This document shows, piece by piece, positions 1 through 64,000 of a stretch of 64,000 nucleotides of DNA. Position 1 is the stretch's first letter, and each line of letters opens with the position of its first letter. The stretch is taken from the NCBI GenBank assembly GCA_002999035.1, contig CP027241.1, positions 1,739,001-1,803,000 on the forward strand. Direction: 5' to 3'. The translations under genes were made by a program, and so were the position numbers. Below the pieces are notes generated by a model. The model ran no database searches. It was not told the DNA's origin and was given only the letters and a program-made list of their open reading frames with translations. Origin of the DNA: Lachnospiraceae bacterium oral taxon 500 (lineage in GTDB: Bacteria; Bacillota; Clostridia; Lachnospirales; Vallitaleaceae).

Positions 1-1973
1 ATTACCCGTTCTCCCGTAAGGGGCTTTATGCTGCTGACAGCATCCGCCGCATAAATTGCATTGGAATTAAGCTGCCTTTGCCATGCTGAAGCCTTCGGCG
101 ACCAGCGAAAGCCGTTTGCCTTTAACTCATCTCTGATTTTGCCGTCCGGCTTATCGTCAAAGAAAAGCTGCAGGCGGTTATCCTTTACATTGATTTCGGC
201 TCTGCCTCCCGCAAACTCCCAGCCGGTATAAAGCTCTTCCTTATTTACGGAAAGGCTTTGAATACGGTCTTTAATTCTTCTGATTTCCGAATTGTTGTTG
301 GAAAGTGTCCATGACGGATAGGGCTTATCATGAACGCCTCTGATTTCCATTCTTGCCTTTAGCTTTTCGATTGCTTCGCTGTCAAGCTCCGGGCAGCCCT
401 CAAGGCTTTTATGCTTTCGGTAGTAGGCGTTGACCGCTTTCATGGTTTCCTGTGCCTTTGTCAGTTTTTCAAGCTTTGCATTCAGTTTTTTTACAGCGTC
501 CGGATCGTCTGCACTGATTCCGCCCATTCCGGTGCTTCTGATTTTTTCAAGAAGTCCTTGAATTTCTTTCCATTCTCCATAGTTTTTATCACGGGCGGCG
601 TTTTGCTTTTCCTTTTTCCGTGTGGGGAAATTGGAACCTCCCGCAATCAAGACAGAGGGAACGCGGGCATCGATGGCAAATCCGTTATTCATATTTGCTG
701 CAAGCTTTTTTGAGTAGGTATCAAGCAGGGCGTCGATTTTGTTATGAAAGGACGGATCAACTCTCTTTTTCTGATTTTCAGCAATTTCCGCCGCCTGATC
801 CACAAGGCTTTTATATTCAAGGGTTGCACTTCCCGGCGTGTAGCCCGCAAAGCTGTTCATTTCCTTTGCCCTCTTTGCCGAAGCCTCATTGATGGGATAA
901 TACCTTACTTGTGTGCCTGCATCCCTTTCCTGTGAAGCTTCTTCCTGTTTTTCTTCCTGCAGGGAAGGCTCTGCTTCCTTTTCCGTAAGCTCATTTTCTT
1001 TTGTCCTTTGAAGTTCCTTAAAATGCTCGTCTATGCTGTCGATAAGTTCCGATGCGGCAAGGCGGATGGTTTCAAGAGAGCCTTTGAGTTCTGACAGTTC
1101 CTTTCCGCTGCTCCAGCCTGCAACATATCCGAAAGAATAGTCGGAGGTATCAAGCCCGTAGTGCCGGCATACCGTATATGCGATACTTTCCGCCTCAACC
1201 TCGCGGGTACGCTGATCGAGGCGATTTTCCTGTTTTTCTTTCGGCGCGTTTAAGTCAATATCATAAAGCTTTGCATGGGCGATTTCGTGAATGGCGGTCT
1301 TTAATGTTTGCAGCTCGCTCATGTTATCGTCAATGGCAATTCTTTTTTCTGCAAGGTGATAGTAACCGTGGGCGCTTCCCTCGATATGCTCAAGGGCAAT
1401 CGGAACAGGGGATGCCTTTTTCAGTGCCGTAAAGAAGTCCTCATACTGCGACACATCGCCGGTCAGCTCATTTACTCCGATAGAGGGAATCTCTTTTCCT
1501 TCCGTCTGCGATACATCAAAGACAGATACCACCTTGTAGGCCGGGATGGTGATTTCCCTTTCTTCGGTAACTGCCTTTCCGTCCGCTCCCATAACAGGCA
1601 TATTGGTTTTCGGATCAAGCTTTTCCATTTCCTGCTTTACCTTAAAGGGTGCAGGAGCGATAATGCGGATTCCTTTTTCTCCTTTTTTGACCGTTCTTCC
1701 GTGGCTGTTTTTCCATGCACTAAAGCCTGCAATCAGAGAAGCGTCGGGCTTTTGCAGAGCAATCAGCATGGTATTATTAAAGCTGTAATGATGAAACTTT
1801 GATATGACGCGAAGATACTCCTTGTACCTTTCGCTTTCAAAAACTTCTAAAATCCCTTGCTCCAAACGATCCGTGATTTCCTTTAGCCTGTCCTTTTGAT
1901 TTTCAGAGGTCAGGACAATGGGTTGAACTTCTTTTGTTTCTTCCGTTATTTCCGTTTTTTCCATATATGGCAT
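1..1973 (-). CDS. ArdC-like/LtrC-like antirestriction protein of an ICE, partial
   Basis: The reading frame runs open from an ATG at 1973 to the window edge, about 657 codons, so the C-terminus is missing. The start has AAAGGAG 7 bases upstream. The N-terminal part (about residues 15 to 140, with FNNTMLIALQ and KKGEKGIRI) resembles the ArdC/DUF1738 ssDNA-binding domain. A zinc-protease-like HEIAHA motif sits near residue 229. The middle is charged and probably coiled. The last visible part (FFDDKPDG, NGFRWSPKASAWQR) resembles a domain common at the C-terminus of LtrC-like ICE proteins. Known ArdC relatives bind ssDNA and protect entering DNA from restriction. That role here is inferred from family and from its place downstream of topB in the transfer region. 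Confidence 0.75.
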   Translation of the reverse strand, partial: MPYMEKTEITEETKEVQPIVLTSENQKDRLKEITDRLEQGILEVFESERYKEYLRVISKFHHYSFNNTMLIALQKPDASLIAGFSAWKNSHGRTVKKGEKGIRIIAPAPFKVKQEMEKLDPKTNMPVMGADGKAVTEEREITIPAYKVVSVFDVSQTEGKEIPSIGVNELTGDVSQYEDFFTALKKASPVPIALEHIEGSAHGYYHLAEKRIAIDDNMSELQTLKTAIHEIAHAKLYDIDLNAPKEKQENRLDQRTREVEAESIAYTVCRHYGLDTSDYSFGYVAGWSSGKELSELKGSLETIRLAASELIDSIDEHFKELQRTKENELTEKEAEPSLQEEKQEEASQERDAGTQVRYYPINEASAKRAKEMNSFAGYTPGSATLEYKSLVDQAAEIAENQKKRVDPSFHNKIDALLDTYSKKLAANMNNGFAIDARVPSVLIAGGSNFPTRKKEKQNAARDKNYGEWKEIQGLLEKIRSTGMGGISADDPDAVKKLNAKLEKLTKAQETMKAVNAYYRKHKSLEGCPELDSEAIEKLKARMEIRGVHDKPYPSWTLSNNNSEIRRIKDRIQSLSVNKEELYTGWEFAGGRAEINVKDNRLQLFFDDKPDGKIRDELKANGFRWSPKASAWQRQLNSNAIYAADAVSSIKPLTGERV

Positions 1974-2022
1974 AGTTTTTCTCCTTTCGTTTTTTTAAGG
2001 GCCCGGGACTATCCCGGAAAGC

Positions 2023-2063
2023 AAAAATCTCCGCCGCCGCATCTGCGGAAAACGGAGATTTTT
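2023..2063 (-). terminator. Hairpin terminator after topB
   Basis: Arms AAAAATCTCCG and CGGAGATTTTT lie at 2023-2033 and 2053-2063, with a smaller CCGC/GCGG stem inside. The arms end in A and T runs, so the hairpin could work in both directions. It follows the topB stop codon (minus strand) and precedes the ribosome site of the ArdC-like gene, so it may reduce read-through between them. Confidence 0.7.
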
Positions 2064-2084
2064 TACGGAAAGGGTACCCCTTTC

Positions 2085-4175
2085 CTATGCTTGCTGTTCT
2101 TCTTTTTTCTTCCTCTCTATCTTAATACGATAGTTCACATACTTATCTCCGGTATCATAAAGAACGACATTTCCGTCATAGGTTTTTCCTGTCTTGTGAG
2201 AGTAGATGTTTTTAATCTTTGCCTTTTTATCTTTCAAAAGTGCAGAAGCTATCTTTTGAGTAAAGGTGATTTTCCTGCCCTCAAAGAAGCGGTCGTTTTT
2301 CCACATGGAGAAGAGGCAATCCCTGTTACTGCAATAGTAATTTTTCTTTCCCTCATAAACGGGACTTTTACAGCGCGGGCATAAGCCGATTACCGTTTTT
2401 TCCTGCTTGAAAAGTTCTGCTTTTACTTTTTCGGCGTCTGCTTTTTCTACAAGCTCTTTTGTCAAGGCTTCTATCTTTTCCATAAAGCTGTCCGCCTCCG
2501 TTTCTCCCTTTGCAATCCTTGAAAGCTCATTTTCCCATTCGGCTGTAAGAAGCGGAGAGGTCAGGGCTTCGGGAAGTACGGAGATAAGATTCATTCCGTC
2601 TTTGGTCGGGATAAGCTGTTTTCCTTTTCTTGTAACAAAGCCTGCCTTAATGATTTTTTCAATTACGCCTGCACGGGTTGCAGGAGTACCTAAGCCTTTG
2701 CGCTCTGCATCCTCTGTTGTTTCCTTGTTTCCTGCACGCTCCATAGAAGATAGAAGCGTGCTTTCCGTGTATGCCTTCGGCGGAAGCGTATCATGCTCCG
2801 TAACTTTTATCGGGAAGCTGTCAAAGCGTTCTCCCTCACAAAATGCCGGAAGCTCTTTTTCGTTTTCTTTTTCCTGCTTTTCTTTTACGCTCATAAGAAA
2901 GAATCTTTCTATTTCTTTCCAGCCGGAAGAAAGCACCGTTTTTCCCTTTGCTGTAAAGGTATGATCCTCGCAGCTAAATGTAGCCGTAACCGTTTCATAG
3001 ACATGAGAGGATGCGGAAGCCATAAGAAGCCTTGCACCTGCAAGAAAGAGAATGTTTCTCTCACTTTCGGGAAGCAGGGAAAAATCCGTTTTTTCAAGCT
3101 CCATTGTAGGAATCACGGCATGGTGATCCGATACCTTTTTGCTGTTAAGAAGCCTTGTAATCTCCGGTGTAAATTCTATGCTTTGCATAAAGGAAAGCTT
3201 TGAAAGAAGCATGAGAATAACCTTATCCGCCGTTTCTTTCATATCGTCCGTCAGGTAATTGCTGTCCGTTCTCGGATAGGTTAAAAGCTTCTTTTCATAA
3301 AGGCTCTGCGCAAGGTCAAGGGTCTGCTTTGCGGTGTACCCGAAAATGCGGTTTGCTTCCTTTTGAAGTGCGGTAAGATCAAAGAGCTTCGGCGGCAGCG
3401 CTTCTTTTTTTTCAGAGGTAATAGAAGTGCAGACTGCCGTTTTTCCTTTGCAGGATGTTGCTATTTTTTCTGCCGCTTCCTTACTTGAAAATCTATCGCT
3501 TACAGCTTCCGTACCGTCTAAAACAAGGTGCACATGGTAATACTTTTCTTTCTTGAAATTGGTAATCGCATCGCTTCGATCCGCAAGTATTTTTAAGGTC
3601 GGGCTCTGCACCCGTCCTACATTCAAGGTATGGTTATATAAAAGGGAAAAGAGGCGGGTTGCATTGATTCCGACAATCCAGTCCGCTTTTGCTCTGCACA
3701 GGGCGGACTGATAAAGGCTGTCATAGTCCGCTCCGTCTTTCAGGTTTTCAAAGCCTTTTCGGATTGCGCTTTCTTCCATTGAGGAAATCCACAGCCTTTT
3801 TACAGGCTTCTTGCAACCTGTTTTTTCCATAACAAAACGGAAAATGAGTTCTCCCTCGCGTCCGGCATCGCAACTGTTTATAACCTCGGTAACATCCTTT
3901 CTAAAAAGAAGTGCCTTTAGAATAGAAAATTGCTTTTCCTTATCCTTTGATACGGTAAGCTGCCATGTTTCAGGCAGGATGGGTAAGGCTTCAAGGCTCC
4001 ACTTTTCATAGCACTTTCCATAACAGGACGGCGCGGAAAGCTCTGCAAGGTGTCCGATGCACCAAGACACAAGAAAGTCCTCGCTTTCCATATATCCGTC
4101 TTTTTTCGTTTCGATTCCAAGTGCGGACGCAATCGCTATTCCGACACTCGGTTTTTCACATATAATAAGTTTCAT
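2085..4175 (-). CDS. topB: DNA topoisomerase III, ICE type
   Basis: This 696-residue type IA topoisomerase should cut and rejoin single DNA strands, probably while the ICE is transferred or replicated. It opens with the Toprim fold (IICEKPSVG at the N-terminus, DAGREGELIFR near residue 102). The catalytic tyrosine lies in LLTYPRTDSNYL near residue 296, and the family motif LGTPATRAGVIEKI follows. A C-terminal zinc-ribbon-like segment shows CPRC and YYCSNRDC. The length fits full-size ICE TopB. The ATG at 4175 has AAAGGAT 6 bases upstream. The gene closes the transfer operon and is followed by a hairpin terminator. Confidence 0.95.
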   Translation of the reverse strand: MKLIICEKPSVGIAIASALGIETKKDGYMESEDFLVSWCIGHLAELSAPSCYGKCYEKWSLEALPILPETWQLTVSKDKEKQFSILKALLFRKDVTEVINSCDAGREGELIFRFVMEKTGCKKPVKRLWISSMEESAIRKGFENLKDGADYDSLYQSALCRAKADWIVGINATRLFSLLYNHTLNVGRVQSPTLKILADRSDAITNFKKEKYYHVHLVLDGTEAVSDRFSSKEAAEKIATSCKGKTAVCTSITSEKKEALPPKLFDLTALQKEANRIFGYTAKQTLDLAQSLYEKKLLTYPRTDSNYLTDDMKETADKVILMLLSKLSFMQSIEFTPEITRLLNSKKVSDHHAVIPTMELEKTDFSLLPESERNILFLAGARLLMASASSHVYETVTATFSCEDHTFTAKGKTVLSSGWKEIERFFLMSVKEKQEKENEKELPAFCEGERFDSFPIKVTEHDTLPPKAYTESTLLSSMERAGNKETTEDAERKGLGTPATRAGVIEKIIKAGFVTRKGKQLIPTKDGMNLISVLPEALTSPLLTAEWENELSRIAKGETEADSFMEKIEALTKELVEKADAEKVKAELFKQEKTVIGLCPRCKSPVYEGKKNYYCSNRDCLFSMWKNDRFFEGRKITFTQKIASALLKDKKAKIKNIYSHKTGKTYDGNVVLYDTGDKYVNYRIKIERKKKEEQQA

Positions 4176-4187
4176 ATCTAATCCTTT

Positions 4188-4371
4188 CTAAAGCTCCGGT
4201 TCGCTTTTTTCTTTTATTTTCCTGATACAGTAACCTATGCATGGGGACTTTCCCCTGTAAGGGCAGTTCGCATTTTAAGGAAAAGGAAACGGGCGGCTCT
4301 TTTTCAGGCCGCCCGCATTTCGGTTTTTCCGTCATCAGTCGTTCATAGATACTGTCTGTAAACCATGTCAT
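4188..4371 (-). pseudogene. Frameshifted small Cys-rich ICE protein
   Basis: The ATG at 4371 overlaps the stop of the DUF4366 gene (ATGA), as expected inside this operon. The first frame reads MTWFTDSIYERLMTEKPKCG and continues to 4156, into topB, as 71 residues. The end of that frame looks unnatural. From about 4270 the adjacent frame reads KCANCPYRGKSPCIGYC if two bases are added, giving a C-x2-C-P-Y and P-C-x3-C pattern I recall from small Tn1549-type proteins. That frame stops at 4188, just before the topB ribosome site. The simplest lesion is loss of one GC pair from a TGCGCG run near 4269-4272. The function of the family is unknown. Confidence 0.55.
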
Positions 4372-5036
4372 AGTGTTTCATCCGGCTCTGCTTCTTCTAA
4401 AGTTTCCTCGCCGTCCTCGTTATCATCCTCTATAAAATCGTCCTCATAGTCCTCAAAGTCGAACTCGTCAAGGTCGGTCGTTCCCTTTATATCCTGCTTC
4501 GGTTTTAGGAACTTAAAATAATAGAAGGCTCCGCCTGTAAGTCCAAGAATGAGAATAAGGGATAAAGCGATCATGCCGGCAGGATTCTTTTTCTCCGATT
4601 TTTCTTCTTCCTTTGGTTTTTCCGTCTCCGGCTCTTTCTTTTCCTCCTCTTTTGGAAGCTCCGGCTTTGCGGTCAGGCTGCTTTTTTCGTCAATGATAGA
4701 GAGCAGATCCTTTTCATCCACCTGATTTAAGAAATGAACCGTGTTTTCTCCCTGCGCCGCATGGTCGATTACAATATAGAAGTAATTTCCTCCCTTGCTT
4801 TTTACAATGATAAATTCCTTATCCTTTGCGGCATATCCCTTGACATTATCCACAAGACTCATGTTGCCGTCAGGAGTAAGGGGCGTTTTTTCTTCTTTCT
4901 TTTCCTCTGTTTTTACATTGCTGTCATTGGTAGCTTCACCGCCGCCGTTTGCATAAGCGGGAATAGAAAAGCCGCCCATAAGGATCAGGGCGGCAAAGAG
5001 AGCTGTCGTTATTCTCATCAAAATTTTATTCTTCAT
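4368..5036 (-). CDS. DUF4366 (CD1107-family) ICE membrane protein
   Basis: The 222-residue protein has a signal peptide (residues 1 to 29, ending near IPAYAN), a folded segment of about 70 residues (NYFYIVIDHAA, TVHFLNQVDEKDL), a Glu/Lys-rich linker and one membrane helix (AGMIALSLILILGLTGGAFY). A very acidic tail follows the helix. This layout is that of the DUF4366 family found in Tn1549-like transfer modules. It is probably a single-pass surface part of the conjugation apparatus, though its exact task is unknown. Its start overlaps the end of the DUF4315 gene and its stop overlaps the Cys-rich ORF. Confidence 0.85.
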   Translation of the reverse strand: MKNKILMRITTALFAALILMGGFSIPAYANGGGEATNDSNVKTEEKKEEKTPLTPDGNMSLVDNVKGYAAKDKEFIIVKSKGGNYFYIVIDHAAQGENTVHFLNQVDEKDLLSIIDEKSSLTAKPELPKEEEKKEPETEKPKEEEKSEKKNPAGMIALSLILILGLTGGAFYYFKFLKPKQDIKGTTDLDEFDFEDYEDDFIEDDNEDGEETLEEAEPDETL

Positions 5037-5280
5037 TTTCTATATCCTCCATATACTCATTTTCATCTGCAGACATATCAGCAGGAATCACGCCTTTGGC
5101 TAAAAATTCTTCAAGCTCTGCAGGGGTCATGTGAAGCGACCTTACCATTTGCACGATTTCAAGGTTTTCCGCCTCTGTTTTCTGCATCTCAAGTCCTTTC
5201 AGCTTGTTCTGATATTCCGTGATTTTCTCACGGGTCTTTTTGATCTCGTTTTCGATTTTCAAGATTTTTCTGTTTGCCAT
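5026..5280 (-). CDS. DUF4315 small coiled-coil ICE protein
   Basis: This 84-residue protein has a basic, helical N-terminal half (KILKIENEIKKTREKITEYQ), predicted to form a coiled coil, then a conserved-looking IVQMVRSLHMTPAELEEFL segment and an acidic tail. It fits the DUF4315 family, which sits between the CHAP hydrolase and DUF4366 in Tn1549-like ICEs. Its end overlaps the start of DUF4366, so the two are probably translated together. Its molecular role is not known. Confidence 0.85.
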   Translation of the reverse strand: MANRKILKIENEIKKTREKITEYQNKLKGLEMQKTEAENLEIVQMVRSLHMTPAELEEFLAKGVIPADMSADENEYMEDIENEE

Positions 5281-5305
5281 AAATGTTTTCTCCTTTCATT
5301 TTTTG

Positions 5306-7210
5306 TTAATCCCAGTTCATCAGGCCATAGCCTTTAATATAGCCGGAATTTAGGTCATAGCTTTTAATCTTGCAGGCATCGCCTGAATTTCCTTCAACGG
5401 TATAAACACGGCTTCCGTCCGTTCCAATGACAATTCCCACATGATCCGCACCGCCGTCACCGTCCCAGTCAAAGAAAATGGCGTCGCCCGGTGCAATGTT
5501 TTTGTAGCCTCGGTTTCCCCATTGACCATGAGAGGTAAACCACGGAACGCCCTGCGACTGACAGCCTGCAAAACGCGGCTCGCTTTTTCCAGCCTTGTGA
5601 TAGCACCACGATACAAAGCAGGCGCACCATTCCACACGTCCGTTAAAGCCGTACCAGCTCCAATAAGGATAACCGCCTACATTTCCGACCTGCTTTTTTG
5701 CAAGATTTACAAGCTCCGGATTTCCGGGGCGGGTGCCGTTTACAAAATGAACGCCGCTTAAATCCTCCGAAGCACTGCCGTCAGGGGAACCTCCGCCAAA
5801 GACAAGGGGTTTGTTTCCGCTGGTTTCAAGGTAGACACGGTACATTTTAAGCTGCTCTTCATTCAGTATTTCCTTTGCAATATCGGAAAGCGGCATCGTT
5901 TTCAGCTTTACATGAAGAATGTAATAGTTGTATGGGACTTCTTCCTCTGTGGTTTCTCCGGTGTCCGGATCGGTATGGGTTTCCGTTTTGTAGCGCACCT
6001 CAATTTCTTCCTTAAGAGTAAAAGAATACTGCTCTGTGAAAATTTTCTGTAAGTCAGCCTGCACTTTGGAAAGGGTATAGCTTTGGTGTTTTGCCGTAAG
6101 AATAGAAGCAAGCTCATGGGGATTATGTCCGATACTGTCAAGCTCATATTTGTACTCGTCATAGCCGGGATGATTCTTTTCCACCTTGTCGATTTTTCCC
6201 TGCAGCTCATTTTCCATAGCAGCATAGGCATTTTCTACCGCCACAAGATCGCTGTCCTCGGATGTATAGCTTGTACCTAAAATCCCGTTTAAGCCTCCCG
6301 ATAAAAGAGAGGAGCAGGACGATAAGCCGGTAAAGATCAGAATGAAGATTAAAAGCAGGGAAATGATAAGGGCAAGCCCTCGTCTGTGGCGTATGATAAA
6401 AGAGCCTGCCTGTTTTATCTTTTCTGCGGATGTTTTTGCCGCCTTTGCCGCACTCTTACCTTTTTTACGAAGCTCCGCCGCATACTTTCTTTTTAGCTTC
6501 CTTTTCTGCCACATACGGCTAAAGGGATTTGCAGATGAAAGATTCGGATTTTCATACATGGTTTTTTTGTAAAAGTATTTTGCATTTGCTTTCTCTGCGG
6601 CTTTCTCCGCTTTCCTTGCCTTGCGGTAGGGCTTTAGCCTCTGATTTCTGTAATTTTCTCTTGCCTTTCTTACGCTGAATCTTCCAAGTATTTCTGCGGC
6701 TTTTTCGGTTTTGTGGGCTGCTTCAACGCCTGCATTGTCATGCTCCGTTTCATGGATTTTCTTATGCACAAAAGCGCCTGCTTTATTAAGGGTAGGAGAA
6801 AGAGGATTTGCAGACTTACCGGAGACTATGGGCTTTTCCTTTTCTTCAAAGTGAAGCCTCGTTTTTCCTTTGCCTGTTTTTTCATCAAACTCCCGCTCAA
6901 AGGAAAGACTCTTTTTCTTTGGTATTTTATCCCTTGCCTTATCCAGACGGTCCGCCGCCTGATCGGATTTTTTGATATACCTTTGAAGCTCCGGGATATT
7001 TCTTTCTTCCTCGGTAAAGGTAAGCCTTGAGGATTTTCTTTTCGGCATTTCCTTATCCGATATAGGATTTTGGGGAATATCATTTTCGGGATTTTCCTGA
7101 ATCCTTTTTGATATATTTTCCGTTTCTCCGGTTGTCATATTTTCTCTTAAAAGTCCGTCCCGGCTCATTTTCTGCCTGAACTTATCACGGGGCTTTAGCG
7201 GTTCTTTCAA
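5306..7210 (-). CDS. CD1108-like ICE cell-wall hydrolase with CHAP domain
   Basis: The 634-residue protein has a long basic cytoplasmic N-terminus (about residues 1 to 275), one membrane helix (GLALIISLLLIFILIFTGLS) and an extracellular part. The C-terminal CHAP/NlpC-P60-like domain (about 510 to 634) has the catalytic-type Cys in EWCACFVSWCYHKAG and the His in GGADHVGIVIG. Such proteins open the peptidoglycan for the mating channel. The start is a TTG at 7210 that overlaps the methylase stop (TTGA), with an AGGTGA ribosome site upstream. Position and architecture match the CD1108 family of Clostridioides difficile conjugative transposons. Confidence 0.88.
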   Translation of the reverse strand: MKEPLKPRDKFRQKMSRDGLLRENMTTGETENISKRIQENPENDIPQNPISDKEMPKRKSSRLTFTEEERNIPELQRYIKKSDQAADRLDKARDKIPKKKSLSFEREFDEKTGKGKTRLHFEEKEKPIVSGKSANPLSPTLNKAGAFVHKKIHETEHDNAGVEAAHKTEKAAEILGRFSVRKARENYRNQRLKPYRKARKAEKAAEKANAKYFYKKTMYENPNLSSANPFSRMWQKRKLKRKYAAELRKKGKSAAKAAKTSAEKIKQAGSFIIRHRRGLALIISLLLIFILIFTGLSSCSSLLSGGLNGILGTSYTSEDSDLVAVENAYAAMENELQGKIDKVEKNHPGYDEYKYELDSIGHNPHELASILTAKHQSYTLSKVQADLQKIFTEQYSFTLKEEIEVRYKTETHTDPDTGETTEEEVPYNYYILHVKLKTMPLSDIAKEILNEEQLKMYRVYLETSGNKPLVFGGGSPDGSASEDLSGVHFVNGTRPGNPELVNLAKKQVGNVGGYPYWSWYGFNGRVEWCACFVSWCYHKAGKSEPRFAGCQSQGVPWFTSHGQWGNRGYKNIAPGDAIFFDWDGDGGADHVGIVIGTDGSRVYTVEGNSGDACKIKSYDLNSGYIKGYGLMNWD

Positions 7211-8124
7211 AGTGCATCACCTTCCTTTCCTGAAAAGACGCAAGCGCTTTTGCAGCGTCCAAGCTCAATATCCGCAATGTATTTAAGTATCGGGTAAACC
7301 TGCGCGGGAACGACGGCATTGCCCAGTGCCTTTAAGCGTTTTACCCTGTCTTTTTTATCCTCTGTAAGCCTCGGAATATCCGTAGGCTCCGTTATCCAGA
7401 GGAAATTTCCGTCCATGCTCGCGGGAATCCCATCAGCCACTCTGCCCACTCCGGATTGAAGCGAAGATTGGGATCGGCATCCTTTTCCAGATAATAGATT
7501 GCCTCCGAAAGATTCGCCGACCAGTGCCCCGTTTTCTTCTTTCTGCGAAAGGAGCCCGCAGGAGATAGGACTACCTGCGGCACCTTTGGGCGCGTTCCCG
7601 TGTCGGAAGCAAGGGGCGTAGGAAACATCTGCCCCCACGATAAAAGTTCGCTTGCGTTCATGCCACGCGCCGACGCTGCAAGCAGGAAGTACGAATGTCC
7701 AAACGGCATATCCCGCTTTCTCCAAGTCAAGGATCGTTTTGTTGAGCCCCATATTGATGAAGTTAGCAACATTTTCGCCAAGCACGAAACGGGGCTTAAG
7801 TTCTCTAATAACTCTGCACATCTGCGGCCAGAGATAACGGGGGTCTGTAAAGCCCTTCTTTGCTCCGATGGCGGAAAAGGGCTGACACGGGAAGCCTCCG
7901 GATATGAGGGTAATGCTGTCTTGTCCTGTTTTTTCAATAAATGCCTCCTTTGTAACTGTGGTAATATCCTGAAAACGCGGAACATCCGGCCAATGCTTTT
8001 TTAATACGGCAGTCGGAAAGTCCGCCCATTCGCATTTACAAACAGTAGAAAAGCCTGCGGCCTCCGCCGCAAAGTCGATTCCTCCGATTCCGGTAAACAG
8101 GCTGAAATGCGTCAGTTTCTTCAT
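7207..8124 (-). CDS. DNA (cytosine-5) methyltransferase, possibly with compensated frameshifts
   Basis: The 305-residue frame carries the C5-methylase motifs FTGIGGIDFAAEAAGF (SAM binding), GGFPCQPFSAIG (catalytic Cys), GENVANF, ERKRTFIVG and the terminal KALGNAVVP. It should methylate cytosine, perhaps shielding the ICE from host restriction. It overlaps virB4 (ATGA) and the CHAP gene (TTGA). The stretch encoded by about 7392-7620 is odd. There the adjacent frame reads FPTPLASDT and NPEWAEWLMGFPRAWTE, which I recognise from C-terminal regions of phage-type methylases. The frame listed here may therefore be out of register for about 70 codons. Activity is uncertain. Confidence 0.82.
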   Translation of the reverse strand: MKKLTHFSLFTGIGGIDFAAEAAGFSTVCKCEWADFPTAVLKKHWPDVPRFQDITTVTKEAFIEKTGQDSITLISGGFPCQPFSAIGAKKGFTDPRYLWPQMCRVIRELKPRFVLGENVANFINMGLNKTILDLEKAGYAVWTFVLPACSVGAWHERKRTFIVGADVSYAPCFRHGNAPKGAAGSPISCGLLSQKEENGALVGESFGGNLLSGKGCRSQSSLQSGVGRVADGIPASMDGNFLWITEPTDIPRLTEDKKDRVKRLKALGNAVVPAQVYPILKYIADIELGRCKSACVFSGKEGDAL

Positions 8125-10526
8125 TCGCTGCTCACTTCCTCCGGCTTTGTCGTCATGACCTTGTAGAGCTTTGTATATTTCGGGAAGTGATCTACAAATG
8201 GCAGGATCACATTTCCGTAAAAGAGAAGTCCTTCGCCGGATTCCGTATGGGTTACATATTTCATCTGCTGTGGAGAAATATTAAGCTGCTTTGCAAGGAT
8301 ATTTCTGTCGCTTACCGCCTGATTAAGCATCAAGACAAAGTCGCTGTTTTCAAAGATATTTTCCACTTCTCTGCTGGATAAAAGATCCTTTACATTTTGA
8401 GTAATCCCTGTGGGAATACCCGACCACTTCCTGAAACGCTTCCAGATTTCAACGCTGTATGCTGCGGTCTGTTCCTCACGGAGCAGAAGATGAAATTCGT
8501 CCATGTAGTAGCGGGTTGCTTTCTTTTTTGCTCTGTTTATGGTTACGCGGTTCCAAATCTGATCCTGCACGATTAACATTCCAAGCTTTTTTAGCTGCTT
8601 TCCAAGGCTCTTTATATCAAAGCAGACAAGGCGATTATTAAGCTCTACATTGGTTCTGTGATTAAACACATTAAGAGAGCCTGTTACATAAAGCTCAAGG
8701 GCTGCCGCAACTCTTGCAGCTTCCGGCTCCGGCTGTCTTAAAAGCTCCTCATAAAGATCCCCTAAAATAGGCATCCTTTCAGGCACGGGTTCTGCAAGAA
8801 ACTCCCTGTAAACCGTTCTTACTGCACGGTCGATGACCGTTTTTTCCACAGGTGCAAGTCCTTCCTTTCCTCCGACTACAAGCTCACAAAGGGAAAGGAT
8901 AAAGTCCGATTTTAGGGCAAGGGGGTTATCATCCTCGCTGTAATTTAAGTTTATATCCATCGGGTTGATATATTCTTTACTTGTTGGAGAAATGCGGATG
9001 ACCTGTCCTAAAAGGCTGTTTACCAAAGGGGCATACTCGGCTTCGGGATCGGATATATAGATGTCATCGTCCGTAATTAAAAAGGCGTTTGTAATTTCAC
9101 GCTTTGCCGCAAAGGATTTACCGGAACCGGGCGTTCCGAGTATCAGGCCGTTGGGGTTTTTAAGCTGCTTTCTGTCGCATAAAATCATGTTGTTTGAAAG
9201 AGCGTTAAGCCCATAATAGAGGGCTTCTCCGCCCTGAAAAAGCTCCTGCGTGATAAAGGGAATGAATACAGCGGTGCTTGAGGTAGTAAGCCCTCTTTGG
9301 ATTTCAATTTCATTTCTTCCAAGCGGAATACTTGACATCAGGCCTTCCTCCTGCTGAAAGTCAAGACGGGTTAAGGCACAGTTATATTTCTGTGCGATTC
9401 CTGCGGCGGCGAACACATCGTTATCCAGCTTTCTTTTACTATTCGCCATATTCACCACTAAAAAGGTAACAAGAAACATTCTTTCGTTTCTGCTCTGTAA
9501 ATCCTGCAACAGATTTTTCGCTTCGCCTCCGTAGGTGGCAAGGTCGGACGGGATAATATCCATGTCATAGCCGCTTCTGACGGCTTTTTTCTGCTCGTCA
9601 ATTTTCATCTTGTCAAGGTCGGTGATTTTTCTTTTAATCGTCTTAATTGCCTCCGCCTGATCGATGCTTTTGATATGCAGGTTTACGATCATTCCCGTTT
9701 CCAAATCCAAAAGGTCGGATAAAATGCGGTCGTTTAATTCCGGCGCCAAGATTTCAAGAAAGCTCACCGCGCCAAGCTTACTACCCATGCGAAAGGTTCT
9801 TCCTTCTCCGAAGTAAAAAGAGGACGGTGCGATAAAATCCTTTGTCGATAATCCCGACGGAACAAGATAGTCCCAAGAGAAGAAAAAAGGCTCTCCCTCC
9901 GGGTGAAAGATGCCGTGCATGGTTTTCAGCCTTTCATAGCCGTTCATGGAATGGGCACTTACACCAAGCACCTTAAAATTGTTTAACATATCCGTTTCAA
10001 TGCGGTTAAGCCTTGCCTTTGCCGCATTCATATTTTCCGCTTCCACGCTGAATGTTACGAATTTCAGCTTTACAAGACCGTTGTTTCCTTTGGAAAGCTG
10101 ATTAGAAAGCATTGTCTGATACTCGCTTCTTATGGACTGAAAACCATCCTCACGCATTGGAATTTCGATTGCGGCCTTTGCTTCTCCGCGGCTTCCCTGA
10201 TTGATAAAGGAAAGCTGCACATCCACAGAGGAATCAAAGTAGTTTAGAAAGTCGCACCAGTTTTCAAAGATAGCGGTTTTTTCATCCGCACCTGCAAGCT
10301 GATAATTGATGTCGGAAAAATAAATGCACTTGCTGTATCTGTTTTCTGTTACTCTGCATATCCCGTCCGGGTGCATGGAAAGATAGGGGATGCTCTCCTG
10401 CGAGGAAGAAGCCTTTTTATCCGGCTTTGCTTTTCGGATAAGCTCCGCAATCTGCTTTTTCTCACTTCTTGTCAGCTTTCTTTTATTTTTGACGCTGTTT
10501 TTTTCCTTTGTTTTGTCCTTTAACAA
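8121..10526 (-). CDS. virB4: VirB4-family conjugation ATPase
   Basis: This is the motor ATPase of the ICE type IV secretion system, about 801 residues. Walker A reads GTPGSGKSF near residue 463 and Walker B lies in YYMDEFHLLL near 676. The N-terminal half (INYQLAGADEK, FLNYFDSSVDVQLSF) is typical of the Gram-positive VirB4/TraE group. A frame open from a TTG at 10547 exists, but the AGGAGG ribosome site lies inside that extension. It is 9 bases before a TTG at 10526, which I take as the start. The gene overlaps prgI upstream by about 44 bases and the cytosine methylase downstream by 4. Confidence 0.93.
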   Translation of the reverse strand: MLKDKTKEKNSVKNKRKLTRSEKKQIAELIRKAKPDKKASSSQESIPYLSMHPDGICRVTENRYSKCIYFSDINYQLAGADEKTAIFENWCDFLNYFDSSVDVQLSFINQGSRGEAKAAIEIPMREDGFQSIRSEYQTMLSNQLSKGNNGLVKLKFVTFSVEAENMNAAKARLNRIETDMLNNFKVLGVSAHSMNGYERLKTMHGIFHPEGEPFFFSWDYLVPSGLSTKDFIAPSSFYFGEGRTFRMGSKLGAVSFLEILAPELNDRILSDLLDLETGMIVNLHIKSIDQAEAIKTIKRKITDLDKMKIDEQKKAVRSGYDMDIIPSDLATYGGEAKNLLQDLQSRNERMFLVTFLVVNMANSKRKLDNDVFAAAGIAQKYNCALTRLDFQQEEGLMSSIPLGRNEIEIQRGLTTSSTAVFIPFITQELFQGGEALYYGLNALSNNMILCDRKQLKNPNGLILGTPGSGKSFAAKREITNAFLITDDDIYISDPEAEYAPLVNSLLGQVIRISPTSKEYINPMDINLNYSEDDNPLALKSDFILSLCELVVGGKEGLAPVEKTVIDRAVRTVYREFLAEPVPERMPILGDLYEELLRQPEPEAARVAAALELYVTGSLNVFNHRTNVELNNRLVCFDIKSLGKQLKKLGMLIVQDQIWNRVTINRAKKKATRYYMDEFHLLLREEQTAAYSVEIWKRFRKWSGIPTGITQNVKDLLSSREVENIFENSDFVLMLNQAVSDRNILAKQLNISPQQMKYVTHTESGEGLLFYGNVILPFVDHFPKYTKLYKVMTTKPEEVSSE

Positions 10527-10878
10527 TATGAAATACCTCCTTTTCAAGTTCTCGCTGCCTTATGAGCAGGGCATAATAATTTCTCGTCCTGTAGGGACGC
10601 TCTTTCTTTCTGATAAACTTTGTCTGCACGATATGCTTTAGGACGACCTCAAGGGGCTGTCCGTGCTTTTCGTACATGGCAAAGAGAAAAAAGGGAAGCA
10701 TCACTAAAATCATGAAAAATGTCGCAAGGCTTGTTCCTGTGCTTCCCTTTAGGAGAAAGAAAACAGGCAGCCCTGCGATTAAGGCTGCCGTAAAGCAAAT
10801 GATCTGCCTTTTTGTAAGATTAAAGGCAACCTTTGTTTTGACCTTTGTTAAGTCCTTTGGTACGGGTACATATGCCAT
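10483..10878 (-). CDS. prgI: PrgI-family conjugation membrane protein
   Basis: The 131-residue protein starts MAYVPVPKDLTKVKTKVAFN, the usual opening of PrgI proteins in Gram-positive conjugation systems. Two membrane helices follow (IICFTAALIAGLPVFFLL and FFMILVMLPFFLFAMY), then a basic tail. PrgI pairs with VirB4 at the inner face of the mating channel and sits directly upstream of virB4, as here. A clear AGGAGG-type site precedes the ATG. Confidence 0.88.
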   Translation of the reverse strand: MAYVPVPKDLTKVKTKVAFNLTKRQIICFTAALIAGLPVFFLLKGSTGTSLATFFMILVMLPFFLFAMYEKHGQPLEVVLKHIVQTKFIRKKERPYRTRNYYALLIRQRELEKEVFHIVKGQNKGKKQRQK

Positions 10879-10894
10879 AAAAACCTCCTTTCCG

Positions 10895-11431
10895 TTAAAG
10901 CGTAATACTGCTTTTTACTTCGTTTCCCCATACATCCCAGCCGGGACTTTCTTTTCTTGCAAAAAGCTCTATTTTAGGAAGATCTCCCATAAGGGCAACT
11001 ATGTTTTCCCTTGCTTTCTCCGGCTTTTTGCTGTGTGCTTCAATGGGGCTTACGATAAGCTGATGAACATTTTTCGCCTGCCTTTTGGGATGACCTTTTG
11101 TTGCAAGAAGGCAGATTTCCGCATTTCCTCTTGTCCAAAAGCCAAGCCCGTAAAACCATGTTTTCGCTTTTTTATTTGTTTTTAGCCATACGAAAGCAAC
11201 CGTCTTATACTGAAAGCCCCATGCTTTGATTAGCTGCAGGGCTTCTTTCAGCTGCGGGAAAGTCGCCCATAAAAAAAGTGCGCAGTCCTTTTCCGCGATT
11301 TCAGAAACAGGAAGTGCACAAAGCTTTTCTATGCTCATGGTTTTGTAGTGATTTTCCGCCGCACCTTGTACCTTGCTTCGTTCGTACTTCCACGGCGGAT
11401 CGGCATAGATAATATTATATTTTTTACTGAT
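10895..11431 (-). CDS. MT-A70-family adenine methyltransferase with apparent ATC start
   Basis: The first ATG at 11338 gives only 147 residues and has no ribosome site. The same frame extends upstream and encodes KKYNIIYADPPWKYERS, which holds the DPPW catalytic motif of MT-A70 methylases. No ATG, GTG or TTG occurs in that extension before the TAA that opens the frame. An AGGAGG site does lie 10 bases before an ATC at 11431, followed by the codons for SKKYNIIYADPPW. I take this as a probable AUC start, giving about 178 residues. Downstream motifs ALFLWATF, GFWTRGNAEICLLATKG and SPGWDVWGNE are normal. It probably methylates adenine in DNA as an ICE protection function. Confidence 0.75.
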   Translation of the reverse strand: MSKKYNIIYADPPWKYERSKVQGAAENHYKTMSIEKLCALPVSEIAEKDCALFLWATFPQLKEALQLIKAWGFQYKTVAFVWLKTNKKAKTWFYGLGFWTRGNAEICLLATKGHPKRQAKNVHQLIVSPIEAHSKKPEKARENIVALMGDLPKIELFARKESPGWDVWGNEVKSSITL

Positions 11432-11458
11432 TGTTCTGATCCCTCCTTTACATTAGGG

Positions 11459-12328
11459 CTAATGTGCCCCGAAAATTGATTTTGAAATAGCACTTGATTT
11501 TAAGAGCATAAAGCAAAGCAGCACGGTATATGCCGCAAGAGAAAATATCGCGGTATGCAGGTTGTCCGATACGGTCATAGCCTTTACCAAGACAGCATAT
11601 ATTCCGACGCATACCATGATTAAAAAGCCCTGAAAACCGAGTGCGAATAAGCTTTTCAGATAGTTGTTTCCGATCTGTCCCCATTCTTTATTTGTCATAG
11701 TGGCAAATGGAATCGGGGCGACGGAGCAGACTAAATAGATCTCTATCATTCTGCCGTAGATGACAACGGTAATAAAAACGGACATGATTTTCATAGAAAT
11801 GCTCACAAGTCCGGTTTCTATGGAAAGCCGTAAAAGCTCCGGTATTTCCATGTCCTTCAGCTTTCCTTGTAGTGCGGTAAGAGAGGATGCCACATCAATG
11901 CTTGTGTCCGAGCTGATAACGCCGGATGCGCCCGATACAACGTGCTGCGCCACATCGAATACCGCCATGGTAATATCAAAGGTATGGGTAACGATAAATA
12001 CCGCTACCCACGCCTTGAAAAACCACTTAAAAAACATAAAGGTGTCCAACTCGTGCAGATTATTTTTATCAATAATCATGCTGATCAGCTCGTAGCAAAG
12101 AACATAGGTAATGACAAGCCCCGCAATGGGGACGATCACATTTTCCGACAAGGTTTTTATCATGGAAAATACGCTGCCGTTCCAGCCCTGCGGGGTCTTG
12201 CCTACCTCTGCCGCTATGGTTCCTACCTTTTCGTTGACATCTCCGAACAGAGCTTCAAGATTTCCCTGAATGGATCCAATTAAAATTTCCTTGATCCATT
12301 CATTGATTGCATCAAGTATGCTCTGCAC
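11459..12328 (-). CDS. VirB6/TrbL-like conjugation channel protein
   Basis: This 289-residue polytopic membrane protein begins MQSILDAINEWIKEILIGSI and has about six hydrophobic segments, among them VIVPIAGLVITYVLCYELIS and GFQGFLIMVCVGIYAVLVKA. It fits the CD1112-like VirB6/TrbL family of Tn1549-type elements, which forms the inner-membrane part of the channel. Translation starts at a GTG (12328) behind AGGAGGTAAAAG. The Maff2-like gene lies just upstream and the MT-A70 gene just downstream. Confidence 0.85.
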   Translation of the reverse strand: MQSILDAINEWIKEILIGSIQGNLEALFGDVNEKVGTIAAEVGKTPQGWNGSVFSMIKTLSENVIVPIAGLVITYVLCYELISMIIDKNNLHELDTFMFFKWFFKAWVAVFIVTHTFDITMAVFDVAQHVVSGASGVISSDTSIDVASSLTALQGKLKDMEIPELLRLSIETGLVSISMKIMSVFITVVIYGRMIEIYLVCSVAPIPFATMTNKEWGQIGNNYLKSLFALGFQGFLIMVCVGIYAVLVKAMTVSDNLHTAIFSLAAYTVLLCFMLLKSSAISKSIFGAH

Positions 12329-12339
12329 CTTTTACCTCC

Positions 12340-12440
12340 TTATCCGAACAGTCCGCGAAGAAGCGGAACAAGGGTTGTACCGATAAGGGCAACGCCTCCT
12401 CCTGCCATAAGCTGCTTGATTCCCTGTGATTTAGCGCCCG
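12340..12440 (-). CDS. Maff2-like small membrane protein, 3' exon
   Basis: This is the second exon of a small protein interrupted by a group II intron. It encodes GAKSQGIKQLMAGGG followed by a short membrane helix and ends LRGLFG and a stop at 12340. Joined to the exon at 15190-15304 the frame is restored exactly, with GNDN followed by PGAKSQG. The joined product is about 71 residues with two hydrophobic segments, typical of Maff2-family proteins next to VirB6 in Tn1549-like ICEs. Expression needs splicing of the 2749-base intron. Confidence 0.8.
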
Positions 12441-12488
12441 ATAGTGATAGGTAATCCTTTGATTTTATCTCCGGATTTTCCCCCACTT

Positions 12489-12525
12489 CACACCGTGCAT
12501 GCGACTTTCACCGCACACGGCGTTC
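12489..12525 (-). ncRNA. Group II intron domain V
   Basis: The minus strand shows a hairpin of the domain V type, with GTGTGCGGTGAAAGTCGC as its loop side and GCACGGTGTG closing it. Domain V is the catalytic core of group II introns. It lies 48 bases from the 3' splice site, leaving room for domain VI. Confidence 0.8.
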
Positions 12526-12590
12526 CATCACAAGAAAGATTTTCACGTTTTAACTAAGACTTACACACTTCGTAACAAATTATTTTTTCT

Positions 12591-14459
12591 CTAAATTAGT
12601 GGCAATTCTGCCATTTTTCTAAGCTTATTACATTTCTCAATCTGCTTGACTGTTAACCCAAGCTCTTTTATATATTTTTGGATTGTATCTTCTTTTGTTG
12701 CATGGATGAGTATATGAACTGCTTCCGTAACAAGAATTAAGTTGCTGTAACTGTCTGTACCGCCTTGTTCAAGCGGTATCTTGTGATGGCAATGTATATC
12801 GTTTGGTATAAGTTTTACACCTGTTACTCCACATCTGCCATATTGAGCTGCAAAGAGCGAGATTCTGTTGTCTGCAAACTCTATACTTTTATCAAGCACA
12901 GGGTGTTTCATCAGCCAGACAAGTGTATCTACATCAATTTGTAGATTTTTATGAATGAAAGCTCTGCCCTTTACAGTGTATTTATTTACAACCTTTTTCT
13001 TGTGTTTTGCGTCCTTTGTCCTTATATATCCCACCGGAATTAACGGATATCCATTAAGGAAGCGAAGCTGTTTACTTTTTCCATATTTTTCTTTGACAAA
13101 TCCTTTGTTTAGTGTTCCACTGGTTTTAATATCAAGTCTGTTGTTCATCTGCTTTTTAATGTGAAAGGCTATTTTAGTAAAGTCCAAACTCACGTTTGTT
13201 GCTATTTGGTAATAATTATGCAAGCCTGAAACAGTGGCATTATACTTAGCTATTGCTTTGTACTGCTCCTTTTCATTTGCAGGTCTTTTTATATCCGCAA
13301 CACATTTAGAAATATTTTCTTTTGCCTTTTTCAGTGCCTTATCACTTATATGCGACTGTACAACAAACTTTTTGCCTTTTGGTTTAACCTTAAGCTTGAA
13401 GCCTAAGAACTCCGAGTACCTTTGTTTTAGATTTGTTATTTTAGATTTTTCTTCACTTACATTTAGTTTTAATCTGTCTTGCAACCATTTTGTAACTGCC
13501 TGATAGGTTCTTTTTGCATCGTAGTAATTACGGCAAAATATCTTGAAATCATCGGCATACCTTACAATGTATATTTCTTTCAGGTTGCTTGTTCTTAAAG
13601 CTCTGTAGGTATGGCTTTTTATCTCTGTTCCTTGACTGTTCGTTCTCTGTTTATATGGATAATGAGTGGGCATTGTCAGCCACTGGGAGGACACCCACCA
13701 ATCTAATTCGTTCAAGACTACATTAGATAGTAGCGGTGATAATATTCCGCCTTGTGGTGTTCCCCTTGTTGGTGTAATTACCTCTTTATCGGGCATAACA
13801 ATATCTGCTTTCAGCATTTCCTTAATGATACAAAGTAACTTTTTGTCTTGGATTCCCAAATTCCAAAGCTGCCTTATGAGCTTTGCATGATATACATTAT
13901 CGAAAAATCCTTGTATATCAATATCAACCACATAATGTAAGTGCTGTATCTGCATTAGTCTTGCACATTCTGCGATTGCATGTTCCGTACTCCTGTTAGG
14001 TCGAAACCCATAGGAGCTGTCATGAAACTTGGCTTCACATATCGGCTCCAATATTTGCAAGATACATTGTTGTACAATTCTGTCTACAATAGTCGGTATT
14101 CCTAAAGGTCTTATTTTCCCATTAGGCTTTAGTATCTCCACTCTCTTTACAGGGCGTGATTTATACCAATGAAACTGTTTTTGTATGAGAGAAATGTATT
14201 CTTCTTCATTTAGCCTTGATAGATGTTTTATTGTTCTGCCATCTACTCCGGCTGTATGACTGCCTTTGTTCCCTTTGATACTGCGATAGGCAAGTTTTAT
14301 ATTTTCTCTTGAAGTTATCAACTCCATTAAATTTGAAAATATTTTATTCTTACTACTATCTTCATATAAATCATCAAGGACTTTTTGCAAGTCATAGTAT
14401 TCCGTATAACGGATTTTGCTTTGTTTCAGTGTTTGTTTCGAAGTGGACACAGTCACCAT
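12591..14459 (-). CDS. ltrA: Group II intron reverse transcriptase/maturase with HNH domain
   Basis: The 622-residue intron-encoded protein has RT motifs in order (GRIRPLGIPT-type sequence KIRPLGIPTIVDRI, YGFRPNRSTEHAI, GTPQGGILSPLLSN, and the catalytic IVRYADDFKIF), a maturase region, and a C-terminal HNH endonuclease (CGVTGVKLIP, HCHHKIPLEQGGTD, NLILVTEAVH). It should assist splicing and copy the intron into new DNA sites. The AAAGGAG site ends directly at the ATG of 14459, so the GTG at 14450, 9 bases away, may be the real start. No internal lesion is seen, so the intron may still be mobile. Confidence 0.95.
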   Translation of the reverse strand: MVTVSTSKQTLKQSKIRYTEYYDLQKVLDDLYEDSSKNKIFSNLMELITSRENIKLAYRSIKGNKGSHTAGVDGRTIKHLSRLNEEEYISLIQKQFHWYKSRPVKRVEILKPNGKIRPLGIPTIVDRIVQQCILQILEPICEAKFHDSSYGFRPNRSTEHAIAECARLMQIQHLHYVVDIDIQGFFDNVYHAKLIRQLWNLGIQDKKLLCIIKEMLKADIVMPDKEVITPTRGTPQGGILSPLLSNVVLNELDWWVSSQWLTMPTHYPYKQRTNSQGTEIKSHTYRALRTSNLKEIYIVRYADDFKIFCRNYYDAKRTYQAVTKWLQDRLKLNVSEEKSKITNLKQRYSEFLGFKLKVKPKGKKFVVQSHISDKALKKAKENISKCVADIKRPANEKEQYKAIAKYNATVSGLHNYYQIATNVSLDFTKIAFHIKKQMNNRLDIKTSGTLNKGFVKEKYGKSKQLRFLNGYPLIPVGYIRTKDAKHKKKVVNKYTVKGRAFIHKNLQIDVDTLVWLMKHPVLDKSIEFADNRISLFAAQYGRCGVTGVKLIPNDIHCHHKIPLEQGGTDSYSNLILVTEAVHILIHATKEDTIQKYIKELGLTVKQIEKCNKLRKMAELPLI

Positions 14460-15189
14460 CTCCTTTCGGATTTGATTTTCTTTGTCATACTCGAAGCTGT
14501 GTTTGTCTTAATTTCAGTTCTTGTACTTTCCTGTGACTGGTGGCTATCCCTCCACGAACTTATTATTTTCGCTTCATAGGTACTGTGCCACCGCTTTCAC
14601 CAAAATAAAGAACGGTTATATGCCGTTTTTACAGTCATTTTCCCATTCAACACTTCATTAGCATTAGACTGCTTCCATGTTCCTGGCTTACCACGTTCCG
14701 ACAATCTTATCTTTGAATACGTTTAGGGTCTTCCTCTAAGCCTGTGTTTAGCTTTCGCCATATCGCCTGTAACGATATATGGATTTTCATAACAACCATT
14801 CTTACTCATCCACAAACACCCCATCTTTGATGGGAATTGCCGTTAGGCAAATTCAAACGTTTAGACTTGTACATTCGGAAGTACGTCAGTGCTTTGGTAT
14901 ACACATTCTCACCATGCGTATTCGACACCCGACATATAGGTAGCACCGTCCACCTCTGAACAGCTTTCGTGTCTGATATGAAATATCAGTCTTACGGCTA
15001 CTCTCTGCCGACTTCACCGAGCTTTTGACAATGAAATAGTCTAATATTCATTGCCAATCGGAGTATCAGTGTAGGCATTTCAGGGCGTTACCCCATCATT
15101 CTACCTATCAGATTGTCAGTTCTCCTAAGTTTTGAACTTTATGTCCTTTGACTTAGTGCATAAGCTTTTCACCTATGAACGTGTCGCAC

Positions 15190-15304
15190 GGTTATCGTTC
15201 CCATATCCTTCCAAAAGGTTTACAATGCCCCAGATTCCAAGGCCTGCGCCAAGTGCGATAACAAGTGTCTGTAATACTCCGACTGCTGAATTAAAAAATC
15301 CCAT
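15190..15304 (-). CDS. Maff2-like small membrane protein, 5' exon
   Basis: The ATG at 15304, behind AAAGGATG, opens MGFFNSAVGVLQTLVIALGA and continues through LGIWGIVNLLEGYGNDN to the intron border at 15190. Without splicing the frame would run a few codons into the intron and stop. The sequence and its place between the VirD4/TraG and VirB6 genes mark it as Maff2-like, a short ICE membrane protein of unknown task in transfer. Confidence 0.8.
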
Positions 15305-15361
15305 AGATTCATCCTTTCTGCCGATACCTCGGCTAAACATAATTTTTGCTGTTTCCCTCAT

Positions 15362-15384
15362 AAAAAAACCGCCGGATTCGGCGG
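15362..15384 (-). terminator. Terminator between traG and the Maff2-like gene
   Basis: On the minus strand CCGCCG-AATC-CGGCGG is followed by seven T. It lies after the VirD4/TraG stop (15458) and before the Maff2-like start, splitting the transfer operon. Downstream genes then need read-through or their own promoter. Confidence 0.8.
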
Positions 15385-15457
15385 ATAAGCATTCAGGCAT
15401 CAGGTGCCCGCGCTCTATATACTGCTGTCTTATATATCAAGCTTTTTCCTCCTTCTT

Positions 15458-17233
15458 TTATTCTTCCGTTAATTTTTCCGCATCGATTTCATAGTAGTCA
15501 AAGACTTCATTTTGCCTTACGATAGCGGGGCGGCGTTTTATATATCTTTCCGCATCAAAAGAGTTTTTCTTGTCATAGTCGGAAAGATATTTGTAATTTG
15601 GGTGAGCTGTAATATCGTACTTATCCGAAAAGAACGGTCTTACGCCTCTTATTTGCAGGATGCATTTTCCTCCGTCCATTACCGCAATCTCATCCTGTGT
15701 CATAAGCTCTTTACCGAGCTTTTGGTAGTTCAGCCCGTGAGATAATTCCCGACCTCTTGTTTCAGAGGTGTTAAAGCTGTCGATGGTTTCCTTACCGAGT
15801 ATTTCAGATACGTCCTTTAGTGTTGTTTTTTCCTTTCCTCCAAGAAAGAGGAAGCTGTCGCAATTTCCTGTGATGGTGTCCGCATTTTCCTTATAGATTG
15901 CTTTAAGCTGGGACTGGGACTGCAAAATAATAGAAGCCGATATTTCACGGCTTCTAATGGTGGCAATCAGTTTTTCAAACTTTGGAATCTGCCCGATATT
16001 CGCAAATTCATCAAGTAGGCAGCGTACATGAACAGGCAGCCTTCCGCCGTACACATCGTCCGCCTTATCGCAGAGAAGATTAAAAAGCTGAGTGTAAAGA
16101 ATACTTACAACAAAGTTAAAAGTATCATCGGTATCGCTTATGATAACAAAGAGGGCTGTTTTTCGATCCCCTATGGTATCAAGCTCCATTTCGTCCTTTT
16201 CAAGAAGCTCCCTAAGCTCTCGGATGTCAAAGGGGGCAAGACGGGCGCCGCAGGAAATTAATATTGAGGATCTTGTTTTTCCGGCAGAAAGAAGAAACTT
16301 CTTATACTGCCTTACCGCAAAATGCTCCGGGTCTTTTTCCTCCAATCTCTGAAACATAAGGTCAACAGGGCTTTGAAACTCCGGATCGTCCTCCCTTGCT
16401 TCCGATGCGTTTATCATTTCAAGAAGCGTGGTGAAATTCTTTTCTTCCTCCGGCGCTTCATAGAAGATATATCCGATCAGGGCAGAGTAGAAAAGGCGTT
16501 CTGATTTCGTCCAGAAGTCCTCAGCGGCTTTTTCACCGTCGCCTTTGGTGTTCATGATGATTGTGTTTACCAGCTTCAAAATGTCCTTTTCACTGCGAAG
16601 ATATGCAAAGGGATTGTACCGCATGGATTTTTTGAAATTGATGGTATTAAGTACCTTTATCTTATATCCACCTCGCTGCAGGAGCTTCCCGCAGGAGAGA
16701 AGCAGCTCGCCTTTGGGGTCGGTAACCACATAGGAGCTGTGCATCTGCATCAATGACGGCTTTACAAAAAATCTCGTCTTTCCGCTACCGGAGCCTCCGA
16801 CCACAAGAATGTTTTTGTTTCTTGCGTATTTGGGATTTTTCGGACGGCTATTCATGGTAATGCACTCCGTTTTGGTAAGAGGAATGTTGTTCCTAAATAC
16901 CGGATCAATATATGGTTTTATGTCTTTTTTATTTCCAAAACGGGCTGATCCGTACTCTGTACCTTTCCTGTATTTTTTTGCATTTTTTCCTTTCACATAG
17001 ACAGCAAAACGAATGAGTGCAGCCGCTATAACTCCGATAAAAAGATCGGATAAGTGAAAGCTGATAAGGGGAGAAGAAAAGGCTTCTGTAAGTCCTTCAG
17101 GAAAATGGAGAAGCTTTATTCCCATATCTATTCCGTATGATAGACGAAAGCCTTGTGCTATCTTGTCAAAGAGATAGACAAAGAACAGATAAGGCAGATG
17201 CAGTAAAATTTGTTTCTTTGTTTCTTCCGTCAT
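15458..17233 (-). CDS. VirD4/TraG-family conjugation coupling protein
   Basis: This 591-residue ATPase should link the relaxase-DNA complex to the type IV channel. Membrane helices occupy the first 80 residues or so. Walker A reads VVGGSGSGKTRFFVKP near residue 145, and the Walker B region is CLLDEFANIGQIP near 407, followed by ASIILQSQSQL. The length and motifs are those of Tn1549-type TraG. The start overlaps the pcfB stop by 4 bases, so the two are translationally coupled. Confidence 0.95.
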   Translation of the reverse strand: MTEETKKQILLHLPYLFFVYLFDKIAQGFRLSYGIDMGIKLLHFPEGLTEAFSSPLISFHLSDLFIGVIAAALIRFAVYVKGKNAKKYRKGTEYGSARFGNKKDIKPYIDPVFRNNIPLTKTECITMNSRPKNPKYARNKNILVVGGSGSGKTRFFVKPSLMQMHSSYVVTDPKGELLLSCGKLLQRGGYKIKVLNTINFKKSMRYNPFAYLRSEKDILKLVNTIIMNTKGDGEKAAEDFWTKSERLFYSALIGYIFYEAPEEEKNFTTLLEMINASEAREDDPEFQSPVDLMFQRLEEKDPEHFAVRQYKKFLLSAGKTRSSILISCGARLAPFDIRELRELLEKDEMELDTIGDRKTALFVIISDTDDTFNFVVSILYTQLFNLLCDKADDVYGGRLPVHVRCLLDEFANIGQIPKFEKLIATIRSREISASIILQSQSQLKAIYKENADTITGNCDSFLFLGGKEKTTLKDVSEILGKETIDSFNTSETRGRELSHGLNYQKLGKELMTQDEIAVMDGGKCILQIRGVRPFFSDKYDITAHPNYKYLSDYDKKNSFDAERYIKRRPAIVRQNEVFDYYEIDAEKLTEE

Positions 17234-17712
17234 CTCTCAATCCCCCTGTCCTTATGTTTTACGATATCTCGTCCTTTGTTGATTGCCTTCGCCTGCTCCT
17301 TAAAGGCGGAAAGCACTTTTCTTATAGAGGGCAGCTTTTCCCTTGACAATTTCTTTTGTGAAAACTCGGTAAATGCCGCCTTTAGAACATCCGCATCCCG
17401 ACCCTTAAAAAATACAAGGTGCCGGGGCGGCGAAGTGCTGCTGTCTTTTTTCAGTGCAAAGTCGATTCCGTATTTCTTTGCCGTCGCTTCAAAGGCTTTG
17501 ATATTCTCATCTGTGATTTCAATGTTGGAAACGCCGGCGTTCTGCTTCATAAGTTGTTTTAGGCTTTGCTTTCCGTGGGGAAGCTGCCGCCTTGCTTCTT
17601 GCTTTTTCATCTCCGCAAGGAAAAGCTTTATCGCCTTTTGTAACAGCTTTGCCGTGATTTTTCCACCCTTGATATATAGGGCGATCACTTTTTCGTTCAT
17701 TTCATCCTGCAA
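17230..17712 (-). CDS. PcfB/DUF3801-family conjugation protein
   Basis: The 160-residue basic protein begins MQDEMNEKVIALYIKGGKIT and contains NIEITDENIKAFEATAKKYG and HLVFFKGRDADVLKAAF, as in PcfB/DUF3801 proteins. In the pCF10 system PcfB is an accessory factor at the relaxosome-coupling-protein interface. Its coupling to TraG here by a stop/start overlap fits that partnership. Confidence 0.85.
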   Translation of the reverse strand: MQDEMNEKVIALYIKGGKITAKLLQKAIKLFLAEMKKQEARRQLPHGKQSLKQLMKQNAGVSNIEITDENIKAFEATAKKYGIDFALKKDSSTSPPRHLVFFKGRDADVLKAAFTEFSQKKLSREKLPSIRKVLSAFKEQAKAINKGRDIVKHKDRGIER

Positions 17713-17745
17713 ATGTCATCCTCCTTTCCTATAAGCAAAGTTTTC

Positions 17746-17967
17746 TCACTCCTTTATTCTTACGCGAAGCCCGTTTAACTCTCCGCGGATTCCTTTCAAA
17801 TACCATTCATCGCTTTTGTTTATGTCCATCTCGGTTTTTTTCCATTTTCCATAGGCAAAGACTTCAAGCTGATCTCCGGGATAAAGACCTCCTAAATAGT
17901 CTTTTAGGTCAAAACGGATGTCGTAGCGGTCACGGTATTCGTCAAAAATAAGGGTTCCCTGTTTCAT
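17746..17967 (-). CDS. DUF5348-like small ICE protein
   Basis: The 73-residue protein (MKQGTLIFDEYRDRYDIRFD, YGGLYPGDQLEVF-like region, DEWYLKGIRG) resembles the DUF5348 family, short beta-rich proteins found near replication and transfer genes of Tn1549-like elements. The function is unknown. It lies between the replication-initiator-like gene and pcfB and has an AAGGAGAAA site before its ATG. Confidence 0.65.
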   Translation of the reverse strand: MKQGTLIFDEYRDRYDIRFDLKDYLGGLYPGDQLEVFAYGKWKKTEMDINKSDEWYLKGIRGELNGLRVRIKE

Positions 17968-17979
17968 AAATTTTCTCCT

Positions 17980-18897
17980 TTAGAAGTCATTTCCTCCGTA
18001 CATATCGTGATTGACAAGTGCGGTGTAATAGTTTCCGATTGTGGACGGAGCATTGAAAAGCACCGCTTTTAGATACTGCTTGATGTTTCTTACCTTTGTG
18101 GTATTTTCCTGCATACAGTCAAGGACAAATTCAATATGGCTGCTGTTAAGTTTCATGAATTTTGCCTTTACAAGCTCCGCCGGGTATTCATCACCTGCAA
18201 TTAAGATTTTCTTTCTTTTGCTGCATACGGTTTCAAGAATGAGGTCAAGGATTTCATCAATTCGATCACGGTCAAGTCGTTTTGCGTTTATGAGGTGTTC
18301 ATACTCGATATTGTCCTTGATAATTTCCTCATAGATTTTGTATGCGTCTTTCTCATCCGTTCCTTTCTTTTCCGGTAAAGGCTCCTGCTCACGCAAAGGA
18401 GAGGGGACAGGGGAAAGGATAGGAATGGAATCGGTATTTAATCCATCTTTATTTTTTTCTTCTTTTTTTGATAGATCCGTATTTTGTATATCTTTATTTA
18501 ATTGCATTGGATTTTCCGATGTCGGATTATCCGCTTTCGGTTTTTCCAATATCGGCTTATCCGATGTTGGATTTTCCAATACCGGCTGGTCTAATACTGG
18601 ACTAATCGGCTGCTCATAAATGGTGTAGGTAATGGCTGTCATTTTTCCTTTTTCATCTCTGCCTTGCGTTCTCGTGATATATCCCGCTTTTTCAAGTTCT
18701 AAAACTGCTGTACGAATAGCATCGATGCTTTCTTTGTTGATATGGGATAGTCCTGCAAGGGTATAGTCCCAGTTTTCCGGAAGCGACAGCATTTGAGAAA
18801 GTAAGCCTTTCGCTTTTAGTGTCAGTTCCTTGTTTCGCAGGTGGTGATTGCTCATGACGGTATAGCCCCTGTTTTTCTCTACTCTGAAAACTGCCAT
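17980..18897 (-). CDS. ICE replication-initiator-like protein (HTH plus DUF6017-like)
   Basis: The 305-residue protein has an N-terminal winged-helix region (MAVFRVEKNRGYTVMSNHHL, KAKGLLSQMLSLPENWDYTL, AVLELEKAGYITRTQGRD) of the type found in RepA-like initiators. A Pro/Glu/Asn-rich linker with imperfect repeats (residues about 100 to 140) follows. The C-terminal domain (YKIYEEIIKDNIEYEHL, IKQYLKAVLFNAPSTIGNYY) resembles DUF6017. It is the first gene of the minus-strand operon and probably supports autonomous replication of the excised circle. This role is inferred from family and position. Confidence 0.75.
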   Translation of the reverse strand: MAVFRVEKNRGYTVMSNHHLRNKELTLKAKGLLSQMLSLPENWDYTLAGLSHINKESIDAIRTAVLELEKAGYITRTQGRDEKGKMTAITYTIYEQPISPVLDQPVLENPTSDKPILEKPKADNPTSENPMQLNKDIQNTDLSKKEEKNKDGLNTDSIPILSPVPSPLREQEPLPEKKGTDEKDAYKIYEEIIKDNIEYEHLINAKRLDRDRIDEILDLILETVCSKRKKILIAGDEYPAELVKAKFMKLNSSHIEFVLDCMQENTTKVRNIKQYLKAVLFNAPSTIGNYYTALVNHDMYGGNDF

Positions 18898-19179
18898 GAT
18901 TTCTGCTCCTTTCGTTTTTTATTTGTTACGCAGTTAAAGGGCGATTTTGAAAGAAAAGGTATATTGCCCTTACTTTGTCAAAACCGCCCTCAAAAAGCCT
19001 TGTATTTCAAGCCTGTATATGCTTCAACTTCGTAACATGGACATGAAAAAAGCGGTGTCCTTATGCTTCCTTTGACAGAAGCGAAAGATCACCGCTTGGG
19101 ATGTGATATATTCAGTTTTTTGTACAATACCAGCTTGTCTGCTGTTATAAAAATGTTGGATTTACTTGTGTTTTAGAAG
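18898..19179. other. Intergenic region with two inverted repeats near the replication-initiator-like gene
   Basis: About 280 bases lie between the leftward replication/transfer operon and the rightward recombinases. One imperfect 13-bp inverted repeat is at 18938-18950 and 18978-18990 (AGGGCGATTTTGA against its near complement). A second nested hairpin has arms AAGCGGTG at 19050-19057 and CACCGCTT at 19090-19097 around GCTTC/GAAGC. It may hold the operon promoter or a replication origin. No coding sequence is seen. Confidence 0.4.
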
Positions 19180-20661
19180 TATCGTTATCTAACATCAGCT
19201 TTTGAGCGACCGGCATTTAAAGAAATGATGGAGGATGTAATCACAGGCAGTATCAACTGTATTGTGGTAAAAGATTTATCCCGTTTCGGCAGAGATTATA
19301 TTGATAGCGGGAGATATTTGCAAAGGGTGTTCCCCTCTCTTGATATTCGGTTTATTGCCTTAAATGACAATTATGACAGCTTCACAGCCAGTGAAACGGA
19401 AAAGAATTTGGTGATTCCTTTCAAGAATTTCATCAACGACAACTATTGCAGAGATACCTCCGCAAAGGTCAGAAGTGTTTGTAAAGTAAAGAGAAAACAA
19501 GGACAGTTTATATCAAACTATGCTCCTTACGGCTATGAAAAAGATAAGGAAGATAAGCACAAAATAGTAATTGATAAAGAAGCGGAATATGTGGTGCGAA
19601 AAATCTTCTCCATGAAACTGGAAGGATACAGCTCCTATTCGATTGCCAAACACTTAAACGATAATGGAATCCCCTCACCGATGGAGCATAAAAAGGCAAA
19701 GGGAATACGGTATAAGACAGGCTTCAGCACAAAGGCGGTTGCCAAGTGGGATACGCCTGCGGTCAATCGCATTTTAACCAATGAGATCTATATTGGAACA
19801 CTTCAACAGGGAAAACGAGAAAAGATCAATTATAAACTGGATAAAGTGGTTTCCAAAGATAGAAGCGATTGGATTGAAATTGAAGATAACCATGAGGCGA
19901 TTATTGATCCCCATGACTTTGAAATCGTCCAAAAACTTTTAAAATGCGATATCAAGGCGAAAACTGTCGGAGAAAAAGCGGATTTGTTTTCCGGACTTCT
20001 CTTTTGCAAAGACTGTAACGCACAGATGACAAAGAAAGTCGATAAACGAGGGAAAACACCGACCGTCTATTATATTTGCTCCTCATACAATAAGGGGCAA
20101 GATTGTAGCAGGCACTCTATAAAGCAGGAAGAATTGCAAAGGACAGTGCTTGAAATGATTCGGCATTATATTCAGTATCTTGGGGAATACGAAAGTGTTT
20201 CAGAGAAAATCAAAGAGATGGAAGTATCCTATGAACTGTTTCAAAAAATAGATAAAAGACAGGAATACACCAAGAAAAGCAAGGCAAAATTTGAGCTTTT
20301 AAAATCTTCTCTTTACCAAGATTTGAAAGAAGGCATTATTGCGGAAGAATAATTCTATGATATGAGGGAGTTTTACACGAATCGTATCGTAGAAAGTGAG
20401 CTGGTTTTAGAAAAGCAGAGCAAAGAAATTGCAAGGCTCTATAAAAAGAGTGTGGGCAATCAGAATTTCCTTACAGATATCAACAAGTATCAAAACATCG
20501 GTACTTTAGAAAGAGGACTTCTTGTTCGACTTGTTGATAAAATCTATGTTTCGGAAGACAAGAAAATAGAAATTCAGTTTAATTATGACGAAACGATCGA
20601 GATTCTGGATAAGTTGAGCAGCTATACCTCTCAAACTCCTGAAATCAGGGAGGTGGTATAG
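19179..20661 (+). pseudogene. Large serine recombinase, 5'-truncated and with internal stop
   Basis: The frame opens after a TAG and reads YLTSAFERPAFKEMMEDV, continuing through IVVKDLSRFGRDYIDSGRYL, so the first 60 or so residues with the catalytic serine are missing. The first ATG is at 19225. The recombinase domain (YAPYGYEKDKEDKHKIV, AKHLNDNGIPSP) and zinc-ribbon domain (LLFCKDCNAQMTKKV) are present. An in-frame TAA at 20350 cuts it between GIIAEE and FYDMREFYTNRIVESE, which continue in the same frame to 20661. Both lesions should abolish strand exchange. It is directly followed by an intact paralogue, an arrangement seen in ICEs with tandem serine recombinases. Confidence 0.85.
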
Positions 20662-22236
20662 ATGGCAAGAACAGCAAATCGAAGGATGAAGTCGGAAGAA
20701 ATGCTTAGCAAAGAAAATATAAACAGCTTTCAAACGGCAATCTATGCAAGAATCTCAAGAGATAAAAAAGAAAAACCGAGTGATTCCATTGAAAATCAAA
20801 TTGCTCTTTGCGAGAGCTTTATTCAAAAAAGTGAGGATTTCAGTTTAGCAGGAATCTATAAAGATATTGCAAAGACGGGAACGGACTTTAATCGCCCCGC
20901 ATTTCAAAAGATGATTGCTATGGTCAAGAAAAATGAAGTAAAGACTATACTTGTAAAAGACTTATCTCGTTTTGCCAGAGATTATATCGAATCTGGAGCC
21001 TATATTGAGCAAATTTTTCCCTTTATGCAAGTTCGGTTTATTTCTGTGAATGACAATTATGACAGTAAGAACAACGAAAACGGAATCAGCAGTTTGGAAA
21101 TTCCTTTTAAGAATCTTGTCTATGACTACTATTCCAAGGACATCTCACAGAAAATTCGTTCCTCCGTTAAAATCAGACAAGATAAAGGCTATTACTTCGG
21201 TTCAAAAGCACCCTATGGATATGTAAAAGACGAAAATGACCATCATCAGCTCATTGTCGATGAAGCAGTAAGACCGATCGTGAAAGAAGTGTTTGCAAGA
21301 TATTTAAGCGGAGAAAGTATGCTTGCGATTGCCAAAGACTTGAATGAGAGAAAAGTCTTAACACCCGGAAAGCACATAGGACTGAAAAGAGGAAGCGGAA
21401 TTTGGACAGGACAGATTGTTCGCTATCTCTTAACCCAACGAGTTTATACCGGAGCAATTGTCGGCGGAAAGACCAGAGTGTATGAAGTCGGCTCGGATCA
21501 TCGACAATGGACGGATAGCGAGGACTGGATTATACGGGAAAATATGCACGAAGCCATCATATCCCAAGAGGATTTTGCGGAAGTTCAAAACCGATTAAGC
21601 AGCAATGCAAAACATATCAGCCGAGAACGGAAGCATTTTCATATTCTTCAGGATAAAGTCTATTGTGGGCAATGCTATCATAAGATGAGTTATACCATTT
21701 ACTCCGGAAAAAGTGACGGATATTATTGTCCATATCGGTACAAGGCAAAAGACTGCGGCTGCATGAAAGGAAAGATACAAGCCTCGGTACTGGAAGAAAT
21801 CGTGTCAAAAGAAATTCAGCTTCATACCGAACATTTTCTTGAGGAAGAACAGACGAGAAGGATTGAGTATAGAGTCAAGGAAAGTATTTGTGAGAGCCTG
21901 CTTGAGCGAAAGAAAAAGCTGGAAGCGGAACAACAAAAAAATCAAATTTCCAAAATGCAGTGTTATGAAAGGCATAAACAAGGTATCATAGAGAAAGAAG
22001 AATACCTTTCAAAACGGGAATCCCTGACACAAAGAGCAAAAAACATCGAGCAGGAAATATTGATCATAGAGGACAAGATACAAGAAAATACCGCTTCAAG
22101 ACATCATCTAAATGTCGATAAACTAAGAGAAGCAGTAGCCGAAGGAGAACTTGTTTTAGACTGGATCAACGAAGTGATAGACAGAATCTATGTTTATGAC
22201 AAGGACAAGGTGGAGATTGTTTGGAAATTTGAATAA
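20662..22236 (+). CDS. Large serine recombinase, intact
   Basis: The 524-residue site-specific recombinase has the catalytic N-terminal domain (AIYARISRDKKEKPSDSIEN with the nucleophilic Ser, KDLSRFARDYIESGAY), the recombinase domain (GYYFGSKAPYGYVKDEND, MLAIAKDLNERKVLTPGKH), a zinc ribbon (KVYCGQCYHKMSY, YYCPYRYKAKDCGC) and a long C-terminal coiled coil. It should integrate and excise the element. The ATG directly follows the stop of the broken recombinase and has GGGAGG upstream inside that gene, so it was translated together with its neighbour. Confidence 0.95.
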   Translation: MARTANRRMKSEEMLSKENINSFQTAIYARISRDKKEKPSDSIENQIALCESFIQKSEDFSLAGIYKDIAKTGTDFNRPAFQKMIAMVKKNEVKTILVKDLSRFARDYIESGAYIEQIFPFMQVRFISVNDNYDSKNNENGISSLEIPFKNLVYDYYSKDISQKIRSSVKIRQDKGYYFGSKAPYGYVKDENDHHQLIVDEAVRPIVKEVFARYLSGESMLAIAKDLNERKVLTPGKHIGLKRGSGIWTGQIVRYLLTQRVYTGAIVGGKTRVYEVGSDHRQWTDSEDWIIRENMHEAIISQEDFAEVQNRLSSNAKHISRERKHFHILQDKVYCGQCYHKMSYTIYSGKSDGYYCPYRYKAKDCGCMKGKIQASVLEEIVSKEIQLHTEHFLEEEQTRRIEYRVKESICESLLERKKKLEAEQQKNQISKMQCYERHKQGIIEKEEYLSKRESLTQRAKNIEQEILIIEDKIQENTASRHHLNVDKLREAVAEGELVLDWINEVIDRIYVYDKDKVEIVWKFE

Positions 22237-22249
22237 AGAGGACAAAGAA

Positions 22250-23296
22250 ATGGATAAAAAAGATGAAATGATGATTGTAAATCATGAATCCCTTGTAAAA
22301 AAGATTTATATTATTAGGGAACAAAAGGTTATGCTTGACTTTGAATTAGCTGAAATCTATGGATATGAAACGAAAAATTTCAACAGGCAGGTCAAGAATA
22401 ATATTGAGAAATTTGAAGGCGAAGATTTTATGTTTCAACTAACAACTCAAGAAGTTGAAGAACTTTCAAGGTGCAAAAATTTCACCTTGAACAGAGGCAC
22501 CGGACGAGGGAGTAATATTAAGTACAATCCTTATGTCTTTACAGAGCAAGGAATCTATATGTTGATGACTGTATTAAAGGGTGATCTTGCAGTAAGGCAA
22601 AGTAGAGCTTTAGTTCGTACTTTCAAACAAATGAAAGACCACATTGTAGAAAATCAAGGTTTGATTGGGAAAAGAGAGTTTTTGCAGCTTTCGATGCAGA
22701 TTACAAGCAATGTCGTGGAAATGCAGGATTTAAGACGGGATTTAATGAATGTGGAAGATAAGGTGGCAGGATTAGTGGACAATTTAGGGAATGTTGTGCA
22801 TAAATCCGAACTGTCTGACCTGATTCTTGACCTCAGTAATCCACAACTCAAATACGGATTTTTACTCTTGAACGGACAGCCGATCGAAGCCAATCTTGCT
22901 TATAAGGACATTTACAGAATAGCGAAACAGAGTATCTATATCGTCGATAACTACATCGGAGTGAAAACTTTGGTCTTGTTAAAAGATGTTCCTTCATCAG
23001 TAGAGGTCATTATATTCAGTGATAACATCGGCAAAGGACTGCACAGTCTTGAATATCAGGATTTTTGCCAAGAATATCCTTTTAGAAAGATAACATTCCA
23101 AAAATCCGGTGGCGAGTTTCATGACAGGTACATCATTATCGACTGTAATACCGAACAACAACGAATCTATCATTGTGGAGCGTCTTCCAAAGATGCAGGG
23201 CAAAGAATCACAAGCATAACGGAAGTGGTCGATCAGATGATTTACACCGACCTTATCAATAATCTCTTGAAAAATCCGGTGTTGCAATTAAAATAG
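22250..23296 (+). CDS. ORF6N-domain protein with PLD-like C-terminus
   Basis: The 348-residue protein has an N-terminal ORF6N domain (KKIYIIREQKVMLDFELAEI, FNRQVKNNIEKF, FTEQGIYMLMTVLKGDLA), as in phage antirepressors, a coiled middle, and a C-terminal domain with GGEFHDRYIIIDC and YHCGASSKDAGQ that resembles a phospholipase-D-like half site. I chose the ATG at 22250 because AAAGAGGAC precedes it. An in-frame upstream ATG at 22190 lies inside the recombinase. The role may be regulation of the element. DNA binding is inferred and substrate activity is unknown. Confidence 0.75.
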   Translation: MDKKDEMMIVNHESLVKKIYIIREQKVMLDFELAEIYGYETKNFNRQVKNNIEKFEGEDFMFQLTTQEVEELSRCKNFTLNRGTGRGSNIKYNPYVFTEQGIYMLMTVLKGDLAVRQSRALVRTFKQMKDHIVENQGLIGKREFLQLSMQITSNVVEMQDLRRDLMNVEDKVAGLVDNLGNVVHKSELSDLILDLSNPQLKYGFLLLNGQPIEANLAYKDIYRIAKQSIYIVDNYIGVKTLVLLKDVPSSVEVIIFSDNIGKGLHSLEYQDFCQEYPFRKITFQKSGGEFHDRYIIIDCNTEQQRIYHCGASSKDAGQRITSITEVVDQMIYTDLINNLLKNPVLQLK

Positions 23297-23343
23297 AAGT
23301 AAATCAGATTGGAAATTTGAAAAAATATGTATCCAATACTTGA

Positions 23344-23490
23344 CACAAGGGTGGGAATGCAAATATCATATTGGACTATAGTCAAGAAAATGGTAAAAAA
23401 TCTATATTTGGTGCTATCAAAGAATATCAGGCAGAAGATAAGCAAAAGCCGAAAGTAAAGCAGGAATCGTCAAAAGAAGCAGAAAGATAA
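23344..23490 (+). pseudogene. C-terminal fragment of an ICE protein
   Basis: An open frame with no usable start reads GGNANIILDYSQENGKKS, then IFGAIKEYQAEDKQKPK, and ends KEAER at a TAA. The Lys/Gln/Glu-rich tail resembles the C-termini of multidomain accessory proteins in Tn1549-like ICEs. The N-terminal part is absent, so this is probably debris from a deletion or insertion. The exact family is not certain. Confidence 0.4.
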
Positions 23491-23494
23491 TGAT

Positions 23495-23532
23495 GGTCGG
23501 TGTGGTCTTAGGGCTGCACCGGCTCTTTTTTT
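23495..23532 (+). terminator. Terminator upstream of abiEi
   Basis: GGTCGGTG at 23495-23502 pairs, with two wobbles, with CACCGGCT at 23517-23524, followed by eight T. It ends transcription of the recombinase/ORF6N stretch before the AbiE promoter. Confidence 0.75.
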
Positions 23533-23540
23533 TCTATATG

Positions 23541-23569
23541 TTTACTTTTACGCTTATATAATATATAAT
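23541..23569 (+). promoter_or_regulatory. Promoter of the abiE pair
   Basis: TTTACT at 23541-23546, a 17-base spacer and TATAAT at 23564-23569 form a good sigma-A promoter. The expected start site is near 23576, about 18 bases before the abiEi start codon. Confidence 0.6.
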
Positions 23570-23593
23570 AAGAGCGTGAAAGGAAGTGAGTTC

Positions 23594-24187
23594 ATGAACC
23601 AGTTAGAACAGATTGGGGAAATTTCAACTGTGGGTAATGGAGTTTTAAGAACTTCAGAAGTCATCAGTAAAGGAATTTCTAAAACGACTTTGGCAAAATT
23701 TGTAGAAAAATATAATTATGAGCGTATTTCACATGGAATTTATTGTTCTCCAGATGTATGGAAAGATGGACTGTACTTATTACAGCTTCGTTGCCCGAAA
23801 ACAATCTTTTCTCACGATACAGCCTTGTTTCTGCTTGATATGACAGATCAAGAGCCGCTGCAATATACTGTTACGGTAAAAAGCGGATATAATGCCACTC
23901 ATTTAAGAGAAGATGGTGTAAAAGTATTCTCTATTAAAAAAGACTTTTTTGAACTTGGGATTTCAAAAGCAAAAACACCTTTTGGAAATGAAGTTTTCAT
24001 CTATAATCCTGAGCGTACTGTTTGTGATATGATTCGTAGTCGTTCACAAATTGAAATTCAAATTTTTCAGGATGCAATAAAGCAGTATATCAGGCGTAAA
24101 GACAAGAATTTGCATCTACTTATGGAATATGCAAAAAAACTTCGAGTAAATCATATGTTAAGTAAATATTTGGAGGTGTTATTATAA
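23594..24187 (+). CDS. abiEi: AbiEi-family antitoxin, type IV toxin-antitoxin
   Basis: The 197-residue protein has the N-terminal winged-helix part (GNGVLRTSEVISKGISKTTL, YERISHGIYCSPDVW) and C-terminal region (FIYNPERTVCDMIRSRSQIE) of AbiEi antitoxins. These repress their own promoter and oppose the AbiEii toxin without binding it. I chose the ATG at 23594 behind AAGGAAGTGAG over the GTG at 23576. The stop overlaps the toxin start (TAATG). Its AT-rich composition differs from the chromosomal genes to the right, which fits acquired DNA. Confidence 0.9.
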   Translation: MNQLEQIGEISTVGNGVLRTSEVISKGISKTTLAKFVEKYNYERISHGIYCSPDVWKDGLYLLQLRCPKTIFSHDTALFLLDMTDQEPLQYTVTVKSGYNATHLREDGVKVFSIKKDFFELGISKAKTPFGNEVFIYNPERTVCDMIRSRSQIEIQIFQDAIKQYIRRKDKNLHLLMEYAKKLRVNHMLSKYLEVLL

Positions 24188-25053
24188 TGATTCATTCATC
24201 AAAACAACTAAAAGATTTGATACGAAATTTGTCAAAAGAAGTCGGTATTGAAGCCCATGTACTGATTAGAAAATATATGATGGAGCGGTTTTTAGAGCGA
24301 GTATCTTCATCAAAATACAATGGAAGTTTTATCCTAAAAGGCGGAATGTTGGTAGCAGCTTTTGTAGGGGTAGAGGCAAGGGCTACAATGGATATAGACA
24401 CTACCATTAAAGGTATTCCTGTAACGATGGTTGATATGGAGCGTACAATTACAGAAATTTCAAATATAGATTTAGAGGATAATGTGAAGTTCAGAATTAA
24501 AAAAGTATCGGAAATTATGGATGAAGCAGAATATTCAGGAATACGATTCAGTATGGATGCTGTATTAGATGGAGCAGTTATTCCTTTGAAGATAGATATT
24601 TCTACAGGCGATGTAATTACTCCAAGAGAAATAGCCTATTCATACAAACTGATGTTTGAAGATAGAACAATCCCCATTATGACATATCCTATTGAAACAG
24701 TCTTGGCAGAAAAGCTGGAGACTGTCATTTCAAGATCCGTAACCAATACAAGAATGAGGGATTTTTATGATATTCACATACTCTTAAAATCACAAAATAT
24801 AGATGCTGATATATTAGCTTTAGCGTTAGAGAGAACTGCTAAGAAACGAGGAAATTTTAACCTTTTAGAAAATGCAGAAAGTGTATTGAAGGTAGTAAAA
24901 TCAGATGAAGATATGAAAAGGCTGTGGGATATTTATCAGAAAAAATTTAAATATGCAGGCGAATATACTTGGGATGAAGTAATACATTCGGTTAGGGAAC
25001 TATCCATAGAAGCTAAATTAGATGTTGAAAAAATATCTGTTGCAGAAAAATAG
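24187..25053 (+). CDS. abiEii: AbiEii-family nucleotidyltransferase toxin
   Basis: The 288-residue toxin shows the nucleotidyltransferase motif FILKGGMLVAAF followed by ATMDIDTTIKG (the DxD-type site), and IETVLAEKLETVISRSVTN with MRDFYDIHIL downstream, as in AbiEii/MenT-like enzymes. Some relatives transfer nucleotides to tRNA and stop growth. The pair can act in abortive phage defence or stabilise the element. The start is coupled to abiEi by TAATG, with GGAGGTG upstream. Confidence 0.92.
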   Translation: MIHSSKQLKDLIRNLSKEVGIEAHVLIRKYMMERFLERVSSSKYNGSFILKGGMLVAAFVGVEARATMDIDTTIKGIPVTMVDMERTITEISNIDLEDNVKFRIKKVSEIMDEAEYSGIRFSMDAVLDGAVIPLKIDISTGDVITPREIAYSYKLMFEDRTIPIMTYPIETVLAEKLETVISRSVTNTRMRDFYDIHILLKSQNIDADILALALERTAKKRGNFNLLENAESVLKVVKSDEDMKRLWDIYQKKFKYAGEYTWDEVIHSVRELSIEAKLDVEKISVAEK

Positions 25054-25106
25054 AGTGAATACAAAAAAAAGACAATGTAGATCCAGGAAACTCAAGATCA
25101 AAAATC

Positions 25107-25135
25107 TTGACGCAACTTTAAATATATGTTAATAT
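25107..25135 (+). promoter_or_regulatory. Promoter of the TetR gene
   Basis: TTGACG at 25107-25112, 17 bases, then TAATAT at 25130-25135. The -10 box lies inside the left end of the 42-bp palindrome, so repressor binding there would block the polymerase. Confidence 0.55.
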
Positions 25136-25167
25136 ACCAGTGGTATATACCACTGGTATATTAACAT
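25126..25167. promoter_or_regulatory. 42-bp perfect palindrome, probable TetR operator
   Basis: All 42 bases from 25126 to 25167 are self-complementary. Inside are two 13-bp sites, ATACCAGTGGTAT and ATACCACTGGTAT, each an inverted repeat around one central base. The palindrome ends one base before the GGAGG ribosome site of the TetR gene. It is probably bound by two TetR dimers for autoregulation. Confidence 0.8.
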
Positions 25168-25177
25168 GGAGGAAAAT

Positions 25178-25792
25178 ATGAGTATATCGGAAACACAGCG
25201 GAAGATATTGGAAATCGGCAAAAAAGAGTTCTTAGCCAAGGGCTTTAAAGACGCTTCGCTTAGAAAAATCGTGGCGGAGGCGGGTTTTACCAAAGGCGCT
25301 TTTTACGGCTATTACCCGGATAAGGCGGCTCTGTTTGAAGCGCTGGTATCAGAGGCGGCAGACGGACTGGTTAAAATGTTCAAGGACGCGCAGGCGGCAC
25401 ATTTTGATTTAGTACCGGCGAATAAGACGGCGGAAAGCAGGGAACTGTCAACCGAGTATTTGCGGCATTTTGTTAATTATGTTTATGACCATTTTGCGGA
25501 GTTTAAACTGGTCATTTGCAGTGCGGAAGGTACAAAATATGCGAATTATATCCATGAGTTGGTGGAGCTGGATGTGGAGCGCACCGAGAGGTATTATCAA
25601 ATCCTGCGCGAGAAAGGGAAAATCAAGGGGCAGGTTAGCCATGAACTGCATCATATGATTACCAGTGCCTATTTTACCGGGGTATTTGAGACGGTTGTCC
25701 ATGATATGACCAGAAAGCAGGCGCTGGAATACATAGAAGAACTGGCGGTTTTCTTTAATTCTGGCTGGGACGGACTTTTAAGGCTTTTATAG
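25178..25792 (+). CDS. TetR/AcrR-family regulator
   Basis: The 204-residue repressor has the TetR helix-turn-helix at the N-terminus (LEIGKKEFLAKGFKDASLRK, AGFTKGAFYGYYPDKAALF). The C-terminal ligand domain is specific to its group. I start at the ATG of 25178 because GGAGG lies just before it. The longer ATG at 25166 would overlap that site and the operator. It stands upstream of an ECF/ABC uptake cluster in the same direction and probably controls it. The ligand is unknown. Confidence 0.92.
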   Translation: MSISETQRKILEIGKKEFLAKGFKDASLRKIVAEAGFTKGAFYGYYPDKAALFEALVSEAADGLVKMFKDAQAAHFDLVPANKTAESRELSTEYLRHFVNYVYDHFAEFKLVICSAEGTKYANYIHELVELDVERTERYYQILREKGKIKGQVSHELHHMITSAYFTGVFETVVHDMTRKQALEYIEELAVFFNSGWDGLLRLL

Positions 25793-25813
25793 CCTTAAAA
25801 AATTTAGAAGCGG

Positions 25814-25829
25814 GTTAGTTAAAACTAAC
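25814..25829. promoter_or_regulatory. Inverted repeat before the ECF S-component gene
   Basis: GTTAGTTAAAACTAAC is an inverted repeat with 7-bp arms between the TetR stop and the S-component gene. It differs from the TetR operator. It may be a second operator, perhaps for a metal-responsive regulator, or an mRNA hairpin. The assignment is tentative. Confidence 0.35.
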
Positions 25830-25853
25830 ATGATGACACAAGGAGAAAGAATT

Positions 25854-26456
25854 ATGACAAGCCAAAAGACAGATTCCTTACAAACCAAAGATTTTATTTC
25901 CATCGGCATTTTTTCACTGATTTATTTTGTGATTGCCTTTACCATCGGCGGCGTCGCGCAAATGACACCGGTTACCTTTCCGTTTATGCCGATGATTGTG
26001 GCCCTCTTTACCGGCAGCATTTTTATGCTGTATACCGCTAAAATCCCGAAACGGGGCGCGATCAGCGTTTTGGGGATTTTATCAGGCATTTTGTTATTTG
26101 TGACCGGAATGTTTTGGATGATGTCGGTGTTTTTCATTTTATTTGGCTTTATCGCTGACGCGATTGTATCGGCCGGCGGTTTTCGGTCTTTTAAGAAAAA
26201 TTTGACAGCTTATTGCGTTTTCGCGTTGGGGCCGATGGGAGCGTATGTGCCGATGGCGGTACTGCCGGAGCAATTTGATCGGTTTATGCGTAAAAAAGGA
26301 GATTTTTCGTCTTTTGCCGCGGTAATCAGCTCAATCGGCGCCAATCGGTGGGTAATTCCGGCCATGCTGCTCGGAACGATTATCTGCGCGGCTATTGGCG
26401 GCATAATCGGCAAAAAACTGTTGAAGAAACATTTTGAAAAGGCAGGAATTGTATAA
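25854..26456 (+). CDS. MptD-family ECF transporter S component
   Basis: The 200-residue membrane protein has six or so helices (FISIGIFSLIYFVIAFTIGG, FPFMPMIVALFTGSIFMLYT, AISVLGILSGILLFVTGMFW) and matches the MptD family of substrate-binding S components in energy-coupling-factor importers. I chose the ATG at 25854 because AAGGAG lies 8 bases upstream. EcfT and a double EcfA follow at once, so a complete ECF importer is encoded. The substrate of MptD proteins is not established. The neighbouring transporters suggest a metal or metal chelate. Confidence 0.82.
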   Translation: MTSQKTDSLQTKDFISIGIFSLIYFVIAFTIGGVAQMTPVTFPFMPMIVALFTGSIFMLYTAKIPKRGAISVLGILSGILLFVTGMFWMMSVFFILFGFIADAIVSAGGFRSFKKNLTAYCVFALGPMGAYVPMAVLPEQFDRFMRKKGDFSSFAAVISSIGANRWVIPAMLLGTIICAAIGGIIGKKLLKKHFEKAGIV

Positions 26457-27149
26457 ATGCGGCTGGATCCAAGAACTAAATTACTAATTCTCGCTCTGAC
26501 CAGCATATCGGTCTTTTTGAATGAAAACCTTTGGATTGAGTGCGCCTTTGTGCTGATTCCTTTCTTATTGCTTTTACAAGCCAAAAAAATTGGGATTGCT
26601 CTTAAAAGCGGCACGTTCTTTATTATTTTGCTGATGATACAGCTATGGGCGGTACCGGCGCTTCCGGCGGCGGCCGGCGGTATTGTCTATATGTTTGCGG
26701 TATATATCCGCAAGCTGATTCCCTGCTTTCTGCTCAGTTCCTTTTTAATTCAGACGACTAAGGTCAGCACTTTTCTGGCGGCGATTAGCCGGCTGCCCTT
26801 GCCGAAGGGCTTTACGATTGCTCTAGCCATTACGCTCCGCTATTTTCCGACCATGACCGAGGAATGGGGCTTTATCAAAGATGCGATGTCGCTGCGGGGG
26901 ATATTGGTTTCGCCTTTGGGTTTGCTGCATCATCCGCTGCGGACAATGGAATATGTATATGTGCCGATGCTGGTGTCAGCCTCAAAAATATCGGATGAGA
27001 TAACCATGGCGGCGGTTACCAGAGGAATTGATCATACCGGAAAGCGAAGCTGTCTGGAAAATGTCCGGTTTTCTGTCCGGGATGGAATATTGCTTGTTAT
27101 TTACACCGGCATTATTATTTTGCTGATTATTTTTAACTTTATGATATAA
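26457..27149 (+). CDS. ecfT: ECF transporter T component
   Basis: The 230-residue membrane protein starts MRLDPRTKLLILALTSISVF, has several helices and carries the coupling-helix regions of EcfT proteins (TKVSTFLAAISRLPLPKGF, ITMAAVTRGID). EcfT joins the two ATPases to the S component. It follows the S component without a gap, and the ATPase gene follows after 81 bases. Confidence 0.9.
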   Translation: MRLDPRTKLLILALTSISVFLNENLWIECAFVLIPFLLLLQAKKIGIALKSGTFFIILLMIQLWAVPALPAAAGGIVYMFAVYIRKLIPCFLLSSFLIQTTKVSTFLAAISRLPLPKGFTIALAITLRYFPTMTEEWGFIKDAMSLRGILVSPLGLLHHPLRTMEYVYVPMLVSASKISDEITMAAVTRGIDHTGKRSCLENVRFSVRDGILLVIYTGIIILLIIFNFMI

Positions 27150-27230
27150 GCTAAAAGCATGAAAATCCAATGCGGAACTTCGCGGTAAAAAGATTTATTA
27201 ATTTCGTTTTGTAAAGGAAGGTATTTTTCT

Positions 27231-28670
27231 TTGATTACTTTAAATAATGTTTTCTTTTCCTATAAGGGCACGGAAGAAAATAGCCTGCGTGATGTCTCAC
27301 TTCATATTCCCCGCGGGCAGTGCGTGCTTTTATGCGGCCCGTCCGGCTGCGGCAAAACAACTTTGACCCGGCTGCTAAATGGTCTGATTCCGGATTTTTT
27401 TGACGGCGACTTTACAGGAGAAGCGGAAGTGAAGGGGATAAATATCGCGAAAGCGGATATTTTGCAGCTTTCCGAAGTGGTCGGCACGGTGTTCCAAAAC
27501 CCCAGAACCCAGTTTTTTAATACCGATGCCGACAGTGAAATTGTTTTTGGACTGGAAAATCGAGGGCTGCCGACGGAGCAATTGGTTAGTCGGCTGGAAC
27601 AGGTGACGGAAGATTTAGGGCTGCGGGATTTGCGGGGGCGCAGTATCTTTGAACTTTCCGGCGGGGAAAAACAGAAGATTGCCTTTGCCTCGGTTTACGC
27701 GGCCGGGCCCGAATTATTTGTTCTGGATGAACCGTCCTCCAATCTGGATTATCAATCCATCAAGGAACTAAAAAGACTGATCCAAAAGATAAAAGCGCAG
27801 GGCAAAACCATTGTCATTGCCGAGCACCGGATCTGGTATTTAATGGATATTGCCGACCGGGTGATTTTGATGGAAAACGGACAGATTACGGGAGATATGA
27901 ATATTTCGGAGTTTAATCAGCTTGCGCAAATCAGGCAGAGGAAGCTGCGCTGCCGAAACCTGTCGGAAGTTAAAGCAGAAGCGGCCGGCGCGGCCCTAGG
28001 AAAGCATCGTTTTGAAGTGGCCGGACTGAGTGTAAAGCTCGGACATAAAATGGTTTTGCGGAATATTTCATTTAAGGCGGCCGGCGGAGAAATCATCGCT
28101 ATTACCGGAGAAAACGGCGCCGGCAAGACGACATTAGCCCGCGTTTTGTGCGGTCTTGAACAAGAAGAAATCGGTCAAATCGCCTTTGACGGCCTGACTT
28201 TGTCGGGAAAAGCACGGCGGGAAAAGTCCTATCTGGTAATGCAGGATGTGGGGCATCAGCTTTTTACCGACAGCGTCGATGCCGAGTGCCGGCTGGGCAT
28301 AAAAAAGGACAAGGAGCCCTTTATTGACCGGACTTTAGCGGCGCTTTCACTGGCGGCACTGAAAGACCGGCATCCGCTGTCCCTCTCCGGCGGTCAAAAG
28401 CAAAGGCTGGCGGTGGCGGTCAGCCTGCTGTGCGGCAAGGAGGTGCTGATTTTTGACGAACCGACCAGTGGTCTTGACCTTAACAGCATGGAAGAAGTCG
28501 GCGGTTTGATTAAAAAACTGGCGGCGGAGCACAAAATCATCTTGATTATGACTCATGATATTGAGTTTATCAAGACTATTTGCTCACGGGTTTTGATTTT
28601 ATCGCAGGGGGAAATGGCGGGCGAACTTGGCGGGGAAGAAAAAGATGAATTAGAGAAATATCTAAAATAG
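27231..28670 (+). CDS. ECF transporter ATPase, two-domain EcfA fusion
   Basis: This 479-residue protein holds two ABC ATPase domains in one chain. Domain 1 has Walker A GPSGCGKTT near residue 36, LSGGEKQK near 141 and Walker B LFVLDEPSSNLD. Domain 2 has GENGAGKTT near 293, LSGGQKQRLAVA near 384 and VLIFDEPTSGLD. Both also carry the Q-loop, so both sites look able to use ATP. It powers the ECF importer with EcfT and the MptD-type S component. The start is a TTG at 27231 behind AAAGGAAGG. Confidence 0.93.
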   Translation: MITLNNVFFSYKGTEENSLRDVSLHIPRGQCVLLCGPSGCGKTTLTRLLNGLIPDFFDGDFTGEAEVKGINIAKADILQLSEVVGTVFQNPRTQFFNTDADSEIVFGLENRGLPTEQLVSRLEQVTEDLGLRDLRGRSIFELSGGEKQKIAFASVYAAGPELFVLDEPSSNLDYQSIKELKRLIQKIKAQGKTIVIAEHRIWYLMDIADRVILMENGQITGDMNISEFNQLAQIRQRKLRCRNLSEVKAEAAGAALGKHRFEVAGLSVKLGHKMVLRNISFKAAGGEIIAITGENGAGKTTLARVLCGLEQEEIGQIAFDGLTLSGKARREKSYLVMQDVGHQLFTDSVDAECRLGIKKDKEPFIDRTLAALSLAALKDRHPLSLSGGQKQRLAVAVSLLCGKEVLIFDEPTSGLDLNSMEEVGGLIKKLAAEHKIILIMTHDIEFIKTICSRVLILSQGEMAGELGGEEKDELEKYLK

Positions 28671-28722
28671 AGGAAAATAGAGGAAAATAGAGGAAAATAG
28701 AGGAAAATAGAGGAAAATAGAG
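28664..28722 (+). repeat. 10-bp tandem repeat after the EcfA fusion
   Basis: AAAATAGAGG is repeated almost six times with no differences. The first copy includes the last codon and TAG stop of the EcfA fusion, and every copy restores the same sequence. It probably arose by slippage and may vary in copy number between strains. Confidence 0.9.
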
Positions 28723-28860
28723 ACATAAGCGGCTCTGTCAAGGGGCTGTCTGTTTTGGTACGGGCGTGCGCTCAGCCTAAAAAGGCGGTTCTGACGCAAT
28801 AGGAAAATGTGAGTAAAAAGAGCAAAAATAAAGAGGGAATGCGCTTCCAAGGGAGAAAAA

Positions 28861-30627
28861 ATGAAAACATCGGAAAACAACATGCGAAAAAGTTCTGCCC
28901 GGTATCTGCTTGAATTTGCGGAGCCTTGCCGAAAACTGCTGGTCAGCTCAGTAATTTTGGCAGTATTGGGAGCGGCAGCGGGGATTATCCCGTATCTGGC
29001 CGTTTCCAAAGGCATCATTTGGATTTGCGCGGGTGATTACAGGATGTCGGATATTCTTTTAATGGCTTTGGCCGCGCTGACAGGTTATCTGGGACAGCTG
29101 GTTTTGTCCACGCTTTCGACGATCCGGTCGCATCGGGCGGCCTTTCTTGTGCTGAAAAACATTCGAACGCGGCTGACAGCCAAGCTTGCGCACGTGCCGA
29201 TGGGCTTTATTCTGGATACGCCCTCCGGAAAGTTTAAAACCATGCTGGTCGATACAATCGAAAAGCTGGAGCTGCCGCTGGCCCATATGCTCCCGGAGCT
29301 GACAGCGAATCTCCTGATTCCGGTTTTGATGCTGATTTATTTCTTTTACCTTGACTGGCGATTAGCATTGACCGCGCTTGCTACTTTTCCGCTGGGATTG
29401 CTTTGCTATATGGGCATGATGGAGGATTATGAGAACCGATATGCTAAAGTTTCGGCAGCCGGCAAAAATATGGACGCGGCCATTGTCGAATATATCAGTG
29501 GCATTGAGGTGATTAAAGCATTTAATCAAAGCAGCAGCTCATACCGGAAATATACGGATGCTGTCCGGGAAAACGAAGCATCCAAAGCCGAGTGGTTTAA
29601 ACAAACAAATCCGTATTATGCGGCAGGAATGGCCGTGGCGCCGTCAAGCCTTTTGGGCGTATTGCCGCTGGGCAGTTGGTTTTTTATAAACGGAAGTATC
29701 TCCGCCGGCAGTTTTATCGCCTGTATTATTTTATCGCTCGGACTGATTGCGCCGCTGATTCAGGCGCTGCGCTACACCGACAGCTTTGCCATGGTGGACT
29801 CGACCATCAAGGAGATTGCCGGCCTTTTGGAAGCGGAGGAAATCCGGCGGCCGCAGGAAGAAGCGGAGCTGGTCGGCAATGAAATTGAGTTTTCCCATGT
29901 TTCCTTTGCTTACGGGGTGACGGAAGTGCTGCATGATATCTCTTTCCAGACGGTTACTGACGGGATTACCGCCCTGGTCGGGCCATCCGGTTCAGGCAAG
30001 TCCACGGTCGCCCGCCTGATTGCCTCGTTTTGGGAAGCGAGCGCCGGGACTGTCCGAATCGGCGGGCAGGACGCGCGCAATATTCCGCTGGCGCAAGTGA
30101 TGAAGCAGATTGCCTATGTTTCGCAGGATAATTATTTATTTCATTTATCGATCAAAGAAAATATCCGGCTGGGCAGGCCGAACGCCACGGACGAGGAGGT
30201 TAAGCGGGCGGCTGAAAAGGCAAGCTGCCATGATTTTATTGCTGCTCTGCCAAATGGTTATGATACGATGGCAGGCGATGGCGGAAACAGCCTTTCCGGC
30301 GGAGAAAAACAGCGGATTGCCATAGCCAGGGCTATTTTAAAGGACAGCCCGATTATTGTGCTGGATGAGGCCACCGCCTTTACCGATCCGGAAAATGAGG
30401 CGGTTATTCAGCGCTCGATTGGCGAACTGGTATCCGGCAAGACGCTGATTGTCATTGCTCATCGGCTTTCCACCATTACTATGGCCGATAAAATCATCGT
30501 CATGAATCACGGCCGAATTGAGGCCGAGGGTGTTCACGAGGATTTGCTGGAGAGTTGTGCGCTTTACCGGACGCTCTGGAATGCGCATATCAGCGCCAGT
30601 GACAGAAAGGAGACGGCGTATGCTTAA
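28861..30627 (+). CDS. ABC half-transporter, exporter fold (IrtA/YbtP-like)
   Basis: The 588-residue protein has six membrane helices (residues about 15 to 310) and a C-terminal ATPase with Walker A GPSGSGKST near 375, signature SLSGGEKQR near 477, and Walker B IIVLDEATAFTD. It forms a heterodimer with the next gene, whose start overlaps its end. Paired half-transporters of this fold include the siderophore importers IrtAB and YbtPQ. An uptake role here is inferred from the adjoining ECF importer. An ATG behind AAGGGAG starts translation. Confidence 0.88.
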   Translation: MKTSENNMRKSSARYLLEFAEPCRKLLVSSVILAVLGAAAGIIPYLAVSKGIIWICAGDYRMSDILLMALAALTGYLGQLVLSTLSTIRSHRAAFLVLKNIRTRLTAKLAHVPMGFILDTPSGKFKTMLVDTIEKLELPLAHMLPELTANLLIPVLMLIYFFYLDWRLALTALATFPLGLLCYMGMMEDYENRYAKVSAAGKNMDAAIVEYISGIEVIKAFNQSSSSYRKYTDAVRENEASKAEWFKQTNPYYAAGMAVAPSSLLGVLPLGSWFFINGSISAGSFIACIILSLGLIAPLIQALRYTDSFAMVDSTIKEIAGLLEAEEIRRPQEEAELVGNEIEFSHVSFAYGVTEVLHDISFQTVTDGITALVGPSGSGKSTVARLIASFWEASAGTVRIGGQDARNIPLAQVMKQIAYVSQDNYLFHLSIKENIRLGRPNATDEEVKRAAEKASCHDFIAALPNGYDTMAGDGGNSLSGGEKQRIAIARAILKDSPIIVLDEATAFTDPENEAVIQRSIGELVSGKTLIVIAHRLSTITMADKIIVMNHGRIEAEGVHEDLLESCALYRTLWNAHISASDRKETAYA

Positions 30628-32368
30628 AATGTTTAAACGGCTGTTAGCTTTTTCGGGACAGGAAAGCAAAAGGCTGGTTTTATCTTTTGTGTTTCATATG
30701 TGCCATTCCTTTTTTGAAATGCTCCCGATTATGGCGATTTTGACGGTTCTGTCGGCGATATTGGGAGCGGTGGCCGGTCGGCCGATGTCCAATCGGGTAA
30801 TAGGAAGCTCATTGGCAATTATGCTGCTTAGTATTATAGGAAAAATCTTTTTTATCAATTTGTCTGCCGTCAAAAGAACCCTGGGCAGCTTTGCCATGTG
30901 CAGCAACTGGCGAATAGAACTTGGTGAAAAATTAAAGCGGGCGCCGATGGGCTATTTCAGCGCGCACCGTTTAGGTAATATTACGGCGGCGGTGACAACC
31001 ACGCTCGGTGATTTGGAAGCCAGTGCGGTAACCATAATGGAGTCGGTTGCCGGCGGATTTATCCATGCTTTTATTATTGGGATATGGCTTTTGACGTATG
31101 AATGGAGAATCGGTCTGCTGATGATAGCGGGGCTTCTTATTTCCTTTCTGATTTATGCTCAAACTCAGGCGGCGGGAGAAAAATATTCCCCCAGACGGCA
31201 AGCGGCGCAGGCGCAGCTGGTCGCCGGAATTTTGGAATATATTCAGGGTATGGCAGTGGTTAAGGCTTTTGGACTGGGAGAAAGAGCGGGCAAAGCGGTC
31301 GATATTGCCATCGCAGAAAGCGCGGAGGCCAATATTGTTTTGGAAAAAGTTTTCTCCTCTTTAGCGGCGGCGTTTCAAACCGTATTTAAGTTAATCCGAG
31401 CGCTGATTCTGACAGCGGCGCCATATCTTTTGCTGCATGGAGAAATTACCGCCGAAAAATGCCTGCTGCTTATGGTTGCCAGCTTTATGATTTATTCGAC
31501 GGTGGAATTGGCCGGCAGTACGGCGGCGGTTGCCAGGGTAGTGGATGCTTCTCTTGACCGGCTGGAGAAAATATCGAATATGCCGCTTTTGGATGAAAGC
31601 GGTCAGGAACAAAGCCCGGATAATTATGATATTAGCGTTCAAAGTGTATCGTTTGCTTATGACCAAAAAGAAGTGCTGCAAGACGTCAGCTTTTTCATAC
31701 CGCAGGGTACGAGCTGCGCGCTGGTCGGTGCTTCCGGCTCGGGCAAGACTACTTTATGCAGCCTGATTGCCCGGTTTTGGGATGTCAGCCGGGGTGAAAT
31801 CTTACTGGGCGGCATAAATGTCAAGGATTATACCTGCGACAGCCTTTTAAAGAACTTTTCCATTGTTTTTCAGCAGGTGTATTTATTTGAAGATACGATT
31901 GAAAATAATATCCGGTTCGGAAAGCCCGATGCTACGGAAGCAGAAGTAATTGCGGCTGCCAAAAAGGCCTGCTGTCATGAATTTATTGCTGCGCTGCCCG
32001 ACGGCTATCAGACGAAAATAGGCGAAAACGGGGCGACTTTGTCCGGCGGAGAAAAGCAGAGAATTTCCATTGCCAGGGCAATCTTAAAGGACGCACCGGT
32101 AGTAATCTTAGATGAAGCGACCGCCAGCGTTGATCCGGAAAATGAGCAGGAATTGCAGACGGCAATCACAGAACTGACGCAAAATAAAACTTTGCTGATG
32201 ATTGCTCACCGGCTCAATACAGTGCGCCGGGCGGATCAGATTCTGGTGTTGGAAAACGGGCGGATTACGCAGCGGGGAACGCACAGCGAGCTGATGCAGC
32301 AGGAAGGAATGTATAAGCGCTTTGTCGATATTCGGGAAGAAGCCATCGGCTGGAAGGTAGGTGAATAA
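30620..32368 (+). CDS. ABC half-transporter, exporter fold, partner subunit
   Basis: The 582-residue partner has the same plan, with six helices, Walker A GASGSGKTT near residue 370, ATLSGGEKQRISIARAI, and VVILDEATASVDPEN. The ATG at 30620 overlaps the end of the first half-transporter and has AAAGGAG 7 bases upstream, so I prefer it over the upstream in-frame start at 30518. Both members of the pair keep complete catalytic motifs. Confidence 0.88.
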   Translation: MLKMFKRLLAFSGQESKRLVLSFVFHMCHSFFEMLPIMAILTVLSAILGAVAGRPMSNRVIGSSLAIMLLSIIGKIFFINLSAVKRTLGSFAMCSNWRIELGEKLKRAPMGYFSAHRLGNITAAVTTTLGDLEASAVTIMESVAGGFIHAFIIGIWLLTYEWRIGLLMIAGLLISFLIYAQTQAAGEKYSPRRQAAQAQLVAGILEYIQGMAVVKAFGLGERAGKAVDIAIAESAEANIVLEKVFSSLAAAFQTVFKLIRALILTAAPYLLLHGEITAEKCLLLMVASFMIYSTVELAGSTAAVARVVDASLDRLEKISNMPLLDESGQEQSPDNYDISVQSVSFAYDQKEVLQDVSFFIPQGTSCALVGASGSGKTTLCSLIARFWDVSRGEILLGGINVKDYTCDSLLKNFSIVFQQVYLFEDTIENNIRFGKPDATEAEVIAAAKKACCHEFIAALPDGYQTKIGENGATLSGGEKQRISIARAILKDAPVVILDEATASVDPENEQELQTAITELTQNKTLLMIAHRLNTVRRADQILVLENGRITQRGTHSELMQQEGMYKRFVDIREEAIGWKVGE

Positions 32369-32369
32369 A

Positions 32370-32957
32370 ATGACATATAAAAAGTTTTATCAGGGAAAGC
32401 TGCCGCCGCACTTATTGGAGCAGATTGACGCGGAGCATAAAGCCAAAATGAGTTTGCTGGTTCAAAAAACGGAGCACGGAAACTGGACCAAAGAGCAAAG
32501 GAAACGACAAAAAAGCAGTATTTTGCCAAATATTGCCCTATATCAGACTTTTCTGGAGAACGGCATACCGCCGGAAAAGGCGAAAGCACTGGTCAGGGCA
32601 TATTCGTTTTATAAGGCTGAAAAGTTTCATGGCATTTTGGAAACATTGTTTTATTTGCCCGGCTTTTTCCGGCTGTTCCGTTTTTTTATGCGAATGGGAA
32701 TGAAAGGACGGGAAATTTGGATCAGTAAACTTCGGACGGATAATACCGCCGAGTATTCCATGGATGTCTTAAAATGCCTGTGGGCGGATACCTGCGCGGC
32801 TTTTGGCTGTCCGGAAATTTGCGAGATATTTTGCCTGTGCGACTTCATTGTATTTGGCAATATAAAGCAAATGCGGTTCAAGCGGAGCCAGACCTTGGGC
32901 ATGGGCGGCGGTAAGTGTGATTTTTGCTTTCGGTCTAAAAAGTCCAAACACCCATGA
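32370..32957 (+). CDS. ATC-hydrolase-family protein (L-2-amino-thiazoline-4-carboxylate hydrolase-like)
   Basis: The 195-residue protein (MTYKKFYQGKLPPHLLEQID, ENGIPPEKAKALVRAYSFYK, CPEICEIFCLCDFIVFGNIK) resembles the ATC hydrolase family, small proteins with conserved Cys and often encoded beside ABC half-transporters. The Cys/Asp-rich CPEICEIFCLCD segment near residues 150 to 161 is the most telling. The start lies 2 bases after the ABC stop. ATC hydrolase opens thiazoline rings, a ring type also found in some metallophores. Activity on such a compound is only a suggestion. Confidence 0.65.
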   Translation: MTYKKFYQGKLPPHLLEQIDAEHKAKMSLLVQKTEHGNWTKEQRKRQKSSILPNIALYQTFLENGIPPEKAKALVRAYSFYKAEKFHGILETLFYLPGFFRLFRFFMRMGMKGREIWISKLRTDNTAEYSMDVLKCLWADTCAAFGCPEICEIFCLCDFIVFGNIKQMRFKRSQTLGMGGGKCDFCFRSKKSKHP

Positions 32958-33023
32958 TGAAGAATTGATAGTAAAATGTTGTGATTACAGGTTAAAAATG
33001 AAAATTATACGGGGGTATTTGCG

Positions 33024-34385
33024 ATGGATGTGCGAAATAAATTATTGACGGAAAAACCCTGGAAGCTGATGATTAGTTTGAGTATTCCGGCGATTTTAGG
33101 GCAATTTATTGTAGGGCTGTATGCTTTTGTGGACTCGATTTACGTGGGGCAAATGGTTGGCACGGACGCGATGAGCGCGGTGTCGGCTGCCTCGCCGTTT
33201 GTGCTGGTTAATAATGCGATTGCCGTATTGGTGGGGATTGGTTCCGGTTCGGTGCTTTCCCGGGCGATTGGCCATAAGGATCAAAAAACGGTCGATAAGA
33301 TTATGGGCAATCTGGCATTTTTGGTGATTTTATTGTCGACGGTCGTGATGGCAATGGGGATTTTATTTGCACCGGCCTTGCTGCAATTATCCGGCGCACA
33401 GGGAGAGGTTCTTGAAATGGGCGTTTCTTATCTGAGGACCGTATATTTAGGCTCTGTTTTTGTGAACTTTATGCAGGGCGCCAATATGGTTATTCGGGCA
33501 GAAGGACGCATGGGCACGGCGATGGGGATTATGGCGGCGGGGGCGATTTTAAATATTATTTTAGACCCGGTACTGATTCTACTGCTGCCTAACCGCGGTC
33601 CGCAGGCAGTGGCAATCGCAACGGTGCTATCTCAGTTCGTTCAGGCGGCGGTAACCTTGCTTTATTTTCTGAAAAAGAGTCCGGTAGTGCGTTTTCATGG
33701 AGTAAAACCGGCGAAAGAGTTAAACCCGGAAATCTTTTCGGTCGGGGCCAGCGCTATGCTGATGCAGATTATGATGCTTGTTCAAATGACGGTTGTATAT
33801 AACACAGCGGTGCGGTTTGGCGGGGACAGTCAAATTGCCCTGATGGGAGCGGCGCAAAGGGTTATGCAGCTGGCTTTTGTTCCGATTTGGGGAATGAGTC
33901 AGGGCATGCAGCCGGCGGTTGGGACCAATTTCGGAGCCAAAGAGTACGTCCGGGTGAAAAAGCTGACCAATGTGTTTATCATTGGTTCTACTTGTTTGGC
34001 CGGATTATTTTTCCTTGTCATTGAAGTATTTGCAGCGCAGATTTTGTCGGCTTTTATCACCAATCCCGATATCGTTAAAGCAGGTTTATCCAATTTCAGG
34101 CTGATGTACTGTATTTTTCCGACTTACGGACTGCTGATTATGGTAGTTACTTATTTTCAATCGCTGGGGAAGGCCAAACAGGCTGGTTTTTTAGTCATCC
34201 TCCGTCAACTGGCCCTGGTGATTCCTTTGGTTCTGATCCTGCCTCGTTTATTAGGGGGAAATGTGCTGGGGGTATGGCTGGCTTTGCCGGTGAATGACAT
34301 TATCATTCTCTTGGCGGCGTTGTTGCTGCTGGTGCGGGAATATAAGGAATTAAAGAAGATGGCAAAGATATTACCTGAACAGTAG
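33024..34385 (+). CDS. MATE-family efflux transporter
   Basis: The 453-residue protein has twelve hydrophobic segments and MATE motifs in both halves (PAILGQFIVGLYAFVDSIYV, GMSQGMQPAVGTNFGAKEY). MATE pumps export organic cations or drugs using Na+ or H+ gradients. It follows the ATC-hydrolase-like gene by 66 bases and may share its transcript. Its substrate is unknown. Confidence 0.93.
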   Translation: MDVRNKLLTEKPWKLMISLSIPAILGQFIVGLYAFVDSIYVGQMVGTDAMSAVSAASPFVLVNNAIAVLVGIGSGSVLSRAIGHKDQKTVDKIMGNLAFLVILLSTVVMAMGILFAPALLQLSGAQGEVLEMGVSYLRTVYLGSVFVNFMQGANMVIRAEGRMGTAMGIMAAGAILNIILDPVLILLLPNRGPQAVAIATVLSQFVQAAVTLLYFLKKSPVVRFHGVKPAKELNPEIFSVGASAMLMQIMMLVQMTVVYNTAVRFGGDSQIALMGAAQRVMQLAFVPIWGMSQGMQPAVGTNFGAKEYVRVKKLTNVFIIGSTCLAGLFFLVIEVFAAQILSAFITNPDIVKAGLSNFRLMYCIFPTYGLLIMVVTYFQSLGKAKQAGFLVILRQLALVIPLVLILPRLLGGNVLGVWLALPVNDIIILLAALLLLVREYKELKKMAKILPEQ

Positions 34386-34423
34386 CACAATATTTTTTAT
34401 TTTTCTGATTTTATACACTTTAA

Positions 34424-34453
34424 TTGACAAATTAAACGAAAGAGAGGTATAAT
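34424..34453 (+). promoter_or_regulatory. Promoter of the SLH-protein gene
   Basis: TTGACA at 34424-34429, an 18-base spacer and TATAAT at 34448-34453 form a near-consensus sigma-A promoter 36 bases before the SLH-protein start codon. Confidence 0.75.
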
Positions 34454-34488
34454 GCAAGTGAATTAACACAAATGAGAGGAGGAAAGTC

Positions 34489-36660
34489 ATGAACGGAAAA
34501 GGGAGAGAGAAAAAGAAATGGAATAAGCTGTGGAGTTTGCTGCTGTCTGCGGCATTAGTGCTGACCTTGCTGCCGGCGGCAAAAGTCTCGTCATTGGCGG
34601 CGGCGCACCCGACCGCGGAGGAGATAATCATAAACAAATTTGATTTTAGCGCTGCTCCGTATTATAAAAATGGCGGGCAAGCGGGAACAGCAACGGACTA
34701 TAATGTCTGGTACAACGCGGAAACAGGCGTATTGGAACTGAAAGACTTTCACGGAACCGACAGCCCTATTTGGAATCAATCAGCGCTGCCTCTGACCATT
34801 AAGGTAACAGGAAAGAATACTTTAAAAATAGCGGTCGGTGATACGGCCAGTGCGATAGGAATAGATTCTTATTATGGTGAGCTTTCCTTTGTCGGCGACG
34901 GCTCATTAAATATTGATATCACCGGCGGAAACCCGATGTGTTACGCGATAGGAGGAAAGCGGGTAACGGTTGGCGACCGGGTGACAATGAATATTTCTGC
35001 ACAGAGCAAGGCGGATGTCTGCGGTATTTACGCGGTGGAGGGTGTCCGAATTAAGGAGAAAGCCGCGGTGAATATCACCAGTACCGGCACCGGCGCCGGT
35101 TATGAGGGAATAGCGATATTTGTTGATGGGGGAGATGACTCGGGGGAAATACGGTTTGAGTCCGAAAGACCTACCACCATCAAGTTAGCGGGTGAAACCG
35201 GAAAGTTTAATTATGCGGTATATAATACGGTCTATGTTAATCAGAACCCGGGGGCTTTAAATAACGGCAACAGCAATATTTCTTTTTTAGGTAAGGGCCG
35301 GGTCAGCATCATCAATACGGGAAAAGTTTATGCAGCCGGGATTGTATCGGATAGTAATCTTGATGGAAAGCCCGGAGAAATCCTGCTGCGGGGAGCAGAG
35401 GTTGAAATCCGGGATTGTAATGACGATATTGTGAATAGATATAACAAGACGCCTTTGAACAAGGCTGACATTATCATTAAAGATAACAGCAAAGTGACGG
35501 TCGTGTCAGATAAAGAAGCGGGATTCTTTTTGACCGATCGCAAGGGGATCGTATCGGCTGCGAACGGTATTTTGATCGAAGACAGTGAGGTGTCGGTGAC
35601 AGCAGTAAAAGGCGGACTTGATGTTAATTGGTATTATGAGCATGCCGCTAATCAATCCCCTTATGGGATAGATATCAAGGGAACCTCCAAGGTTTCCCTG
35701 ACTGGCGGAGAAAACGGAGAAAACAGTTATATTTTGGCAGGCAACAACCGGGCGGTTTGTGATTTTGACCTTTTGCCGGGCGGGTGGATTACGATTAAAG
35801 ATGGCAGCGGCAAAGCTGCAGATATAACCAGGAATGTTTTCATAAAAACGGGTGCCTGCACCAAAGCTGCGGGAGAAAAAAAGACACAGCACAGTACAGA
35901 CCCGAATGCTTTTACCTATGTCAATCCTGGCGAAGCACTAAAATTCACGGGAGAGACAGGGATTGCAGATAGAAAAGAGCCAAGTAAGGAAGCGAACAAA
36001 GAGCTGATTAAAAACATTGTCGACCCGGAACAGGCAAGGCTGGTGGAAAAACTGTTTGCAAACGGGCCGGTCACAGAAAAGAAAACAGCACTGAGAGCCC
36101 TGACTGCGGACACTAAAGCGGCGCTGGCAGCGGGGATGCTGCCGAAGTATACCGATGTCAAAACAGGCCGGTGGTACTCCAGTGATTTGGCTGTGATCAT
36201 GGCGCTGGGGCTGGCCAAGGGTACCGGCGCAGGTACCTTTTCTCCGGATAGGAATGTTACCGGTCAGGAAATGATGGCTATGCTGGTCAGATGTATGGGC
36301 AAAGAAGTAACGCCGGTTACGGGCAATAACTGGTATGCTCCCTATAAGAGCGAAGCGGCAGCGCTGAAGCTGGACGAGGGGCTTCGGTTTGATCTGGCCA
36401 AAGAGTTGACCAGAGCGGAAGCAGCGCAAATGATGTACCGGTATATTAAGCTGAACGAAAAAACAGCGGCAAAACCCGATAGCAATGCCCTTGCCCAAAT
36501 AAAGGATAGGGCAGAAATCCCGACGGAATACCAGACAGCGGTGGCGTATATGTACCAAAAGGGCATCTTCAAGGGGTACGAGGATGGCAGCTTTGCGCCG
36601 AATAAGAGTGTTTCCCGAATTGAGGTGATTGTTCTGCTGGTCCGACTGTTGGTAATGTAA
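34489..36660 (+). CDS. Secreted S-layer-homology protein
   Basis: The 723-residue protein has a signal peptide (KLWSLLLSAALVLTLLPAAK), a large beta-rich region (about 40 to 470) with many short Gly/Asn/Asp repeats resembling right-handed beta-helix or adhesin-like modules, a charged helical stretch, and three C-terminal SLH repeats (YTDVKTGRWYSSDLAVI near 554, NWYAPYKSEAAAL, TAVAYMYQKGIFKGYEDGSF). SLH repeats anchor proteins to cell-wall polymers. Ligand or function of the large region is unknown. An AGGAGG site precedes the ATG. Confidence 0.88.
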   Translation: MNGKGREKKKWNKLWSLLLSAALVLTLLPAAKVSSLAAAHPTAEEIIINKFDFSAAPYYKNGGQAGTATDYNVWYNAETGVLELKDFHGTDSPIWNQSALPLTIKVTGKNTLKIAVGDTASAIGIDSYYGELSFVGDGSLNIDITGGNPMCYAIGGKRVTVGDRVTMNISAQSKADVCGIYAVEGVRIKEKAAVNITSTGTGAGYEGIAIFVDGGDDSGEIRFESERPTTIKLAGETGKFNYAVYNTVYVNQNPGALNNGNSNISFLGKGRVSIINTGKVYAAGIVSDSNLDGKPGEILLRGAEVEIRDCNDDIVNRYNKTPLNKADIIIKDNSKVTVVSDKEAGFFLTDRKGIVSAANGILIEDSEVSVTAVKGGLDVNWYYEHAANQSPYGIDIKGTSKVSLTGGENGENSYILAGNNRAVCDFDLLPGGWITIKDGSGKAADITRNVFIKTGACTKAAGEKKTQHSTDPNAFTYVNPGEALKFTGETGIADRKEPSKEANKELIKNIVDPEQARLVEKLFANGPVTEKKTALRALTADTKAALAAGMLPKYTDVKTGRWYSSDLAVIMALGLAKGTGAGTFSPDRNVTGQEMMAMLVRCMGKEVTPVTGNNWYAPYKSEAAALKLDEGLRFDLAKELTRAEAAQMMYRYIKLNEKTAAKPDSNALAQIKDRAEIPTEYQTAVAYMYQKGIFKGYEDGSFAPNKSVSRIEVIVLLVRLLVM

Positions 36661-36718
36661 AATTATGAATATTTATTGAGGTTTGCACAGGTTTTGTTGT
36701 AAAAATAGCCGAAATATA

Positions 36719-36747
36719 TTTACAAAAGAGTGAAGATATGATATACT
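36719..36747 (+). promoter_or_regulatory. Promoter upstream of the lacI-type gene
   Basis: TTTACA at 36719-36724, a 17-base spacer and TATACT at 36742-36747. Transcription from here would pass through the 7-bp repeats, an inverted repeat and the proposed operator before reaching the regulator gene. Confidence 0.45.
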
Positions 36748-36789
36748 TTATACAAATAAACGGTTCGAGTGAGCCGATTGCAGTTCGGC

Positions 36790-36858
36790 AAAATGCAAAA
36801 TGCAAAATGCAAAATGCAAAATGCAAAATGCAAAATGCAAAATGCAAAATGCAAAATG
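36790..36858 (+). repeat. 7-bp tandem repeat AAAATGC
   Basis: Nine complete AAAATGC units and a partial tenth run without differences. They lie in the 345-base gap before the lacI-type gene, which also holds a promoter, an inverted repeat at 36915-36942 and an operator. Copy number may change by slippage. Confidence 0.9.
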
Positions 36859-36914
36859 ATTATATGCTAATCATGCTAATAAAAAATGAGTTTTGATGAA
36901 TTATTCAGGTGAGG

Positions 36915-36942
36915 GATGAGCAGACATAGATATCTGCTCATC
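36915..36942. repeat. Inverted repeat before the lacI-type gene
   Basis: GATGAGCAGA and TCTGCTCATC form a perfect 10-bp stem with an 8-base loop. No T run follows, so a terminator is unlikely. An operator or leader hairpin is possible. Confidence 0.6.
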
Positions 36943-36959
36943 TGAATTACAGCAAATAA

Positions 36960-36973
36960 GTTACGCGGGTAAA
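36960..36973. promoter_or_regulatory. Probable LacI-type operator upstream of the regulator gene
   Basis: GTTACGCGGGTAAA is a near match to GTTACACGGGTAAC found before the solute-binding-protein gene at 38022. It is 34 bases before the regulator start, suggesting autoregulation by the LacI-family protein. Confidence 0.6.
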
Positions 36974-37006
36974 TACCTGGCAGAAATCTTTTGAAGGGAT
37001 GATAAA

Positions 37007-37978
37007 GTGATAGCTACCAGAAAAGATGTGGCGGAGCTGGCAGGCGTATCGGTGGCAACCGTATCTTATGTCATAAATAGAACGAAAAATGTTACTGCGG
37101 AAGTACAGGAGCGGGTTGAGGCGGCGATAAGAGAATTGAATTATTCGCCCAATTTAGTTGCCCGCAGCTTAGCTACCCGTAAGACTCAGCATGTGGCAAT
37201 GCTTGTCAATAACTTAAAGAATCCATATTATACTGAGATGTTAGCCGGAGCCCAAGCAGTTGCCAGTAAAAAAGGCTATATCGTATCGATTATCATGGTG
37301 GATTACGCTGCTCCGGAAGAAACGCTAAAGCTGGCTTCCAGAGGACTGGACGGCGTGATAGTGGCGACAGTTCAGGCGGATGAGACAATAAGGTTCTTAG
37401 ACGGCCGGATTCCATATGCCACGGCGAGTGAAAATTTGTATTGCAGTTATAAAGAAGGGATTTTTGAAGCGGTTAAATCACTCAAGGAATATGGACATAC
37501 CGATATTGCCTTTCTTAGCGGTTTGCGGATGGGGGAGAGTCATGAACGGTACCGCTATTTAACGGAAGCCCTGAAATATTATAATCTGCCGGTAAACCGG
37601 AACTTAATGGTCGATGGGAATCAGCGGGAGGAAACCAATGAAGCGGCCGGGGTTGAGGCCATGCAGGATCTTATAGACCGGCGGGAATCATTTACGGCGG
37701 TTTTTGCGGTAAATGATTTGATGGCATTCGGGGCGATGAGTGCACTGGCTAAGAATGGCCTAAAGGTGCCGGAGGATGTTTCGGTCATAGGCTGCGATAA
37801 TCTGGAAATCGGGCGCTATTTTTTGCCGGCCCTTTCCACATTGGATGTGTCTGCATTTAAAATGGGAAAATATTTGATGAAAGAACTGATTTCTAAAATT
37901 GAAAATAAATCGGAAACAAGAAAAATTGTGATTTCTGCTTATGTGGAGCGAGCGAGCGTAGGCAGACGCAAAGAGTAA
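37007..37978 (+). CDS. LacI-family regulator of the rhamnoside operon
   Basis: The 323-residue regulator has the LacI helix-turn-helix and hinge (RKDVAELAGVSVATVSYVIN, YSPNLVARSLATRKT) and a periplasmic-binding-like ligand domain (GLDGVIVATVQADE, FTAVFAVNDLMAFGAMSAL, EDVSVIGCDN). It starts with GTG at 37007 behind AAGGGATG. It stands just upstream of the solute-binding protein, permease and GH78 genes and is flanked by two copies of one operator sequence. It is probably the local repressor that responds to rhamnose or a rhamnoside. Confidence 0.92.
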   Translation: MIATRKDVAELAGVSVATVSYVINRTKNVTAEVQERVEAAIRELNYSPNLVARSLATRKTQHVAMLVNNLKNPYYTEMLAGAQAVASKKGYIVSIIMVDYAAPEETLKLASRGLDGVIVATVQADETIRFLDGRIPYATASENLYCSYKEGIFEAVKSLKEYGHTDIAFLSGLRMGESHERYRYLTEALKYYNLPVNRNLMVDGNQREETNEAAGVEAMQDLIDRRESFTAVFAVNDLMAFGAMSALAKNGLKVPEDVSVIGCDNLEIGRYFLPALSTLDVSAFKMGKYLMKELISKIENKSETRKIVISAYVERASVGRRKE

Positions 37979-38021
37979 GAAAAGGGAAATATTGCGCCGG
38001 ATATTATTTTTTGGCGCTCAA

Positions 38022-38035
38022 GTTACACGGGTAAC
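38022..38035. promoter_or_regulatory. Probable LacI-type operator before the rhamnoside transport genes
   Basis: GTTACACGGGTAAC has GTTAC/GTAAC arms around a CG-rich centre, the usual form of LacI-family operators. It lies about 190 bases before the solute-binding-protein gene and matches the site at 36960. Confidence 0.65.
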
Positions 38036-38227
38036 TTTTCCCGTACCCAATCGAACAGCCTTTTTGCTTGGCGGTGTGCGGAATGTCCGTACTGTTTTGA
38101 TGGAAGTGCACAGCGGAAAATGGCGCCTTTTCGCTGAGCAGGCCGTAGTCAGAAAGACTGTGCCTTTGGATAGGGGAAAGCTGAGTTAAGAACTTTTTCA
38201 CAATGAAGACTTGAAGGAGGAATAATT

Positions 38228-39895
38228 ATGAAAATGAAGAAACTCATGGCATTGGCCATGGCGGCGGCGATGACTCTCAGCCTTGCCGCATGCGGTTCTA
38301 ACTCCGCAGATAAGGGGAAAACGGTGACGGATCAACCCACTCAGAATCAAACCGTTAAGGAAGAGACCCCTAAAGACAAGGAAGAAGCCGCTCCCAAAAC
38401 CGACACAGCGACCATTACCATTTGCACAACGAATGATCCGGGAAAGCAAGCGGCCTGGACAGCGGTGGCGGAAGCTTACATGAAAAAGCACTCGGATGTT
38501 AAGGTAGTGGTCGATTTAAAGGCTTCAGAAAACTATGACCAATGGGTTCAGACCGAATTTACATCAAAGGAACCAACCGCGGATATTGTCAATATTAACT
38601 TAGCGGGTGATACCAGCAAGGGCAAGTCCATCAACTATATGGAATATTTTGACAATAAGAGCCCTTATTCCGACGGGACATGGGCAGAGCAGTTTGATGT
38701 TTCCAAACAAAAGGTGAATATGGCTGACAATACCATGGATGCGTTAAGCCTTGATACCGTTCAGGTTATTTGGCTGTATAATGCGGACATCTTTAATAAG
38801 GCCGGAGCCGAGCCGCCGAAAACATGGGATGAGATGATTGCGGCCTGTGAGAAGATTCAAGCCGCGGGCTATCAGCCAATCGCGTGCGATGGGGACTACA
38901 CCAGCTTCTACGCGTTGACGATGGGCTGGCTGGCACAAATTTACCATGACCAGACCAACAGAAGTGAGGTAGAAATTACCCGGGCGAAAGAAGGCGACTA
39001 TTGCTATGACCCGGATATTGATGGCAAGTGGAAATATGACCCCACCGATCCCTACAATGATGATGCAGATCATTTGACCCAGAACCCGATCAGAGCGTTT
39101 GCAGCCGTTAAAGACGGCTCCAGAAGCGGCAATACAGAAGGATTTAAGGCGGTATGGACTAATCTGGCCAAGGTATATCCTAAATATGCCGGCGGTGAAT
39201 CCTTCTTCGGGACAAACTTTAATGGTTCAAAGGCATTATTTTATCAGGGCAAGGCGGCGATGATGGTTAATGTTGCCTCCGGTATCGTGGAATTTAACAA
39301 TGATATGAAGGCGCTGGCTTCCGGTGAAAAGGTACAGGATTCCGAAGGAAAAGCAATTGAGAATGTGCAGAAGTTCACGCTGGGTACATTTAATATGCCT
39401 TCCATGGAAGGGCCGGAGTTTGAAGCCAAAGCCAGAACGATTGAAGTTGCGAATGGATTTATTGGCTGTATTTCTAAGGATCAGGATCATGATGACAAAG
39501 TTATTGATTTCTTAATGTACTTCTCATCAAGTGAAGGGCAGAGCGTGTACATTGATGCCGGTTTGGAAAACGGTATGGTTCCCGCCGGTCAGAGTCTGGT
39601 TTATAATATTTCCTATCCGGATGAAATTCAGAATGCGTTTGATTCGTTGAAACTGATCGGTAATGTCCAGAAAGATTTTAATAATCAGCTGGCCAGAGGA
39701 ATTGGTGAGTCGGCTGACAACTTCCGTAATTTCTATGAATACAGCTATGATTTCTTAACCGCTAAAATTGATGTTAACGCATGGGCGCAAAAACATCAGG
39801 AAAATATTACCAGTCATTTTGAAAAGGCGATGGCAGAAAAAGGCGTTGGCGCAAGCGATTTGGCCAACCCGCAGAATGCACCGACGGGCAACTGA
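38228..39895 (+). CDS. ABC sugar transporter solute-binding lipoprotein
   Basis: The 555-residue lipoprotein has a signal peptide with lipobox LSLAACG and a linker rich in Thr, Lys and Glu. The binding domain (ICTTNDPGKQAAWTAVAEAY, FYQGKAAMMVNVASGI, VIDFLMYFSSSEGQSVY) belongs to the family of oligosaccharide-binding proteins. At 555 residues it is over 100 longer than many such proteins. It should capture rhamnosides outside the cell for the following permeases. AAGGAGG lies before the ATG. Confidence 0.9.
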   Translation: MKMKKLMALAMAAAMTLSLAACGSNSADKGKTVTDQPTQNQTVKEETPKDKEEAAPKTDTATITICTTNDPGKQAAWTAVAEAYMKKHSDVKVVVDLKASENYDQWVQTEFTSKEPTADIVNINLAGDTSKGKSINYMEYFDNKSPYSDGTWAEQFDVSKQKVNMADNTMDALSLDTVQVIWLYNADIFNKAGAEPPKTWDEMIAACEKIQAAGYQPIACDGDYTSFYALTMGWLAQIYHDQTNRSEVEITRAKEGDYCYDPDIDGKWKYDPTDPYNDDADHLTQNPIRAFAAVKDGSRSGNTEGFKAVWTNLAKVYPKYAGGESFFGTNFNGSKALFYQGKAAMMVNVASGIVEFNNDMKALASGEKVQDSEGKAIENVQKFTLGTFNMPSMEGPEFEAKARTIEVANGFIGCISKDQDHDDKVIDFLMYFSSSEGQSVYIDAGLENGMVPAGQSLVYNISYPDEIQNAFDSLKLIGNVQKDFNNQLARGIGESADNFRNFYEYSYDFLTAKIDVNAWAQKHQENITSHFEKAMAEKGVGASDLANPQNAPTGN

Positions 39896-39933
39896 TAAAT
39901 AGTAAGAGAGGTCGTGGGATTTAAGACTGACAG

Positions 39934-39966
39934 ATACGGCAGAGAGACGGGCTTTCTCTGCCGTAT
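39934..39966 (+). promoter_or_regulatory. Hairpin between the solute-binding-protein and permease genes
   Basis: Perfect 12-bp arms ATACGGCAGAGA and TCTCTGCCGTAT enclose a 9-base loop, followed by TTAAAAA rather than a T run. It probably protects or attenuates the mRNA so that the binding protein is made in excess over the permeases. Confidence 0.6.
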
Positions 39967-39995
39967 TTAAAAAGCGCGGTGAAGGAGACGGAAGG

Positions 39996-41981
39996 ATGAA
40001 GGATAAAGTTGCAAAAAATAATATTATCCTTATAGTGATAGCTGCGGTGTGTTTAATAGCCGGCGTCGTTCTGCTGCTGGGCCAGAGATACTGTAATCGT
40101 AAAACCCAGGGAATCGAAAGCAGCGGAATTGCGATAGGCGCTCAAAACGGTTGTATCGCTTATGCTGCCGAAAATGATATTCTGATGGTGGGCAATCAAA
40201 ATAATGAAGCCGTAGCGTTTCGGGGCGGAAATGAGATATGGAGGACTTCCGCCAATGGCGCTTATCGAACGTTTGTCATTGACGCGGATAACAGCAAAGT
40301 ATATGCGGGCAATGAGGATAATCATATCTATATATATAACATTATAGATGGAACGCTGATTTCAGACATTGATACGCGGCGCAGGATTGTGGCTATGGAT
40401 GTGGCGGCGGACGGTAAAATTGCAGTCGCGACCAGTACCGGTGCCACCAAGGCCAATGTTATTATTTACGATAAAGACGGGAATGAGCTTTTAAACAGCG
40501 GCTATAAGATAAAAATAAATGGGATTCGGTTTACGGCAGACAGTCAAAATATTATTATCGGTAATAACCGCGGTGAGCTAATCAAGTTGGATATAGCCGG
40601 CAGTGAGACTGGTATGTTCGCAGCCAAATATACGGTTTTGCAGATGATAAGGTATGGCGAGTATCATTTGGCGGTCTGCAAAAACGGCGGTTACTTTGGA
40701 TTTGACGATGATTTACAGATAGTCAGAAAAGGAGTGATTACCAATACTGCTCAGGCGGTGGTAAACAGTATCGGAACGGATGCCGCCGGGGAATATATAG
40801 CCGTAGGTTCGCAGGAAGGATATGTATATATTTTAGATAAAAAGGATAATCAGGTTTATGTCCAAAACACACATGCGACAGTAAATGCCTTTGCGCCATA
40901 CGGCGATTATATTTATATGGCAGGTGCCCATGCGTCAATTCAGATTATTCATGTCGCCGATATGGCTCATGTTCGGCTATACGGCACATTGGCTGCGGTC
41001 TTACTCGGTGCAGGCGCAATCATCTTTGCTATTGGTATATTTTTGGCGTTTCTGGCTATTCCGGCTGCCAACCGGAAGCTGCGTAAGCTGGGAAAAAATA
41101 TGTGGAAAAATAAAATCGCATATATTTTGCTGCTGCCGACATTTTTGCTGTTATGGTTCTTTAATTATAGAGGGATTTTAACGGCATTTGTACGAGCCTT
41201 TACCAATTGGTCGACTACCAATAATACCGTAGCCAAAATGGATTTTGTCGGCTTAGAGAACTTTCGCCGGATGTTTCATGAAGGCTATTTTCTGATGGGC
41301 ATGAAAAACTTGGCACTGCTTATTGTGACCGGTATTTTAAAGACAGTTACGATGCCACTGGTAACAGCATGGCTAGTGTATGCCGTCAGAGGAAGTAGAA
41401 AAAAATATTTATACCGCTTTCTGTTTGTGCTGCCCGTAGTTGTTCCGGGGGTAGTCATGGCGATGACCTGGCAAAAAATATACGACCCCAATATTGGTCT
41501 CTTAAATGAAATTTTAAGGGCAGTGGGGCTTTTTAAGTGGCAGCAGGTTTGGCTGGGGAATTCTAAGACGGCTATCTGGTCAATCATATTTATGGGCTTT
41601 CCGTTTATATCGGCAATGGCATTCTTGGTTTATTATGGCGGATTTATCAATATTGGCAGGGAAGTGGAAGAGTCGGCGCGGGTAGACGGCGCCAGCAGAA
41701 GCCAGGTGTTTTGGAAGATTCAGCTGCCGATTATAAAGCCGCAGCTGAGCATTATGGTAACCTTAACATTAATCGGTGTCATGCAGGACTTTAATAATAT
41801 TTATATCATGACTGGCGGCGGTCCGGGAACATCAACCTATGTGCCGGCTTTGGAATTATATTTGAATGTTGCCCAGTTCGGCCGATATGGATATGCTTGT
41901 GCGTTGGGCGTGGTGTTGTTTGTCTTTACAATGACGGTCATTTTAGTCAATATGCGGCTGACCCGGGAGAAGGAGGTGTAA
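39996..41981 (+). CDS. ABC sugar permease with N-terminal extracytoplasmic beta-propeller
   Basis: This 661-residue protein joins two parts. Residues 9 to 28 form a membrane anchor. Residues about 40 to 325 are WD40/PQQ-like repeats (KVYAGNEDNHIYIYNIIDGT, GEYIAVGSQEGYVYILDKKD). A second membrane helix follows (about 328 to 352). The rest (from about 365) is a usual sugar permease, including KNKIAYILLLPTFLLLWFFN and the EAA-type coupling loop EESARVDGASRSQVFWKIQL. Both parts are one uninterrupted frame. The propeller should face outward and might help bind substrate or wall glycans. Normal permeases of this family have about 300 residues. Confidence 0.88.
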   Translation: MKDKVAKNNIILIVIAAVCLIAGVVLLLGQRYCNRKTQGIESSGIAIGAQNGCIAYAAENDILMVGNQNNEAVAFRGGNEIWRTSANGAYRTFVIDADNSKVYAGNEDNHIYIYNIIDGTLISDIDTRRRIVAMDVAADGKIAVATSTGATKANVIIYDKDGNELLNSGYKIKINGIRFTADSQNIIIGNNRGELIKLDIAGSETGMFAAKYTVLQMIRYGEYHLAVCKNGGYFGFDDDLQIVRKGVITNTAQAVVNSIGTDAAGEYIAVGSQEGYVYILDKKDNQVYVQNTHATVNAFAPYGDYIYMAGAHASIQIIHVADMAHVRLYGTLAAVLLGAGAIIFAIGIFLAFLAIPAANRKLRKLGKNMWKNKIAYILLLPTFLLLWFFNYRGILTAFVRAFTNWSTTNNTVAKMDFVGLENFRRMFHEGYFLMGMKNLALLIVTGILKTVTMPLVTAWLVYAVRGSRKKYLYRFLFVLPVVVPGVVMAMTWQKIYDPNIGLLNEILRAVGLFKWQQVWLGNSKTAIWSIIFMGFPFISAMAFLVYYGGFINIGREVEESARVDGASRSQVFWKIQLPIIKPQLSIMVTLTLIGVMQDFNNIYIMTGGGPGTSTYVPALELYLNVAQFGRYGYACALGVVLFVFTMTVILVNMRLTREKEV

Positions 41982-41985
41982 GCGG

Positions 41986-42825
41986 ATGGGAAAGAAGCGG
42001 GCAAACTTTCGTTTTCAAGTGATGATAACGCTGATTATCCTTTTCCTGATTCTGATATCCTTTGTCCCGATTGCGCTGATGATTATGCTGTCTTTCAAGA
42101 CCAATGCCGAAGTATACAGCAACTTTTTCGCGCTGCCCAAGAGCTTTAACTGGGGTAATTACTCGTCCGCGCTGGGACTTTTAGGGCAAAATATGTTTAA
42201 TACCGTAGCGGTTGTGGCGATAGCGGTAGCATTTACACTGGTGCTGTCGGCGGTGGGGGGATATGTCTTTGCGAGAATGAACTTTCCCGGTAAGAAAATG
42301 CTGTATCTGCTGCTTATGGCGCTGCTGATGATTCCCGGAATCCTTTACCTGGCGCCCAATTATGCTTTGATTCAGCAATACGGTATATTTAACACATGGT
42401 GGGCTCTGATCCTGCCGTGGGTTTCAGGCGGACAGGTGTTGGGCATTATTCTTTGCCGCAACTCCGTAGAGGCTCTGCCGATTGATTTATTTGAGTCGGC
42501 CAGGCTGGAAGGCTGCGGAGAAATCCGAACGCTGATTTATATTACCACGCCGTTGATCAAGCCGATTCTGTCAACCATCGCCGTGCTTAAAATGGTGGAT
42601 TATTACAATGATTTTATTTGGCCGATGATGGTTATTGAATCAAACAGCAAGCAGGTTATTACCGTGGCGGTTCGTGTGTTTGCCGCGTCCCAGTCGGCAG
42701 GCGGCGGCCGGATCGGCCCAATGTTTGCCGGTTATGTGATAGCAACCATTCCTGTTTTTGTTCTTTTTTTATTTACTTCTCGGCTATATATGGAAGGAAT
42801 GACAGCCGGCGCGATAAAAGGATGA
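41986..42825 (+). CDS. ABC sugar permease, second subunit
   Basis: The 279-residue partner permease has six helices and the EAA-type loop ESARLEGCGEIRTLIYITTP, and ends MEGMTAGAIKG like many MalG-type proteins. Its start lies 4 bases after the fused permease. No ATPase gene is present in the operon, so a shared ATPase elsewhere (MsmX type) is probably used. Confidence 0.93.
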   Translation: MGKKRANFRFQVMITLIILFLILISFVPIALMIMLSFKTNAEVYSNFFALPKSFNWGNYSSALGLLGQNMFNTVAVVAIAVAFTLVLSAVGGYVFARMNFPGKKMLYLLLMALLMIPGILYLAPNYALIQQYGIFNTWWALILPWVSGGQVLGIILCRNSVEALPIDLFESARLEGCGEIRTLIYITTPLIKPILSTIAVLKMVDYYNDFIWPMMVIESNSKQVITVAVRVFAASQSAGGGRIGPMFAGYVIATIPVFVLFLFTSRLYMEGMTAGAIKG

Positions 42826-42845
42826 TTTTTGAAAGGTGAAAAATT

Positions 42846-45629
42846 ATGCGCATTAGAAATTTAAAAACAAATCATTTTGAAAACCCTATCGGATATCAGA
42901 TTTCGTCCCTTTCCCTATCATGGAAAGTGGAAGCGGCCAAGGGAAAGAAAACAGCACAGGCCCGTGTAAAGATTGCGGAAGATGAAGCATTTGAAAATAT
43001 TGTATGGGACAGCGGATTAAGAAGCAATATGGACAGTGCGGCTTTTGCACCGGATTTTAAGCCGGCGGCAAGAAGCAGATATTATTGGCAGGTAGAGGTA
43101 ATTGACGATGCGGGGGAAGGCGGAGTCAGCGATATTGCCTTTTTTGAAACGGCGCCGGAAAAAGTCGAGGGAAAGTGGATAACGATGCCTTTTGCCAAGG
43201 AGATTCATGGTCTATATCGGAAATTAATAGAAGTTCCGGCCGAAACCGGAATAAAAGCAGCCCGGCTTTATATTTCCGGTCTTGGACTCTATGAGGCATA
43301 TCTAAATGGAAAAAAGATTGGTGATGAGTATTTAACGCCTTTTTATAATGACTATAACTACTGGGTTCAGTATCAAAGTTATGATGTGACGGATATGCTG
43401 GCAGCGGGCACGAACGAACTGAGAGTTATGCTGGGCAACGGCTGGTACAAAGGGCGGTTTGGCTTTATTGACAAATTGGATAGACTCTATGGCGATACCC
43501 AGACCATGATCTGTCAGCTGATAATAGAACTGGCTGATGGAAACCGAATTTCTGTCGGCTCGGATGAAAGTTTTCAGTGCCGGCAGTCGCCCGTATTAGA
43601 GAGCAGCATTTATGACGGAGAAGTTTACGATGCCAATCTGGAAGTGGTTGAAGAAAATTGGGAACCGGCAGTTTTGGCTGATGAGGAGATTCAGCGCTGG
43701 TCAGAAAAGCTGATGCCGCGCTATAGCTTGCCGCTGACGATTCATGAAGAATTTAAGCCGATAGAGATTATTCATACGCCGGCCGGAGAAACGGTGCTGG
43801 ATTTCGGGCAGAACCTGACGGGGCTGTTTTACTTTACCTGTGATGAACCGAAAGGTACGCGCGTTTATCTTCAGATGGGAGAAATCCTGCAAAACGGTAA
43901 TTTTTATAATGAGAATCTGCGGACTGCCAAACAGGAGTTTGTCTATATTTCTGGCGGGAGCTGCCGCGTAGTCAGACCGCATTTTACATTTTACGGATTC
44001 CGCTATATGAAAGTCGAGGGGATTGGAGATATCAAGGCGGCTGATGTTACGGCGTGCGCTCTTTATTCGGATATGGAGGAAACGGGGCGGATTCAGACCT
44101 CTAATCCGAAAGTCAATAGATTGTTTTTAAATGCGCTGTGGGGTCAAAAAGGTAACTTTGTAGATATACCGACCGATTGTCCGCAGCGGGATGAGCGGAT
44201 GGGCTGGACCGGTGACGCGCAAGTGTTTGCGGCTACCGCATCTTTTAATATGTATACGCCGGCGTTTTACAGCAAGTTTTTATACGATATGCGTTTGGAA
44301 CAAGAGGATTTGGATGGGGCAGTACCGCATGTTGTGCCGGATATCTTAGATCAGATTAATGTTGTCCTGAAAGACCCGGAAAGAGCCGGTCAATTGGGGA
44401 TAAAGACCAAAAAGGCGGACAATGGCAGCGGAGTAGCGCATGCGGTCGGAGCAGATGAGGAAGACGAGGCGGCGGCACCGGTTGAGGAAGGCGGGGCTGA
44501 TTTGGCCGAGCCGGAAAAAGCGGCGGGTTCCTGCGCATGGGGGGACGCGGCTACTGTGATTCCCTGGACCACTTATATGTTTTATGGAGATAAAGCATTG
44601 CTGGCAGCGGAATATCCCAATATGAAGATGTGGATTGATTATATTCATAAGATTGACCGGACAAAGTGCGGTGGTCAATATCTATGGACCCATGGATTTC
44701 ATTATGGCGATTGGCTGGCCTTGGATAATTTTCACAAGGACACCTGTATCGGGGCGACGGATACTTATTATGTGGCAAGCAGCTACTATTTATATTCAGC
44801 TGAACTGACAGCCAAAGCGGCAGCGGCACTTGGCAAGGCGGAGGATGCTGATTATTATGTGAAGCTGGCTGAAAAAGTAAGAGCGGCTATGCGCAGGGAA
44901 TACTTTACGGCAAGCGGCAGACTGGTGGTAGACACGCAGACCGCTTTGGTCTTGGCTCTTTATTTTAACATTGTCCCGGAGGAAGCAAGAGAGAGGACAA
45001 TAAAGGCTCTTCAGCGGAAACTGGATGAGGAAAATATTCATCATACGACCGGATTTGTCGGCACGCCGTATTTGTGTCCTACCCTTACCGGGAACGGCCT
45101 TGTCGATTATGCGTATACCTTGCTGCTCAACGAGGATTTTCCCAGCTGGCTTTATGAAGTAAACATGGGCGCTACGACTATATGGGAAAGATGGAATTCC
45201 GTTCTTCCCGATGGCAGTATAAGCGATACCGGAATGAACAGCTTGAATCACTATGCGTATGGCTCCATTGTTGAGTGGATGTACCGCTATATGTGCGGCA
45301 TCAATCCAGATGAGAAAAAAGCCGGATTTAAAGAGTTTGTTATAAAGCCCTATCCGGACAGGCGCTTTGAGTATGCCAAGGCAGAATATCAATCGGTTTA
45401 TGGATTGATTGAAAGCGGTTGGCAAAAGATAGAAAATGGCTGGAGATTTAATATCACCGTTCCATTTGACACCCGGGCGATATTTGTTCTGGAAGATAGA
45501 TTGGCGGGTGCGGTAACAGTGGAAACCGAAGCGAATATAGAGGCAGCGGATATTGAAAAATTATTAAACGGTGAGCGTCAGGCGGTTTTGCAGCCGGGCA
45601 AATATGAAATCCAAGTGACGGAGCGTTAG
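42846..45629 (+). CDS. Alpha-L-rhamnosidase, GH78 family
   Basis: The 927-residue enzyme should release L-rhamnose from glycosides. It has the N-terminal beta domains of GH78 (LYISGLGLYEAYLNGKKIGD, LRVMLGNGWYKGRFGF), the catalytic signature DCPQRDERMGWTGDAQ near residue 442 with its acidic residues, and GATTIWERWNS near 780. There is no signal peptide, so it acts on imported rhamnosides. A low-complexity insertion of about 60 residues (about 500 to 560, rich in Glu, Ala, Asp and Gly) interrupts the catalytic domain between VVPDILDQ and AWGDAATVIPW. The gene ends the operon. Confidence 0.93.
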   Translation: MRIRNLKTNHFENPIGYQISSLSLSWKVEAAKGKKTAQARVKIAEDEAFENIVWDSGLRSNMDSAAFAPDFKPAARSRYYWQVEVIDDAGEGGVSDIAFFETAPEKVEGKWITMPFAKEIHGLYRKLIEVPAETGIKAARLYISGLGLYEAYLNGKKIGDEYLTPFYNDYNYWVQYQSYDVTDMLAAGTNELRVMLGNGWYKGRFGFIDKLDRLYGDTQTMICQLIIELADGNRISVGSDESFQCRQSPVLESSIYDGEVYDANLEVVEENWEPAVLADEEIQRWSEKLMPRYSLPLTIHEEFKPIEIIHTPAGETVLDFGQNLTGLFYFTCDEPKGTRVYLQMGEILQNGNFYNENLRTAKQEFVYISGGSCRVVRPHFTFYGFRYMKVEGIGDIKAADVTACALYSDMEETGRIQTSNPKVNRLFLNALWGQKGNFVDIPTDCPQRDERMGWTGDAQVFAATASFNMYTPAFYSKFLYDMRLEQEDLDGAVPHVVPDILDQINVVLKDPERAGQLGIKTKKADNGSGVAHAVGADEEDEAAAPVEEGGADLAEPEKAAGSCAWGDAATVIPWTTYMFYGDKALLAAEYPNMKMWIDYIHKIDRTKCGGQYLWTHGFHYGDWLALDNFHKDTCIGATDTYYVASSYYLYSAELTAKAAAALGKAEDADYYVKLAEKVRAAMRREYFTASGRLVVDTQTALVLALYFNIVPEEARERTIKALQRKLDEENIHHTTGFVGTPYLCPTLTGNGLVDYAYTLLLNEDFPSWLYEVNMGATTIWERWNSVLPDGSISDTGMNSLNHYAYGSIVEWMYRYMCGINPDEKKAGFKEFVIKPYPDRRFEYAKAEYQSVYGLIESGWQKIENGWRFNITVPFDTRAIFVLEDRLAGAVTVETEANIEAADIEKLLNGERQAVLQPGKYEIQVTER

Positions 45630-45778
45630 GCGATAATATAAACTTTCACTGCAAAACAGGCGAAGCTGTCCGGTCAGGGAGATTTGGCGAAACAGGCCCA
45701 AGCCGTGTATTATCGGAATGGCAGGCCTGAATCACCGGTGCGTTAATCGCAAGTTGTTGTCCAGTTTAATAGGTTAGA

Positions 45779-45808
45779 GAAGGCGGTCAGAAGTGGCTGC
45801 CTTTTTTG
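45779..45808 (+). terminator. Terminator after the rhamnosidase operon
   Basis: An AAGGC-type arm at 45780 pairs with GCCTT near 45789-45803 around a short loop, followed by six T. It lies about 150 bases after the rhamnosidase stop and before the sigma-factor gene. Confidence 0.5.
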
Positions 45809-45889
45809 ATAACAATACTATCTTTTTTGGTTTCGCAGTTGTTATACAAAGTAAATGGAGATTTTTCCGGAACAGAAAGCAGGGTGCAT

Positions 45890-46408
45890 GTGGATACGGA
45901 TTATAAGCTGATAAAAAGAATGCGGCAAGGCGACGACGCTGCCTTTAACATTTTTATTCATAAATATTACACGGATATATTGAGGTATTGCACATACCAT
46001 TGTTACGACAGTGAAGAAGCCAAAGACCTCACGCAAGATACATTTTTGCGCTTTTTTGCCGGATTTTCCGGTTACACGCATAGCGGCAAGGCAAAAAACT
46101 ATCTTTACACGATTGCCGGCAACCTTTGCAAAAATTATTACAAAAAAGCAAGAGTCCGGTCGGGGGAAGCACTTGATGAGGGAATACTTTCGGAAGACTT
46201 AGAAGATGAATTGACTTCTCAAATTACAGTTCGCATGGGTCTTGACCGATTGCCGGAAGAATTGCGGGAGGTGATTATCCTGTATTACTATCAGGGGTTG
46301 AAGCAGACCGAAATTGCAAGTATTTTGGGAATCGGACTTCCGCTGGTGAAGTACCGGCTGAAAAAAGCGAGAGAGCAACTGGAAGAATTATTAAGGATGG
46401 AGGGATAA
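45890..46408 (+). CDS. ECF-type sigma-70 factor
   Basis: The 172-residue sigma factor has region 2 (LRYCTYHCYDSEEAKDLTQD, TFLRFFAGFSGY) and region 4 (LDRLPEELREVIILYYYQGL, QTEIASILGIGLPLVKYRLK). I chose the GTG at 45890 with GCAGGG 6 bases upstream. The longer ATG-started frame from 45806 begins in the terminator and reads an unlikely hydrophobic leader. The next three genes follow with overlaps or a 1-base gap and are probably its own regulon. Confidence 0.9.
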   Translation: MDTDYKLIKRMRQGDDAAFNIFIHKYYTDILRYCTYHCYDSEEAKDLTQDTFLRFFAGFSGYTHSGKAKNYLYTIAGNLCKNYYKKARVRSGEALDEGILSEDLEDELTSQITVRMGLDRLPEELREVIILYYYQGLKQTEIASILGIGLPLVKYRLKKAREQLEELLRMEG

Positions 46409-46409
46409 T

Positions 46410-47165
46410 GTGGATATAAAGAAATTGCTGGACCAAGGACGCATAGAAATTGCAGCTGAGGAGACGGAGATTCAAGCCGTCACCCGGAAAGCAAAAACAA
46501 TTTTTCTGGAAAGTGAAAGCAGGCAGCTTCTTTCCTGCCATGAGTTTATCCGGGCGCAATTCCGTATGCTCCGTAAGAGATGGTGGGTGCTTCAATTTGC
46601 TGTTTTGTACTTGGCATGGCTGTTCCTTTTAACTGAAAACGAAGCATTTTATGTGCGGCGCGGAATGGGGGTATTTGCGGCTTTATTTGCGGTCATTTTG
46701 ATTCCGGAATTATGGCGGAATTTGACAAACCGTTGTATGGAAGTTGAGATAGCCTCCTACTATTCCCTGCATCAGATTTATGCGGCAAGAATACTTTTGT
46801 TTGGCGCTGTAGATGTACTATTACTGACAGCATTTATTGGCGGTGCACATTATTTTCTTAGGATTGCATTGACGGACCTTGTTACACAATTCCTGTTGCC
46901 TATGGTCGTGACCGCCTGCATTTGCTTTGTGGCACTCGGCAAGCAGCACCGTAACGAATGGCTTGCGATAGGACTTTGTGTTTTGTGGAGTGGTGTTTGG
47001 TGGGCGATTATTGCTAACGATTCATTATATTTGGCAATTACTCTGCCAATCTGGGTGGCTGTTTTCGCTTTTGCATTTTTGTTCCTTGCATTTTCCGTTT
47101 ATCGGCTGCTGAAAAACTGTAATAAGTACAGGGAGGTGAATCTAAGTGGAACTGTCTTTGAATAG
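46410..47165 (+). CDS. Membrane protein next to the ECF sigma factor
   Basis: The 251-residue protein has a hydrophilic N-terminus of about 60 residues (GRIEIAAEETEIQAVTRKAK) and six membrane helices. It starts with GTG at 46410, one base after the sigma-factor stop. I do not recognise a family. Its position suggests either an anti-sigma factor that holds the sigma factor through its cytoplasmic head, or a permease partner of the ABC ATPase, whose start overlaps its end. Confidence 0.6.
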   Translation: MDIKKLLDQGRIEIAAEETEIQAVTRKAKTIFLESESRQLLSCHEFIRAQFRMLRKRWWVLQFAVLYLAWLFLLTENEAFYVRRGMGVFAALFAVILIPELWRNLTNRCMEVEIASYYSLHQIYAARILLFGAVDVLLLTAFIGGAHYFLRIALTDLVTQFLLPMVVTACICFVALGKQHRNEWLAIGLCVLWSGVWWAIIANDSLYLAITLPIWVAVFAFAFLFLAFSVYRLLKNCNKYREVNLSGTVFE

Positions 47166-48024
47166 TTTAACCAAAAAATACGATGCGCTCACGGCGGTAA
47201 AAGATGTGAATCTGACCATGACGAGTGGTGTTTATGGCCTACTGGGTGTGAATGGGGCAGGAAAAACAACGCTGATGCGAATGATCTGTACCCTAATCCG
47301 ACCATCTCGGGGAAACATTACTTACGATGGCAAAGACATCTGGGAAATGGAAGGAACTTATCGGCGGCAGTTAGGGTATCTTCCGCAGGATTTTGGCTAT
47401 TATCCTGATCTGACGGTGACAGATTACCTGATGTATATCGCGTCCATAAAGGGATTGCGGCCGGCCTTTGCCAAGAGCCGGATTAACGGTCTTTTGGAGC
47501 GGGTCGGCATGATAAAGGCGGCTAAAACCAAGATGCGAAAACTATCCGGTGGTATGCTGCGGCGGGTCGGTATTGCGCAAGCCATATTAAATGACCCTAA
47601 AATTCTGATTCTGGACGAGCCGACCGCCGGTCTTGACCCGAATGAGCGAATCCGGTTCCGAAATCTTATCAGTGAGCTTGCTGAGGACAGGTTGGTTTTG
47701 CTGTCAACCCACATCGTTTCGGATGTTGAGTTTATTGCAAACGAAATTATCCTGATGAACAAGGGCGAGTTTTTCTTTACCGGAACGGCCGCGGAAATCG
47801 TGGCTGCCATCGGCAAAGAGGTATGGACTTGCACGGTTCCCCGGCAGGAAGTCGATGAATATTTGAAACGCTATTTGGTGGCAAATGTGAAAACGGCCCC
47901 GCACGGTGCGGAACTGCGTATTCTTTCGGCTTATCCTCCCGTGGCGGATGCCCGGCAGGAACAGGTCACTTTGGAAGATGCGTTCCTCTTTTATTTTGGG
48001 GAGAAAGCAGGTGAAGCAGAATGA
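47146..48024 (+). CDS. ABC transporter ATPase
   Basis: The 292-residue ATPase has Walker A GVNGAGKTTLMR near residue 35, LSGGMLRRVGIAQ, and Walker B ILILDEPTAGLDPNE, followed by THIVSDVEFIANEI. The C-terminal extension is typical of ATPases with drug or peptide-export permeases. The GTG start lies inside the preceding gene behind GGGAGGTG, and the stop overlaps the permease start. Confidence 0.93.
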   Translation: MELSLNSLTKKYDALTAVKDVNLTMTSGVYGLLGVNGAGKTTLMRMICTLIRPSRGNITYDGKDIWEMEGTYRRQLGYLPQDFGYYPDLTVTDYLMYIASIKGLRPAFAKSRINGLLERVGMIKAAKTKMRKLSGGMLRRVGIAQAILNDPKILILDEPTAGLDPNERIRFRNLISELAEDRLVLLSTHIVSDVEFIANEIILMNKGEFFFTGTAAEIVAAIGKEVWTCTVPRQEVDEYLKRYLVANVKTAPHGAELRILSAYPPVADARQEQVTLEDAFLFYFGEKAGEAE

Positions 48025-49184
48025 TATTGAAATATGAACTAAAGAAAATCCTGAATAAGCGGATGAATCGTGTATTGCTTGCGGCTGCGCTGCTGCTGAT
48101 GGTTGTTTTCAGCATCTTTGCAGTTGGCAGTTTTCGCGCCCGGACTGTAAGCACCGGCGGAGAAATCGTGACCGGTCTTTCGGCTGCGCGCATTATGATT
48201 GCCGATAAAAACCGGTGGCAAGGAGAACTGACGCCGGAAGTAATTGCCAAGAGCGTAGAAAGCAGTCGAGCCGGTGATTCCCAGTCTACCATAGACATCA
48301 TATTTTGGGCCAGCAGAATGTTGGTTGGTGAGTTTAATAGCTTTGATGACTATGAAGCGATTCTCTCCGCAGATTCAGCTCAAATTGCCTCGCTCTATGA
48401 TATTTATCATAAGAACTTGAGAAAAATGAGCAAGGAATATGGAGATACCCCGGAGAAACAAGCGTTCCTGATGGAGCAGTATGAAAAAATCGACACTCCT
48501 TTTATCTATGAGGCATACGATTCTTGGGAGACGATGCTGCTGTATGCTACAACAGGCAGTCTTATTCTGATTATTGTGATTGGCTTTTTATCTGCCGGCA
48601 TCTTTGCAGAGGAATTTCAGTATAAGGCTGATGCAGTGTTCTTTTCGACAAGGCATGGACGGAGCAATGCGGTATACGCGAAAATCTGTGCCGGTTTGAT
48701 TGTTGCAACCTTGGTTTACTGGATTGGGATTGGCGTTCTTTCTGCTATTTCCTTTGCTTTTATGGGTATCAGCGGCGCAGCCACTACGTATCGGTTAAGT
48801 CGGCCGTATGCTGTTTATTCTGTTACGTTTGGCCAGATGTATGGCATTCTCGTTTTAGGGGGGTATATCGCAAGCCTGCTTGCCGCCTCTGTGGCCATGT
48901 TGATTGCCTCAAAAACAAGGACGATGAGTATTGCGGCAGTGGTTCCGTTTGTTTTATTCTGCGTGTCGCCGTTTATCGGACGCGTCCTGCCGTTTCGCAC
49001 ATTTTTCAGCCTGACGCCGGATCAGTTGACGAACATATTAAACTGCGCCCGTATCCCATACGTCTACCAGATCGGAGGCATCGTTTTCCGGCAAATTCCT
49101 TTCATCATAGTTTTTTATGCCGTGCTTGCTGTTGCCCTGCTTCCGCTGGTATATCGAAACTTCCACAGGCTGCTTTTGAAATAA
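48021..49184 (+). CDS. ABC transporter permease
   Basis: The 387-residue protein has one N-terminal helix, an extracytoplasmic domain of about 130 residues and then at least five helices (LLYATTGSLILIIVIGFLSA, YGILVLGGYIASLLAASVAM). This ABC-2-like layout suits export of a peptide or lipid-linked compound, possibly for defence against a cell-envelope antibiotic. The start overlaps the ATPase stop by 4 bases. Confidence 0.85.
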   Translation: MILKYELKKILNKRMNRVLLAAALLLMVVFSIFAVGSFRARTVSTGGEIVTGLSAARIMIADKNRWQGELTPEVIAKSVESSRAGDSQSTIDIIFWASRMLVGEFNSFDDYEAILSADSAQIASLYDIYHKNLRKMSKEYGDTPEKQAFLMEQYEKIDTPFIYEAYDSWETMLLYATTGSLILIIVIGFLSAGIFAEEFQYKADAVFFSTRHGRSNAVYAKICAGLIVATLVYWIGIGVLSAISFAFMGISGAATTYRLSRPYAVYSVTFGQMYGILVLGGYIASLLAASVAMLIASKTRTMSIAAVVPFVLFCVSPFIGRVLPFRTFFSLTPDQLTNILNCARIPYVYQIGGIVFRQIPFIIVFYAVLAVALLPLVYRNFHRLLLK

Positions 49185-49254
49185 GGGGAAGGCAAAAATC
49201 CACGTCCCCCCTTCCGTGTGGAAATTACTTTTTCACTTTACAGTCAAAAAATAA

Positions 49255-49283
49255 TTGACAAACGGCATAATATAATATATTAT
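49255..49283 (+). promoter_or_regulatory. Promoter of the frl operon
   Basis: TTGACA at 49255-49260, 17 bases, then TATTAT at 49278-49283. The probable transcription start (about 49290) falls at the edge of a 16-bp palindrome at 49294-49309. Confidence 0.7.
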
Positions 49284-49293
49284 ATTATCACAT

Positions 49294-49309
49294 TATATAA
49301 CGTTATATA
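49294..49309. promoter_or_regulatory. Probable FrlR operator
   Basis: TATATAACGTTATATA is a perfect palindrome just after the -10 box of the frl promoter. GntR/HutC-type regulators bind AT-rich palindromes of this size, and the operon ends in such a regulator gene. Binding is inferred. Confidence 0.6.
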
Positions 49310-49342
49310 CAATGCGAACTAATATAAAAATGGAGGGCGATT

Positions 49343-50320
49343 ATGAAGCAGGAACACATTGACCAGATTAACAAAGCGGTTGCAGCAGTTGCAGCCAAAA
49401 AGCGTATCAATCATTTTTATTTTGTGGCGTGTGGGGGATCTCAAGCCTTTATGATGCCGGTGCGGTTTATGTTTGACAAAGAGATTGAGATTCCGGCGAG
49501 TATTTATACGGCAAATGAGTTTGTACATGAAAAGCCCAAAGCGTTAGGGGCAGATTCGGTTGTTATTACCTGCTCTCATTCCGGAAATACACCGGAGACA
49601 GTCAAGGCGGTTGAGGTTTCCAGGGAAAAGGGAGCAACTACTATCGCATTATCTAATTTGGTAGATTCTCCATTATGGAAAGCGGCAGAGTATCCCATTC
49701 ATTATGATTGGGGGAAGGATGCGGATGCTAGTGATTTAAATAAAGCTATATTGTATTCTTTGGCATTCCGTATTTTAGATGCTATTTCGCCTTGCGATAA
49801 ATTCAAAGAAGGAGTCGTTTCGGTAGATCATATAAACGAAGTCTTAAATAAAGCAAAAACACAATATGCAGAGACCTTAAAACAGTGGGGAAAGCAGTAT
49901 AAGAGAGAAAACTTAATCTATACTATGGGAAGCGGTGCTTGTTACGGCGAGGCGTATTCTTTTGCTATTTGCTTGCTGATGGAAATGCAATGGATTCATT
50001 CCAACTGTATCCATGCCGGTGAATATTTCCATGGGCCGTTTGAGGTTACAGATTATGATGTTCCGTTCATTATTATCAAAGGGCTTGGCTCTACCAGACC
50101 TTTGGATGAAAGAGCCTATAATTTTTGCCAGAAATATTCGGATAAGATTATGCTGGTGGACTGCGAAAAGTTTGACATGACAGGTATTGCTGAGAGTGTC
50201 AGAGAGTACTTTGCCCCATTGGTTGCCGGTGCGGTTCTTCGGGCTTTGGCAGACGAATTTGCATACCAGAGAGGTCATGAACTTAGTGTTCGTCGTTATA
50301 TGTGGAAATTAGAATATTAA
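49343..50320 (+). CDS. frlB: Fructoselysine-6-phosphate deglycase, SIS domain
   Basis: The 325-residue protein has two SIS sugar-isomerase domains. The first holds FVACGGSQAFMMP and VVITCSHSGNTPETVKA, the second YTMGSGACYGEAYSFAI and HAGEYFHGPFEVTD. FrlB splits fructoselysine 6-phosphate into glucose 6-phosphate and lysine. The following solute-binding protein, permeases, kinase and regulator match the frl operon order, which makes this assignment firm. Confidence 0.88.
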   Translation: MKQEHIDQINKAVAAVAAKKRINHFYFVACGGSQAFMMPVRFMFDKEIEIPASIYTANEFVHEKPKALGADSVVITCSHSGNTPETVKAVEVSREKGATTIALSNLVDSPLWKAAEYPIHYDWGKDADASDLNKAILYSLAFRILDAISPCDKFKEGVVSVDHINEVLNKAKTQYAETLKQWGKQYKRENLIYTMGSGACYGEAYSFAICLLMEMQWIHSNCIHAGEYFHGPFEVTDYDVPFIIIKGLGSTRPLDERAYNFCQKYSDKIMLVDCEKFDMTGIAESVREYFAPLVAGAVLRALADEFAYQRGHELSVRRYMWKLEY

Positions 50321-50418
50321 TTGGATATTCGATTTTGACGGAAGAAGATGATGTAAGAAGCATAAAAAGGGTGATTTTTCATTGTTTTGTTACCAAGAAG
50401 TGATAAGGAGGAAACATT

Positions 50419-51756
50419 ATGAAGATGAAACGAGCAGCAGCAGTATTATTATCCGTAGTCACATTGGCTGTACTTTCTTTGGCAGGATGCGGAAGTAACA
50501 GCAAAGAAACAGATACGACAAAGCCGGTAGATGCTTCAAAGCCGGCAGATACCTCAAGTTCTGGTGAGAAAGTGGTGATTAATTTCTTTCATCGCTGGCC
50601 AAATGATCCGAAAAACTCTATGTTTAAGGAATTGATTCAGAAATATATGGATGAAAATCCAAACGTTACCATTAACATGGACTGTATTTTGAACGATCAG
50701 TACAAAGAGAAAATTCGTATGGTTGTTGGTACGGATGAGATTCCGGATATTTTCTCTTCTTGGTCGGGTACTTTCGCTCAGGAAATGATTGCTCCGGGCA
50801 ATGTTGCTTCATTAAATGATATGTATAAAGACGATACGGAATGGTCTTCCAAAATTGCTCAAGCCAGCATCGACAAGTTTACATTTGACGGTAAAATTTA
50901 TGGTGTGCCATGGTCTCAGGACGGCAAAGTGTTTTATTACAATAAGAAAATTTTTGAAGAAAATAAGTTAACGATTCCAAAAACTTGGAACGAGTTTATT
51001 GCAGTATTGGATACTTTAAAGGCAGCTGGTTATGAGACGCCGGTTATTGCCGGTTTAGCCGATGGCTTTGAATCTCTTCACTATTTGGGAAGCATGAATC
51101 AGAGAATGATTGATCCGGAAGTTTTAGCAAAAGATTATAATGCGGCAACGGGTGAATTTACAGATCCCGGTTATACGGAAGTTTTGAAAAAATGGCAACA
51201 GTTAACGACTTATATGGGAATGATGAGTACGGCAATTGATCATCAAACTGCAAGAAATACTTATTTTGCAGCCGAAAAGGCGCCGATTATGTACTTGCAG
51301 TTCGCAGAAATTACTATGTTAGAAAAGTCTATTCCGGAGGGGTTTGAGTATGGCTTCTTCAATTTCCCTGCATTTGAAGAGGGGAAGGGTGATGTGAATG
51401 CTCTGACAGGCGCACCGGAAGGATTTATGATTAGCAATAAAACGAAAAATCCCGAAGAATGTAAAAAGTTCTTGAAATGGTTGGTAAGTAAGAACGGCGG
51501 AGAATATTTGACAACAAAATGTGGCGATATTTCATCTGTTGCAGGTGCGGTAGATGAAACCAATGCGTTACCGGCACAATTAGAGGCTATGAGTATTATT
51601 CAAAATGCAAGCCAATTAGTTCCTTGGTTTGATAATGCGTGTGATCCGGCTGTATATACTGTATATGGCCAAATGGCACAGGCAATAGCAACCGGGGATG
51701 AAACGCCGGAAAGTGCAATGGAACAGGTAAGAGCAGCAGCGGCATCGTTACATTAA
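50419..51756 (+). CDS. frlO: Solute-binding lipoprotein of the frl ABC importer
   Basis: The 445-residue lipoprotein has a signal peptide with lipobox LSLAGCG, a Ser/Lys linker and a sugar-binding-protein fold (INFFHRWPNDPKNSMFKELI, IYGVPWSQDGKVFYYNKKIF). It should capture fructoselysine or related Amadori products. AAGGAGG precedes the ATG. A strong hairpin follows the stop. Confidence 0.88.
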   Translation: MKMKRAAAVLLSVVTLAVLSLAGCGSNSKETDTTKPVDASKPADTSSSGEKVVINFFHRWPNDPKNSMFKELIQKYMDENPNVTINMDCILNDQYKEKIRMVVGTDEIPDIFSSWSGTFAQEMIAPGNVASLNDMYKDDTEWSSKIAQASIDKFTFDGKIYGVPWSQDGKVFYYNKKIFEENKLTIPKTWNEFIAVLDTLKAAGYETPVIAGLADGFESLHYLGSMNQRMIDPEVLAKDYNAATGEFTDPGYTEVLKKWQQLTTYMGMMSTAIDHQTARNTYFAAEKAPIMYLQFAEITMLEKSIPEGFEYGFFNFPAFEEGKGDVNALTGAPEGFMISNKTKNPEECKKFLKWLVSKNGGEYLTTKCGDISSVAGAVDETNALPAQLEAMSIIQNASQLVPWFDNACDPAVYTVYGQMAQAIATGDETPESAMEQVRAAAASLH

Positions 51757-51771
51757 TCCTAGATTCAAAGG

Positions 51772-51800
51772 GGTTCAGGGGCAAAAGCTGCCCCTGAACC
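51772..51800 (+). promoter_or_regulatory. Hairpin between the frl binding-protein and permease genes
   Basis: Perfect arms GGTTCAGGGGCA and TGCCCCTGAACC with a 5-base loop and no T run. As at 39934, it probably stabilises the binding-protein message relative to the permease part. Confidence 0.65.
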
Positions 51801-51819
51801 AAACAAAAGATGGGGGTGG

Positions 51820-52713
51820 ATGATTTTGACAAAGAAAAAGAACTTGGAAGCATTTATTTTTGCGGTACCAGCACTTCTGCTCCTTGGAACATTTATATAT
51901 TTTCCCTTGATTGAAAATATTGTATATAGTTTTCAGTCTTTTACGCTTTCTTCGGTTAGCAGAGAATGGGTGGGGCTGACCAATTATAAATATCTGTTTT
52001 CTGATAAAACTATTTTGACCTGCTTGGGAAATAATATTCTCTATGCAGTGATTTCAATTATTATTCAGGTAGGATTTGGGCTGTTACTTGCGGCTGTACT
52101 GGAGGATACGGTATTTCGTAAAGTGGCTCCATTTTTCAGGAGTGTGTATTTTATCCCGACCGTTATTTCGATGACGGTTGTATGCTTATTGTTCAAATTT
52201 ATTTATAATCCTCAAATGGGATTGCTAAATAGTTTTTTAAAAACGATGGGGTTGGAAAGCCTTGCCAAGATTTGGCTGGGAAGCAAAAAAACGGCTATGC
52301 TTGCTGTTATTGCGGTATCCCAGTGGCAGAGTACGGGCTATGTGGCTATGCTCTTTATTGTAGCAATTCAGAAAATTCCGAAAGATTTGTATGAGTCTGC
52401 AGAAATAGACGGTGCTGGAAAAATCAAAAGATTTTTTTATATTACGGTTCCGCAAGTAAAACAAATGTTTTTTGTCACGATGATTTTGACGGTTGTAGGT
52501 GCTTTTACCGTATTTAATGAGCCGTATATTTTAACCGGCGGAGGTCCGGGTACAGCGACTATGGTATTATCCTTGCATATGTATCAGACTGGCTTTATAA
52601 AAAACAATATGGGCTACGCATCGACGATTGCGATGTTGATTTTTGTAATTACCGCTACACTATCTTCCGTGCAATTTTTCAGTTATGGCACAGAAAAGGA
52701 GGATGGCAGATGA
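51820..52713 (+). CDS. frlN: frl ABC permease, first subunit
   Basis: The 297-residue permease has six helices (FIFAVPALLLLGTFIYFPLI at the start) and the coupling loop ESAEIDGAGKIKRFFYITVP. TGGGPGTATMVLSLHMYQTG near the end is usual for MalF-type sugar permeases. The TTG or ATG choice matters little here; the listed start includes a short leader. The stop overlaps the next permease. Confidence 0.9.
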   Translation: MILTKKKNLEAFIFAVPALLLLGTFIYFPLIENIVYSFQSFTLSSVSREWVGLTNYKYLFSDKTILTCLGNNILYAVISIIIQVGFGLLLAAVLEDTVFRKVAPFFRSVYFIPTVISMTVVCLLFKFIYNPQMGLLNSFLKTMGLESLAKIWLGSKKTAMLAVIAVSQWQSTGYVAMLFIVAIQKIPKDLYESAEIDGAGKIKRFFYITVPQVKQMFFVTMILTVVGAFTVFNEPYILTGGGPGTATMVLSLHMYQTGFIKNNMGYASTIAMLIFVITATLSSVQFFSYGTEKEDGR

Positions 52714-53555
52714 TGAAAAAACGATTAAAACGGAAAAAAATTGGGATAGGAGAGGCAATATGGTTTATAATCCTTTGTATTTTGGCCGTTTTGATTATTT
52801 ATCCTTTGTTATGGATTTTAATGTCTTCTTTTAAGGACTATCAAGGGATATATGGTGATGTTTGGGGCTTTCCTCAGAAGTGGCTATGGGGAAATTATGT
52901 GACCGCCTGGAATAAGGGAATTTCGCTATACTTTGTAAATAGTTTAATCGTAACTATCGTAACCCTAATCGGAGTAGTGTTCGTGGCATCTTTTGCCGCT
53001 TTTGGAGTGTGTCAAATTAAAGGAAAGTTTGGCAATTTTGTGTTTTTACTTTTTTTGTGCGGATTGTTGCTTTCCCCGCAGGTATGCCTACTTCCTTTGT
53101 TTATGCTGTTAAAGACGCTAAAACTAAAAAATACGCTCTGGGCAATGATTTTGCCGTACATTGCGTTTCGACTTCCGGTTTCGATTATGCTTGTTCGGTC
53201 GTTTTTTGTCACCATTTCCAAGGAGTTGGAGGAAGCGGCTATCATTGATGGAGCAAAACTATTTGGAATTTATAAAAGCATTTATTTGCCGTTATCCAAG
53301 CCGATTTTGTCTACGGTGGTGATTATGACGGCATATTATGCATGGAACGAGTTTGTGTTTGCGACAATTTTTGTGGATAGTTCTGCGCTTCGCACGATTC
53401 CAGTCGGCTTGATGACTTTTAGCGATGGCTTGATGACGGAATGGGGTGTGGTTTTGGCTGGTATGGTAATTGCTTGTTCCCCGATTATGATTTTATTTAT
53501 TATCATGCAGAAGAACTTTGTTCGGGGTATGACTGCCGGTGCGGTGAAAGGATAG
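52710..53555 (+). CDS. frlM: frl ABC permease, second subunit
   Basis: The 281-residue permease has six helices, the coupling loop EEAAIIDGAKLFGIYKSIYL and the terminal RGMTAGAVKG. Its start overlaps frlN by 4 bases. As with the rhamnoside system, no ATPase gene is nearby, which agrees with Bacillus frl operons that borrow MsmX-type ATPases. Confidence 0.9.
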   Translation: MMKKRLKRKKIGIGEAIWFIILCILAVLIIYPLLWILMSSFKDYQGIYGDVWGFPQKWLWGNYVTAWNKGISLYFVNSLIVTIVTLIGVVFVASFAAFGVCQIKGKFGNFVFLLFLCGLLLSPQVCLLPLFMLLKTLKLKNTLWAMILPYIAFRLPVSIMLVRSFFVTISKELEEAAIIDGAKLFGIYKSIYLPLSKPILSTVVIMTAYYAWNEFVFATIFVDSSALRTIPVGLMTFSDGLMTEWGVVLAGMVIACSPIMILFIIMQKNFVRGMTAGAVKG

Positions 53556-53615
53556 AGGCCTGCCTATCATAACCAATATTTGAAACTTTGATAAGAAGAG
53601 GAAGGGTTTTAAGAT

Positions 53616-54431
53616 ATGAGATTGATTGCGATTGGTGATAATGTGACGGATTGCTATATAGATGAAAAAATATATTTTCCGGGTGGAAATGCCCTTAATG
53701 TAGCGGTGAATTGTAAAAAAAATGGGGCGGAAAGAGTCAATTATATCGGAATATTTGGAGATGATGAACGTGCGGAGTATATCAAGCAGTGTTTGACGGA
53801 AGAGGGGGTTACTTTTGAGCGATCCAGAAAGGTATACGCTCCCACAGCTCAGCCAAGAGTGTATTTAAAAGATGGAGATCGAGTGTTTGCGCCGGGGATA
53901 CGGGATAGCTGTCAGCACTTGTTTGCTATTAGAATTGTCGAAGAGGACGAAGCGATTATCAAAGAATACGATGTTTGCCATACCAGCTGCTATTCCAGTT
54001 TAGAATATGAATTGGAAAGGCTTTCGCAGATTTGCCGGATATCGTTTGATTTTTCTGATAAAAAAGAGCAAGAGTATTTACGGAGAGTCTGTCCATATCT
54101 GACATATGCGTTTTTTTCCGGTTCGGATATGACGGTTGAGGAATGTGAAACGTTCTTAAAACAGGTGCACAAGTTGGGAACCAAGATTGGAGGGATTACC
54201 AGAGGATCCAAAGGGGCAATTTTTTATGATGGAGAAAAATTTTATCACCAGGGGATTAAAAAAATAAATATAGTAGATACGATGGGAGCGGGGGATAGTT
54301 TTATTGCTGGATTTTTGACTGCTTATGAAGATGGAAAAATAATGGAAGATGCTTTGGACTATGCAGCGGAACGAGCGGCTGTCAGTTGCACTATTCATGG
54401 AGGATTTGGGCATCCTCATTCGATGGATTAA
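53616..54431 (+). CDS. frlD: Fructoselysine 6-kinase, PfkB family
   Basis: The 271-residue sugar kinase has the PfkB opening (GDNVTDCYIDEKIYFPGGNA, with PGGNALNVA) and the catalytic signature VDTMGAGDSFIAGF near residue 222, where the Asp is the base. It should phosphorylate imported fructoselysine before FrlB splits it. It is preceded by GAGGAAGGG. Confidence 0.92.
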   Translation: MRLIAIGDNVTDCYIDEKIYFPGGNALNVAVNCKKNGAERVNYIGIFGDDERAEYIKQCLTEEGVTFERSRKVYAPTAQPRVYLKDGDRVFAPGIRDSCQHLFAIRIVEEDEAIIKEYDVCHTSCYSSLEYELERLSQICRISFDFSDKKEQEYLRRVCPYLTYAFFSGSDMTVEECETFLKQVHKLGTKIGGITRGSKGAIFYDGEKFYHQGIKKINIVDTMGAGDSFIAGFLTAYEDGKIMEDALDYAAERAAVSCTIHGGFGHPHSMD

Positions 54432-54454
54432 AGAGCATAGCCGGATAAGGTAAG

Positions 54455-54483
54455 TTGACAATTTGATTTTAAAAAGGTATGAT
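54455..54483 (+). promoter_or_regulatory. Promoter upstream of the GntR gene
   Basis: TTGACA at 54455-54460, 17 bases, then TATGAT at 54478-54483. It would allow the regulator to be made apart from the frl operon. A 39-codon frame (54463-54582, TTG start) overlaps it and could instead be a small gene or relic; I do not recognise it. Confidence 0.5.
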
Positions 54484-54679
54484 AAGCAATTGCGAGATAT
54501 TGAAAGGGAACTTGTAAAAGAAAAGGTTAAAAGAGGAGATTTGGACAGTATGAATCCCGGGTATGACATTGAGGCAAAATAGAAATGAAAAGATTTCTAA
54601 AAGGCTCAGTTTTACCTGTACCAGCAGGTTTCATTGAGGAAAGACGTCGTAAAATAAGAGAAAATAGGAGAAGAAGTCA

Positions 54680-55447
54680 ATGCTGGATCAAAATGTGTCA
54701 ACACCGCTGTATGAACAACTCAAAAATGTAATAAAAAAGGAAATTGAAAGTAAGAAGTATAGCTATAGAGATCGTATGCCCAGTGAAGCGGAATTAGAAA
54801 AACAATACAACGTCAGTAGAATTACGGTTCGCCGGGCGATTAAGGAGTTGTGCGACGAGGAGGTATTGGTTAAAAAGCAGGGAAAAGGAACTTTCGTTAT
54901 TGGTCCGGAAACTAAGGCGAGACTGGATCAAGGCGTGAGCGGCTTTCATGAGGCTATTACCCAAAACGGGAAAAAAGTCAATTCAGAAATCATAGAAAAA
55001 CAGATTATTAAAGTGACGGAGTCTTACGCAAAAGATTTGGAAATTAACTCGGATGATGAAGTAATTTATTTGAAACGTGTTATGTATGCAGACGAAAGAC
55101 CGATTATGATTGATAATAATTATATTCCGCTAAAACGATTTCCGGGAATTTATGAAAAGTTAACAGGTGATTTTTCTTTGTATAAGTTGTTAGAACTGGA
55201 ATATGGAGTAGTTTTAGAAAAGTATTATAAGGTTTTGAAAGTGCAGAAGGCAAATAAAGAGATAAGCCGGATACTACTATGCAAAACCGGCGATCCAATC
55301 TTTGATTTGTTTAAACTTACCTTTGATAAAAAAGGAAATGCTCAAATTGTATCCGTGTCTTTGTTAAGGGGAGAAGGTACTTATTATGTACTTTCGAATG
55401 AAGAGAGCGATGAAATTAAACATAATGGGATGAAGTGGAAAATATAA
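54680..55447 (+). CDS. frlR: GntR/HutC-family regulator of the frl operon
   Basis: The 255-residue regulator has the GntR winged helix (PLYEQLKNVIKKEIESKKYS, YNVSRITVRRAIKELCDEEV, KKQGKGTFV) and a C-terminal UTRA ligand domain (about 95 to 245). It ends the frl cluster as in Bacillus. Its probable site is the palindrome at 49294. The ligand is likely fructoselysine 6-phosphate or a related compound, by family. Confidence 0.88.
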   Translation: MLDQNVSTPLYEQLKNVIKKEIESKKYSYRDRMPSEAELEKQYNVSRITVRRAIKELCDEEVLVKKQGKGTFVIGPETKARLDQGVSGFHEAITQNGKKVNSEIIEKQIIKVTESYAKDLEINSDDEVIYLKRVMYADERPIMIDNNYIPLKRFPGIYEKLTGDFSLYKLLELEYGVVLEKYYKVLKVQKANKEISRILLCKTGDPIFDLFKLTFDKKGNAQIVSVSLLRGEGTYYVLSNEESDEIKHNGMKWKI

Positions 55448-55480
55448 ATTTTGTTAGTCTAATTTTGAATGGAAAGATTA

Positions 55481-55737
55481 TGAATTTAAATGTCATAGAA
55501 TGGAATCTTAATTTTGGAAGTTACAATAAGGCGAAACCGGCAGAATTTAGCAGAGATACGGAACATTCTGATGTTCAAGATTTATATCAATATAAAATAA
55601 AACCGGAACGAAAGAGCCAAGTGAGTTGAGGTTTTATAATTTTCATAAAATAAGGGATCTACTGGAGAAAAAATATGTATTAAAAGAAATCGAGGGTGAG
55701 GAGAACTCGTGGGGCTTAATAAAAAAACGACAAGATT
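55481..55737 (+). pseudogene. Remnant of an endonuclease/exonuclease/phosphatase-type protein
   Basis: A frame from 55481 opens MNLNVIEWNLNFGSYNKAKP, like the start of AP-endonuclease/exonuclease/phosphatase proteins, but degenerates after about 25 residues and stops at 55627. In another frame FHKIRDLLEKKYVLKEIEG and SWGLIKKRQD end at a TGA near 55737, like a C-terminus. The catalytic middle is gone. The following stretch to about 55880 holds further coding-like scraps but no gene. Confidence 0.4.
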
Positions 55738-55881
55738 GAGTTTGGGTATGGTTGTGTGAAAAATGATTTGATTTTTTGGTCTATAGATATCAAAGGAGAA
55801 GCGGAAGAAGAATTTTTCTTTTGAAAGCTCAAGAGTAGAAGAAAAACCAAGAAGCCCCTTTTTTTAATGGATAGGAAGATA

Positions 55882-55972
55882 GACTCTTTGTCAAATGGTG
55901 TTGGTCAGTTTTTGAGAATAAAATCAGGGCTTAAGGTGAGATGGCATTTGGCTATCTCGCCTTTTATAGTAA
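55882..55972 (+). repeat. IS-like noncoding module, copy A
   Basis: This copy holds GACTCTTTGTCAAATGGTG, a short spacer, AGAATAAAATCA and a hairpin (GGTGAGAT with ATCTCGCC) followed by TTTTATAGT. The same order occurs at 60543-60666. The first segment resembles ends of ISL3-like insertion sequences. No transposase is present, so it may be a solo end or a MITE. Confidence 0.6.
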
Positions 55973-56056
55973 TATGACAATTCGCTTTTCAAACTTTTGG
56001 CCTGCGACAACAAAAATGTCGGGGGTTATTCTGAGAGAGCTTCTGCTCCCTGCCAA

Positions 56057-56084
56057 TTGACAAAGCCCGAAATGCTGATATAAT
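56057..56084 (+). promoter_or_regulatory. Promoter of ychF
   Basis: TTGACA at 56057-56062, 16 bases, then TATAAT at 56079-56084. It gives a leader of about 175 bases before ychF. A 57-codon frame in that leader (56094-56268) ends in TGA that overlaps the ychF ATG. Confidence 0.65.
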
Positions 56085-56266
56085 GTTACTGTTATGGCAA
56101 CAGCCGGTGAAAAGATAAGAATAGATAATGCCCTTAATGCAATTATGACGGCAGCGATAAAAGGGTGTATTTCCAGTGTTTTCATGGGTTTGCCGCTGAA
56201 TTGGATGAAACAGCAAGTCACAAAATATTCGCAAAATAAAACACAATCAAAGGAGAAGTATATATT

Positions 56267-57361
56267 ATGAAATTAGGAATCATAGGCCTCCCCAATGTGG
56301 GCAAGAGTACATTATTCAATTCTTTGACCAAGGATAAGGCAGAGGCTGCCAATTATCCGTTTTGTACGATTGACCCCAATGTCGGGATTGTTACCGTACC
56401 GGATAAGCGGCTGCAGGTTTTGACGGAGTTATATCAGTCGCAAAAAACAACGCCGGCGGTGATTGAGTTTGTGGATATTGCGGGCTTGGTGAAAGGAGCC
56501 AGTCAAGGCGAAGGACTGGGAAATAAGTTTTTAAGCCATATTCGTGAAGTTGATGCGGTGGTGCATGTTGTTCGCTGTTTCGAGGACAGCAATATCGTCC
56601 ATGTAGATGGTTCGATTCAGCCTTTGCGCGATATTGAAACCATTCAGCTGGAGCTGATTTTTTCGGATTTGGAAATCTTGGAACGCCGGATTGCCAAAAC
56701 GGCAAAGACGGTGAAAGCTGATAAATCATTACAGGGCGAGATGGACTTTTTATTGCGGATCAAAGAAGTCTTAGAAGGCGGAAAATCCGTTCGGCGGATG
56801 ACGATGACGGAAGAAGAAGCCGAAATGCTGAAAGAATTCAATCTGCTCAGCGCCAAGCCGACGATTTATGCGGCCAATGTGGCGGAAGAAGATTTGGCGG
56901 ACGACGGTGCGGCCAATCCTTTTGTGCAGTCGGTGAAAGAACTGGCGGCAGCTGAGGGGTCAGAGGCTTTTGTGGTCAGTGCTAAGTTAGAGTCGGAAAT
57001 TGCCGATTTGGACGAAGCGGAAAAGAAAGAGTTTTTGGAAGAACTGGGCTTAAAGGATTCGGGCCTGGATAAATTGATTCATGCTTCCTATTCGCTTCTT
57101 GGCCTAATCAGCTATCTGACGGCCGGAGAAAAAGAGGTGCGGGCGTGGACGATTACCAAGGGAACTAAGGCTCCCGGAGCGGCCGGTAAGATTCACAGTG
57201 ATTTTGAGCGAGGCTTTATCAAAGCGGAGATAGTGTCCTATGATGACCTGATTGCCTGCGGCAATTATCAGGCGGCCAAGGAAAAGGGACTGGTGCGGCA
57301 GGAAGGCAAGGAATATGTGGTCAAGGACGGCGACGTTATTCTGTTCCGGTTTAATGTTTAA
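56267..57361 (+). CDS. ychF: Ribosome-binding GTPase/ATPase YchF
   Basis: The 364-residue Obg-family protein has G1 [15 protein letters not shown] at residues 6 to 20, G3 [14 protein letters not shown] and the TGS domain at the C-terminus ([31 protein letters not shown]). YchF binds ribosomes, and in many bacteria prefers ATP. An AAAGGAGAAG site precedes the ATG. Confidence 0.96.
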
Positions 57362-57365
57362 ATAA

Positions 57366-57611
57366 TTAACTCAACTTTCCCATGTTCGCCAGAACAGTCT
57401 TTTTTAGACTCGTTGCATGGACTCACTCCCGCGATTTGCAAAGCAAATCGCGGGAGTGAGTCCATGCAGACTGCCCGCCCGGGCAGAAAGCGAAGCTTTC
57501 GATCAGGGCATCTGCTCTCCGAGCGGGATAGAGTCAAAAAAGACTATGGCAGATTGCCCGCCCGGGCAGAAGTACGAAGCACTTCGATCAGGGGAAAGTT
57601 GAGTAATTAAG
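57366..57611. repeat. Nested inverted-repeat element
   Basis: The outer arms are CTCAACTTTCCC at 57370-57381 and its complement at 57592-57603. Within are AGTCTTTTTTAGACTC at 57396 and a near-complement at 57531-57545. A perfect 25-bp stem with a 3-base loop spans 57415-57467. Two similar segments (57470-57512 and 57551-57593) each hold GCCCGCCCGGGC and a GAAGC-centred hairpin. No gene is present. It looks like a MITE or a mosaic of palindromic repeats. The rest of the gap to 57728 shows nothing clear except a weak GTTAGCC/GGCTAA stem. Confidence 0.8.
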
Positions 57612-57728
57612 TACCGGCAGTTTGACAGGGATGTTGAAAGCGTTAGCCAGGGATTGCTGATGCCGGCGGGTGACAACATCGGCTAAGTTGTCAAGCAAGT
57701 TACCGGCGAAAAAGAAAGCAGGGAAAGC

Positions 57729-58556
57729 ATGAAGATAGATAGCCATATTCATATTACGCCACCGGATATTATTCGGGATTTTAAGAAAATCGGAGAAAAA
57801 GAGCCCTATTTCCGGCTGTTATCGGAAACGCCGCATAATCGCTTTGCTACTTATGAGCAAGTGACCGCTCATTTGCAGGACAATGATTTTGATAAAGGAG
57901 TTGTCTTTGGCTTTGGCTTTCAGGATATGGGGCTGTGTCGCTATGTCAATGATTACACAATGGAAGCGGTGCGGCAAAATCCTGACCGCTTGATTGGGTT
58001 TATGGTTTTGCCGGTGCGCCATCCCGATATGGCTCAGGAAATCCGCCGCTGCTATGAAGGTGGATTAAGGGGCGTGGGTGAGCTTTTTCCCGAGGGGCAA
58101 AAAATGGATCTGACGACGCTTCATCAGACTCACTTCAAAAATTATTTGCAGGAATACCGACTGCCGCTTTTGCTGCATACGAATGAAACCGTAGGACATG
58201 TCTATGCCGGAAAAACCAAGGTAACGATGAAGGAAGTGGAAACCTTTATTTATCACCATCAGGAGTTACCGATTATTTTAGCGCATTTTGGCGGCGGGCT
58301 GCTGTTTTTTGAACTAATGAAAGAAATACGGGCGGCGTTTGCAAATGTTTATTATGATACGGCGGCTGCCGTCTTTTTATATGATAAGGCGATTTATCGG
58401 GCTGTCCGTGAGATTGGTATTTTGGATAAGATTTTATTTGCAACCGATTATCCGCTGTTGCCGATTTCCAGATATCAGGAAAGTCTGACCGAGTTAAATG
58501 ATCAGGAACGGGAAAAAGTGCTGGGCACAAATGCAGTCAAGGTTTTGGGTTTATAA
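57729..58556 (+). CDS. Amidohydrolase-family protein
   Basis: The 275-residue metal-dependent hydrolase has the N-terminal HxH site (KIDSHIHITPP), LLLHTNET and LAHFGGGLLFFE with metal-binding His, and a C-terminal FATDYPLLP Asp. It belongs to the amidohydrolase-2 (ACMSD-like) group. The substrate is unknown. It stands alone between the nested repeat and rplM. Confidence 0.85.
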   Translation: MKIDSHIHITPPDIIRDFKKIGEKEPYFRLLSETPHNRFATYEQVTAHLQDNDFDKGVVFGFGFQDMGLCRYVNDYTMEAVRQNPDRLIGFMVLPVRHPDMAQEIRRCYEGGLRGVGELFPEGQKMDLTTLHQTHFKNYLQEYRLPLLLHTNETVGHVYAGKTKVTMKEVETFIYHHQELPIILAHFGGGLLFFELMKEIRAAFANVYYDTAAAVFLYDKAIYRAVREIGILDKILFATDYPLLPISRYQESLTELNDQEREKVLGTNAVKVLGL

Positions 58557-58699
58557 AAAAGGATTGCGGCCAGGTGCGTTACGGTTCAGGCATAGCGTTA
58601 GAAAATAGGCATAAATGATGGATATACTTTTTTAAGCTAAGATTTTCGCTGGTATCAACCATGCTGGCCGGAACTCTAATCAAAATTCAAAAAAGGTAC

Positions 58700-58728
58700 T
58701 TGACAGCAGAAGATAATTTTAATATAAT
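58700..58728 (+). promoter_or_regulatory. Promoter of rplM-rpsI
   Basis: TTGACA at 58700-58705, 17 bases and TATAAT at 58723-58728 make a consensus promoter. The leader of about 75 bases before rplM could hold an L13-type autoregulatory RNA; I could not confirm its fold. Confidence 0.8.
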
Positions 58729-58811
58729 AACTAAATGTGAATTCATATATCCCTTAGCCCCGGATCTTATGAATGACAAAGAAAACCGGAAAAGAACAAG
58801 GAGGAAGATTG

Positions 58812-59255
58812 ATGAAAACATTCATGCCAAAGGCAGCCGAAATCAGTAGAAAATGGTATGTTGTTGATGCTGAGGGACAAACTTTAGGAAGACTTGCATC
58901 GGAAGTAGCTAAGGTGCTGCGCGGAAAAAATAAACCGACATTTACCCCCCACGCTGATATGGGAGATTTTGTGATTGTAGTGAACGCCGATAAGGTGGTA
59001 TTGACCGGAAATAAATTGGACAAGAAGTTCCATTATCATCACACCGGATATCCCGGCGGATTGAAGTCAGTTAAGTACAGGGATTTATTAAAGAATAAAC
59101 CGGAAGAAGTTGTTATGCATGCCGTTAAGGGTATGCTGCCGAAAAACTCTTTGGGCCGTCAGACCTTGAAGAAGCTTCGGGTGTACAGCGGTGCGGAGCA
59201 TCCGCATGCAGCACAGAAACCGGAAACGATGACACTGAACATTCAATTAGGCTAA
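58812..59255 (+). CDS. rplM: 50S ribosomal protein L13
   Basis: The 147-residue L13 begins [20 protein letters not shown] and contains [18 protein letters not shown] and [19 protein letters not shown] chose the ATG at 58812 behind AAGGAGGAAG rather than the upstream in-frame start at 58773. It is followed by rpsI, the standard pair. Confidence 0.98.
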
Positions 59256-59271
59256 TAAAGGAGGGTAATCC

Positions 59272-59664
59272 ATGGCTTCAGTACAATATTACGGCACAGG
59301 TCGCAGAAAAAGCAGTGTAGCAAGAGTATATTTAGTTCCCGGTAATGGGAATATTACGATAAACGGAAAGAGTATTGACGAATATTTTGGTTTGGAAACC
59401 TTAAAGACGATTGTTCGTCAGCCGTTGACTTTGATTGGCGCATTGGGACGCTATGATGCCAAAATCACCGTTAAAGGCGGTGGATTTACCGGTCAGGCCG
59501 GTGCAATCCGGCACGGTATTGCCAGAGCACTTTTGGAAGTAGATGCCGACAATCGTCCGGCTCTGAAAAAAGAAGGCTTCTTAACTCGCGACCCGCGGAT
59601 GAAAGAGAGAAAGAAATACGGTCTCAAAAAAGCCCGTCGCGCCCCTCAATTTTCCAAAAGATAA
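59272..59664 (+). CDS. rpsI: 30S ribosomal protein S9
   Basis: The 130-residue S9 begins [20 protein letters not shown], contains [20 protein letters not shown] and ends [12 protein letters not shown], the basic tail that reaches the ribosomal P site. The start lies 16 bases after rplM with AAAGGAGGG upstream. Confidence 0.98.
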
Positions 59665-59675
59665 GCAGATTTGCA

Positions 59676-59737
59676 TTTTCAATCAAAAAAGAAAGCCGGA
59701 ATGCTTGCATTCAAGGGCTTTCTTTTTTGATTGAAAA
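59676..59737 (+). terminator. Long-stem terminator after rpsI
   Basis: Arms beginning TTTTCAATCAAAAAAGAAAG and ending in its complement form a nearly continuous stem of almost 30 bp around GGAATGC-TTG-CATTC. This is the first and only complete version of the hairpin that heads each unit of the following array. Confidence 0.85.
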
Positions 59738-60540
59738 TATAAGAATGCCAGAAAGGACCGAGGGCGAAGCCCGAGGTGGTTTCTGGCAGCAAATCTGCTT
59801 ATCGGAGAAGAAGGAAAGGGAAAGAAAGCCGGAATGCTTGCATTCAAGGGCTTTCTTTTTTGATTGAAAATATAAGAATGCCAGAAAGGACCGAGGGCGA
59901 AGCCCGAGGTGGTTTCTGGCAGCAAATCTGCTTATCGGAGAAGAAGGAAAGGGAAAGAAAGCCGGAATGCTTGCATTCAAGGGCTTTCTTTTTTGATTGA
60001 AAATATAAGAATGCCAGAAAGGACCGAGGGCGAAGCCCGAGGTGATTTCAGGCAGCAAATCTGCTTATCGGAGAAGAAGGAAAGGGAAAGAAAGCCGGAA
60101 TGCTTGCATTCAAGGGCTTTCTTTTTTGATTGAAAATATAAGAATGCCAGAAAGGACCGAGGGCGAAGCCCGAGGTGGTTTCTGGCAGCAAATCTGTTTA
60201 TCGGAGAAGAAGGAAAGGGAAAGAAAGCCCGAATGCTTGCATTCAAGGGCTTTCTTTTTTGATTGAAAATATAAGAATGCCAGAAAGGACCGAGGGCGAA
60301 GCCCGAGGTGATTTCAGGCAGCAAATCTGCTTATCGGAGAAGAAGGAAAGGGGAAGAAAGCCCGAATGCTTGGCATTCAAGGGCTTTCTTTTTTGATTGA
60401 AAATATAAGGATGCCAGAAAGGACCGAGGGCGAAGCCCGAGGTGGTTTCAGGCAGCAAATCTGCTTATCGGAGAAGAAGGAAAGGGGAAGAAAGCCCGAA
60501 TGCTTGCATTCAAGGGCTTTCTTTTTTGATTGAAAATATA
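59691..60540 (+). repeat. 133-bp tandem repeat array
   Basis: Hairpin heads (GAAAGCC, later GAAAGCCC) start at 59691, 59824, 59957, 60090, 60223, 60356 and 60490, giving six full units and a partial seventh. Each unit holds a terminator-like stem (AAAGCC to GGGCTTT, then CTTTTTTG), GCCAGAAA paired with TTTCTGGC, and GGGCGAAGCCC. Later units share GCCC and GATTTCAGGC variants. The units are adjacent with no spacers. Open frames on both strands are by-products of the repeat. One extra copy lies at 61559. Confidence 0.95.
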
Positions 60541-60542
60541 AG

Positions 60543-60666
60543 GTTCTTTGTCAAATGGTGTTGGTAAAGAATAAAATGATTCTTTGTCAAATGGTGCTGG
60601 CAGAAATTAAAGAATAAAATCAAGTTTCAAGGTGAGACGGCGTTAGTGATCTCACCTTTTATAGTT
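60543..60666 (+). repeat. IS-like noncoding module, copy B
   Basis: This copy carries TTCTTTGTCAAATGGTGTTGG twice (about 60544 and 60580), then AGAATAAAATCA and a hairpin GGTGAGA/TCTCACC followed by TTTTATAGT. It repeats copy A at 55882. Differences in the stem keep pairing, which suggests that the hairpin matters. Confidence 0.6.
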
Positions 60667-60762
60667 GATGGAATTTTGATATAAAATGAAAAGTTAAAAA
60701 TACCGTTCATTGATATTGCTAACAGTTTAGAGTATAATAACTTTTTGAAGGGGGGATGTCTT

Positions 60763-61503
60763 GTGGATTCAAAAACTTTAAAATCAATATTGAAAATCGG
60801 TGAAACTGTCGCAGTTGAGTTTAAACGCTGTGGTAATGGTATTGAATCTGATACTTATGAAAGTGTATGCTCCTTTTTGAATCGATTTGGCGGAGACATA
60901 TTTATGGGAGTACTGGATGATGGAACGGTTAGTGGTATTCCACCGAGAGCCGCACCAGATATGGTGAAGAATTTTATCGCTGTTATCAGCAACCCTGCTA
61001 TTTTCACTCCAACAATTAACGGATTCATTACGCCGGAAAATCTGGAGCCAAATCCGAAAAATCCATTGATTGCATCTTTTTTCAGAAATATTGGCAGAGC
61101 TGACAGATTAGGTTCTGGTGTGCATAAGTTGTTCAAATATACAAGAGCCTATTCTGGAAAAGATCCTGTGTTTGAGGAGGGGGATGTGTTTCGGATTGTT
61201 GTGCCATTAGATGATAAGTATTCATTTGATAGGGAAATCGGTTCAGAAACCAATCGAGAAACCAATCGAGAAACCAATCGAGAAACCAATCGAGAAGATT
61301 TTCTAAAAATCAATATGGCGAAGGCGTTGGTAATTCTTACAGAGGAACCGTCAATTACACAGCTGGAATTAAAAGATAAACTACAAATTTCTCTGATGTC
61401 TGTTAAGCGTGTTATGAAAGGGCTGCAGGACAGCAGCATGATTGAACGAATAGGTTCCAGCCGAAAGGGATATTGGAAGATTATAAAAAGGGATAAGAAA
61501 TAA
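60763..61503 (+). CDS. AlbA/Schlafen-type DNA-binding regulator, internally shortened
   Basis: The 246-residue frame starts at GTG 60763 behind GGGGGA. The N-terminal part (GETVAVEFKRCGNGIESDTY, GDIFMGVLDDGTVSGI) is the AlbA_2/Schlafen-like domain. It jumps from AVISNPAIFTPT to ITPENLEPNPKNPLIASFFR and RADRLGSGVHKLFKY, which belong to the C-terminal half of full-size relatives of about 450 residues. Roughly 200 residues appear deleted in frame. Four ETNR repeats precede a C-terminal winged helix (ITQLELKDKLQISLMSVKRV). It may be nonfunctional or retain DNA binding. Confidence 0.7.
   Translation: MDSKTLKSILKIGETVAVEFKRCGNGIESDTYESVCSFLNRFGGDIFMGVLDDGTVSGIPPRAAPDMVKNFIAVISNPAIFTPTINGFITPENLEPNPKNPLIASFFRNIGRADRLGSGVHKLFKYTRAYSGKDPVFEEGDVFRIVVPLDDKYSFDREIGSETNRETNRETNRETNREDFLKINMAKALVILTEEPSITQLELKDKLQISLMSVKRVMKGLQDSSMIERIGSSRKGYWKIIKRDKK
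61246..61293 (+). repeat. 12-bp in-frame tandem repeat
   Basis: GAAACCAATCGA occurs four times without differences, encoding ETNR four times between the two domains of the AlbA-type protein. The period keeps the frame, so copy number can change without breaking the gene. Confidence 0.95.
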
Positions 61504-61558
61504 TTTGGCAATCCGATGGTTTCGGATTGTCGGATCGTGAGATAAATACAAAAACTTT

Positions 61559-61664
61559 TGAAAGCCCGAATGCTTGGCATTCAAGGGCTTTCTTTTTTGA
61601 TTGAAAATATAAGAATGCCAGAAAGGACCGAGGGCGAAGCCCGAGGTGGTTTCTGGCAGCAAAT
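61559..61664 (+). repeat. Separated copy of the 133-bp repeat unit
   Basis: This partial unit begins GAAAGCCCGAATGCTTGGC and ends TTTCTGGCAGCAAAT. It shares the extra G of the unit at 60356 and lies just after the AlbA-type gene, where its hairpin may serve as the terminator. The rest of the gap (61665-61834) is AT-rich with a short coding-like scrap (FIDDAENILKEGAK) that ends at the next start codon. Confidence 0.9.
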
Positions 61665-61834
61665 GGACGGAAGCTTGATAAAAAATAGATTATAATGTTT
61701 TAAGCTATGAGTTGATTAATATGGCTATACATGATAGTATAATAAATATATAGATTTAGGGCATATTTGAATAGGTATAAAGTACTGAGATATTTCATAG
61801 ATGATGCTGAGAATATTTTGAAAGAAGGCGCAAA

Positions 61835-62239
61835 GTGAAGCACAAGAATATAAAAAAAGAATGTGAAGATGTATGGGCAAAAAATAAATATTATGTGCTG
61901 AGTAAATCGCATAAGGCATATCTGGAGATAAGAGAGTATTTGAAAGCAAAAGAAGTAGATATTTTATTTTTAAATGAAAAAATACAAAAAGCAAGGGATC
62001 TAAAAGAAAGTAAAAAAGATTTTAGTAATGCTATTCTTCATGTATGGGGATATTTCAAAAAAGAGGCAAGCGAAATTGAAAAACAAGGATTATTTAATAT
62101 ATTAGAAGAATATATGGCAGGGAAGAATAATCAGAAATCTGTGATTGAATATATCAATACCTTACTAAAGAAATATCCAAATAAATATTTACAAGAATCT
62201 ACTTTATTAACAGGAGAACAAGATGAGACTCTGGCATGA
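61835..62239 (+). CDS. YbgA-like/DUF1722 protein
   Basis: The 134-residue protein (YYVLSKSHKAYLEIREYLKA, FSNAILHVWGYFKKEASEIE, YINTLLKKYPNKYLQESTLL) resembles DUF1722/YbgA proteins, which occur alone or next to photolyase-like and glycosylase genes. It starts with GTG at 61835. Its end overlaps the next gene by 17 bases, so the two probably act together in DNA repair. Its activity is unknown. Confidence 0.75.
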   Translation: MKHKNIKKECEDVWAKNKYYVLSKSHKAYLEIREYLKAKEVDILFLNEKIQKARDLKESKKDFSNAILHVWGYFKKEASEIEKQGLFNILEEYMAGKNNQKSVIEYINTLLKKYPNKYLQESTLLTGEQDETLA

Positions 62240-62591
62240 ACAAATGATTCATCTATTGCCTAAAAATCAGCTTCTTGGACAACATAGAGAATGCTGTGCG
62301 CTTAGGGGAAATGGGTGGAATAAGAAACATAAAACAGTAGATTATGTATTTTTATATTCTCCATATCACTTATTTATGTATCATTCATTAGTTATGGATG
62401 AAATGGAAAAAAGAGGATATAAGGTTTCTGAAGAATGGAGAGATAAGAATTATAGAGGAAAGAAAGCAGAAAATTACTATAATCTTGAAGAAAAAAAGAT
62501 AGATAGCCCAATTTACAAAGAACATAATACGGAATATCTATTTGAGTGTATAGAAAACTTACGAAAAAAAGGGATACAATTGGAACTATAA
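62223..62591 (+). CDS. Pyrimidine-dimer DNA glycosylase-like protein (TIGR02328 type)
   Basis: The 122-residue protein (MRLWHEQMIHLLPKNQLLGQ, HRECCALRGNGWNKKHKTVD, YSPYHLFMYHSLVMDEMEKR) resembles the TIGR02328 group related to T4 endonuclease V, which removes UV pyrimidine dimers. It overlaps the YbgA-like gene and has AGGAGAACAAG upstream. The match is by recalled motifs, and activity is inferred. Confidence 0.75.
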   Translation: MRLWHEQMIHLLPKNQLLGQHRECCALRGNGWNKKHKTVDYVFLYSPYHLFMYHSLVMDEMEKRGYKVSEEWRDKNYRGKKAENYYNLEEKKIDSPIYKEHNTEYLFECIENLRKKGIQLEL

Positions 62592-62611
62592 AAGTTTTGA
62601 TTGATTTTACT

Positions 62612-62670
62612 ACTACAACTCATTGTCCCACAAGGGAGGCACGAGCCAATGATTTTTGTAGTGATTTTTT
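62612..62670 (+). ncRNA. Structured RNA or terminator before the phytoene desaturase gene
   Basis: An outer stem (ACTACAA at 62612-62618 with TTGTAGT at 62656-62662, then CATT with AATG) encloses two small hairpins, CCC-ACAA-GGG and GGC-ACGA-GCC. Six T follow at 62665. It could simply terminate the preceding pair, or be a leader element for the phytoene desaturase gene. I do not recognise a known riboswitch. Confidence 0.45.
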
Positions 62671-62702
62671 GAGCTGACAAAAAACGCTATTGAAGGAGGA
62701 TT

Positions 62703-64000
62703 ATGAAAAAAGTATTGGTTATAGGTGCTGGAATTGGTGGACTTTCTGCTGCAATTCGTCTCCAAAATGCCGGATATGAAGTAGAGATTTATGAGAAAAA
62801 TGCTGTTCCCGGCGGAAAGATGCATCGATTGGAATTTGATGGTCATTCTTTTGATGTCGGGCCGACCTTGGTGATGATGCCGTCAGTTTATCGAGAAATT
62901 TTTGAAATCGCGGGGCGCAATCCGGACGACTACATTCCTATGGTCAAATTGGCTCCGATGTATGATGTATATTTTAATTCGTCGACTTTAAGATCCTATT
63001 CTATTTCGAATGATTTGGAAGAACTGCATAAAACTTTTGAAAGCAAGGGCTTTGAAAATTCGATGGGATTGTATGATTATCTCAGCTCGATTTACAAGCG
63101 CTATCAGGTTGCGTTGGAGCATTTTATTACCAAGCCTTTTAGGCATAAACGTGATTTTTACAACCCGAAGGTTCTTTGGAATGCCTTGAAATTAAAAACT
63201 TTTGACAGTGCGGATCAAATGATGGCAAAGTTCATACCGGACAAAGACTTCCAACAGATGCTCAGCTTTCAAACTTTATATATTGGGGTTTCTCCGAAAA
63301 AAGGACCTTCTTTATACAATATCATTCCCATGATTGAGTTGCTTTACGGAGTTTGGTTTATAAAAGGCGGAATGTTTACGATGGCTGGTCAGATGGCGAA
63401 ACTGTTTGAAGAACTTGGCGGGGTGATTCATTACGAGATGCCTGTGGAAGAAATTATTACGAAAAATAATAAGGTGAGAGGTATTTCGGTTTTGGGCAAA
63501 GAAATTCCGGCAGATTTGGTGGTTTGTAATGCCGATTTTCCATACGCGATGAAAAATCTGATCCGGGATGATTCCGCCAAAGGAAAATATGATTCCGCCA
63601 AGATCGATTCTATGGATTATTCCTGTTCCTGCCTTGTCTTTTATTGGGGAGTGGAAGGAGTTTATCCGGATCTTGCTGCCCATACCTTTGTCGTCGCAGA
63701 TGATTTGGATTCAAATTTGAAAAGTATTTTTGACGGAAGTAAAATCAAAGAACCATCCGTATATCTTCATATTCCTTCCAATGTCGATTCAACAATGGCA
63801 CCTGAGGGTAAATCTTCTTTTTATCTTCTGATTCCGGTCTCGGATGTGGAGGCATCGCAGTACGAATGGGATGATGCGACAGTCGGTTATTATAGAGAGC
63901 ATGCCATTTCTGCATTGGAGAAGTTGCCTTCTTTGAAAAACTTGAGAGAGAAAATCTCTTCCGAGCGCTATTTTACGCCTCGCGATTTTATGAACTCTTT
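62703..64000 (+). CDS. Phytoene desaturase-family oxidoreductase, partial
   Basis: The frame runs from an ATG behind GAAGGAGG to the window edge (432 codons). The N-terminal FAD site is KVLVIGAGIGGLSAAIRLQ, followed by YEKNAVPGGKMHRLEFDGHS and FDVGPTLVMM, as in CrtI/CrtN carotenoid desaturases. Later motifs QTLYIGVSPKKGPSLYNIIP and IKGGMFTMAGQMAKLFEELG agree. The enzyme should desaturate phytoene or diapophytoene, or a related lipid. The C-terminal FAD motif lies beyond the window. Confidence 0.92.
   Translation, partial: MKKVLVIGAGIGGLSAAIRLQNAGYEVEIYEKNAVPGGKMHRLEFDGHSFDVGPTLVMMPSVYREIFEIAGRNPDDYIPMVKLAPMYDVYFNSSTLRSYSISNDLEELHKTFESKGFENSMGLYDYLSSIYKRYQVALEHFITKPFRHKRDFYNPKVLWNALKLKTFDSADQMMAKFIPDKDFQQMLSFQTLYIGVSPKKGPSLYNIIPMIELLYGVWFIKGGMFTMAGQMAKLFEELGGVIHYEMPVEEIITKNNKVRGISVLGKEIPADLVVCNADFPYAMKNLIRDDSAKGKYDSAKIDSMDYSCSCLVFYWGVEGVYPDLAAHTFVVADDLDSNLKSIFDGSKIKEPSVYLHIPSNVDSTMAPEGKSSFYLLIPVSDVEASQYEWDDATVGYYREHAISALEKLPSLKNLREKISSERYFTPRDFMNS

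Follow-up and report, generated by a model that had tools for sequence, protein, structure and literature searches.

A sugar ABC importer permease fused to a membrane-anchored seven-bladed propeller, with a possible role in docking its binding protein

Extra domains on the channel subunits of importers, above all P2 of MalF, offer a handle on how the substrate-binding protein (SBP) docks and how sugar is released. P2 sits inside the permease, after the first core helix; in the importers OpuA and GlnPQ, the SBP is fused to the permease. According to excerpts of PMC3150292, P2 spans residues 91–271 of MalF, and a segment of it contacts MalE directly. In the alginate importer of Sphingomonas (AlgM1–AlgM2–AlgS with AlgQ2), AlgQ2 is a large SBP with an EF-hand-like calcium site that touches the transporter in the crystal, and AlgQ-like large SBPs with such a site form the seventh cluster of that study (excerpts of PMC5717064).

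Here we analyse a 64,000-nucleotide stretch of DNA (the window) in which a single open reading frame (ORF) encodes a complete permease of the MalF (CUT1) type, preceded by a seven-bladed WD40/PQQ-like propeller with one transmembrane (TM) helix on either side of it (Table 1). That this architecture and its conservation hold is close to certain. The propeller may be an outward docking platform for an SBP that bears an insertion, as MalF-P2 is for MalE; we favour this reading tentatively, without counting it as probable.

Table 1 Features of the fusion operon in the window
Feature	Position	Strand	Basis
LacI-family regulator	37007..37978	+	Pfam LacI and Peripla_BP_3
Lipoprotein-like extracellular sugar-binding protein, SBP_bac_1, 555 aa	38228..39895	+	Pfam, 60.4 bits (cut-off 26)
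SBP residues 260–271, YDPDIDGKWKYD, DxDxDG-like loop within the ~45-residue insertion	39005..39040	+	
16-bp RNA hairpin with 5-base loop, between SBP and fusion genes	39932..39968	+	Region folding
Propeller–permease fusion, 661 aa	39996..41981	+	ATG start, one frame
TM helix 1, residues 10–28	40023..40079	+	Hydropathy and charge
Extracytoplasmic seven-bladed propeller, residues 40–319	40113..40952	+	AlphaFold and fold comparison
TM helix 2, residues 320–353, straight out of the last strand	40953..41054	+	Model, sequence reading
MalF-type permease core, residues 368–661	41097..41978	+	BPD_transp_1; profile match to AlgM1, MalF and SugA
Second permease, MalG-type, unfused	41986..42825	+	MalG/GlcU-like by NCBIfam, under those cut-offs
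Alpha-L-rhamnosidase GH78	42846..45629	+	Bac_rhamnosid6H, 387.8 bits

Architecture of the fusion

The uninterrupted frame joining a propeller to a complete permease, which a sequence-only reading had reported, was confirmed, and a GGAG-type ribosome-binding site lies upstream of its ATG. An internal start yielding a free permease was rejected: M369, around the permease start and the sole methionine in residues 332–385, has no visible ribosome-binding site in front of it, and methionine is not conserved there. A local rearrangement or a sequencing or assembly artefact was also rejected, because nine further genomes share the same frame.

AlphaFold prediction from the four closest fusions placed 28 strands in residues 40–319, that is, seven blades of four strands, with block means of pLDDT of 74–92 and with helices at residues 2–37 and 326–353 flanking the propeller. 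The predicted blades (7 × 4 antiparallel strands) close in a ring, as in a seven-bladed beta-propeller, and the pLDDT of residues 40–319 was mostly 80–97; the propeller that had been proposed for residues 40–325 is thus formed in the prediction of the full chain. With 33 input sequences (the 10 fusions and 23 of 26 unfused permeases), the whole-chain mean pLDDT was 85.3 and the pTM 0.54, so the placement of the propeller against the channel is unsure. VIA-align comparison of residues ~37–323 with solved propellers gave Z scores of 31.9–33.7 for the best 50 matches listed, which were mainly WD40 proteins. The closest prokaryotic match among those listed, also in Foldseek, was the WD40 domain 5yzv of Thermomonospora curvata (TMt 0.82, Z 32.9, 14% identity to the window propeller), which we take to be PkwA, part of a cytoplasmic kinase.

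When the full chain was scanned against Pfam, nearly all propeller families matching its first half fell under their cut-offs, WD40 (PF00400) with 15.7 bits against 27, and ANAPC4_WD40 lay above. PQQ_2 (PF13360; cut-off 27.6) scored 26.9 bits with the full chain and 30.3 bits with the propeller alone, for which PQQ_2 and ANAPC4_WD40 were above their own cut-offs among the 13 families listed. DUF5711 (PF18975), a family that one open-licence PMC paper names (PMC11233732), was matched by three of the ten fused propellers at an E value of 0.001; against its cut-off of 26.3 bits, the fusion in L051 scored 44.6 and that in L005 20.3 (under the cut-off), and the scan of the window chain contained no DUF5711 row at E values up to 1. 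Like the N-terminal half of the fusions, DUF5711 proteins combine an N-terminal TM helix with a propeller; a free DUF5711 protein, L049, which unlike the fusions has no permease, was matched by the profile of the ten propellers in hhalign (96.3% over 128 columns). Some fused propellers therefore appear, from these profile matches, to belong to or resemble this uncharacterised family of membrane propellers, and free proteins of the L049 type are a candidate source of the fused domain. The L049 gene (L049:949-2073) adjoins a TruA-like gene, as judged by reading.

A MalF-type core has its N terminus in the cytoplasm, and one extra helix precedes it here, which places the propeller outside the cytoplasm. 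The N-terminal tail (MKDKVAKNN) is taken as cytoplasmic; in all ten fusions, this tail carries 2–5 positive residues and the linker between TM helix 2 and the core 5–7, with few or no negative ones. The earlier description of the propeller as membrane-anchored and extracytoplasmic is borne out in both respects, the anchoring by the TM helices and the outer side by topology. In the model, residues 40–46 form the outer strand of the last blade (blade 7) and residues 314–319 its third strand, so that both ends of the propeller would lie on one and the same membrane-ward (bottom) face. The direct helical link to the membrane, with TM helix 2 predicted to continue out of the last strand, and the presence of a LacI regulator in the operon might suit a sensor role, in which the propeller would detect transport or substrate and either signal to the cell or gate the channel. 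Such a role seems improbable: neither a sensor kinase nor another receiver was seen beside the fusion in the loci read, and a cytoplasmic LacI regulator can itself respond to the imported sugar.

In the second half of the chain, BPD_transp_1 covers residues 460–648 (57.7 bits, cut-off 26.4), and this family was also above its cut-off in the fusions scanned besides that of the window (L005, L040, L051 and L055). This half was placed by sequence profile instead of fold search, because Foldseek with the second model (that from 33 sequences) gave propellers in the best 50 matches listed; the best PDB match of the core profile was 4tqu_M (AlgM1; 3.9e-29), and 2r6g_F (MalF) matched at 3.6e-25. In the EAA-X3-G loop, a motif for ATPase coupling described in excerpts of PMC3150292 and placed here by eye, A561, D564 and G565 are invariant in the 10 fusions, and D564 and G565 across 33 permeases. 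With a MalG-type partner and an SBP present in the operon, the fusion is the MalF-type subunit of a CUT1 sugar ABC importer. No cognate ATPase gene was found among the operon genes; for such importers, a shared ATPase of the MsmX type is expected.

Distribution and origin

Ten fusions, the window's included, were found in ten genomes, the nine others being 25–63% identical to that of the window. A scan of genome contigs yielded L002 (a Clostridiales metagenome-assembled genome (MAG); 63% identity) and L003 (a Lachnospiraceae MAG; 62%), from which the common phylum of the fusion genomes was taken as Bacillota, and whole-genome searches added the fusions in G012 (45%), G711, G846, G1114, G1033, G998 and G860. 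Conservation across several genera, which the sequence-only reading had named as support for a function, is thus found. In overlapping samples that count the own genome where it was sampled, the fusion is present in 2 of 41 relatives, 2 of 392 genomes of the order sample (G083, also matched there, has a free propeller), 6 of 391 of the class sample (G1083 is a free propeller) and 2 of 398 of the phylum sample (the remaining rows are free propellers), as well as in the orders of G1033 (4 of 30 genomes), G711 (1 of 4) and G860 (1 of 3). In the window's family, all 22 genomes match the whole protein, with 4 to 55 matches each, and those listed are permeases besides two fusions; absence of the fusion there is therefore not absence of the importer.

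Several candidates were rejected as fusions. G083 (L037), G430 (L039) and G1083 (L049) encode propeller-type proteins in which reading revealed no permease domain, and the same holds for 16 further places (L063–L078), of which L067, L069, L071, L072, L074, L076 and L077 had looked promising by length alone (frames of 615–699 aa). Among plasmids, none of 2304 matching records had a single place covering 80% of the fusion, the anchor and propeller of L054 alone found no match, and none of 25 records reached 80% of the window SBP.

A maximum-likelihood tree was built from 61 permease cores, of which 10 are fused, 47 unfused and 4 second permeases; its unfused rows are high matches with loci returned and not a sample of all bacteria. 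The fused permeases form a single clade in it (support 99/97), and long branches were flagged among the unfused and second-permease rows. A first tree with 26 unfused rows gave the same clade at 99/96; the second contains two pairs of identical rows, and an ORF filter left 4 of the 50 unfused loci out of it (L025, L031, L103 and L105). The nearest unfused relative (support 100/99) is L109, a second such permease of G711, in whose locus a propeller is neither fused nor adjacent. The single fused clade suggests one old fusion with patchy retention, and one fusion event followed by patchy loss or transfer is the simplest reading of the tree. The L109 permease gene (L109:7431-8321) lies with an SBP and a second permease gene in an operon between two sulfatase genes (sulfatases by Pfam), and an FG-GAP-repeat protein, of a different propeller-type family, is encoded ~2.8 kb downstream (L109:11958-13043).

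Patchy presence, as in the order of G1033, and the strong divergence of the propellers (13–53% identity to the window) compared with the cores (36–77%) would also fit a nearly functionless propeller carried along after an accidental fusion. This we find hardly credible, as a roleless domain should be lost and all ten fusions keep a full-length, in-frame domain across large distances.

An insertion in the binding protein

The sequence-only reading described the partner permease and the SBP as separate and normal; separate ORFs they are, and the SBP, which has a LAAC lipobox (read from sequence), departs from the normal by an unusual insertion. The insertion follows an AGYxP segment and amounts to about 45 residues, judged by alignment with 4g68, the closest solved SBP: 15 residues of 4g68 stand opposite ~61 profile positions, and the extra stretch is missing there. 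The motif [YF]Dxx(x)DGx[WYF]x[FY]D occurs in the insertion of all nine SBPs encoded beside fusions, with D261, D265, G266, D271 and D278 invariant in all nine, and its spelling is close to the calcium-loop pattern DxDxDG. Beside unfused permeases, none of 34 SBP ORFs has the motif (33 distinct, recognisable among 50 loci, one being the second SBP of the window), and a looser form (DAIQVDGKW) occurs in one of them, L092; the SBP of L109, the nearest unfused relative, lacks the motif too. Since the motif was derived from the SBPs beside fusions, only its absence elsewhere is informative. Length separates the two sets less well than it seems: SBP ORFs beside fusions measure 512–563 aa from the first possible start, 15 of the 34 unfused-side ORFs are cut by the end of the locus, the 19 uncut ones measure 425–461 aa, and that of L109 nominally reaches 571 aa from its first possible start.

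The co-occurrence of propeller and SBP-specific insertion points to docking of the SBP rather than to a second substrate-binding module or a sensor. Phylogenetically, the two are one joint gain, a single evolutionary event, so their co-occurrence may be plain co-inheritance, and the insertion could instead serve ligand binding. The profile of the fused-type SBPs matched 17 PDB entries at 1e-8, and AlgQ was absent from these.

Under the docking mechanism, a MalF-type subunit would have gained its N-terminal, membrane-anchored extracytoplasmic propeller, probably once. Both TM helices would leave the propeller at its bottom face, so that its top face would point outward and the propeller itself would stand above the mouth of the channel or next to it. 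There it would dock the cognate lipid-anchored SBP through the extra DxDxDG-containing segment, which would keep the SBP, once loaded, close to the channel and in the right orientation for release. After import, the oligosaccharide, in the window probably one containing rhamnose, would be cleaved by GH78, which is apparently cytoplasmic.

The best conserved of the polar and aromatic residues in the propeller include R130, kept in 10/10 fusions, and N70, K152 and Y212, each kept in 9/10. These four map to loops of the outward face or to the margins of such loops; W82 and D262 are equally conserved and lie elsewhere. This evidence from the outward loops is weak, because the two faces are equally conserved on average: no conserved propeller face was found when the mean conservation of top and bottom loops was compared (difference 0.008, shuffle p 0.36). 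A stand-alone DUF5711 protein also has a lysine at the position of K152, which may therefore be a family trait.

Operon neighbours

The order SBP, fusion, second permease is found in 9/9 loci in which the SBP side is present (the L003 contig ends before the SBP), with gaps of 16–162 nt and then −8 to 29 nt. LacI-type genes were also read directly 5′ of the SBP gene in L041 (G012) and L054. For the hairpin region that separates the fusion gene from the SBP gene, the folding energy is −27.3 kcal/mol (z −3.0, with equally good shuffles in 2/200); the hairpin could determine how far SBP mRNA exceeds channel mRNA.

The genes that follow differ between loci. In group A (the window, L002, L003 and G012), a GH78 gene comes after the second permease, identified by Pfam in the window and by close resemblance in the other three; L002 also has a GH106-like gene upstream that starts at the contig edge. 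No signal peptide was seen when the N terminus of the window GH78 was read by eye, and this enzyme is probably cytoplasmic. In group B (G711, G846, G1114, G1033 and G998), the three importer genes are followed by one for a membrane-like protein of 205–215 aa in 4/5 loci (the L051 contig ends), and in three of those four by one for a protein of 963–973 aa, cut at 735 in L053 (L052:4389-7280, L040:12654-15575 and L053:6282-8487). No Pfam match was found for these three long proteins, nor an NCBIfam match for the L052 copy. In G860 (L055), the importer genes are followed by one for a protein with a GH42 trimerisation domain. DUF5722 genes recur beside fusions of both groups, by Pfam in L002 (L002:10051-11649), L003 (L003:5856-7454), L040 (L040:15794-16759) and L051 (L051:2635-4188, here upstream), and by resemblance in L052 (L052:3058-4382), where the copy is apparently split across two frames; the open-licence PMC literature yielded nothing on DUF5722. 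The rhamnoside link suggested earlier agrees with the rhamnosidase gene of the window operon and falls as a general rule: GH78 follows only the four fusions of one subclade, and the remaining six have DUF5722, unnamed or other glycoside-hydrolase-like genes nearby, as far as the contigs reach.

Elsewhere in the window, a second importer lies ~5 kb downstream of GH78 (50419–53555; an SBP of 445 aa and two unfused permeases). Genes at 12591–22236 look like those of mobile elements on reading (a reverse-transcriptase-like ORF at 12591 and recombinase-like ORFs at 19225 and 20662), and two adjacent ORFs at 23576–25053 resemble what we presume to be an AbiE-type toxin–antitoxin pair.

The presence of glycan genes (GH78 in the four group-A loci, DUF5722 and the GH42-like gene in L055) in these operons and the few conserved polar or aromatic loop residues could be taken to favour the proposal of the sequence-only reading, namely a lectin-like module that captures surface oligosaccharide and feeds it to the SBP or the channel. 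Scored alone, the propeller of L055 also lies marginally above threshold for the lambda-carrageenase propeller domain (27.1 bits, cut-off 26.8), a weak match that shifts the odds slightly from docking towards glycan capture. Even so, we consider a lectin unlikely: the families above cut-off for the window propeller are not glycan-specific, an overall conserved face was not found, substrate is already captured by the SBP, and the glycan genes vary between groups, yet R130 is constant (and K152 and Y212 are kept in 9/10). Propellers are mostly protein-interaction platforms, and together with the WD40 fold matches and with free-standing membrane propellers such as L049, this might indicate a scaffold that fixes the importer to another envelope protein, to the wall or to an enzyme at the surface. 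We judge this rather less plausible still, given that in the stretches examined the operons share no surface protein besides the SBP, and that the window GH78 has no visible signal peptide.

Comparison with known importers

No description of a propeller–permease fusion was found in the open-licence PMC literature, and the free lipoprotein propellers in excerpts of PMC13068155 are unlike the fusion. The parts of the importer are of known kinds and the variant itself is apparently undescribed; as an unremarked domain architecture, it may already be present in databases. A conserved propeller in a docking role, if true, would be a new module; it would also offer a first clue to what the uncharacterised DUF5711 propellers do and define a recognisable importer subclass for the annotation of glycan uptake in Clostridia and their relatives. 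More speculatively, and with some doubt on our part, propellers of the DUF5711 type may be dedicated receptors for SBPs with a calcium-loop-like insertion throughout such a subclass, a second and independent docking solution besides MalF-P2 that would have arisen once and been spread or kept across several bacterial families importing different glycans.

Among described systems, E. coli MalF (in MalFGK2) is the same kind of CUT1 subunit as the fusion and likewise has a single additional folded domain outside the cytoplasm. Unlike MalF-P2, the domain of the fusion has a propeller fold, comes ahead of the entire core and is flanked by two additional TM helices; an insertion of the P2 type inside the permease core was not found, as the propeller precedes a complete core. 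The alginate importer provides, in AlgM1, the closest PDB sequence relative of the fusion core, and in AlgQ2 a large SBP that contacts its transporter through an EF-hand-like site; to our knowledge, the AlgM1–AlgM2–AlgS–AlgQ2 complex has no propeller. In OpuA and GlnPQ, as in the fusion, the channel subunit carries an added extracytoplasmic module; in these two it is the SBP itself, whereas in the window it is a propeller and the SBP is a protein of its own.
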